37,206 nt of DNA from Rhodocyclaceae bacterium. Lineage in GTDB: Bacteria > Pseudomonadota > Gammaproteobacteria > Burkholderiales > Rhodocyclaceae. The stretch lies in contig JAQTZQ010000018.1 in the NCBI GenBank assembly GCA_028687645.1, positions 1 to 37,206 on the forward strand, given 5' to 3'. Of this stretch, positions 1 through 37,206 are shown one piece after another (the first letter of the stretch is position 1; every line of letters starts with the position of its first letter). A program made the translations under genes and the position numbers. Under the pieces are notes generated by a model, which saw only the letters and a program-made list of their open reading frames with translations, made no database searches and was not told the DNA's origin.

Positions 1-30
1 CCGGGCCGTCTGGTCAATATCGTCGTTTAG
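1..30 (+). CDS. leuS: Leucyl-tRNA synthetase, C-terminal end only (partial)
   Basis: The first nine codons read PGRLVNIVV and end in TAG at 28-30. This matches the typical C-terminus of bacterial LeuRS, whose last domain ends in a VPGKLVNIVV-like strand. The order leuS-lptE-holA is conserved in proteobacteria and supports the call. The rest of the gene lies upstream of the window. Only the tail is visible, so the identification rests on the short motif plus context. Confidence 0.75.
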   Translation, partial: PGRLVNIVV

Positions 31-40
31 GCTGTCACCC

Positions 41-565
41 ATGTCCATCTCGCGCCGCCGCCTGCTTGCTACACTTCCTGCGTTAGCCTTGGCCGGCTGC
101 GGCTTCCAGTTGCGCGGCACGAAGAGCGGCACCTTGCCTTACAAAACGCTGTTCATCGCCCTGCCGGAAACCTCCGACGTTCGCATCTGGCTGGAGCGCT
201 ACGTCAACGCTGCCGGCAGCAGCGAAATCATCGACGATGCCAAGCGGGCCGATGCCACTTTCCAGCAGCTCAGCGAGAGTCGCGGCAAAACCATTCTCAG
301 CGTCAATGCGCAAGGCCGGGTGCGTGAATATCGCCTGCAATTGAGCTACACCTTCCGCCTGATCAATGCCAAAGGGCAGGTGCTGGTGCCGCCCAACGAG
401 ATTACGCTGTCGCGCGACATCACTTTCGACGACTCCAACGTGCTGGCCAAAGATCTGGAAGAAAGCCTGCTGTGGCGCGACATGAATAACGATCTGGTCA
501 ATCAGATCATGCGCCGCCTGAGCATCATCAAACCGCGCAACCCCGATCTCGACGAAGACGACTGA
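41..565 (+). CDS. lptE: LPS-assembly lipoprotein LptE
   Basis: This 174-residue lipoprotein has a twin-arginine-like basic start (SRRR), a hydrophobic stretch and a lipobox LAGC ending at Cys20, followed by GFQLRG, the LptE/RlpB signature. LptE plugs the LptD barrel in the outer membrane and helps deliver lipopolysaccharide to the cell surface. The gene starts 10 bases after the leuS stop. Its stop (563-565) overlaps the holA start by one base (TGATG), so the two are probably translationally coupled. Length and neighbours are normal for the family. Confidence 0.93.
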   Translation: MSISRRRLLATLPALALAGCGFQLRGTKSGTLPYKTLFIALPETSDVRIWLERYVNAAGSSEIIDDAKRADATFQQLSESRGKTILSVNAQGRVREYRLQLSYTFRLINAKGQVLVPPNEITLSRDITFDDSNVLAKDLEESLLWRDMNNDLVNQIMRRLSIIKPRNPDLDEDD

Positions 566-1593
566 TGCTGCTCAAGGGCGAGCAACTCGCCGCGCACCTC
601 GAACGCGACCTGCGCCCGCTCTATGTGCTGTATGGCGACGAGCCGCTGCTGGTCCTTGAAGCTGCCGACGCCATCCGCGCCAAAACACGCCAGCAGGGCT
701 ATAGCGAACGCGAAGTATTGACCGTGCTGCCGCATTTTGACTGGGGCCAACTGCTTTCTGCCGGCGGCAATATGTCGCTGTTCGGCGATAAAAAGCTGAT
801 CGATCTGCGCATTCCCACCGGCAAGGTCGGCAAGGAGGGTGGCGCCGCCTTGCAGCAGTGGTGCCAGCAATTATCGATGGATAACCTGCTGCTGATCACC
901 CTCCCGGAACTCGACTGGCGCGAGGAAAAGGCCGTCTGGTTCAGCGCGCTGGTCAATGCCGGCGTTGCGCTCAAGCTTAATGCCCCACCGCTCGCCGAGT
1001 TGCCGGGCTGGCTCGCCACGCGTCTGCGCCGCCAGCAACAAAGTGCCGATCTGGAGAGTCTCAAATTCGTTGCCGAGCGCGTCGAAGGCAATCTGCTCGC
1101 CGCTCATCAGGAAATCCAGAAGCTTGGCCTGCTCTACCCCGCCGGCCAGTTAAGTGCCTCGCAAATTCGTGAAGCGGTGCTTAACGTCGCCCGTTACGAT
1201 ATCGACAGTCTGCGCGAGGCTTTGCTCAGCTGCGATATCGCCCGCCTCGTACGCACGCTGAATGGCTTGATGCACGAAGGCGAAGCACCGCCGCTGATAC
1301 TATGGGCAATGAGCGAGGAAATCCGCGCGCTGACCGTGATACGCAGCGGCCTGGATGCCGGCAAGCCGATGGAGGCGCTGCTCAAGGACGCCAAGGTGTG
1401 GGGCCCGCGTGCGATGCCCATGAAAAAAGCCCTGCAAAGGCTGTCGACCGCAACACTTGAAGCGGCGCTGCAACATGCCGGCAAAATTGATCTGCTGGCC
1501 AAGGGGATTGGCCGGGGCAATGTATGGGAAGAGTTCCTGCGTCTGGGTTTACGCCTTTGCGCGCTAAAAACAGGCAGCGCCACCAAGGTGTAA
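565..1593 (+). CDS. holA: DNA polymerase III delta subunit
   Basis: A 342-residue protein that matches HolA in length and pattern: an N-terminal MLLKGEQLAAHL start, the YVLYGDEPLLVLEAAD segment of the degenerate AAA+ fold, and an all-helical C-terminal collar domain. Delta is the clamp-loader wrench that opens the beta sliding clamp. The start codon overlaps the lptE stop, and the leuS-lptE-holA order is the usual one. The next gene begins 27 bases later with its own strong ribosome binding site, so the operon may end here or run through. Confidence 0.93.
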   Translation: MLLKGEQLAAHLERDLRPLYVLYGDEPLLVLEAADAIRAKTRQQGYSEREVLTVLPHFDWGQLLSAGGNMSLFGDKKLIDLRIPTGKVGKEGGAALQQWCQQLSMDNLLLITLPELDWREEKAVWFSALVNAGVALKLNAPPLAELPGWLATRLRRQQQSADLESLKFVAERVEGNLLAAHQEIQKLGLLYPAGQLSASQIREAVLNVARYDIDSLREALLSCDIARLVRTLNGLMHEGEAPPLILWAMSEEIRALTVIRSGLDAGKPMEALLKDAKVWGPRAMPMKKALQRLSTATLEAALQHAGKIDLLAKGIGRGNVWEEFLRLGLRLCALKTGSATKV

Positions 1594-1620
1594 GCTGTAA
1601 AAAAGCGAGGAGGAGACCTG

Positions 1621-3795
1621 ATGAACCACCATTACTCACGCTGGGTATTTTGCTGGCTGGCTGCAGCCAGCCTGCCAACCGCCCAAGCCAATGACTCACT
1701 GGCACGCCTGCTGCCGCTTTCGCTCGAAGAGCTGATCGCGACGCCGGTGATCACCGCCTCGCGACGAGCCGAAGGGCGCGAGCAAACGCCATCGCACATC
1801 ATGGTCTATACCCGTGAGCAAATCCGTGACCGGCGCTATAAAAACCTGGCTGATCTGCTGGAAGACCTGCCCGGGGTCGATTTCCAGCGCGCCACCCGCT
1901 CCTCGCAATACAACAATTTTGTTTTTCAGGGTCACGTCAGCAACAACAAAATCCTGATTCTGCTCGATGGCGTGCGTATCGATCACCCGGCTGGCGGCAA
2001 AATCCCGGTGGCGGAAAATTTCTCGCTACATTTCGCCAAACAGGTTGAAGTGCTCTACGGCCCTGCTGCGGCGCTCTATGGCGCTGATGCCTTTGCTGGC
2101 GTCATCAACATCATCACCGACAAGCCGGGCGATGATCTGGCTGGCAAAATTTCTGCCGGCGTTGGCAATTTTGGCTCGCTGGAAGGTAACTTCCAGATTG
2201 GCGGCGCCCTCGGCGCCGGCTTTACACTAACGGCCAGCGCGCATTATCAGGAAAGCGACCGTGCCCCGCTCGACAAAACCTACCCGGCGTCTTACCCCAA
2301 GGTCAAAGCCGGTGGCGTTTCTGCTGCCCAGCGCGAAGATTACGTCGGCGACATGAGCAGCCAGAGCCAGTATTTTCGGCTCGACTACAAGGATGACCTG
2401 ACCATCGGCTTCTACCGCAACCGTTTCCGCAGCCTGAGCAGCACCGGCGACAACTCAGCATCAGCTTTTTATCTCTCGGATGTTTTTTGGGATACGACCA
2501 TCGATACCTGGTACGGCAAATACCGTTTCGAGTTGTCGCCATCGATCAAGGCTGAATTGGTGGTCGATTATTCGACCTACGAAGTGGACCCGCAATCGCG
2601 CTACATCAACAAGATCACCAATTTTCAGGATCATGGCTACGACTACGCCTACGCCCGTCGGCGCGGTATCGAGCAGAATCTGAGCTGGCAGGTCAATGCG
2701 CAGCACGCCCTCCTCGCCGGTATCGGTTTCAAGGATTACGCCGCGATTGAAACGCCAGACCTGCCCCAAGCCTACAACACCAGTCAGGGGCCGGACACCC
2801 AGGGCATGACTTACTCGAACACCACCATCCCGCTGCAAATATTCGATGCCAACTACCATAGCTGGTCGGGCTATTTGCAATGGCAAGCGCAATGGACCCC
2901 CAGCCTGTCGACCATGATCGGCGCGCGCGACGACTGGTACTCCACCTACGGCAACAGCCTTAACCCGCGCCTGGGCGTGACCTGGAAAGCGGCAGAAGGC
3001 AATTACCTGAAGCTGCTTTACGGCGAAGCCTTCCGCGCCCCGTCGCCAGAAGAAAGCTACAGCGCCTTCGGTAGCTTCGACGCAAAAGGCAAACCCAGCG
3101 GCCTGTTCCGCGCCCCCAATGAATCCCTGGAGCCAGAAAAATCCAGGACCCTCTCACTGACCTGGGACTGGCGCCCGTTGCGCCAGTTCAACCTGATCAC
3201 CAACGCCTACCAAACGCGGGTTGAGGGCGTCATCACCACCCGCGCCGATGCCACGCCAATTCAGTACATTCCCGGCGCCACGCTGACGCAGACCGAATCC
3301 AAGCAAAACAGCGGACAGGATGAGTACTACGGCATTGACCTGATTCCGCAATGGCAAACCCACCTCGGTGGCCCGTGGAATGCTGATTTGTGGGGTAGCT
3401 ACAGCTACGTCAATGGCCATTTCCGGGAAACGCTCAACGGCCCAAAGCTGGAGCTGATCAACATCGCCTCCAACAAGGTCAAACTCGGCGTTACCCTGCG
3501 CTACAAGGACTGGCTGACCATCACCCCGCGCCTGCAATGGATAGACGAGACCAGTACCGGCGCGGTAAACCGTGTGCAAAACGACCGCATCAAAAAGACA
3601 GACAGCTACACCACCGCCAGCCTGCACGTTGGCGTGCACAAGTTGGCCGGCGAGCATTTGTCGCTCTATCTGGATATATACAACCTCTTCGACGAGCGCT
3701 ACTACGCCGCCCATACCTCGTCGTCCAGTTTGGTCTTGCAGGCCGTACCGCAGCAGCCCCGAACTTTCATGGGCACCCTCGAATACCGCTTCTGA
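1621..3795 (+). CDS. TonB-dependent outer membrane receptor
   Basis: A 724-residue receptor preceded by a strong Shine-Dalgarno (GGAGGAG, about 6 bases before ATG). A signal peptide covers roughly residues 1-23 (cleavage near AQA-ND). The mature start LSLEELIATPVITASRR contains a TonB-box-like stretch. The plug domain follows (about 50-170; LPGVDFQ, LILLDGVRID, EVLYGPAAALYGADAFAGVINI). The C-terminal beta barrel ends in the expected aromatic residue (LEYRF). The substrate cannot be read from sequence. Receptors starting with LSLEEL-type motifs often sit beside YfiR-family and signalling genes, as here, so a role in sensing rather than bulk uptake is possible. The yfiR-like gene follows after 5 bases. 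Confidence 0.9.
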   Translation: MNHHYSRWVFCWLAAASLPTAQANDSLARLLPLSLEELIATPVITASRRAEGREQTPSHIMVYTREQIRDRRYKNLADLLEDLPGVDFQRATRSSQYNNFVFQGHVSNNKILILLDGVRIDHPAGGKIPVAENFSLHFAKQVEVLYGPAAALYGADAFAGVINIITDKPGDDLAGKISAGVGNFGSLEGNFQIGGALGAGFTLTASAHYQESDRAPLDKTYPASYPKVKAGGVSAAQREDYVGDMSSQSQYFRLDYKDDLTIGFYRNRFRSLSSTGDNSASAFYLSDVFWDTTIDTWYGKYRFELSPSIKAELVVDYSTYEVDPQSRYINKITNFQDHGYDYAYARRRGIEQNLSWQVNAQHALLAGIGFKDYAAIETPDLPQAYNTSQGPDTQGMTYSNTTIPLQIFDANYHSWSGYLQWQAQWTPSLSTMIGARDDWYSTYGNSLNPRLGVTWKAAEGNYLKLLYGEAFRAPSPEESYSAFGSFDAKGKPSGLFRAPNESLEPEKSRTLSLTWDWRPLRQFNLITNAYQTRVEGVITTRADATPIQYIPGATLTQTESKQNSGQDEYYGIDLIPQWQTHLGGPWNADLWGSYSYVNGHFRETLNGPKLELINIASNKVKLGVTLRYKDWLTITPRLQWIDETSTGAVNRVQNDRIKKTDSYTTASLHVGVHKLAGEHLSLYLDIYNLFDERYYAAHTSSSSLVLQAVPQQPRTFMGTLEYRF

Positions 3796-3800
3796 ACGGC

Positions 3801-4331
3801 ATGCAGCACTGGCGACACTCCCGCCGAACATGGGCACTCAGCGCCGCGCTCTGGCTGGCGCTCGCCTTGCCAGGCTGGAGCACGGCACAAGATCTGACCG
3901 AATACAGCGTCAAGGCGGTGCTTTATTATCGGCTGGCACAATTTGTCTATTGGCCGGAAAACAAGCCGCCACCGACGCCAATGCAGTTGTGTGTCGTCGG
4001 CACAAACCCGTTTGGCAACGCCCTGGCGCAAGTTGATCAAAGTAGCGGTAGCGCCCGGTTTGTGCTCGCCCCTGGTGAGATCAGCAGCTGTCAGATGATT
4101 TTCATCCCGCGCAGTGAATCTGAGCACCTCAAATTCTGGCTGGAGCGTGCCAGCAGCCAGCAACTGGTTACCGTTTCCGACATTCCCGGCTTTGCCCGGG
4201 CCGGCGGCATGATTGAATTGCCGCTGGAAGGCGAGCGGGTCAATATTGTCATCAACCGCCGCAGCGCAAAAAAAATGGGCTTTGGATTCAACGCCCAACT
4301 GCTCCGCCTGGCCCGGGTGATCGAACCATGA
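3801..4331 (+). CDS. YfiR-family (DUF4154) periplasmic protein
   Basis: A 176-residue exported protein. I chose ATG 3801 because it lies 5 bases after the receptor stop and opens a clear signal peptide (basic HWRHSRR, then [20 protein letters not shown]). The reading frame stays open upstream to 3537, but that part overlaps the receptor. The mature part has the YfiR pattern: [48 protein letters not shown] and a C-terminal [17 protein letters not shown]. In Pseudomonas, YfiR is a periplasmic repressor of the diguanylate cyclase YfiN. Two cysteines are visible (in QLCVV and SSCQM), which could form a redox-sensitive bond. It overlaps the following kinase gene (ATGA), so the kinase is the likely partner. 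Confidence 0.87.
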
Positions 4332-6934
4332 GCGCCGCCAAGCTGAGCAACCGTCTCCAGCCCAAGAGCATTCGTACCAAGCTCACGGCACTAACCCTGT
4401 CCTTTTTGCTGATCACCGTCGGGCTGGTCTTGCTGCTGGTTTATGTCCAGCAAAAATCCCTGCTGCAAACCCAGTGGGCGGCGTCGATTCGCGCCCAGGC
4501 ACGCTTGCTGGCCAATAACTCCGAAGCGGCACTGGCCTTTCTCGACCAGCGCGAAGAAACACGTCTGTTAGCCTCTTTGGCGACCAATCCGGCGATCGTC
4601 TCCGGGCGGATTTTGCTCCCCGATGGCAAAACCTTCGCCCGCTACCAACGCGATCCTGCAATACCGTTTGCCCTGCCCGTCAAGGAGACTCCTGACGGTT
4701 TCCATGCCGATCACCTGCTGATCCGCGAACCAATCCACCTCCCCGGACAAAACCAGCCGCTGGGTCAAGTGGAATTACTTGCCTCACTTGAGCAGTATCA
4801 CCAAACCATGCGCAGCACCCTGACTGAAACCAGTTTGCTGCTACTGCTGGCCCTGGTCGGCGCCATGCTGGTCACGCGCTATGTCGTCCGCAGCATCACC
4901 AAACCGATTGAACAACTTGATGCGCTGGCGCAAAAAGTCTCCCGTGAGGGATCGGTCGATGATCGCGTCGACATTGACAGCCATGACGAGCTGGGCAATC
5001 TTGGCCGGGGTTTTAACCGGATGCTGGATAGTCTCAAAGCCCGAGATGCCGAACTGGCGGGTTATCACGAGTCGCTTGAAAGCATGGTCACTGAGCGCAC
5101 CCGTGAATTGCAGGCAGCCATTGCCGAAGCCCGCACGGCCAATCAGGCCAAATCGGATTTTCTCGCCCGCATGAGTCACGAAATCCGCACCCCGCTGAAC
5201 GCTGTTACCGGCCTCAGCCGTCTGGTGCTCGACACAACATTGACAGCGCAGCAACGGGAATATCTGGAGCAGGTGCTGCAGTCCTCGAACGCCTTGCTCG
5301 AAATCATCAATAACATCCTGGATTACTCAAAAACCGAGGCCGGTCATCTGGCGCTGGAGACAAAAGCTTTTCCGCTTGCCGATGTTTTTCTTTCACTCGA
5401 AGCCCTCTTTGCCGCCAAGGCCCGCGCCCTGGGCATTACGCTCAGCATGCAGGCCGACGCCAGGCTCCCGCCCCAACTGGAAGGCGACGCCCTGCGTCTT
5501 GGTCAGGTACTGATCAACCTGGTTGGCAATGCGCTCAAATTCACCAGCGCCGGCGAAGTTACCGTTCATGCACGACAAATCGGCACCTTGCCGAATGGCC
5601 GAATCAATGTTGAATTTACCGTCCGCGATACCGGCATGGGCATCCCGGCAGATCAGCAAGATGGTCTTTTCGCGCCGTTTGCCCAAGCCGACAGCAGCAT
5701 CACCCGGCGTTTCGGCGGCACCGGTCTGGGGCTGGCGATTTGTCGCCAACTGGTTCACTTGATGGGCGGGCAGATCAAAGTCAGCAGCGCACCGGGTGCC
5801 GGCAGCACCTTTACCTTCAACAGTCTTTTTGCTGTCGCCGCAGACACCCCGGCGCAGCCAAAGCTGACGGTCAACGCCAAAAATGGCACGAATTTTCCGC
5901 GCTGGGCCGGCGAGCGCATTCTGGTGGTTGAAGACATTGCCATCAACCGAACCATCGCAGTCGCCCTGCTGCAAAAAGTGGGCTTCAGCGTCGCCGTCGC
6001 CATTCATGGGCAAGAAGCCCTGGACAAACTTGAGCAGGAAAATTTTGCCCTGGTTCTGATGGACATCCAGATGCCGGTCATGGATGGTCTCGCCGCCACC
6101 CGAGCCATCCGCCAGATTCCGCACCTGCGCGAGTTGCCGATTATCGCCATGACCGCCCACGTCACGGCGGAGGATCAGCGACAAAGCAGCGCAGCCGGGA
6201 TGAACGCGCACCTGACCAAGCCCATCGTCCCAAAAATACTTTACGACACCCTGGCGCTCTGGCTCCCACCGATGGCCGCAGCCCCAGTCGAACCCAACAA
6301 CCATCCCGCGACACCGGATCAGCCGCTGCCCGAGCTACCTGGCATTGATGCCGCCGCCGGCCTGGTTTTACACATGAACCGTCAGGATTTTTACCTCAAG
6401 TCACTGCACGCCTTCCGCCAGGACTTTGCCCAAACCACGCAGCTCATACGCGAGGCACTGGCCGCGAGCCAGCCACAAGAAGCACGCCGTCTGGCGCACT
6501 CCCTCAAATCCGTCGCCGGCTCACTCGGTGCCACCGCGCTGGCAGAACAGGCCCGCCGCCTTGAACATGCGCTGGCCAGCAACAGCACCAATAGCGGGTT
6601 GCTTGACGAGATAGACAAGACACTCAGTGAACTAATTGCGGGCTTGCGCCAGATTCCCCAGCCAGCGGTCGCCGAAATCAGCGTGAAGACCGCCAATCTT
6701 GATGACCTCAAGACGCTTATGGCGACGCTTGAAGACCTGCTGCGCCAGGCCGATGCGCGCGCCGACAGCACCTTTATGCAACTGCATCAGGCGATCAGCG
6801 CCGACCCGGCCTTGAAAGAGCGTTGTGCCGCGCCGCTTGGCAAAATCTGCCGTCTGATTGAAGATGTCGAATATGCTGAGGCATTGATCGTACTCGGCGC
6901 ATTGCGCGAGTGTCTCAAGGAACCCAATTCATGA
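4328..6934 (+). CDS. Hybrid histidine kinase: YfiN-like sensor, HAMP, HisKA, HATPase, REC, Hpt
   Basis: An 868-residue membrane hybrid kinase. TM1 is about 19-41 and TM2 about 169-187, bracketing a periplasmic domain of about 125 residues. This resembles the CHASE8-type input of YfiN ([21 protein letters not shown], then [14 protein letters not shown]). A HAMP domain (about 186-240) and coiled coil follow. HisKA has the phospho-accepting His284 in [10 protein letters not shown]. The ATPase domain has N-box [11 protein letters not shown] and G boxes DTGMGIP and [10 protein letters not shown] receiver domain has Asp579 ([11 protein letters not shown]). A C-terminal Hpt domain has His724 ([10 protein letters not shown]). 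This is a complete internal phosphorelay ending in Hpt, ready to pass phosphate to a separate receiver. It overlaps both neighbours by ATGA, and the next gene encodes such a receiver. Confidence 0.92.
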
Positions 6935-7830
6935 ACCAGAAACAAACCGTCCTGGTCGTTGATGACGAAAAGCAGAATCGTGACCGACTGACAGAATTGC
7001 TACAGCCGGAAAACCGCGTCGTACTCGCCAAAAACGGCCAGCAGGCGCTTGACCGGGTGGCCGATCAACATCCCGACCTGATCCTGCTTGACATCATGAT
7101 GCCGGATATCGACGGCCATCAAGTCATTCAGATTCTCAAGCACGACGATGCCACGCGGCAGATTCCGGTAATCTTCATTTCAGCCCTCGACTCCCCCGCC
7201 GACGAAGAACGCGGCCTTGATCTCGGTGCGGTCGATTACATTACCAAACCTTTTCACCCCTCCATCGTGCGCAAGCGGGTGCGCAACCATCTGCTGTCGG
7301 TGCACCACCGCAACTTGCTGGAAGAACTGGCGCTGATCGACAGCCTGACCGAAATTGCCAACCGGCGGCGCTACAACGAAAAGCTGGAAAACGAGTGGCG
7401 CCGTGCCGCTCGCGCCAATCAAGCACTTTCACTGGCGATCATAGACGTGGATTATTTCAAGGCATACAACGATCACCGAGGCCACGCAGATGGGGATGTC
7501 GTGCTGCGCCAGATCGCTCAAACCATTAGTCGCCTGGCACGCCGACCCGGCGACCTTGCGGCGCGTTATGGCGGCGAGGAATTTGTCTTGCTGCTGCCCG
7601 GCACCGATGCGCCCGCGGCTAATCGAATAGCTCAGGAAATCCTGGATGCCGTTATTGCGTTACAAATACCGCACCCCGCTTCGCCGGTTTCAAATTGGGT
7701 GACTGTCAGCGTTGGTGGGCGCACCGTCTTTCCGAATGGCGCCGATATTGATCCGGAATTTTTCAAATCAACTGACTCAGCGCTATATCTGGCCAAAGCC
7801 AGTGGCCGCAACCGTGTTGTTTGGCGTTAG
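6931..7830 (+). CDS. Response regulator with diguanylate cyclase (REC-GGDEF)
   Basis: A 299-residue protein starting at ATG 6931, which overlaps the kinase stop (ATGA). The REC domain (about 5-120) has acidic pair DDE near residues 11-13, phospho-acceptor Asp54 ([11 protein letters not shown]) and the conserved Lys in YITKPF. The GGDEF domain has the active-site motif GGEEF at 214-218 and a likely product-inhibition site RPGD placed five residues upstream. It should therefore make c-di-GMP and be feedback-controlled. The layout is PleD/WspR-like with one receiver. Position and overlap make it the likely acceptor of phosphate from the kinase Hpt domain. Its stop overlaps by 4 bases the convergent small gene at 7827. 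Confidence 0.92.
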
Positions 7831-8075
7831 CCAGGGGTTCCGCTCGCTTTATCAAGCGCAGCAGGATCCGGCGACAAATCTTCCCACAAACACACCGGCT
7901 GACTACTCATGTGATTGAGGCAGGTTTTGCTGGTTTCACTCACCAGGCATTCGCCTTCGCAATCCTGAGCTACCACCACCACTTTCAATTCATCATCCAC
8001 TATCCGTTCGCCATCCCAAAAACTGCAAGTCGCACAGACCTGCACTTCTGTCGGCAAAATCATCTTTTCAGCCAT
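7827..8075 (-). CDS. Small cysteine-rich protein of unknown function
   Basis: An 82-residue protein read on the minus strand from ATG at 8075, where a G-rich Shine-Dalgarno-like stretch (TTGGGGAC) lies a few bases upstream. An in-frame extension to 8180 would run into the proA promoter region and looks unlikely. Six cysteines occur in spaced sets: VCATC, DCEGEC, TCLNH and VCLW, with one His. The pattern suggests a small metal-binding (zinc-ribbon or iron-sulfur-like) or disulfide fold, but no named family is recognised. There is no signal peptide. It is convergent with the response regulator and divergent from proA. Alternating polar/hydrophobic strands ([14 protein letters not shown]) look like real protein rather than a shadow ORF. 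Confidence 0.7.
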
Positions 8076-8155
8076 ATTCGTCCCCAAGTCATTCCCCTGT
8101 TGCCAGTGTAGATAAGAGTTTAGCCGCTTCGAGAAGTTCCGGGTATTTCGCTGGC

Positions 8156-8161
8156 TATAAT
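8156..8161 (+). promoter_or_regulatory. Probable -10 element for proA
   Basis: A perfect TATAAT lies 28 bases before the proA ATG at 8189. No good -35 hexamer stands 16-18 bases upstream; a TG two bases short of the extended -10 position may compensate. This is a sequence match only. Confidence 0.5.
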
Positions 8162-8188
8162 GTATTTTTGCCCAGCTCAAGAAAAATC

Positions 8189-9445
8189 ATGGATATCAAG
8201 AATTACATGCAGACCATAGGCCGTCAGGCGCGCATTGCTTCACGGCGCACGGCGATGGCAAGCACTGCCGAAAAGAACACCGCCCTGCTCGCCATCGCCG
8301 CCGCCATCCGCCGCGAAAGCGCCGCGCTGGTTGCCGCCAACCAGGAAGACCTCGCCGCTGCGCGTGCTGCCGGCCTTGAAACCGCCATGCTCGACCGCCT
8401 GACACTTTCCGCCAAAGGCGTCGAAAGCATGGCCGAGGGCGTCGAGCAAGTCGCCAAACTGCCGGATCCAATTGGCGAAATGGGTGAGTTCAAATTTCGC
8501 CCGTCCGGCATTCAGGTCGGCAAAATGCGCGTGCCACTCGGCGTCATCGGCATCATTTACGAAGCGCGGCCCAACGTTACCGCTGACGCCGCTGCGTTGT
8601 GCCTGAAATCCGGCAACGCCGCCATCCTGCGCGGCGGCTCCGAAGCGATCCGCTCCAACCGCGCGATTGCGGCGCTGATTCAGGAAGGCTTGCAAGCCGC
8701 CGGGTTGCCCGCCGAATGTGTGCAGGTCATCGACACCACCGACCGCGCTGCGGTGGGCGAGTTGATCACCATGCGTGAATTTGTTGACGTCATCGTGCCG
8801 CGTGGCGGCAAGGGCCTGATCGCCCGCCTGCTGGCCGAATCCCGCGTGCCTATGATCCAGCATCTCGATGGCAACTGCCACGTTTACATTGACGACGAAG
8901 CCGATGCCGCCAAGGCGTTGAAGATTGTCGAAAACGCCAAAACCCAGCGCTACGGCACCTGCAACACCGCTGAATCCTTGCTCATCGCCCGCTCGGTCGC
9001 CGCCGCCCAGTTGCCGGACATCACCGCCATGCTCACCAGCAAGGGCGTCGAAATCCGTGGCTGCGCCGAAACCCAGGCGCTGGTGCCGAACGCCGTCGCC
9101 GCAACAGAAGAGGACTACTACACCGAATTTCTGGCGCCGATTATTTCAGTCAAAGTGGTTGCCGGTATCGACGAAGCCATCGAGCACATCAACCAATATT
9201 CATCGCACCACACCGAAGCCATCGTCACCGACAATCACCCAAAGGCCATGCGCTTCCTGCGCGAAGTGGATTCAGCCTCGGTCATGATCAATGCTTCGAC
9301 ACGCTTTGCCGATGGATTTGAATACGGCCTGGGCGCTGAAATCGGCATCTCGACCGACAAAATTCACGCCCGTGGCCCAGTGGGACTGGAAGGCCTGACC
9401 AGCCAGAAGTGGATCGTTCTTGGGGATGGGCATGTCCGTGGCTAA
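8189..9445 (+). CDS. proA: Gamma-glutamyl phosphate reductase
   Basis: A 418-residue member of the aldehyde dehydrogenase superfamily. It reduces gamma-glutamyl phosphate to glutamate semialdehyde with NADPH in proline biosynthesis. Family motifs are clear: [14 protein letters not shown] near residue 120, [15 protein letters not shown], the catalytic Cys258 in [13 protein letters not shown], and the C-terminal [32 protein letters not shown] block (read in parts). The ATG at 8189 gives the standard N-terminus ([15 protein letters not shown]); a TTG 21 bases upstream is less likely. The Shine-Dalgarno is weak. No proB is adjacent. The 3' end overlaps gcdH by 14 bases. Confidence 0.96.
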
Positions 9446-10613
9446 ACCGTCCTTCAACTGGGAAGACCCCTTTCTGCTCGACAGCCAGCTGGCCGCCGAT
9501 GAGCGCCAGGTGCGCAATGCCGCCCGTGATTTTGCGCAGAAGGCGCTCAAACCGCGCATTCTCGACGCCTTCCGCAACGCAACCACCGACCCGGCCATTT
9601 ATCGTGAAATGGGGGAAATGGGCTTGCTTGGCGCGACGTTGCCGCCGCAATACGGTGGAGCCGGGCTGAATTACGTTTCCTATGGTCTGATCGCCCGCGA
9701 AGTCGAATATGTAGACTCAGCCTACCGTACGTTATTGAGCGTGCAGTCCTCGCTGACCATGGTGCCGATTTACGAATTCGGCGCCGAAGAGCAAAAGCAA
9801 AAATACCTGCCCAAACTTGGCAAGGGCGAATTGATCGGCTGCTTTGGCCTGACCGAACCCGATTCCGGCTCCGACCCGGCCAGCGCCACCACCCGCGCCC
9901 GTAGCGTCGCTGGCGGCTGGAAGATTTCCGGCTGCAAGCGCTGGATCACCAATTCCCCCATCGCCGATATTTTCATCGTCTGGGCCAAGGATGATGAGGG
10001 CGCTTTGCGCGGCTTCATTCTGGAAAAGGGCATGGCCGGATTATCGGCGCCGGTTATCCACGGCAAGGTTGGCATGCGCGCATCGATCACCGGCGATATT
10101 GTCATGGATGAGGTGTTTGTTCCGACTGAAAACCAGCTGCCCAAAGCCAGCGGTTTGAAAGGCCCGTTCACCTGCCTCAACTCGGCACGCTACGGCATTT
10201 CCTGGGGCGCGCTGGGCGCGGCTGAAGCCTGCTGGCACACGGCCAGGCAATACACGCTGGAGCGCAAGCAGTTCGACCGCCCACTGGCGGCCAATCAGTT
10301 GATTCAGAAAAAACTGGTCGACATGCAGACCGAAATCGCCTTCGGCATCCAGGGTGCGCTGCGCCTCGGTCGGATGATGGACGACGGCAGCGCTACGCCC
10401 GAACTCATTTCCATGCTGAAGCGCAATTCCTGCGGCAAGGCGCTGGATATTGCCCGCAACGCCCGCGACATGCTGGGCGGTAACGGCATTTCGGACGAAT
10501 TCGGCATCATCCGCCACCTCGTCAATCTGGAAGTCGTGAACACCTACGAAGGCACGCACGACGTTCACGCCCTCATTCTCGGGCGGGCGCAGACGGGGAT
10601 TTCTGCCTTTTGA
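9432..10613 (+). CDS. gcdH: Glutaryl-CoA dehydrogenase
   Basis: A 393-residue acyl-CoA dehydrogenase very close in sequence pattern to human and bacterial GCDH. It oxidises and decarboxylates glutaryl-CoA to crotonyl-CoA with FAD, in lysine, tryptophan and aromatic acid breakdown. Visible features are the substrate-site Arg99 in [13 protein letters not shown], the flavin-binding [13 protein letters not shown] and WITNSP segments, [21 protein letters not shown], and the catalytic base Glu373 in NTYEGTHD. The C-terminus [10 protein letters not shown] is typical. ATG 9432 has a G-rich ribosome site just upstream and sits inside the end of proA; ATG 9426 or TTG 9420 are alternatives. Overlap with a biosynthetic gene is unusual because the pathways are unrelated. 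Confidence 0.93.
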
Positions 10614-10624
10614 TTTTTGGCCTG

Positions 10625-10645
10625 TTTTCGCCGTTGACCGCAAGA
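10625..10645 (+). repeat. Dispersed GTTGACCG motif, copy 1
   Basis: This copy lies in the 43-base space between gcdH and ogt. It reads TTTTC-GCC followed by GTTGACCGCAAGA. Similarity to copy 4 continues about 14 bases upstream (TGATTT, then GGCCT). Five copies are listed in this window, all between genes. Confidence 0.65.
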
Positions 10646-10656
10646 TTGGAGAAAAA

Positions 10657-11163
10657 ATGAACGCGCCAAAAATTTATCAGGCGATTATTGCCGCCCCCGG
10701 CTTTGCCCTCGGCATTCAATGCGACGACGACGAAATCAGCGCCATCGACTTTCTTGAGCCACGCGCCGAGCAGGCCGCGGTCAGCCCGCTCGCCGCCGAA
10801 GCCGAGCGTCAGTTGCGGGCCTACCTGACAGACCCGGCTTTTATTTTTGCCTTGCCGCTGCGCCCGGTTGGCACGCCTTTTCAGCGCCGGGTGTGGGCAC
10901 AGATTTCCGCCATTCCCAGCGGCCAGACCGACTCTTACGGTCAACTGGCAAAAAACCTCAAAAATGCCGCCCGCGCCGTCGGTCAGGCCTGCGGCGCCAA
11001 CCATTACCCGGTGGTGATCCCTTGCCATCGCGTCATTGCCACGAGCGGAACCGGTGACAAAAAACTCGGTGGCTTTGCCCGTGCGCGTGGCGGCTTCCTG
11101 CTTGAAGTCAAGCGCTGGCTACTCCAGCACGAAGGCCACGAACTTGCCCGCCAGCCCAGCTGA
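10657..11163 (+). CDS. ogt: Methylated-DNA--protein-cysteine methyltransferase
   Basis: A 168-residue suicide DNA-repair enzyme that moves the methyl group from O6-methylguanine to its own cysteine. The active site PCHRV is present with acceptor Cys123 in YPVVIPCHRVI. The helix-turn-helix region TPFQRRVWAQISAIPSGQT and the RAVGQACGANHYP segment are canonical. There is no Ada-type N-terminal regulatory domain, so it is the constitutive Ogt form rather than the adaptive-response form. A GGAG Shine-Dalgarno lies about 8 bases before the ATG. The 3' end overlaps the proposed xerD start by 20 bases, suggesting co-transcription. Confidence 0.94.
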   Translation: MNAPKIYQAIIAAPGFALGIQCDDDEISAIDFLEPRAEQAAVSPLAAEAERQLRAYLTDPAFIFALPLRPVGTPFQRRVWAQISAIPSGQTDSYGQLAKNLKNAARAVGQACGANHYPVVIPCHRVIATSGTGDKKLGGFARARGGFLLEVKRWLLQHEGHELARQPS

Positions 11164-12049
11164 TCTCGTCGAAATAGACAACTTCTGCGACGCGCTCTGG
11201 CTCGCAGACGGCCTGGCCAAAGCAACACTCGACAGCTACCGCTCCGACCTGGGCCGCCTGGCACTGTGGCTGGCCGACAATGGCAGCGAACCCTTGCTCG
11301 ACACCACGGCCAGTACTCTGGCCGCCTTCATCGCCCACCTCTCGCAGCAAACCCGCGCCAGCTCACAAGCACGCTATTTATCGACCCTGCGCCGTTTTTA
11401 CCGCTGGCAACTCGGGCGCGGCAGGATATTTATTGACCCCACACTTAAACTGGCCAACCCGGCGCGCCCCTCGCGGCTACCCAAAGTCATGTCGGAAAAG
11501 CAAGTCGACCATCTACTCGCCGCACCGGATCTTGACACCCCACTCGGACTGCGCGACCGGGCCATGCTGGAAACGCTCTACGCCAGCGGCCTGCGCGTCT
11601 CCGAGCTGGTCAATCTGCAAATTCACGAACTCAGCTTCAACGACAGCGTATTGCGTGCACTCGGCAAAGGCAGCAAGGAGCGCCTGGTACCGCTAGGAGA
11701 ACAGGCCATCGACTGGCTCAGCCGCTACCTCAACGAAGCCCGCCCGGAAATTCTCAAAGGCCAGCAAAGCGAAGCGCTATTCGTCACCGCGCGCGGCGGC
11801 GCCATGACCCGCCAGGCGTTCTGGCAGCTGATCAAGCGCTACGCCCTGCAGGCCGGTATCGCCCCGGCCAAGCTTTCGCCACATGTTCTGCGCCACGCCT
11901 TCGCCACCCACTTGCTCAACCACGGCGCCGACTTGCGTGTCGTCCAGTTGCTGCTCGGCCACGCCGACATTTCAACAACGCAGATTTACACCCACGTTGC
12001 CCGCGAACGTCTGAAAGCGCTGCACAAAGATCACCATCCGCGTGGATAG
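11144..12049 (+). CDS. xerD: Site-specific tyrosine recombinase XerD
   Basis: XerD works with XerC at dif to resolve chromosome dimers at the septum. I chose the TTG at 11144 because the reading frame has no ATG or GTG that fits. It has GAAGG eight bases upstream, and the product (301 residues) lines up with the E. coli N-terminus (DLxxIxxFxDALW). The catalytic set is complete: Arg151 (SGLRVSE), the beta-hairpin Lys in GKGSKER, His247 and Arg250 (HVLRH), His273 (LLGHAD), and nucleophile Tyr282 (TQIYTH). The C-terminus HHPRG is XerD-like. Nothing nearby suggests a mobile element, so this is the housekeeping enzyme. Confidence 0.94.
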   Translation: MPASPADLVEIDNFCDALWLADGLAKATLDSYRSDLGRLALWLADNGSEPLLDTTASTLAAFIAHLSQQTRASSQARYLSTLRRFYRWQLGRGRIFIDPTLKLANPARPSRLPKVMSEKQVDHLLAAPDLDTPLGLRDRAMLETLYASGLRVSELVNLQIHELSFNDSVLRALGKGSKERLVPLGEQAIDWLSRYLNEARPEILKGQQSEALFVTARGGAMTRQAFWQLIKRYALQAGIAPAKLSPHVLRHAFATHLLNHGADLRVVQLLLGHADISTTQIYTHVARERLKALHKDHHPRG

Positions 12050-12051
12050 CA

Positions 12052-12080
12052 TTGAACCTGCAAAAATCCTGCGCTTTAAT
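12052..12080 (+). promoter_or_regulatory. Probable sigma-70 promoter for the small gene at 12120
   Basis: TTGAAC (12052-12057) and TTTAAT (12075-12080) are separated by 17 bases. They begin just after the xerD stop and lie 40 bases before the next start codon. Each hexamer is a close match to consensus. Confidence 0.5.
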
Positions 12081-12119
12081 CTAAACTATTCACTCGCAAG
12101 CAAATCTACCGGGACGCTG

Positions 12120-12293
12120 ATGTACACCACGCCTTTTGAACGGATCAAAACACTGGTCAACAATATTCAGAAGCTTGAAGACAAGCTGATGAACACGGGC
12201 TTTCTTCCCATGTCCGAACAGCAAAAAATCCATACCGAGATCAAGAAGCTCAAGGAAGAAATGGAAAAGCTTGAGCGTCGGACGCGAAAATAG
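12120..12293 (+). CDS. Small coiled-coil protein, unknown function
   Basis: A 57-residue, highly charged protein with heptad-like repeats (IKTLVNNIQKLEDKL; then EIKKLKEEMEKLERR) split by a short MNTGFLPMSEQ linker. It is probably a helical hairpin or coiled coil. ATG 12120 is preceded by a weak CGGGA. A GTG at 12042 in the same frame would overlap xerD and add an unconvincing leader, so I rejected it. No signal peptide or membrane segment is present. It lies 12 bases before ybaK. No family is recognised; confidence rests on compact coding character, spacing and a plausible promoter. Confidence 0.6.
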   Translation: MYTTPFERIKTLVNNIQKLEDKLMNTGFLPMSEQQKIHTEIKKLKEEMEKLERRTRK

Positions 12294-12305
12294 TTCACCA
12301 ACGAC

Positions 12306-12791
12306 ATGGCTGACCACGCCCCGGAAACCCCTGCAACCAAGTTTCTCAAGAACCACAAGATTGCGTTTTCGACGCACCTTTACGCCTACGAAGAACACGG
12401 CGGCACCAAGGTTTCTGCCCGAGAACTCAATGTCGACGAACACGCCGTCGTCAAAACCCTGGTTTTTGAAGACGAAAATACCAAGCCGCTGATCGTCCTG
12501 ATGCACGGTGACTGCAAAGTATCGACCAAAGAACTGGCGCGGCAAATCGGCTGCAAAAAGGTCGAGCCGTGCAAGCCGGAAGTCGCCAATCGCCACACCG
12601 GCTTTTTAGTCGGCGGCACCAGCCCCTTCGGCACCAAAAAGCAGATGCCGATTTATCTCGAAAAATCCATCCTGGATTTGCCGCTGATTTACATCAACGG
12701 GGGAAAACGCGGCTTTCTGGTCGGCGTCCATCCGCACGACATCGTGCACGTGATGCAACCTAAAATGGTACAGGCGGCGCTGATTAAATAG
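12306..12791 (+). CDS. ybaK: Cys-tRNA(Pro)/Cys-tRNA(Cys) deacylase YbaK
   Basis: A 161-residue YbaK/EbsC-family editing protein that hydrolyses Cys-tRNA(Pro) made by mischarging ProRS. Visible features are the N-terminal TPATKFLKNHKIAF, the likely catalytic Lys50 in EHAVVKTLVFE, LMHGDCKVSTKELARQ, and the substrate-loop GGTSPFGTKKQMPIY. The C-terminal GGKRGFLVGVHPHDIV is typical of the YbaK subgroup rather than ProX. The gene ends 8 bases inside the convergent folB gene. Confidence 0.93.
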   Translation: MADHAPETPATKFLKNHKIAFSTHLYAYEEHGGTKVSARELNVDEHAVVKTLVFEDENTKPLIVLMHGDCKVSTKELARQIGCKKVEPCKPEVANRHTGFLVGGTSPFGTKKQMPIYLEKSILDLPLIYINGGKRGFLVGVHPHDIVHVMQPKMVQAALIK

Positions 12792-13134
12792 CCCGCTCGA
12801 TAATCACCCCAACGCGTTTAACCCCGGGCATCATGCCCAGCTTGGCAATCGAAACCCGTACCCAATGCACGGCAAAGGTTTTCAGCAGGTAATTGGCCAC
12901 ATGCTCGGCCAGGGCTTCCAGCAAATTGAAATGGCTGGATGACAAGTCACCCCGCAGGCGCTCGACCACCACTGAATAATCGACGGTATCGCGAATATCG
13001 TCGCTGGCCCCGGCTGATACGGTCGACACGCCAATTTGCAATGAAATTTCAACCGTCTGGGGCATGGCTTTTTCACGCGGGTAGATGCCTATCCACGTTT
13101 CTGCGCGCAGTTCTTCGATGAAAATAATGTCCAT
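12784..13134 (-). CDS. folB: Dihydroneopterin aldolase
   Basis: A 116-residue FolB. It converts 7,8-dihydroneopterin to 6-hydroxymethyl-dihydropterin in folate synthesis. The start MDIIFIEELRAETWIGIYPREK, the middle DTVDYSVVVERLR and LLEALAEHVANYLL, and the end SIAKLGMMPGVKRVGVIIER match the family. These segments carry the conserved Glu and Lys residues of the active site. It is divergent from plsY across 65 bases, a common arrangement in betaproteobacteria, and overlaps the ybaK end on the opposite strand. Confidence 0.93.
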   Translation of the reverse strand: MDIIFIEELRAETWIGIYPREKAMPQTVEISLQIGVSTVSAGASDDIRDTVDYSVVVERLRGDLSSSHFNLLEALAEHVANYLLKTFAVHWVRVSIAKLGMMPGVKRVGVIIERAI

Positions 13135-13199
13135 ACGGGGTTAATGGCCTTGGCGGTGTAAAATCCGCCGCGATTGTACTCCAGCGACCTTGAGCCCCA

Positions 13200-13796
13200 A
13201 TGCAAACCGCCCTTGCCATCCTCACCGCTTACCTGCTCGGCTCAGTGCCTTTTGCGATGATTTCGTCGAAGCTTTTCGGGCTGGCTGATCCGCGTACCTA
13301 TGGTTCAGGCAACCCGGGCGCCACTAACGTACTGCGCAGCGGCAACAAAAAAGCGGCCTTGTTTACGCTGATCGGCGATGGTTTCAAAGGCTGGCTGGCA
13401 GTCTTCATTGCCCAGCGTCTGGGCTTTTCAGCAACCGTCGTTGGACTGATGGCGCTGGCCGTTTTTCTTGGTCACCTTTACCCGATTTTCCTCAAATTCA
13501 AAGGCGGCAAGGGTGTCGCCACGGCAGCAGGAGTTTTGCTCGCCATTGATCCAGTGCTCGGCCTTGCCGTCGCTGCCACCTGGCTGCTGGTCGCATATAT
13601 TTCTCGCTACTCATCATTGGCGGCCGTCCTGGCGGCCGGGTTGGCGCCGTTTTACTCGGCCCTGATGCATGGCGTCGGCGGGCAGATTGTCGTTGTCAGC
13701 TTCATTGCCATGGCGCTGGTGGGCAAGCATTGGCAGAACATCCAACGCCTGGTTGCTGGCCAGGAATCCAGAATCGGCGGCAAGAAAAAACGCTGA
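13200..13796 (+). CDS. plsY: Glycerol-3-phosphate acyltransferase PlsY
   Basis: A 198-residue integral membrane enzyme that acylates glycerol-3-phosphate using acyl-phosphate, the first step of phospholipid synthesis. The three conserved loops are visible: GSVPFA with YGSGNPGATNVLRSGN, GHLYPIFLKFKGGKGVATAAG, and a C-terminal GKHWQNIQRL segment. About five hydrophobic membrane segments are seen. A charged GGKKKR tail ends the protein. It is divergent from folB. Confidence 0.95.
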   Translation: MQTALAILTAYLLGSVPFAMISSKLFGLADPRTYGSGNPGATNVLRSGNKKAALFTLIGDGFKGWLAVFIAQRLGFSATVVGLMALAVFLGHLYPIFLKFKGGKGVATAAGVLLAIDPVLGLAVAATWLLVAYISRYSSLAAVLAAGLAPFYSALMHGVGGQIVVVSFIAMALVGKHWQNIQRLVAGQESRIGGKKKR

Positions 13797-13819
13797 ATCT
13801 GCAATTTAAAGGAATTAAA

Positions 13820-14647
13820 GTGACGCGCTTCAATCTCCTGAATTTTTGCCTGAGCCTGCTGCTCATGCTACCCATCAGCCTGCGGGCCGAGGATCCGGTT
13901 TTTCATATTGGCGTTGCACCACACACCAGCGCCCGCGTCATTCTCGAGATGTACCAGCCGCTGCGTAAGGCGCTGGAAAAATCACTGGGCCAGCCAGTGG
14001 TGATCGAAACCGCGCCTGACTTTACCGAATTTGGCCGCCGCGCATTGCGCCAGGCCTACGACATCGCCATCACCACCGGCCATCAAGCGCGGATTTACGA
14101 AGTTGATGGTGGCTATTTGCCGCTAATCACTTATCAAGCTGAATTCAAGGCTGTCGCACTGGTGGCCAAAAATGGCCCCTACCGCAGCCCGGCGGATCTC
14201 AAGGGAACGACACCACTTGGGCTGTCGCCATCATCACTGGTTACCTTGTGGGGCCTGCACTGGTTGCGCAATAACCATCTCGGTGACCTGCCGATCAAAT
14301 ATGTTTCAGCCGCTGACAGCGTCAGCAATCAGGTTTTGGCGGGGGCGGCCAGTGTCGCTTTCACCTCACTGGCTAATTTCCAGAAGCTGCCAGCCGAGCA
14401 GCAGCAAGCCCTGAGCATTCTCGCCGAAAGCGAGCCCATGGCGGGTCGTGTGTATATGCTCAACCAGCGCCGCAGTAGCCAATTCAAGACGATTGAGCGC
14501 GCCATTGAGGATTTTGGCCGGTCGTCGGCAGGCCAGCGCTATCTCAGCCAAAACAAGCTGGAAGCCTATCGCCCACTGCGCCCGGGAGAGCTTGAGTCAA
14601 TGGAAGCTTACGCCAGCGAAATCCGCCCATTGCTCAAATCCAGATGA
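13820..14647 (+). CDS. PhnD-like periplasmic substrate-binding protein
   Basis: A 275-residue exported protein starting at GTG 13820, 7 bases after AAAGGA. The frame is open further upstream, but that part lies in plsY and lacks a signal peptide. The signal peptide [20 protein letters not shown] is followed by a type II binding fold of the phosphate/phosphonate PhnD family: [56 protein letters not shown]. No ABC permease or ATPase is near. The stop overlaps the start of a hybrid kinase (ATGA). It therefore probably serves as a ligand sensor for the kinase rather than a transport component. The ligand is unknown; phosphonates, phosphate or other oxyanions are possible. Confidence 0.88.
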
Positions 14648-16575
14648 AATTTACCTCGCCCCTGCGCTCAGTTCGGGGACGTCTGCTTATTGTTGCAGTG
14701 CTGGTTGAGGCACTGATGCTGAGCTTGCTGGTTGCCAACAGCCTGCGCCTGCTGACCACGCACATGGTCAGTCAGGCACGCAGCCACGCCGAGCAGATTT
14801 CTCCGATCCTGATTGCCGCCATTGTTGCCCCGCTGGCGCAGCGCGATTTCGCCACCGTACAAGCCGTGCTCGACGAAAGCCGGGCAGTCAAAGGCATTGA
14901 CTATCTGGTGCTGACCGAAATCGGTGGTCAGCGCATTGCCGCCAGCGGCTGGCCAGAGAACCGGGTTCTGCCACAGCCGGATCGACAATTCGAGCTGTTC
15001 GGCAGCCAGGGAGAGAAACCGCGCCACGATGTCATGGTGCCCGTCGTGGCTTACGGCCAGCCGATGGGGCAACTGCATTTCGGCCTCGATTTATCGCAAA
15101 TTCGCGCGGCGCACGGCGATCTATTTAATCAGGGCGTCCTCATCGCCTTGCTCGAAATCGTCTTTTCTGCTGGCCTGATGGGCCTGCTGGGCTATTTCCT
15201 GACCCGCCACCTCAGCGCCCTGACGCGTGCCAGCCGAGCGGTCGCTGCCGGCAACCTGACACCACCGCCAGTGGCCGAGGGGGATGATGATATCGGTCAA
15301 CTCGGTGCCGCCTTCAATGCCATGTCCCGCGCTGTCAGCGAGCGGGTTCAGGAACTGACCGCCGCCCGCGATGAAGAAAAACGCCTGGCGCAGGCTGCCG
15401 AAGCCGGAGCACAAGCCAAAACAGCCTTTTTGGCGACTATGAGCCACGAAATCAGAACGCCGATGAACGGCATTCTTGGCATGACCGAACTCACCCTGGC
15501 TACCGACCTGACCGAGGAACAGCGCGAGAATCTCACCTGGGTCAAGGTCTCCGGCGAGAGCCTGATGCGTATCCTGAATGACATTCTCGACTTCTCCAAA
15601 ATTGATGCCGGGCAACTCAACCTGGAACATATCCCTTTCCAGCTACCGGAAGTTCTCGACAGCGTGGTGGGCATTTACTCGGTCGATGCTGCCAATCATG
15701 GCCTGAAACTGAGCTGGCAAGCAAAAAATGCCATTCCGACGCACGTTTGCGGCGACCCGGTTCGCCTGCGGCAAATTATCTCCAACCTGATCTCCAATGC
15801 CATCAAATTTACCCGGCAGGGAGAAATCAGGATTTCGGTGCTGCACAATAAAAGCCCCAAACCGAATCACGCCAGCCTGGTTTTTACCGTTGCAGATACT
15901 GGCATCGGTATTTCCGACGACAAACTGGAAGTCATTTTCCAGCCATTCGTTCAGGCTGAGAGCTCCACCACACGCCAATATGGGGGTACCGGGCTGGGTT
16001 TGGCCATTGTTAATCGCCTGGTTGAATTACTCGGCGGCCATCTTTGGGTCGAGAGCGAGATCGGCAAAGGGACACAGTTCCATTTTTCCATCGATATCGT
16101 GCTGGCAGAGCAGGCGCCGCTTGCGCAGCCAGTTGAAAAATCAATCCCGGCGTTGAGCGGCAGCGAAGAAAAAACCATCCTGCTGGTTGAAGACACGCCG
16201 GTGAATCAAAAAGTCGCCCTTAAACTGCTGGAAAAGGCAGGTTACAAGGCTATTCTGGCTGAAAATGGGGCGCTTGCGGTCGACCTGGTTTTTGGGCAGA
16301 AATTTGATCTCATTCTGATGGACATCCAGATGCCAGTGATGAATGGCCTGGAAGCAACACACCGGATTCGTCAATACGAAGCCGAGCAATCCAGCCCGCG
16401 CACGCCGATCATCGCCATGACCGCCAACGCCATGAGCACTGACCGCGACGAGTGTCTGGCCAGCGGCATGGACGATTTCATTGCCAAGCCCTTCCGTGCC
16501 GATGACATGCTGGCAACCATCCAGCGCCACCTCCAAGCCTTGAGCGACAATAGTCTAAGCAAATCAACAAAATAG
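14644..16575 (+). CDS. Hybrid histidine kinase with periplasmic sensor, HAMP, HisKA, HATPase and REC
   Basis: A 643-residue kinase. TM1 is about 13-33 and TM2 about 163-186, bounding a periplasmic domain of about 130 residues with a PAS/Cache-like pattern ([18 protein letters not shown]). HAMP covers about 187-240. The HisKA phospho-His is His268 ([11 protein letters not shown]). The ATPase domain has [15 protein letters not shown] and [10 protein letters not shown]. The REC domain has Asp560 ([11 protein letters not shown]). There is no Hpt domain and no response regulator alongside, so the downstream partner must be encoded elsewhere. The start codon overlaps the stop of the PhnD-like gene, pointing to a binding-protein/kinase pair. 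It is not coupled to katG, which starts about 200 bases later. Confidence 0.92.
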
Positions 16576-16583
16576 TCTCAATC

Positions 16584-16596
16584 GATTAGATTAATC
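16584..16596. promoter_or_regulatory. Inverted repeat upstream of katG
   Basis: GATTA-GAT-TAATC is a perfect 5-3-5 dyad placed 65 bases before the leader ORF. A candidate -10 (TAGATT, 16587-16592) overlaps it, with TCAACA 17 bases upstream. It could be an operator, for example for a peroxide regulator, but it does not match the classic OxyR ATAG-N7-CTAT pattern. Confidence 0.35.
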
Positions 16597-16660
16597 AAGC
16601 ATCACCACCTACACTTCCTCCATCGGGCCAACAACGACCCGCTCAATATCGGAGGACAAT

Positions 16661-18969
<2,309 letters not shown>

Positions 18970-19004
18970 TCGGTACGCATTGGCCTGATTGCTACAGCAC
19001 CAGG

Positions 19005-19018
19005 CACGGTCAACCGTG
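19005..19018 (-). repeat. Dispersed GTTGACCG motif, copy 5 (divergent), perfect palindrome
   Basis: On the minus strand the sequence reads CACGGTTGACCGTG, six-base arms around a two-base centre. Only the GTTGACCG core and part of the upstream flank match the other copies, so membership is tentative. It lies between the convergent ends of katG and tsaD. Outer CAGG/CCTG pairing and a following T-run on the plus strand could also make it a weak terminator. Confidence 0.4.
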
Positions 19019-19033
19019 AATTTGCCCTGATTT

Positions 19034-20068
19034 TTACGTGCAGCCCTTGGTGGACATTTCCATCAAGGGCCAGCGCGGCTGAATCGCAAATTGCCCCGCC
19101 TCCTTTGCTGGCGTTCCCGACTGCAAACGCAGGCAACCGGCCAGCGCAATCATCGCCCCGTTGTCGGTACAAAACTCCAGCTCAGGGTAATAAACGCGGA
19201 AGTGCTTACGTTTTGCCTCGTTATTCAGCGTTGACCGTAACTGCTGGTTGGCACCGACGCCGCCCGCTACCACCAGTTGCTTCAAGCCCGTTTGCTTGAG
19301 CGCCATCAGCGATTTCTTCAGCAGTACCTCAACCATGGCCTCCTGAAACGCCCGCGCCGCATTGGCTTTGAATTCGTCACTCAAATCATCGCCCTGCTCA
19401 CGCACCAGCATCAGTACCGCCGTTTTCAAGCCGGAAAAACTGAAGTTGAGATCGCCGGAATGCAACATCGGGCGCGGTAATTTATAAACCTCCGGCTTGC
19501 CCTGCACCGCCAGTTTCGACAATAAAGCCCCGCCCGGATAAGGCAGACCAAGTAACTTGCCGCTCTTGTCAAACGCCTCGCCCGCCGCATCATCCAGCGT
19601 TTCACCAAGCAGTTCATACTCACCGACACCGTCGACGCGCATCAACTGCGTATGGCCACCAGAAACCAGCAAGGCGACAAACGGGAAAGTCGGCGGATCA
19701 CTGGAAAGCAGCGGCGACAACAAATGCCCCTCAAGGTGATGCACCGGAATCGTCGGCTTATCCAGCGCCAGCGCCAACGCTTCGGCAAAAGCACAACCGA
19801 CCAGCAGCGCCCCGGCCAAACCGGGGCCGCGCGTGTAGGCCACCGCACCCACATCAGTCAACGAGCGCCCGGCTTTGCTCAGTGCCTCGCGCAACAGCGG
19901 CACCACACGCCGGATATGGTCGCGCGACGCGAGTTCCGGCACCACACCGCCGTACTCGGCGTGCATCGCCACCTGCGAATAAAGCGCGTGCGACAACAGT
20001 CCGGCAGCACTGTCGTAGAGCGCAATACCAGTTTCGTCGCAGGAGGATTCAATACCAAGCACCAACAT
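19034..20068 (-). CDS. tsaD: tRNA N6-adenosine threonylcarbamoyltransferase TsaD
   Basis: A 344-residue TsaD (YgjD/Kae1) that transfers the threonylcarbamoyl group to A37 of ANN-decoding tRNAs. The start [14 protein letters not shown] is the family N-terminus; an ATG 18 bases upstream is possible. Visible motifs are the metal-binding HHLEGH, the ASKHA phosphate loops [10 protein letters not shown] and [31 protein letters not shown], and [13 protein letters not shown]. It is divergent from rpsU across about 150 bases, the same tsaD/rpsU arrangement seen in many proteobacteria. Confidence 0.96.
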
Positions 20069-20086
20069 AGGCGCGCATTTTAACAC

Positions 20087-20116
20087 TTGGTTTGAAAAGG
20101 TTTTTTGGCATATACT
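20087..20116 (+). promoter_or_regulatory. Probable promoter for rpsU
   Basis: TTGGTT (20087-20092) and TATACT (20111-20116) are spaced 18 bases apart in the tsaD-rpsU divergent gap, about 100 bases upstream of the rpsU start. This would leave a leader of around 95 bases. Match is moderate. Confidence 0.45.
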
Positions 20117-20217
20117 ACTTGGCTTTCCGCAATCCAGCGGATACCACTAATTTACAAATTTGCGCGCACTGCCTTTTACTTGACCTGGCAGGCGCCTTAC
20201 GGAAGGGGGTGATTTAT

Positions 20218-20430
20218 ATGCCGAACATTCGTGTCAAGGAAAATGAGCCGTTCGAAGTTGCTATTCGTCGTTTCAAGCGCACAGTTGAAAAAACTGGCCT
20301 GTTGACCGAGCTGCGCGCCCGTGAGTTTTACGAAAAACCCACTGCCGAGCGTAAGCGTAAGGCTGCAGCAGCTGTCAAACGTCAGCACAAGCGCCTCCGT
20401 AGCCTGACCCTGCCGCCGAAACTTTACTAA
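20218..20430 (+). CDS. rpsU: Small ribosomal subunit protein bS21
   Basis: A 70-residue, very basic protein that starts [20 protein letters not shown] and ends [12 protein letters not shown], the standard bS21 sequence. ATG 20218 is set by a near-perfect Shine-Dalgarno (AAGGGGGTGAT) seven bases upstream. The upstream in-frame codons back to 20092 are not coding. bS21 sits near the anti-Shine-Dalgarno on the 30S subunit and aids initiation. It heads the conserved macromolecular-synthesis block with yqeY, dnaG and rpoD, and is followed at once by a strong terminator. Confidence 0.97.
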
Positions 20431-20454
20431 TCCAGTAAATTTCGCCGCACCAGA

Positions 20455-20491
20455 AGAGCCGCCCGCCCAACAGCCGGCGGCTCTTTGTTTT
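20455..20491 (+). terminator. Rho-independent terminator after rpsU
   Basis: A perfect 9-base-pair stem (AGAGCCGCC with GGCGGCTCT) encloses a 12-base loop and is followed by TTGTTTT. It lies 25 bases after the rpsU stop and 14 bases before the yqeY start. It should make rpsU mRNA more abundant than the dnaG and rpoD messages, as the rpsU-dnaG terminator does in E. coli. Confidence 0.85.
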
Positions 20492-20504
20492 AAGAAAGCC
20501 GAAA

Positions 20505-20960
20505 ATGAGCCTCAAAGCCCGCATTACCGACGACATGAAAACGGCCATGAAGGCCAAGGAAACCGCCAAGCTGGGCGCCATTCGCCTGCTGCTCGCCGCC
20601 CTCAAGCAAAAAGAAGTCGATGAGCGTGTCGAACTCGACGATAACGCCGTCATCGCGATCATTGAAAAGCTGACCAAACAACGTAAAGACAGCTTTACCC
20701 AGTACGAAGCCGCTGGCCGTCAGGAACTGGCCGATGCCGAGAAATTTGAAATTGCCGTCCTCGGCGCCTACCTGCCGGAAAAAATGAGCACTGAAGAAAC
20801 CAACGCCATCGTCCTCGCCGCCGCCGCCGAAATCGGTGCGAATGGTGAAAAACTCGGCCCAGCTGACATGGGCAAGCTAATGGCTGTGTTGAAACCACGT
20901 CTGGCTGGCAAAGCCGATATGGCAGAAGTGTCGAAGCTGGTTAAGGCAGCTCTACAGTAA
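20505..20960 (+). CDS. yqeY: GatB/YqeY domain protein
   Basis: A 151-residue protein starting MSLKARITDDMKTAMKAKE and ending with AEVSKLVKAALQ, the YqeY family pattern. It is a stand-alone version of the helical C-terminal tRNA-binding domain of the amidotransferase subunit GatB. Its exact role is not settled. It sits between rpsU and dnaG, a common position in betaproteobacteria. It must be transcribed through the rpsU terminator or from a nearby promoter that I could not identify. Confidence 0.92.
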   Translation: MSLKARITDDMKTAMKAKETAKLGAIRLLLAALKQKEVDERVELDDNAVIAIIEKLTKQRKDSFTQYEAAGRQELADAEKFEIAVLGAYLPEKMSTEETNAIVLAAAAEIGANGEKLGPADMGKLMAVLKPRLAGKADMAEVSKLVKAALQ

Positions 20961-20964
20961 AACA

Positions 20965-21020
20965 GTGATTGGTAATGGGTGATTGGGAAAACCAATTACC
21001 CCTCCCTAATTACCAATTAC
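20965..21020 (+). repeat. Large two-step hairpin between yqeY and dnaG
   Basis: Two nested inverted repeats fold into one long stem. Outer arms are GTGATTGGTAAT (20965-20976) and ATTACCAATTAC (21009-21020); inner arms are GGGTGATTGG (20977-20986) and CCAATTACCC (20992-21001), with a GAAAA loop. Each pair of arms has one mismatch that would be a G-U pair in RNA. The six bases CTCCCT (21002-21007) bulge out. The hairpin ends 12 bases before the dnaG ATG, where no Shine-Dalgarno is visible. Confidence 0.75.
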
Positions 21021-21032
21021 GCCTCACCAACC

Positions 21033-22781
21033 ATGATTCCAGATAGCTTCATCCAGGATTTGCTGGCCCGGGTCGACATTGTCGAACTGGTGGATGGCTA
21101 TGTGCCATTAAAAAAGGCAGGCGCCAACTACGCTGCCTGCTGCCCTTTCCACAACGAAAAATCGCCATCTTTTACCGTCAGCCCGACCAAGCAGTTTTAT
21201 CACTGCTTCGGCTGCGGCGCGCATGGCACGGCGATTAGCTTCGTCATGGAATACCAGGGCATGGGCTTTGTCGATGCGATCAAGGAACTGGCCAGCAAGG
21301 CCGGCATGCAGGTGCCGGAGAGCGAAGGGCGCAGCTTCAACGACGAAAAGCCGGGTCAGACCCGTGCCCTGATCGAGATCATGGCGCGCGCTGCCCAGTA
21401 TTACAAAGACCAACTCAAGGCCTCACCGCGCGCCGTCGACTACTGCAAAAAACGGGGCCTGACCGGCGAAGTGGCTGCTCGCTTCGGCATGGGTTACGCG
21501 CCCGATGGCTGGCAAAATCTGCAAGCCATCTTCAGCGATTACAACGCTGAAGAACTGAAAATCGCCGGCTTGGTTATCGAGAACGAAGCCGGTCGCCGTT
21601 ACGACCGCTTCCGCGACCGCCTGATGATCCCGATCATCAACCCCAAGGGCGACATCATTGGTTTCGGTGGCCGCATCATCGATCAGGGCGAGCCGAAATA
21701 CCTCAACTCCCCCGAAACCCCGCTCTTTGAAAAAGGCCGCGAAGTCTTCGGCCTGCCGCAAGCCCGTCAGGCGCTGCGCGACACCAATACTGCGATCGTC
21801 ACCGAAGGCTACATGGACGTCATCGCGCTGGCGCAAAACGGCGTCGGCAATGCCGTTGCCACGCTCGGCACAGCAACCACGGCCACTCATGTAAACAAGC
21901 TCTTAAGGCAGGTTGACCGTATCGTTTTCTGCTTTGATGGCGACAATGCCGGGCGCAAGGCCGCCTGGCGCGCTCTGGAAAACTCACTGGAAGCCCTTGC
22001 CGACAATAAGCGGCTCGGCTTCATCTTCCTGCCACAGGATGACGATCCGGACAGCTATATCCGCGCCCACGGCAAGGAAGAATTTGAGCGACAGGTCAAG
22101 CAGGCAATGCCGCTCTCCGATTTCTTGTTGCGCGAACTGGCCCAACGCTGCGACCTGACCAGCTCCGAAGGCAAGGCGCAGTTGATCTACGAAGCCAAGC
22201 CGCTACTGCTCAAACTGCCGACGCCGCTGCTACGCCTGCAACTGGTCAAGCGCCTCGCCGAAGCCAGCGGCTTTGCCCAAAGCGAAGTCGAGCGCTTGTG
22301 CGAGCTCAAATCCTACATTCCTGCCGCACCGCCCAAGGCGAGCCGAACCGCCCCCTCGCTGACCCGCAACCTGCTGCGCATCGTCCTCCATATGCCGCAA
22401 CTGGCCGCCAAACTGCCTATTGAATTACTGCCCGATACCCCAGAACGCGCTGCGCTTGTCCGCTTGCACGATCTAGTCAGCGCCAACCGCGAAAGCTCAA
22501 GCTACGCTGGATTGCGCGAGCAATTGCGCGGCCTGCCGGAGGAATCGCTCATCGAAAATGCCGCTTCGGAACTTCTCGGTCAGCCCTTTGACGAAGGTGA
22601 AGCTGAGCAAGAGTTTGACGACACACTCAACCGCCTGCAAGAAAGCGGGCAAAAGCGTGACTTCGCCAAACTTCAGCTCAAGGCTCAACAATTTGGCGTC
22701 GCCGGACTGAGCGCCGAAGAAAAATCGGCTTACATCGCCCAATTGACCAAGCTTGGCAGGCACGGCCAAACGCCGGCATAA
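21033..22781 (+). CDS. dnaG: DNA primase
   Basis: A 582-residue primase that makes RNA primers at the replication fork. ATG 21033 gives the standard MIPDSFIQDLLARVDIVELV; the 54 in-frame bases upstream fall in a hairpin. The zinc-binding domain shows CCPFHNEKSPSF and HCFGCG. The TOPRIM core shows EGYMDVIALAQNGVGNAVATLGTA and FDGDNAGRKAAWRA with the acidic metal ligands. The DnaB-binding C-terminal helical domain follows. It lies between yqeY and rpoD as in the macromolecular-synthesis operon. No ribosome binding site precedes the start, which is unusual in this window. Confidence 0.96.
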   Translation: MIPDSFIQDLLARVDIVELVDGYVPLKKAGANYAACCPFHNEKSPSFTVSPTKQFYHCFGCGAHGTAISFVMEYQGMGFVDAIKELASKAGMQVPESEGRSFNDEKPGQTRALIEIMARAAQYYKDQLKASPRAVDYCKKRGLTGEVAARFGMGYAPDGWQNLQAIFSDYNAEELKIAGLVIENEAGRRYDRFRDRLMIPIINPKGDIIGFGGRIIDQGEPKYLNSPETPLFEKGREVFGLPQARQALRDTNTAIVTEGYMDVIALAQNGVGNAVATLGTATTATHVNKLLRQVDRIVFCFDGDNAGRKAAWRALENSLEALADNKRLGFIFLPQDDDPDSYIRAHGKEEFERQVKQAMPLSDFLLRELAQRCDLTSSEGKAQLIYEAKPLLLKLPTPLLRLQLVKRLAEASGFAQSEVERLCELKSYIPAAPPKASRTAPSLTRNLLRIVLHMPQLAAKLPIELLPDTPERAALVRLHDLVSANRESSSYAGLREQLRGLPEESLIENAASELLGQPFDEGEAEQEFDDTLNRLQESGQKRDFAKLQLKAQQFGVAGLSAEEKSAYIAQLTKLGRHGQTPA

Positions 22782-22837
22782 ATCATGCCGAATTGTAGTA
22801 AAATCTGAGGTTGTCCGAATTTCAAGGAACCGCATTC

Positions 22838-24841
22838 ATGGTCAAGGCAAACGAAACCGCCACGGAAGCCCCGGCAGAAGCCGCCAAAGAAGCAGCCCCC
22901 AAACCGCGCTTGAGCAAGGCCAAGGAGCGTGCTGCTGAAAAGGCGATACTTCAGGGCGCGATGGCTGAAAAGCCAGAACCCCTGGATGCCGAGGCACGCA
23001 AAACGCGGCTCAAGGCACTCATCAAGCTAGGCAAGGATCGGGGCTACCTGACGTACGCCGAAATTAACGATCACTTGCCCGATGATGTGGTCGACGCCGA
23101 GAGTATCGAAGCCATCATCTCCACCTTCAGCGACATGAGCATCAAGGTCTTCGACGAAGCACCTGCCGCCGAAGAAATGCTGATGTCCGACACTGCTGCT
23201 GCCGCCAACGACGATGACGATGTCGAAGAGCAAGCCGAGCAGGCGCTGTCCACCGTTGACTCCGAGTTCGGTCGCACGACCGACCCGGTGCGTATGTACA
23301 TGCGCGAAATGGGCACAGTGGAACTACTCACGCGCGAGGGCGAAATTGAGATCGCCAAACGCATCGAAGACGGCCTTAAGCACATGGTGCAAGCCATCTC
23401 TGCCTGCCCGACGACCATTACCGAGATTCTGGAACTCGTTGCCAAAGTTGAAAGCGAAGAAATCCGCATCGACGAGTTGGTCGATGGCGTCATTGATCCC
23501 AATGCCGTTGAAGCTGCCCCCATCGCCGGCTTGCCGGAAGAGCTCAGCGACGACGAAGAAGACGAAGATGAAGACGGTGAAGATGACGGTGGCGCCGGCG
23601 CCGTATCTGCCTCGCTCTTGCAGCTCAAAACCGAGGCTCTTGAGCGCTTTGCCATCATTAAAGACATCCACGCCAAGATGCAAAAAGCGCTGCAGAGCAA
23701 AGGCCCGCATGACAAGGCCTACCTCAAGCTGCAGCAGCAAATTTCTGACGAATTGCTCAATATCCGTTTCACCTCTCGCTCCATCGAGCGCCTGTGCGAC
23801 AGCGTTCGCGCCATGGTCGACAAAGTGCGTGGTTCGGAAAGAAAAATCCAGCAAATCTGTGTTGACCGCGTCAAAATGCCGCGCCCTCACTTCATCGCCT
23901 CCTTCCCCGGTAACGAAGTCAATCTTGAATGGTCCGATGGTGAAATTGCTGCCGCGCCCAAAACCTACGTCGCCATCCTGACCCGCAACGGTCCGGCGAT
24001 CAAGGAAGAACAAAAGAAGCTGCTCGCTCTGCAAGAGCACATCGGCATCCCGCTTAGCGATCTGAAGCTGATCAACAAGCGGATGTCCACCGGCGAAGCC
24101 AAAGCCCGTCGCGCCAAGCGCGAAATGACCGAAGCAAACCTCCGCCTGGTTATCTCGATTGCCAAAAAATACACCAACCGTGGCCTGCAATTCCTTGATT
24201 TGATTCAGGAAGGTAACATTGGCCTGATGAAGGCGGTTGATAAATTCGAATATCGTCGCGGCTACAAATTCTCGACCTACGCCACCTGGTGGATTCGTCA
24301 GGCGATTACCCGCTCGATTGCCGACCAGGCACGGACCATCCGTATTCCGGTACACATGATCGAAACGATCAACAAAATGAACCGGATCAGTCGCCAGATT
24401 CTGCAGGAAACGGGTGCCGAACCCGATCCCGCGACGCTGGCCAAAAAAATGGAGATGCCGGAAGACAAGATTCGCAAGATCATGAAAATTTCCAAGGAGC
24501 CCATCTCCATGGAAACCCCGATCGGCGACGACGACGACTCCCATCTCGGCGACTTCATCGAAGACTCCGGCACTTTGGCGCCTGCCGATGCTGCGATGTA
24601 TTCCAGCCTGCGTGGCGTCACCAAGGAAATCCTCGACTCACTCACCACTCGCGAAGCCAAGGTCTTGCGTATGCGTTTCGGCATCGAAATGAACACCGAT
24701 CACACGCTGGAAGAAGTCGGCAAACAATTCGACGTCACCCGCGAGCGCATCCGCCAGATTGAAGCCAAAGCGCTACGTAAACTGCGTCACCCAAGCCGCT
24801 CCGACAAACTACGCAGCTTCGTCGACACTAACGGCAGCTAA
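22838..24841 (+). CDS. rpoD: RNA polymerase primary sigma factor (sigma-70)
   Basis: A 667-residue housekeeping sigma factor. ATG 22838 has AAGGA nine bases upstream; an in-frame TTG at 22811 is less likely. A lysine/alanine-rich leader precedes region 1.1 ([21 protein letters not shown]). Region 1.2 is [12 protein letters not shown] non-conserved segment contains a strongly acidic run (residues about 234-250). Regions 2.3-2.4 contain [17 protein letters not shown], region 3 [11 protein letters not shown], and region 4.2 the helix-turn-helix [20 protein letters not shown]. The long spacing after region 1.2 is normal for proteobacterial RpoD. A CAU tRNA follows six bases after the stop. Confidence 0.97.
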
Positions 24842-24847
24842 GCTTTC

Positions 24848-24924
24848 GGGCCCGTAGCTCAGTTGGTTAGAGCAGAGGACTCATAATCCTTTGGTCCACG
24901 GTTCAAGTCCGTGCGGGCCCACCA
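24848..24924 (+). tRNA. tRNA with CAU anticodon, probably tRNA-Ile2
   Basis: A 77-base tRNA with encoded CCA. The acceptor arms GGGCCCG and CGGGCCC pair fully, and the anticodon loop CTCATAA puts CAT at 24882-24884. The acceptor pairs C4-G69 and C5-G68 are those known to mark tRNA-Ile2 for lysidine modification by TilS in E. coli. The elongator tRNA-Met found on the other strand in this window has different pairs. It therefore probably reads AUA as isoleucine. It lacks its own visible promoter and may be co-transcribed with rpoD. Confidence 0.85.
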
Positions 24925-24932
24925 AAAAATGA

Positions 24933-24965
24933 GGGCTTGGAAAGAAATTTCCAAGCCCTTTTTAT
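24933..24965 (+). terminator. Rho-independent terminator after rpoD-tRNA
   Basis: A perfect 11-base-pair stem (GGGCTTGGAAA with TTTCCAAGCCC), a GAAA tetraloop and a run of T residues (24959-24963). It begins eight bases after the tRNA CCA end and should close the rpoD transcription unit. Confidence 0.92.
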
Positions 24966-25132
24966 TTGCTGATCCGTTTTACCAATCATTGCGGTCGACG
25001 GCTAAAACGCATCGATTTCTTCATCACCATTCCGCGAAATGGTGTGCCATGGGATAATTGGTGGGTACTTTGCTTTGGTTTTCGCGCCCGGCAGATTCAT
25101 GATTGCTCGATTTGCGCCGCCACAAATGAAAA
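24966..25132. other. Intergenic stretch without recognised genes
   Basis: Between the two facing terminators I see no convincing gene. A 63-codon open frame covers it but has no start context and an unprotein-like composition. One small hairpin is present: CACCATT (25025-25031) pairs with AATGGTG (25038-25044) around a six-base loop. Confidence 0.5.
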
Positions 25133-25155
25133 AGCCCGGTTGTTTAAACCGGGCT
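25133..25155 (-). terminator. Rho-independent terminator for tRNA-Met (minus strand)
   Basis: A perfect 9-base-pair stem (AGCCCGGTT with AACCGGGCT) around GTTTA. On the minus strand it is followed by a run of T residues (complement of 25129-25132), 16 bases beyond the tRNA 3' end. Confidence 0.85.
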
Positions 25156-25171
25156 AAGTCATTGAATCTAG

Positions 25172-25248
25172 TGGTGGTGATGGGCAGAATTGAACTGCCG
25201 ACCTGTGGGTTATGAATCCACCGCTCTAACCAACTGAGCTACATCACC
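25172..25248 (-). tRNA. tRNA-Met (CAU), elongator
   Basis: A 77-base tRNA on the minus strand with encoded CCA. Acceptor arms are GGTGATG and CATCACC, and the anticodon CAT lies at 25212-25214 (plus coordinates) in a TTCATAA loop. It has a normal pair at position 1-72, which excludes initiator tRNA. It lacks the C4-G69/C5-G68 set of tRNA-Ile2, so elongator Met is the best call. It has its own promoter and terminator. Confidence 0.93.
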
Positions 25249-25262
25249 ACGCGAGGGCGCGA

Positions 25263-25291
25263 ATTATATTTGCCGGAGTCCAGACAGTCAA
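25263..25291 (-). promoter_or_regulatory. Strong sigma-70 promoter for tRNA-Met
   Basis: On the minus strand, TTGACT (25291-25286) and a perfect TATAAT (25268-25263) are separated by exactly 17 bases. The -10 ends 14 bases before the mature tRNA. The G+C-rich stretch just after it (CGCGCCC) resembles the discriminator of growth-rate controlled stable-RNA promoters. Confidence 0.82.
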
Positions 25292-25319
25292 TGAAATCAT
25301 TATCTTGCGCTATGTTGAA

Positions 25320-25655
25320 ATGCCTATTTACGCTTTAGTCCTCGCCCTGTTCTGCCTGGCCTCTCCGCTGGCCAGCGCCCAGGGTTCGCCGCTGGCGCCG
25401 ATGGCTCGTCCTTTTCCTGCGGGCGCAACCAAAGGCGTATTAACACCGCCGGTTGGGCTGCAAGTACAAATTGACGGCAAGATTTATAATGCTGCCAGCG
25501 GTTTGCAGATTCGCAATACGCGCAATTTGATTGTGATGCCCAACACGCTTCTAGGCGAAATGCCCATCCGTTATCAGTTCGACCAAACCGGCAAGGTTTG
25601 GCGCATCTGGATTCTCACACCGGCCGAGCAGGCCGTCATCGACCCCAAGAAATAA
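25320..25655 (+). CDS. Small exported protein of unknown function
   Basis: A 111-residue protein with a clear signal peptide (PIYALVLALFCLASPLASAQG), leaving a mature part of about 90 residues. That part contains a short beta-rich section (LQVQIDGKIYNAASGLQIRNTRNLIVMP) and ends PAEQAVIDPKK. ATG 25320 is chosen; TTG 25305 would add five residues. The Shine-Dalgarno is weak. It stops 3 bases before miaB and so is probably in the same transcript. No family is recognised. Its location in the periplasm is inferred from the signal peptide. Confidence 0.75.
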   Translation: MPIYALVLALFCLASPLASAQGSPLAPMARPFPAGATKGVLTPPVGLQVQIDGKIYNAASGLQIRNTRNLIVMPNTLLGEMPIRYQFDQTGKVWRIWILTPAEQAVIDPKK

Positions 25656-25658
25656 TCC

Positions 25659-26996
25659 ATGGTTAAAAAACTCTTCATCCGCACTTTTGGGTGCCAGATG
25701 AACGAGTACGATTCGGACAAAATGGCCGACGTGCTCAATGCTGCTGAAGGCGTTGTCAAAACTGACAACGTGGAAGAAGCGGACATCATTCTGTTCAACA
25801 CCTGTTCGGTGCGCGAGAAGGCGCAGGAGAAGGTATTTCACGATCTTGGCCGGGTGCGGCATCTGAAAAAGCTGAATCCCGATCTCGTCATCGGCGTCGG
25901 CGGCTGCGTCGCCAGCCAGGAGGGCGAGGCGATTATTGCTCGCGCGCCTTATGTCGATATCGTCTTCGGGCCACAGACCCTGCATCGCTTGCCGCAGTTG
26001 ATTGCCGAGCGCAAAAGCAAGGGCAAGGCGGCGGTCGACATTTCATTTCCGGAGATCGAGAAATTCGACGCCATGCCACCGGCGGAAGTGAAAGGCGCTT
26101 CGGCCTTTGTCTCGATCATGGAAGGCTGCTCAAAATTTTGCACCTTCTGTATCGTGCCCTACACCCGGGGCGGCGAGGTTTCGCGGCCATTTGAAGACAT
26201 CCTGACCGAAGTGGCCGGACTGGCCGCCAATGGGGTGGGCGAGATTACGATGTTGGGCCAGAACGTCAACGCCTATCGCGGTGATATGCCGGGAACGGAA
26301 GAAAAGGCGGATCTGGCGCTGTTGATCGAATACATTGCCGAGATTCCCGGCGTCGAGCGCATTCGCTACACAACCTCGCACCCGCGCGAAATGTCGCAGC
26401 GCCTGATTGATGTTTATGCCACCGTGCCGAAGCTGGTTTCGCATTTGCATCTGCCGGTACAGGCCGGCGCCGACCGCGTGCTGGCGGCGATGAAGCGCGG
26501 CTACACGGTGCTTGAATACAAGTCGATCATCCGCAAACTGCGCGCCGTTCGACCGGACATTTCGTTGTCCTCCGACTTCATTGTCGGCTTCCCTGGCGAA
26601 ACTGATGAGGACTTTGAGAAGACCATGAAGTTGATCGACGATGTCGGCTTCGATAACTCCTTCTCCTTTGTTTATAGCCCGCGCCCCGGCACGCCAGCGG
26701 TTGAGATGGAGGACACCACGCCGCCCGCCGTCAAGTCAGCACGCTTGAGCCGCCTGCAAAAGCGGATTGAGGAACAGGCGCAGGTCATCAGCCAGGCAAT
26801 GGTCGGCGGCATTCAGCGCGTGCTGGTGGAAGGTGTTTCCCGGAAAGATGTCCATGAACTTGCCGGGCGTACCGACAACAACCGCATCGTCAATTTCGCT
26901 GGCAACCCACGCTTGATCAACACCTTTGTCGATGTGCACATCACGTCGGCGCTGCCGCACAGCCTGAGAGGCGAAATTGTCATCCGAGAAGACTAA
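25659..26996 (+). CDS. miaB: tRNA-2-methylthio-N6-dimethylallyladenosine synthase
   Basis: A 445-residue radical-SAM methylthiotransferase that adds the 2-methylthio group to i6A37 of tRNAs. The N-terminal domain carries the auxiliary cluster cysteines Cys12, Cys49 and Cys83. The radical-SAM motif is Cys157, Cys161, Cys164 ([16 protein letters not shown]). The C-terminal TRAM domain follows and ends [10 protein letters not shown]. It heads the conserved block miaB-phoH-ybeY-corC-lnt, and its 3' end overlaps phoH by 20 bases. Confidence 0.96.
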
Positions 26997-27972
26997 GGTA
27001 GCGCCGAAGACCAAACCGGTGGAAATTGCGTTAGCGCCGGTCGACAACGTTTTGCTGGCCAATTTGTGCGGTCCGCTGGATGAAAACATCCGGCAGATTG
27101 AAACTGGTTTTGATGTCACCATCCGCCGGCGCAACGAGCGCTTTTCAATTTTGGGCGAAAAAGCACAGTTGACCGCAGATGCCATTCGCCACTTTTACGG
27201 CATGGCGCGCGGCACACTGTCGGTGGATGAAATCCAGCTTGGCTTGATCGAATTTACCAACGCCCCGGTACGACGTATTTCGCGCAAGGCCGAAGGCCCT
27301 ATCGACGGGCCGCAGCTGATCACCCGCAAGACCGAACTGCATGGCCGCACGCCGCGCCAAGTGGCTTATCTCAAGGCGATTCAGGAACACGACATCACTT
27401 TTGGCATTGGCCCCGCCGGCACTGGCAAAACCTATCTGGCCGTCGCCAGCGCGGTCGATGCTTTTGAGCGCGATATGGTCGAGCGCATCATCCTGACCCG
27501 CCCCGCAGTTGAAGCCGGCGAACGCCTTGGCTTTCTGCCTGGCGATTTGACGCAAAAAATCGACCCTTATCTGCGCCCTTTATATGATGCGCTGTACGAC
27601 CTGATGGGCAGCGAGCGGGTCAGCAAGCTCTACGAAAAGCACGCCATTGAAATCGCCCCACTGGCTTTCATGCGCGGCCGCACGCTGAACCACGCCTTCA
27701 TCATTCTCGACGAGGCGCAGAACACCACGCCAGAGCAGATGAAGATGTTCCTGACGCGCATCGGCATCGGCGCCAAGTGTGTCGTCACCGGTGATTTGAC
27801 ACAAATTGACCTGCCCAAGGGGCACAAGAGCGGCCTGCGCGAAGCGCGCGACATCCTCAAGGATGTGCGCGGCCTGGCTTTTACCGAATTTTTAAAGGAA
27901 GACGTGGTGCGCCACCCGTTGGTCGCCCGCATCGTTGCCGCCTATGAAACCAAAGACAAGCAAGCGACTTAA
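26977..27972 (+). CDS. ybeZ: PhoH-like ATPase (YbeZ)
   Basis: A 331-residue PhoH-family nucleoside triphosphatase with Walker [12 protein letters not shown] (Lys151) and Walker [16 protein letters not shown]. An N-terminal KH-like segment ([20 protein letters not shown]) is present. The start appears to be TTG 26977, just after GAGAGG, inside the end of miaB; no ATG fits. YbeZ is found next to YbeY in many bacteria and is thought to act with it in rRNA maturation. It overlaps ybeY by 29 bases. Confidence 0.93.
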
Positions 27973-28393
27973 TCTCTCCGTGCAATATGCCTGTAATAAA
28001 GCGGGCTTACCCTTGCGCGCTGATTTCGTGCGCTGGGCACGCGCGGCGTTGAGCGGTGGTGGTGAAATCACCATCCGTCTGGTTGAAGCAGACGAGGGTC
28101 AGGCGCTTAACAAGGAATATCGCGGCAAGGAGTATGCAACCAACGTGTTGTCCTTTCCTTACGATAGCGAGCCGGTGGTGATTGGCGATCTGGTGATCTG
28201 CCCGAGTGTGGTCGCCAACGAGGCCGCCGAGCAAAACAAGGCGCTGGCCGCCCATTACGCGCACCTGACGGTGCATGGTATGCTGCATTTACAAGGCTGG
28301 GATCACGCCAACGACGCTGATGCCGAAGCCATGGAAAACGAAGAAAAGGGGATTCTTGCCGCCTTGGGTTACGCTGACCCGTATGCGGTTTAA
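27944..28393 (+). CDS. ybeY: Endoribonuclease YbeY (rRNA maturation factor)
   Basis: A 149-residue zinc-dependent RNase involved in 16S rRNA 3'-end maturation and ribosome quality control. The metal-binding motif is complete: His111, His115 and His121 in [12 protein letters not shown]. The upstream [14 protein letters not shown] is also a family signature. ATG 27944 is inside the phoH 3' end; TTG 27935 is an alternative. The gene ends 5 bases before corC. Confidence 0.95.
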
Positions 28394-28398
28394 ACATT

Positions 28399-29250
28399 AT
28401 GGATAGTGATAGTAAACCGAGTTTTATCGAACGTCTGACCTCCCTGCTGCTGCGCGAACCTGAAGACCGCGAGCAGTTGCTGACCGTACTTTACGGCGCT
28501 TACGAGCGCAACCTGATGGACGCCGACGCGCTGACCATCATCGAAGGCGCCCTCGCCGCCTCCGACACCCGCGTCACCGACGTGATGATTCCCCGGGCGC
28601 AAATGGGCGTCATTGATGTGGATGACCCGCTGAGCGAAATCGTCCCCATTGTCATTGAAGCCGCCCACTCGCGCTTTCCGGTGATTGATGGCGACCGCGA
28701 CAAGGTGCTCGGCATTCTGCTCGCCAAGGATTTGCTGCGCATCCAGATCGAAAAGAATTTTGACCTGCGCGACTGGCTGCGGCCCGCCGTTTTCATCCCG
28801 GAATCCAAGCGCCTCAACGTGCTGCTGCGCGAATTCCGCGTCTCACGCAACCACATGGCCATCGTCGTCAATGAATATGGCGGCGTTGCCGGTCTGGTCA
28901 CCATCGAAGACGTGCTGGAACAGATCGTTGGCGATATCGAAGACGAATACGATTTCGACGAAGCGCACGACAATATCCGCCTCGATTCCACTGGCCGTTA
29001 CCGCGTCAAGGCGCGGACCGAAATCGTGGACTTCAACACCGCCTTTTCGACCAAATTCTCCGACGAGGAATTCGACACCGTCGGCGGGCTGGTGCTGCGC
29101 CACCTGGGGCGCGTGCCGAAACGCAATGAAGTCATGGATATCGACGGCGTCCGCTTCCAGGTGCTACGCGCTGATAGCCGCCGGCTCTACACCCTGCTCG
29201 TCACCCCGCCGCCAAAACCCCAACCCGGTGCCGAAGACTTCAATTCTTAA
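28399..29250 (+). CDS. corC: CorC/HlyC-family CBS-domain protein (YbeX)
   Basis: A 283-residue cytoplasmic protein. After a short helical start (SFIERLTSLLLREPEDREQLL), two CBS domains run from about 60 to 185 (VTDVMIPRAQMGVIDVDD; HMAIVVNEYGGVAGLVTIEDVLE). A CorC_HlyC domain follows (about 200-275; FDTVGGLVLRHLGRVP). There are no membrane segments. It is linked to magnesium/cobalt efflux and to ribosome maturation in enterobacteria. It lies between ybeY and lnt in the usual order. Confidence 0.92.
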   Translation: MDSDSKPSFIERLTSLLLREPEDREQLLTVLYGAYERNLMDADALTIIEGALAASDTRVTDVMIPRAQMGVIDVDDPLSEIVPIVIEAAHSRFPVIDGDRDKVLGILLAKDLLRIQIEKNFDLRDWLRPAVFIPESKRLNVLLREFRVSRNHMAIVVNEYGGVAGLVTIEDVLEQIVGDIEDEYDFDEAHDNIRLDSTGRYRVKARTEIVDFNTAFSTKFSDEEFDTVGGLVLRHLGRVPKRNEVMDIDGVRFQVLRADSRRLYTLLVTPPPKPQPGAEDFNS

Positions 29251-29260
29251 AAAGCGCGCC

Positions 29261-30703
29261 GTGCCTTACCTGATTGCCGCCGCCAGCGGGGCTGTCGGCG
29301 TTCTGTGTTTTGCGCCTTTTGGCCTATTCTGGCTGGCACCGCTGATCTGGCTCGGCCTTTTTTACGGCTGGCTCAAGGCCTCGGGTCCCCGGCAAGCCTT
29401 GTTCATCGGCCTGAGTTTTGGGCTAGGCTTCTTCCTCACTGGGGTTTCCTGGGTTTATGTCAGCCTCTCGGTCTTCGGCGGCATGCCGTGGTGGTTGGCC
29501 GGGGTGGGAGCTTTCCTGTTTTGTGCGGTGATGGCCCTATTTCCCATGCTCGCCGGCTGGGCATTCAAACGCTGGCAACCGGCTGCTTTCTGGCAACAGG
29601 CACTGCTCTTTGCCGCCTTGATTACCACGGTCGACTGGCTAAGAAGCTGGATTTTTACCGGCTTCCCGTGGCTCGCCGTCGGCTATTCGCAAGCAACACC
29701 CAGCCCTCTGGCCGGTTTTGCACCTTTGCTCGGCGTGCACGGCCTGAGCCTGCTACTCGCTTTAAGCGCGGCATTACTCCTGCGCTGGCGCATCGGCCTG
29801 CCGTTTTTGGCTTTAATCAGCGCAGCCGGTTTGGGGCTTAGCCAGGTCGCGTGGACCACGCCGGTTGGCCAGCCAATCAGCGTCGCGCTGATTCAGGGCA
29901 ACGTGCCGCAGGAAATGAAATTCCGCCCGGAAGCCTTCATTCGCACGCTCGAACTTTATCGCTCGCTAATCGAAGAAAACCCGGCGCAGTTGATCGTTTT
30001 GCCAGAAACAGCGATCCCGGCCTTCTTTGATCAACTGCCACCAGATTACATTGACGCACTCAAATCAGCCGCGCAACGCCACGGCGGTGACATCATCCTC
30101 GGCACCCTGACCGGCAACGGCGAACATTACTTCAATAGCGCCATCAGCCTGGGGCAATCGCCCTTGCAGGTTTACAGCAAAAGCCATCTGGTACCCTTTG
30201 GCGAGATGATCCCGCCGGGGTTCTCGTGGTTCATGGACTTCGCCAGCATCCCCATGTCGTCCTTCTCGCGCGGGCCGGAAACGCAGCCCCCACTCGCCGT
30301 GGCCGGGCAAAGTGTTGCGGTCAACATCTGTTATGAGGATGTTTTTGGCGAAGAAATCATCCGTTCTCTGCCCGCTGCCGGCATCCTCGCCAACCTCTCC
30401 AACACCGCCTGGTTTGGCCGCTCGCTGGCACAACCACAACACCTGCAAATCGCCCAGATGCGCGCCGCCGAAACCGGCAGGCCGATGCTGCGCGCAACCA
30501 ATACCGGGATGACGGCGATCATCGGGGCGGATGGCAAGATTCAGGCCGTACTGGAGGCATTCACGACCGGTGTTTTGCGTGGTCAAGTCCAAGCTCACGA
30601 AGGTTCGACACCTTACGCAAGATTTGGCAACCGGCTGGCGCTGGGGTTGATGCTGCTACTTGGGGCACTTGGCCTGATGAACAAAAAAACGGGTAGAGTC
30701 TGA
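29261..30703 (+). CDS. lnt: Apolipoprotein N-acyltransferase
   Basis: A 480-residue inner-membrane enzyme that N-acylates the lipid-modified cysteine of lipoproteins. The best start is GTG 29261, 10 bases after the corC stop, which gives the family N-terminus (YLIAAASGAVGVLCFAPFG). The open frame extends far upstream but there overlaps corC. Several membrane helices fill residues 1-200. The nitrilase-type domain has the full catalytic triad Glu249 (LPETAIP), Lys307 (SKSHLVPFGE) and Cys357 (NICYEDVFG). A final membrane helix lies near the C-terminus. No Shine-Dalgarno is seen, so translation may be coupled to corC. Confidence 0.94.
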   Translation: MPYLIAAASGAVGVLCFAPFGLFWLAPLIWLGLFYGWLKASGPRQALFIGLSFGLGFFLTGVSWVYVSLSVFGGMPWWLAGVGAFLFCAVMALFPMLAGWAFKRWQPAAFWQQALLFAALITTVDWLRSWIFTGFPWLAVGYSQATPSPLAGFAPLLGVHGLSLLLALSAALLLRWRIGLPFLALISAAGLGLSQVAWTTPVGQPISVALIQGNVPQEMKFRPEAFIRTLELYRSLIEENPAQLIVLPETAIPAFFDQLPPDYIDALKSAAQRHGGDIILGTLTGNGEHYFNSAISLGQSPLQVYSKSHLVPFGEMIPPGFSWFMDFASIPMSSFSRGPETQPPLAVAGQSVAVNICYEDVFGEEIIRSLPAAGILANLSNTAWFGRSLAQPQHLQIAQMRAAETGRPMLRATNTGMTAIIGADGKIQAVLEAFTTGVLRGQVQAHEGSTPYARFGNRLALGLMLLLGALGLMNKKTGRV

Positions 30704-30744
30704 GTCCACCGCACTGTGGGGCAAGGGTAGCAAAATTTGCATGA

Positions 30745-30765
30745 TTTTCGCCGTTGACCGTAGAA
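30745..30765 (+). repeat. Dispersed GTTGACCG motif, copy 2
   Basis: This copy lies 42 bases after the lnt stop. It has TTTTCGCC followed by GTTGACCG and then TAGAA. Thirteen bases before the core it has TTTG at the same spacing as copy 1. The 175-base gap before the next gene holds nothing else that I recognise. Confidence 0.6.
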
Positions 30766-30878
30766 GAAGGAACTGGGCACTCAAGCTCTCTCCCCATGAG
30801 AAAACAAGCGCCTACTAATCGATTAATATGCGACAGCGACTCTGATGTGCTTACCACCAGACATCGGTTCTCCCTGAT

Positions 30879-32336
30879 TTGTTTAGCCGAGTCCTGCACA
30901 AAAACTTGAAGCCATCCTCAATCTTCCTCATTTCACTGCTCAGTCTATTGGGTGTATTCCAACTGGGCTCTCTGTCTGCTGTGCGTGCAGGCGAGCAGCT
31001 TGCGCCAACTATCGAGTTTTCTACCGCAGAGAAGGCCTACATCGAGAAAACTGGCGGCATCCGTATGTGTGTCGATCCCGACTGGGCGCCGTTCGAGCGA
31101 ATCAATGAAAAGGGTCAGCATGAGGGGATTTCCGCAGATCTGATCCAACTCGTGGCGCAACGGGTTGGCCTGAAAATCACCCTTTACCCGGTCAAAAACT
31201 GGGATGAAAGTCTGGCTGCCTCGAAAGCGGGGCATTGCGAGATAATGAGTTTTCTTAACCAGACGCCAGCGCGGGATCAGTGGCTGATATTCACCGCACC
31301 TATGTTCTACGACCCCAACATCATTATCACCCGCGAAGAACACCCCTACATTGGCGACATCCGTGGCTTGCACGGCGAGACTGTTGCCCTGCCTCGCGGA
31401 ACCATGGTTGAAGAGCGGATTCGCAAGACTTACCCAAACCTGAATGTCATCCCGACCGGCAGCGAGCCCGAATCAGTCGCACTGGTCTCGGAGCGTAAGG
31501 CAGACATGACAATTCGTTCGCTCATTGTCGCCGCGTATGCGATCAAGAAGGAAGGTCTTTTCAACCTGAAGATTTCAGGACAAATTCCTGAATTCACAAA
31601 CGAACTGCGAATCGGTGTCCTCAAAGAAGAAGTTCTCCTGCGCGACATCCTCGACAAGGGCGTGAAAACGCTCAGCGCACAGGAACGCGAGGCCGTTTCC
31701 AACCGGCATGTATCAATCAAGGTTGAGCAGGGTGTCGATTACAGCTTGGCAGCAAAAGTGCTCGCCGGAGCTCTTCTTGTTTTACTGATCGCGACCTACT
31801 GGAACCGGAAGTTGAGCCGATTGAACAAGGAACTTAAGCGTCTTTCGGTCACTGACAAACTGACAGGCTTGTTCAACCGCCTGAAAATTGACATTGCGCT
31901 TGAAAGCGAGATCGCGCGCACCCAGCGTTTTGGCCAGCCATTCAGCCTGATCATTCTCGATATCGACCATTTTAAAAACGTTAATGACACCTTCGGCCAC
32001 CAGGCTGGAGATCAAGCTTTGATCGCTGTTGCCTCGATTCTCACTAAAAATACGCGCGAAGTTGACATCGTCGGACGTTGGGGTGGTGAAGAATTTATTG
32101 TGATTTGCCCACAAACGGATGAGGCTGGAATCCTCAATCTGGCTGAAGGGCTGCGGCAAAAGGTTGAGGCTTACGATTTTCCGGTGGCCGGAAAAAAAAC
32201 GGCGAGTTTTGGTGTCTCCACCTACTGCAACGGCGATCAACCCCGGGAAATTCTTCAGCGCGCTGACGAAGCACTCTATGTCGCCAAAAACAACGGTCGC
32301 AATCGGGTGGAAGTACTGCAACGCAAGCTTCAATGA
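30879..32336 (+). CDS. Diguanylate cyclase with periplasmic SBP_bac_3 sensor domain
   Basis: A 485-residue membrane diguanylate cyclase. After a signal sequence (about 13-37) a family 3 solute-binding domain runs to about 290 (GIRMCVDPDWAPFERINEKG; CEIMSFLNQTPARDQWLIFTAP). A membrane helix lies at about 294-313. The GGDEF domain has active-site GGEEF at 402-406 and an intact inhibition site REVD five residues upstream. It should make c-di-GMP in response to an amino-acid-like ligand. No ATG or GTG start exists after the in-frame stop at 30843. TTG 30879 is the longest option and TTG 30906 an alternative; neither has a clear ribosome site. The stop overlaps the porin start (ATGA). Confidence 0.88.
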   Translation: MFSRVLHKNLKPSSIFLISLLSLLGVFQLGSLSAVRAGEQLAPTIEFSTAEKAYIEKTGGIRMCVDPDWAPFERINEKGQHEGISADLIQLVAQRVGLKITLYPVKNWDESLAASKAGHCEIMSFLNQTPARDQWLIFTAPMFYDPNIIITREEHPYIGDIRGLHGETVALPRGTMVEERIRKTYPNLNVIPTGSEPESVALVSERKADMTIRSLIVAAYAIKKEGLFNLKISGQIPEFTNELRIGVLKEEVLLRDILDKGVKTLSAQEREAVSNRHVSIKVEQGVDYSLAAKVLAGALLVLLIATYWNRKLSRLNKELKRLSVTDKLTGLFNRLKIDIALESEIARTQRFGQPFSLIILDIDHFKNVNDTFGHQAGDQALIAVASILTKNTREVDIVGRWGGEEFIVICPQTDEAGILNLAEGLRQKVEAYDFPVAGKKTASFGVSTYCNGDQPREILQRADEALYVAKNNGRNRVEVLQRKLQ

Positions 32337-33661
32337 GGCACATTTGGCAAAAGGCTTTTTTGTTTGTCGCCGCATCTGGTGCGTTATCGCCAGCGTATGG
32401 GAGCGACGTGGTAGCCAGTGGCGATTCAAATACAGGCCACATTTTTGGCTATATCAAAGCGATGTATGTCGCTGATGACAAAAAAGGGGGGCGACCAAAC
32501 CAGAGTACACCTGGCTTTGGTGGCAAGCTCGGGGGTGAAACCTCAGAATACGCGGGTTTCAAGCTAAAAGGCGCTTGGTATGTCACAACCGATCTCGGTT
32601 TGCGCCACGAAGACCCGAGAAAAACTGATGCTTACATGTTTGATCTGGACAAAACACCGTATTCCCTGCTCGGTGAAATGCAGCTCAGCGGAAAACTCGG
32701 CAAAACTGAACTGATCTTCGGGCGCCAAGAATTTTTATCACCGATCATCAATACCTACGAATACCGGATTATCCCGAATCTTTTTGAAGCCTACACACTG
32801 ATCAATCGCGATATTCCTGAAACGACTTTAACACTGGCCTACGTCGCCAAAATGTCGGGGCTTGATGGATTAGTCACTTTTTCAGAATTTCGCAGCATGT
32901 CACAACAGACATACACCTCGCTGCAAGTAGCGCCAGATGGCTCGCTGGACAATCAAGGCGGCGAGACAGTGGATATCTCAAAGATTGTCGGCCATCGAGG
33001 CGTTTTGGCTACCGGTATTGAATTTGGCAAGAATCCTCAGCTTCGGCTGTGGAATTACTTTAGTGCTGACACACTCAACACGGTGTATTTTGATGCCCGA
33101 TTGAAGGCCCGACTCAACCAGGATTTTTCTTCGACAATTGAAGGCCAGGCCTATCGGGTTTTTGCGCTAGGCGGCTTTAGGGACTATCTGGCCCAGCGCG
33201 GCTTGAATGCGAGCTATGGCCTTTTGGGTGTCAAAGGTACGCTGGCGCATCAACCGAGCGGTATCAGCATCGGCCTCGCGCTCAACCACTTTACCGGCAA
33301 CAAGAATACTGTCACTGCTTTTGGAAACTGGGGTGGCTACCCTGAATTTGTCACCATGCCCTATCTGTACGCCGAGAGTAAGGGCGCCTCGGCGATTGTC
33401 GGCAGTTACTTGTCAAGGGCAACCATCCTCTTCGACCTTGGCGTCTTTGGTTTCTCAGAGCAAAGTGTTCTCTTGGGCCATGCCCATATCAATATTGACG
33501 AAAGCATCCAGTCTGATAGCGATATCAAGGTAAACACCTTGCTTTACCGTGCTCAGATATCGTCCAAATTATCAGCTCGTGTGGCCATCGATGCCAGGCA
33601 CTCAAAAAATTTGCGCTACGACAACGAGTTTATCGCGCTCGCCTTACGCTACGATTTTTGA
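32333..33661 (+). CDS. Outer membrane porin, OprD-like
   Basis: A 442-residue exported barrel protein. The signal peptide is about residues 1-23 (KAFLFVAASGALSPAYG). The mature sequence alternates in beta-strand fashion, with long strands such as HIFGYIKAMYVADD, LLGEMQLSGKLGKTELIFGRQ and a terminal strand FIALALRYDF ending in Phe. The N-terminal pattern (GYIKAMY, then ETSEYAGFKLKGAWYVT and the GRQ motif) resembles the OprD/OprD-like specific porins. The start overlaps the diguanylate cyclase stop, so the two products are made together. The porin could admit the ligand sensed by the cyclase. The substrate is unknown. Confidence 0.78.
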   Translation: MRHIWQKAFLFVAASGALSPAYGSDVVASGDSNTGHIFGYIKAMYVADDKKGGRPNQSTPGFGGKLGGETSEYAGFKLKGAWYVTTDLGLRHEDPRKTDAYMFDLDKTPYSLLGEMQLSGKLGKTELIFGRQEFLSPIINTYEYRIIPNLFEAYTLINRDIPETTLTLAYVAKMSGLDGLVTFSEFRSMSQQTYTSLQVAPDGSLDNQGGETVDISKIVGHRGVLATGIEFGKNPQLRLWNYFSADTLNTVYFDARLKARLNQDFSSTIEGQAYRVFALGGFRDYLAQRGLNASYGLLGVKGTLAHQPSGISIGLALNHFTGNKNTVTAFGNWGGYPEFVTMPYLYAESKGASAIVGSYLSRATILFDLGVFGFSEQSVLLGHAHINIDESIQSDSDIKVNTLLYRAQISSKLSARVAIDARHSKNLRYDNEFIALALRYDF

Positions 33662-33726
33662 AGTGCCGGGCTTAAACCAGCACATCGGGATGTCTGCTCG
33701 GTGAAACATTTCCAAATTTCACCCCA

Positions 33727-33747
33727 TTCTCCCGGTTGACCGCAAGA
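33727..33747 (+). repeat. Dispersed GTTGACCG motif, copy 3
   Basis: This copy is 66 bases after the porin stop, in a 234-base space facing the mscL 3' end. It reads TTCTCCCG and then GTTGACCGCAAGA, matching copy 1 at 18 of 21 positions. No other feature is clear in this gap. Confidence 0.6.
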
Positions 33748-33895
33748 CTTCGAAATCAGCGGTCACCAAACCCACAATCAGCTTCGATGAGCCAGCCACC
33801 ACGCCAAACCCTGTGCATTCAGCAGAGACATAGCCGCTGAATGACGCTCATCAGACGATCAATCTAGGCGGCATTTCGATAGCTGGCAATGGCAC

Positions 33896-34324
33896 TTATT
33901 TCTTCAATGAATCACGGATTTCGCGCAGCAAGACCACATCCTCCGGCGTCGCCGGGGCTTCTGGCTCAGGTGCCGGGGCTTCAGGTTTGCGCAGGCGGTT
34001 CATTTGCTTGACCATCATGAAGATAATGAAAGCCAAAATGATGAAATTAACCAGAATGGTCAGGAAGTTTCCGTAGGCAAAAACACCAATGCCGGCCTTT
34101 TTGAGATCAGCGAGGGTCGTCAAGTTATTCGGATTATTACCCAGCACAACGAACAGGTTGGAGAAATCCAAATTCCCAACCAAGCGCCCAATCAGCGGCA
34201 TGATCAGGTCACCGACGATGGAATCAACAATTTTGCCGAAAGCCCCACCGATGATGACACCAACGGCCAGATCCATCGCGTTGCCCTTGACGGCAAATTC
34301 CTTAAACTCATCAAGCATGCTCAT
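33896..34324 (-). CDS. mscL: Large-conductance mechanosensitive channel
   Basis: A 142-residue MscL that opens under membrane tension to release solutes during osmotic downshock. The start [23 protein letters not shown] is typical and is preceded by AGGGA. TM1 ([17 protein letters not shown]) and TM2 ([19 protein letters not shown]) are clear, with a periplasmic loop between them. A proline/alanine/glutamate-rich linker ([17 protein letters not shown]) and the C-terminal helix LLREIRDSL complete the protein. Confidence 0.96.
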
Positions 34325-34401
34325 AATTTTTCCCTGTAATGTATTGGAGTGCCCAAATCATCAATGACTCGGCGCTTAGCGTCAAGCCGCGCCAACTAAA
34401 T

Positions 34402-35571
34402 TCAAGACGGCTTTACAAAAGCCTTACGCAAACGCGCCGCCGCCGCAATCAGTGTTTCTTCCTTCTTGGCGAAACAGAAGCGCACCACCCGGTCATCACG
34501 GCCATCGGCATAAAAAACAGAGACGGGAATCACCGCAACGCCGACTTCTCGCGTCATCCACTCGGCAAAGACGCGGTCGGGCAAGTCGGAAATTACCCGG
34601 TAACTGGCCAACTGAAAATAGGTGCCGCGACAGGGCAACAGCTCAAACGGCGTTTCTACCATCAACTTACGGAAGAAATCGCGCTTTTCTTCGTAAAACG
34701 CAGCCAGCCCTAAATGCCGGGTAGCGTCCTGCATGTACTCGGCCAAAGCCAGTTGTGATGGCGTGTGCACGGTAAACACGTTGAACTGATGCACCTTGCG
34801 AAACTCAGCCATCAGCGCCGCCGGGCCAACCACGTAGCCGATTTTCCAACCAGTGATGTGATAGGTCTTGCCGAAGCTGGAAACGACAATGCTGCGCTCG
34901 GCCAACTCGGCATGCCCGCAGACGCTAGCGTGGCGCTCGCCGTCAAAGACGATGTGCTCGTAGACTTCATCAGAAAGCACAACGATATTCGTCCCGCGCA
35001 CCAATTCGGCCAGTTTTTCCAGGTCGACCGCAGTGAGCAGACTGCCGGTCGGATTGTGTGGCGAATTGATGATGATCATCCGCGTTTTTGGCGTGACCAG
35101 GCGCGCCACCTGCACCCAGTCCGGCGCGTAGTCGGGGAATTTCAGCTGGGCAAAAACCGCTGTACCGCCGACAGTTTCAATCGCTGGCACATAGGAGTCA
35201 TAGACCGGCTCAAAGACAATCACCTCGTCGCCCGGTCGGACAAAGGCCGCAATCGCTGTAAAAATCGCCTGCGTCGCCCCGGCGGTAACCGTCACCTCGG
35301 ACTCGGCATCAAAATGTGCCCCGTAGAGCGCCGCCACCTTATCGACAATCGCCTGACGCAACTCGGGCACCCCGGCCATCGGTGGATACTGATTTCGCCC
35401 CGTGCGCATATGGCGATGAACCGCATCAAACAAGACCGGCTCGGCCTGAAAATCCGGGAAGCCCTGCGACAGGTTAACCGCGCCGCATTCGGCTGCCATG
35501 CGCGACATGACGGTGAAAATGGTAGTGCCCATTTGGGGAAAACGGGAGTCGATCTGAATGGGTGTTTGCAT
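34402..35571 (-). CDS. PLP-dependent aminotransferase, YbdL/methionine aminotransferase type
   Basis: A 389-residue class I/II aminotransferase. ATG at 35571 gives MQTPIQIDSRFPQMGTTIF; the frame stays open to a TTG 18 bases upstream. Family features are VNLSQGFPDF, NQYPPMAGVPELR, the cofactor-binding TAGATQAIF and INSPHNPTG, the aspartate in VVLSDEVYEH, and the Schiff-base lysine in SSFGKTYHITGWKIGY. The GFPDF and NQY pattern fits YbdL and kynurenine-type enzymes, which prefer methionine and aromatic amino acids. The start codon directly abuts repeat copy 4. It lies downstream of a methyltransferase and a trans-sulfuration enzyme on the same strand. Confidence 0.88.
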   Translation of the reverse strand: MQTPIQIDSRFPQMGTTIFTVMSRMAAECGAVNLSQGFPDFQAEPVLFDAVHRHMRTGRNQYPPMAGVPELRQAIVDKVAALYGAHFDAESEVTVTAGATQAIFTAIAAFVRPGDEVIVFEPVYDSYVPAIETVGGTAVFAQLKFPDYAPDWVQVARLVTPKTRMIIINSPHNPTGSLLTAVDLEKLAELVRGTNIVVLSDEVYEHIVFDGERHASVCGHAELAERSIVVSSFGKTYHITGWKIGYVVGPAALMAEFRKVHQFNVFTVHTPSQLALAEYMQDATRHLGLAAFYEEKRDFFRKLMVETPFELLPCRGTYFQLASYRVISDLPDRVFAEWMTREVGVAVIPVSVFYADGRDDRVVRFCFAKKEETLIAAAARLRKAFVKPS

Positions 35572-35591
35572 CTTGCGGTCAACCGTCAAAA
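35571..35591 (-). repeat. Dispersed GTTGACCG motif, copy 4
   Basis: On the minus strand this reads TTTTGACG and then GTTGACCGCAAGA, and the final A is the first base of the aminotransferase ATG. Similarity to copy 1 continues upstream (TGATTT, GGCCT). It matches copy 1 at 18 of 21 core positions. Confidence 0.65.
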
Positions 35592-35633
35592 GAAGGCCAA
35601 ATCATGCGCCAAGCCAGGCCGACCGACAAGTCT

Positions 35634-36209
35634 TCAACGCTGGCCGAGCAGGCCGAAGTGATAAGGGCAACTGGCTTGCAGATCAACGCTTTGGATGGCT
35701 TTGAAGCCGGCTTCCTGCATCCACGCCCGGCATTGTTCCGCTGTCGGTCGGATCTCCAGCGATGGGCCGCGAGGCGTAGCAATGTCGCTGCGCCAGTGGA
35801 TCACCGAGAGCACACCGCCGGTGCCAAGCACGCGATGGGCTTCACGCAGCAAGACTACGGGGTTCTCCAGATGCAACAGGTTGAAAATCATCGCATGGCC
35901 TTGCGAAGCGGTTTTCAGCCCGGTGCCATCGACAACAACATCGCGGACTTCAGGCCGGATATTCTCATGTTGCTCGACATCCGCTTTTTGCCGTACTACC
36001 TCGACCATCTCCGGTTCGATGTCGAGGGCCGTGACAACACCCCGAGTTCGCCGAGCGGCCGGCAGGGTAAAAGTGCCAAAGCCGCAGCCAAACTCAACGA
36101 TGTCGCCGTACGATCCACCCACTATCAGCAGTTGCTCAAGCGCCGCTTCCGGGTCGAAAAAAGTGGTCCAAAAGGCCTCATCCGGCATGCCACTTTCACG
36201 GCCTTTCAT
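35634..36209 (-). CDS. Class I SAM-dependent methyltransferase
   Basis: A 191-residue protein with a Rossmann-type SAM-binding fold. Motif I is IVEFGCGFGTF (about residues 37-47), followed by VVTALDIEPEMVEVV (acidic residue after strand 2) and LREAHRVLGTGGVLSVIHWR (post-motif strand). The substrate is unknown; the pattern is that of general small-molecule methyltransferases. A GGAG site lies eight bases before the ATG. It begins 31 bases after the stop of the trans-sulfuration gene and likely shares its transcript. Confidence 0.85.
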   Translation of the reverse strand: MKGRESGMPDEAFWTTFFDPEAALEQLLIVGGSYGDIVEFGCGFGTFTLPAARRTRGVVTALDIEPEMVEVVRQKADVEQHENIRPEVRDVVVDGTGLKTASQGHAMIFNLLHLENPVVLLREAHRVLGTGGVLSVIHWRSDIATPRGPSLEIRPTAEQCRAWMQEAGFKAIQSVDLQASCPYHFGLLGQR

Positions 36210-36240
36210 GCTTTTTCTCCAACCTTGCCTGAGACCTCGC

Positions 36241-37206
36241 TCATCCCAGCGCCTGCTCCAGATCGGCGATCAGGTCAGCCGCATCTTCAAGGCCGACGGA
36301 CAAACGCAGCATGGCATCCGAGATACCGCGTCGTTGGCGTTCTTCCGCCGTCAATCCGTGATGCGTGGTCGTGCACGGTTGTGTCACCAAACTTTCGGCA
36401 CCGCCCAGGCTTGGCGCCAAGGCAAATAGACGCAGACGATCGGCGACGCGAGTGGCATCTTCGCCCGTGCCCTTGATATCGATGCTGACCATGCCACCGA
36501 AGCCATGCATCTGTTCACAGGCCAGGGCATGACCGGGAAACGCCGGCAGCCCCGGATAATAGACACGGGCGATCTTCGAGTGCTTGAGCATGGCTTCCGC
36601 CACGGTCTGCGCCGTTGCGTTTTGTTGCTGCACACGGACAACTAAAGTGCGCAGACTGCGCGAAAGCAGCGAAGCCGTTTCCGGCGCGATCATCGAACCC
36701 AGATTCTTGCGCCAGTTCCAGACCGGCATCAGGTCGGCCTTGCTGCCCATCAGCGTGCCGGCGGTCAAATCACTGTGGCCGCCGAGATACTTGGTGGCGC
36801 TATGCACGACGAAATCCGCACCAAGTTCGAGCGGGCGCTGATTAACCGGCGAAGCGAAGGTGTTGTCCACCGCCACCTTGGCGCCATGAGCATGGGCAAT
36901 CGCGGCGATGGCGCGGATGTCGAGCAGTTCCAGCGTCGGGTTCGTTGGCGTCTCGAAGAAAACCAGTTTGGCTCCCGCCGCCAGCAAAGCCTCCAATTGA
37001 TCAATCTCGCTACCGAGAATCAAATGGGTCTTGATGCCAAGCAGCGGCAACTGGCTGGCCAGCAGTTCCAGCGTCCCGCCGTAGGCATCGCCGATACAAA
37101 CGATGCCTTCGCGGCCATGCGTCAGGAACAGCGCTGTTTCCGCCGCCATCCCGGAACAGAAGGCCCAGGCCATTTCGGCATTTTCCAATCCTGCCAGCGT
37201 TTCCTC
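36241..37206 (-). CDS. Trans-sulfuration family PLP enzyme (cystathionine gamma-synthase/lyase or O-succinylhomoserine sulfhydrylase), 5' end missing
   Basis: The minus-strand frame enters at the window edge and ends with TGA at 36241, so the N-terminus is missing. The visible 322 residues carry the Cys/Met-metabolism family features: FCSGMAAE, GDAYGGTLELL, FFETPTNPTLELLDI, VDNTFASPVNQRPLELGADFV, the PLP lysine in HSATKYLGGHSD, and SLGGAESLVTQPCTTTHHGL near the end. The exact reaction cannot be fixed from these motifs. The neighbouring aminotransferase and methyltransferase fit a sulfur amino acid setting. Confidence 0.9.
   Translation of the reverse strand, partial: EETLAGLENAEMAWAFCSGMAAETALFLTHGREGIVCIGDAYGGTLELLASQLPLLGIKTHLILGSEIDQLEALLAAGAKLVFFETPTNPTLELLDIRAIAAIAHAHGAKVAVDNTFASPVNQRPLELGADFVVHSATKYLGGHSDLTAGTLMGSKADLMPVWNWRKNLGSMIAPETASLLSRSLRTLVVRVQQQNATAQTVAEAMLKHSKIARVYYPGLPAFPGHALACEQMHGFGGMVSIDIKGTGEDATRVADRLRLFALAPSLGGAESLVTQPCTTTHHGLTAEERQRRGISDAMLRLSVGLEDAADLIADLEQALG

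Follow-up and report, generated by a model that had tools for sequence, protein, structure and literature searches.

In Pseudomonas, YfiR acts on the periplasmic domain of YfiN. TonB-dependent receptors (TBDRs) that serve as transducers, of the FecA/FpvA type, signal through an STN domain together with an anti-sigma factor. YfiB of Pseudomonas is considered to act through capture of YfiR, which is bound by the OmpA domain of YfiB at a site that the N-terminal part of YfiB obstructs (excerpts of PMC4655355). On the YfiN side, the YfiR-contact motif is AAVVF (Malone 2012, PMC3375315, in part). Most of the divergent Yfi systems treated in the same passages lack YfiB, which leaves their outer-membrane input a gap; the word 'TonB' is absent from the main text of PMC3375315, where the outer-membrane partner is left open. 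Already known are the modular outputs of Yfi systems, including a hybrid kinase (PMC3375315, in the parts cited), and a trio of TBDR, YfiR-like protein and kinase that is described in NCBIfam.

We analysed a stretch of 37,206 nucleotides from a Rhodocyclaceae bacterium (contig JAQTZQ010000018.1; hereafter, the window), in which open reading frames and Pfam searches confirmed a four-gene cassette encoding a TBDR, YfiR (DUF4154), a hybrid histidine kinase, and a REC-GGDEF response regulator (Table 1). The initial annotation had assigned these four protein types and described their genes as tightly packed; Pfam bears out the former, and the junction letters the latter, with a 5-base gap between the TBDR stop and the YfiR start and ATGA overlaps at the YfiR/kinase and kinase/REC-GGDEF junctions. 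By Pfam, the flanking genes encode LptE, DNA polymerase III delta, an aldehyde dehydrogenase family protein, and acyl-CoA dehydrogenase. A scan for regulatory sites was uninformative (0 promoter-like sites; 9 terminator-like sites versus 8.2 in shuffled sequences).

Table 1. Positions in the window of the cassette genes and of the domains and motifs discussed in the text.
Feature	Positions	Strand	Basis or remark
TonB-dependent receptor (TBDR), plug and barrel	1621..3795	+	Plug 1.6e-19, barrel 4.6e-35 (Pfam)
N-terminal segment LARLLPLSLEEL, TBDR residues 27-38	1699..1734	+	LxxLxLxxL pattern; candidate YfiR dock
TonB-box-like stretch TPVITASR, TBDR residues 41-48	1741..1764	+	Coincides with the aligned BtuB N-terminal chain
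YfiR/DUF4154 periplasmic protein	3801..4331	+	8.7e-32 (Pfam)
Hybrid histidine kinase, CHASE8-HAMP-HisKA-HATPase-REC-Hpt	4328..6934	+	Pfam
CHASE8 periplasmic sensor domain, kinase residues 50-150	4475..4777	+	PF17152 1.5e-12; genome search 2.7e-13
AALAF, counterpart of the YfiN AAVVF YfiR-contact motif	4526..4540	+	Motif from PMC3375315
Kinase receiver domain	5918..6247	+	PF00072 4.4e-24
Hpt phosphotransfer domain	6404..6637	+	PF01627 3.1e-12
Response-regulator diguanylate cyclase REC-GGDEF	6931..7830	+	GGDEF 7.8e-45, REC 1.5e-27 (Pfam)

The genes are a unit that is conserved in relatives. YfiR was found in 73 of the 150 same-family genomes searched, at 110 places, and was compared with a named set of 36 places, which overlaps the family set (e.g. 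L197, G062), and a phylum set of 60. TBDR plugs were located with a profile, which replaced a strict regular expression that had missed most receptors. A TBDR lies directly upstream of YfiR at 81 family, 27 named, and 25 phylum places, leaving 29 family and 35 phylum YfiRs without one; a CHASE8 gene lies directly downstream at 93, 34, and 48 places, respectively, and is missing from that position at 17 family places. The window genome (4.28 Mb) has 15 plug matches, and all three of its YfiR matches are directly behind a TBDR, although one of them, the C115 copy, has no CHASE8 gene within the 13.5 kb read. With these three of three in its own genome and 81/110 in the family, we rejected a merely accidental proximity of TBDR and YfiR. 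TBDR, YfiR, and CHASE8 distances correlate over 56 loci (0.63-0.73), and paralogues stay paired in 25 of 28 tests. Among 65 matches to the TOL_0244 family, YfiR is directly downstream in 35 and within 6 kb in 16 more.

The receptor appears to stand in for YfiB. All regions were searched for OmpA using a profile built from six YfiB sequences, and 11 genomes also using the Pfam OmpA model. An OmpA/YfiB gene follows YfiR at 18 of 206 places, none of which has a TBDR, and the YfiB-trained profile found no OmpA/YfiB at the 81 TBDR-linked family loci; the Pfam model had no match on the contigs that bear the three YfiRs of the window genome. Two of the eight family loci that have CHASE8-GGDEF and no TBDR also lack OmpA. 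In the YfiR tree, the 18 OmpA-linked YfiRs all group within a single 21-row clade (support 100/100). The absence of TBDRs from OmpA sites and the grouping of the OmpA-linked YfiRs in one clade together place the TBDR in the position of YfiB. The tree is unrooted and requires one switch between TBDR and YfiB, so the locus counts are not independent of each other, and the proposal in the initial annotation that the receptor replaces YfiB holds as a statement of position and not as one of history. Across the compared genomes, Yfi systems coupled to a receptor outnumber those of the textbook form, which make up a single branch.

Control of the kinase by YfiR, as initially proposed, is backed indirectly by the AAxxF contact motif of the CHASE8 domain and by natural fusions. 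The F of AAxxF is present in 173 of 173 YfiR-linked CHASE8 domains, whereas six related sensor domains remote from YfiR, two of them from the window's own genome, have R, Q, Y, S, V or T at that position. YfiR is naturally fused to a kinase in four cases, and in two of these a TBDR is close by. Sequence comparison of the kinase sensor with the PDB gave nothing credible; a fold search returned WalK and chemoreceptor models, followed by PAS/Cache-like sensors with weak E-values, and lends mild support. The CHASE8 sensor domain and the C-terminal Hpt of the kinase, both of which matter, had been omitted from the earlier description.

The best PDB sequence matches of the window TBDR are BtuB and CirA, and its residue 41 aligns to residue 7 of the BtuB chain. 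This is the start of TPVITASR, which resembles a TonB box and presumably is one. Between the likely signal peptide and this stretch lies LARLLPLSLEEL. An LxxLxLxxL pattern ahead of the TonB box is present in 84 of 103 YfiR-linked receptors from the family and phylum sets (those with a readable N-terminus, out of 106) and in none of 41 unlinked receptors, a non-random draw: in ten genomes without YfiR, the 30 best-scoring plug loci gave 31 plug-bearing frames, and the other 10 are among the 12 further receptors of the window genome. It is missing in 19 of the 103, and in the phylum set, which was examined later, it is present in 17 and missing in 8 of 25; in the named set, all 26 receptors readable at the N-terminus (out of 27) have it. 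A stricter form, LxxLxLExL, with E or D required, was found in 72/103 linked, 18/26 named, and 0/41 unlinked receptors; an earlier, looser pattern (67/78 linked, 5/41 unlinked) was superseded by LxxLxLxxL. Because LxxLxLxxL was drawn up after the linked family sequences had been viewed, these counts describe the receptors and are no test of a prior guess, and the enrichment could be explained by common ancestry of one receptor subfamily. The segment is a candidate dock for YfiR. Since Pseudomonas YfiR is bound by the OmpA domain of YfiB and the N-terminal part is obstructive, there is no direct precedent for docking at the N-terminus.

We somewhat favour a relay of four proteins that links the cell surface to c-di-GMP, with the state of the TBDR gating the action of YfiR on the kinase. 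The TBDR would bind an extracellular ligand, and its state (ligand, TonB engagement) would determine if YfiR is retained at the outer membrane, perhaps via the short hydrophobic segment before the TonB box, or is free. Free YfiR would dock on the CHASE8 domain at AALAF and restrain the kinase; capture of YfiR would permit a predicted phosphorelay from HisKA to REC to Hpt and on to the receiver domain of the GGDEF protein, and hence c-di-GMP production. All domains for a phosphorelay-controlled diguanylate cyclase are present by Pfam, and the transfer itself is a prediction. Besides the conservation, exclusivity, and motif counts above, its support includes TOL_0244, which increases sevenfold in the presence of n-C28 alkane and shows 40.3 per cent similarity to OmpS, itself called an alkane detector (passages of PMC6304351). 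We infer the receptor-YfiR contact, the signal path and its polarity, the ligand, and the phosphotransfer partner.

Alternatively, the TBDR would import a ligand that YfiR, which resembles part of a substrate-binding protein, binds in the periplasm and reports to the kinase, with no need for contact between receptor and YfiR. The structure model of the window YfiR matches the solved YfiR 4yn7 (E 1.8e-7), and its top 15 PDB fold matches are all YfiR chains; the next are substrate-binding proteins (Rhodothermus marinus 8wgl/5z6v, and 3lft with Trp), which is in line with ligand binding by YfiR. Alkane import has also been proposed for TOL_0244 (passages of PMC6304351). Such import leaves unexplained both the N-terminal LxxLxLxxL of YfiR-linked receptors and the mutual exclusion with YfiB, which is held to capture YfiR (excerpts of PMC4655355), and we regard it as unlikely.

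The translation of REC-GGDEF contains GGEEF, which we take to be the GGDEF-domain site, and RPGD, presumably I-site-like, five residues ahead of it. Among TBDR-YfiR-kinase loci, REC-GGDEF comes after the kinase in 21 of 54 in the family set, 20 of 26 in the named set, and 1 of 15 in the phylum set. The gene is thus far more weakly conserved than the other three and is kept mainly near the window; conservation of gene order in relatives, expected from the initial annotation, extends to TBDR, YfiR, and the CHASE8 gene and much less to the fourth. Outputs of YfiR modules vary among a kinase, GGDEF, and, in one case, an MCP, and the rarity of REC-GGDEF behind the kinase outside near relatives indicates that c-di-GMP is not the general output. 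The family and phylum counts would also suit a cassette with the proposed input in which the kinase mainly targets another regulator, REC-GGDEF is accessory, and c-di-GMP is not the chief output. We consider this improbable, as 12 of 13 loci of the type found in its named relatives, Dechloromonas/Azonexus, retain all four genes (the 13th ends at a contig end), 10 of these 12 with the kinase/cyclase ATGA overlap.

The window YfiR keeps one cysteine pair (C64, C97), whose members are conserved in 139 and 140 of 152 TBDR-linked YfiRs. The second pair of Pseudomonas aeruginosa YfiR is absent from TBDR-linked YfiRs and present in 18/18 OmpA-linked ones. Against the NCBIfam model sequest_YfiR, the window protein scores 22 bits (cut-off 85) and so falls outside the strict definition of YfiR; the single OmpA-linked YfiR that was scanned reaches 128.6. 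The conserved pair and the redox role suggested for Pseudomonas YfiR (PMC4655355, in part) are compatible with YfiR serving the kinase chiefly as a sensor of redox state or folding and with the TBDR being co-produced for uptake under the same conditions, but this is very improbable, because the second pair, essential for folding in Pseudomonas according to the same excerpts, is the one that TBDR-linked YfiRs lack, there are no uptake genes among the Pfam-scanned flanking genes on either side of the cassette, and no reason is given for the TBDR-YfiR pairing kept across paralogues.

If the gated relay exists, it would connect c-di-GMP control with TonB receptors, which are usually regarded as importers. 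A wider joint reading, which we offer tentatively and with some doubt, is that a large class of TBDRs signals by an undescribed route, with a short N-terminal LxxLxLxxL before the TonB box that captures YfiR according to plug state and with neither STN domain nor anti-sigma factor, and that receptor-gated YfiR-CHASE8 is the ground form of the Yfi family, coupled to kinases, cyclases, or chemoreceptors, textbook YfiBNR being one derived branch whose lipoprotein has supplanted the receptor. For the divergent Yfi systems, the missing partner can now be named, its position in the operon is fixed, and it offers a candidate segment for contact; what they sense thereby becomes testable through the ligand of the receptor. 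No paper among the matches listed announces the TBDR-YfiR pair; these matches cover open-licence PubMed Central and are weak evidence of absence.

Like transducers of the FecA/FpvA type, the window receptor is proposed to signal from the outer membrane to the periplasm; unlike them, it has only plug and barrel by Pfam, with no STN match, and no ECF sigma or anti-sigma genes among its Pfam-scanned neighbours (the sigma-70 gene at 22811-24838 encodes a full housekeeping-type factor and is far from the cassette). OmpS of Alcanivorax dieselolei is another TBDR, described as sensing alkanes and eliciting chemotaxis (PMC6304351, in part). With YfiBNR (TpbB; P. aeruginosa, E. coli, Yersinia Hms) the cassette shares a periplasmic YfiR-family protein, an inner-membrane CHASE8/PAS-HAMP sensor with AAxxF, and an outer-membrane partner encoded alongside. 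It differs in having a TBDR instead of the OmpA-like lipoprotein YfiB, a YfiR devoid of the second cysteine pair, and a sensor fused to a hybrid kinase with GGDEF in a separate response regulator, whereas YfiN fuses CHASE8/PAS-HAMP to GGDEF. The NCBIfam trio of TOL_0244 TBDR (NF053590), TOL_0243 YfiR-like protein (NF053591), and YfiR-associated sensor kinase (NF053592) comprises the same three kinds of protein, also encoded adjacently; the window proteins score 83.9, 75.9, and 124 bits against these models, all below the cut-offs of 645, 125, and 194, and the cassette adds a fourth gene. The divergent modular Yfi systems (Malone 2012), for example that of Thauera sp. MZ1T, pair YfiR with a histidine kinase that carries a YfiN-type sensor, as the window cassette does.

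YfiR (DUF4154, PF13689) occurs in 73 of the 150 genomes searched from the window's family, at 110 places (spread over 107 regions and the window), to all of which uniform adjacency criteria were applied. A same-strand TonB-dependent receptor (TBDR) gene lies immediately 5' of YfiR at 81 of these places, a CHASE8-HAMP gene immediately 3' at 93, and both at 72. For 36 named loci, which partly overlap the family set (some are from the same organisms), the corresponding counts are 27, 34 and 27; they are 25, 48 and 21 for 60 places hand-picked for spread from the 123 found phylum-wide outside the window's genome (YfiR in 94 of 398 genomes). In the window's genome, 15 plug matches and three YfiRs were counted, and each of these YfiRs is preceded by a TBDR. 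Among 65 TOL_0244-family receptors (E 1e-80, 398 genomes; one on contig C111 of the window's genome is included, the window's own is not), 35 have YfiR immediately 3', 16 more have it within 6 kb and 14 have none near; receptors of this kind occur in 56 genomes, 53 of which also have a YfiR. TBDR, YfiR and CHASE8 distances correlate (0.63–0.73) across the 56 of 72 complete family loci with matches long enough, and paralogue pairing is preserved in 25 of 28 tests for TBDR and for CHASE8 each. Nine TBDR-linked family places are without an adjoining CHASE8 gene. At locus L034 in the window's genome, no CHASE8 gene accompanies the TBDR-YfiR pair within the stretch read. At locus L078, YfiR lies in another frame between TBDR and CHASE8-kinase matches that share a single stop-free frame, which could be an assembly error.

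Features of the window and of compared YfiR loci
Locus	Feature	Coordinates	Strand	Basis or remark
Window	LptE and DNA polymerase III delta genes	41-1593	+	Pfam
Window	TBDR	1621-3795	+	Pfam plug and barrel
Window	YfiR	3801-4331	+	Pfam DUF4154; five-base gap after TBDR
Window	Hybrid kinase	4328-6934	+	Pfam CHASE8-HAMP-HisKA-HATPase-REC-Hpt; ATGA overlap with YfiR
Window	REC-GGDEF protein	6931-7830	+	Pfam REC-GGDEF; ATGA overlap with kinase
Window	Phosphonate-type periplasmic binding protein	13730-14644		
Window	HAMP hybrid kinase	14644-16572		
Window	SBP_bac_3-GGDEF protein	30879-33658		
L034 (contig C115)	TBDR-YfiR pair	6551-9088		
L078	TBDR and CHASE8-kinase matches	3719-8542	-	
L222 (Myxococcota)	TBDR-YfiR-CHASE8-HAMP-MCP	6800-11574		
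L249	YfiR-histidine kinase fusion	5037-6839		
L250	YfiR-histidine kinase fusion	4980-6926		
L254	YfiR-histidine kinase fusion	3661-5724		
L282	YfiR-histidine kinase fusion	3734-5713		

The closest named relatives are Dechloromonas, Azonexus and other Rhodocyclales/Betaproteobacteria. The four-gene set is complete in 12 of 13 relative loci (L188–L199 and L202), the thirteenth (L193) starting at a contig end, and ATGA stands at the YfiR-kinase and the kinase-cyclase junction in 10 each of the 12 complete Dechloromonas/Azonexus-type loci. Three other genomes of the same genus comprise one with all four genes (G062), one with the first three and a GGDEF gene further along (G147) and one in which a cassette-type locus was not found (G112). 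In the window, 27 bases separate the DNA polymerase III delta gene from the receptor start, and the transcript of the LptE and delta genes may extend to the cassette; genes for an aldehyde dehydrogenase family protein and an acyl-CoA dehydrogenase lie 3' of the cassette.

OmpA (YfiB-like) genes lie 3' of YfiR at 6 of 110 family, 0 of 36 named and 12 of 60 phylum places. None of these 18 places has a TBDR nearby, and each of them encodes the classic YfiN, a CHASE8-GGDEF protein. At 37 CHASE8-linked places, an upstream TBDR and OmpA are both missing; some of these are at contig ends or have a TBDR elsewhere nearby. An unrooted tree was built from the 170 YfiRs of the family and phylum sets less four short ones, leaving 166. 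The 18 OmpA-linked rows group inside a single 21-row clade (support 100/100), and the tree requires only one TBDR/OmpA change. The exclusion between TBDR and YfiB is clean, yet it therefore mirrors one switch, of unrooted direction. Two extra cysteines are found in OmpA-linked YfiRs (18/18 each) and are absent from TBDR-linked ones; the first cysteine pair is common to both kinds (139 and 140 of 152 TBDR-linked YfiRs). NCBIfam divides YfiRs along the same lines as the linkage. The sole OmpA-linked YfiR scanned passes the sequest_YfiR cut-off, and of six single-domain TBDR-linked YfiRs, those of loci L216, L222 and L267 pass the TOL_0243 cut-off and those of L197, L033 and L034 fall below it.

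TBDR-YfiR precedes a kinase at 54 family loci and a GGDEF protein at 17, and 12 changes between these outputs are required on the YfiR tree, which has few columns and many open forks. With TBDR-YfiR-CHASE8-HAMP-MCP, one Myxococcota locus (L222) would couple the same input to a chemoreceptor. YfiR and a histidine kinase are fused in a single protein at four phylum loci, with a TBDR nearby in two. Kinase loci with REC-GGDEF immediately 3' make up 21 of 54 in the family, 20 of 26 in the named set and 1 of 15 phylum-wide, and the fourth gene is therefore a local feature; two more phylum kinase loci have GGDEF without REC.

YfiR has been proposed to bind an AAVVF motif on the YfiN sensor, and kinase outputs are reported among divergent Yfi systems, including that of Thauera sp. 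MZ1T, with YfiB missing in almost all (Malone 2012, PMC3375315). The counterpart in the window kinase is AALAF. The contact F is present in all 173 aligned YfiR-linked CHASE8 domains (175 were found and two short ones dropped), and also in seven further domains within YfiR loci yet outside the adjacency rule. In six related sensor domains away from YfiR, two of them from the window's genome, F is replaced by R, Q, Y, S, V or T. This conservation is the best evidence that YfiR would act on the kinase and on YfiN alike.

The window holds a second sensor pair, in which a HAMP hybrid kinase comes after a periplasmic binding protein of the phosphonate type; the CHASE8-like sensor of this kinase has Q where the YfiR-contact F would stand. 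The gene after the one for the SBP_bac_3 periplasmic domain fused to GGDEF has an OprD porin match slightly under the Pfam cut-off.

An LxxLxLxxL segment lies between the signal peptide and the TonB box in 84 of 103 receptors linked to YfiR whose N-termini are readable (17 of the 25 phylum-wide ones among them), in 26 of 26 named receptors and in 0 of 41 unlinked ones; the pattern was derived from the linked set itself. The segment is placed before the TonB box because residue 41 of the window receptor aligns with BtuB chain residue 7. A Pseudomonas study (PMC4655355) describes a hydrophobic YfiR pocket, on a surface thought to be shared with YfiN, as taking a YfiB residue, but it is the OmpA domain of YfiB that binds YfiR, and the N-terminal part of YfiB blocks the site. 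A candidate hydrophobic dock for YfiR at the receptor N-terminus is thus plausible. Alternatively, the TBDR might import a ligand that YfiR binds in the periplasm and reports to the kinase. The predicted model of the window YfiR (mean pLDDT 86) has YfiR chains as its top 15 PDB fold matches; because substrate-binding proteins rank next, ligand import and reporting remains a live alternative.

No paper among the matches listed presents the pairing as a signalling unit. According to one study (PMC6304351), TOL_0244 shows a sevenfold increase on n-C28 versus Tween 80 and is similar to OmpS, an alkane detector. The TBDR-YfiR-kinase pairing is already recognised by curators, since NCBIfam has models for the TBDR, the YfiR-like protein and the YfiR-associated kinase, the first two named after Thalassolituus TOL_0244 and TOL_0243; compared with this trio, the window's TBDR, YfiR and kinase score under all three cut-offs.
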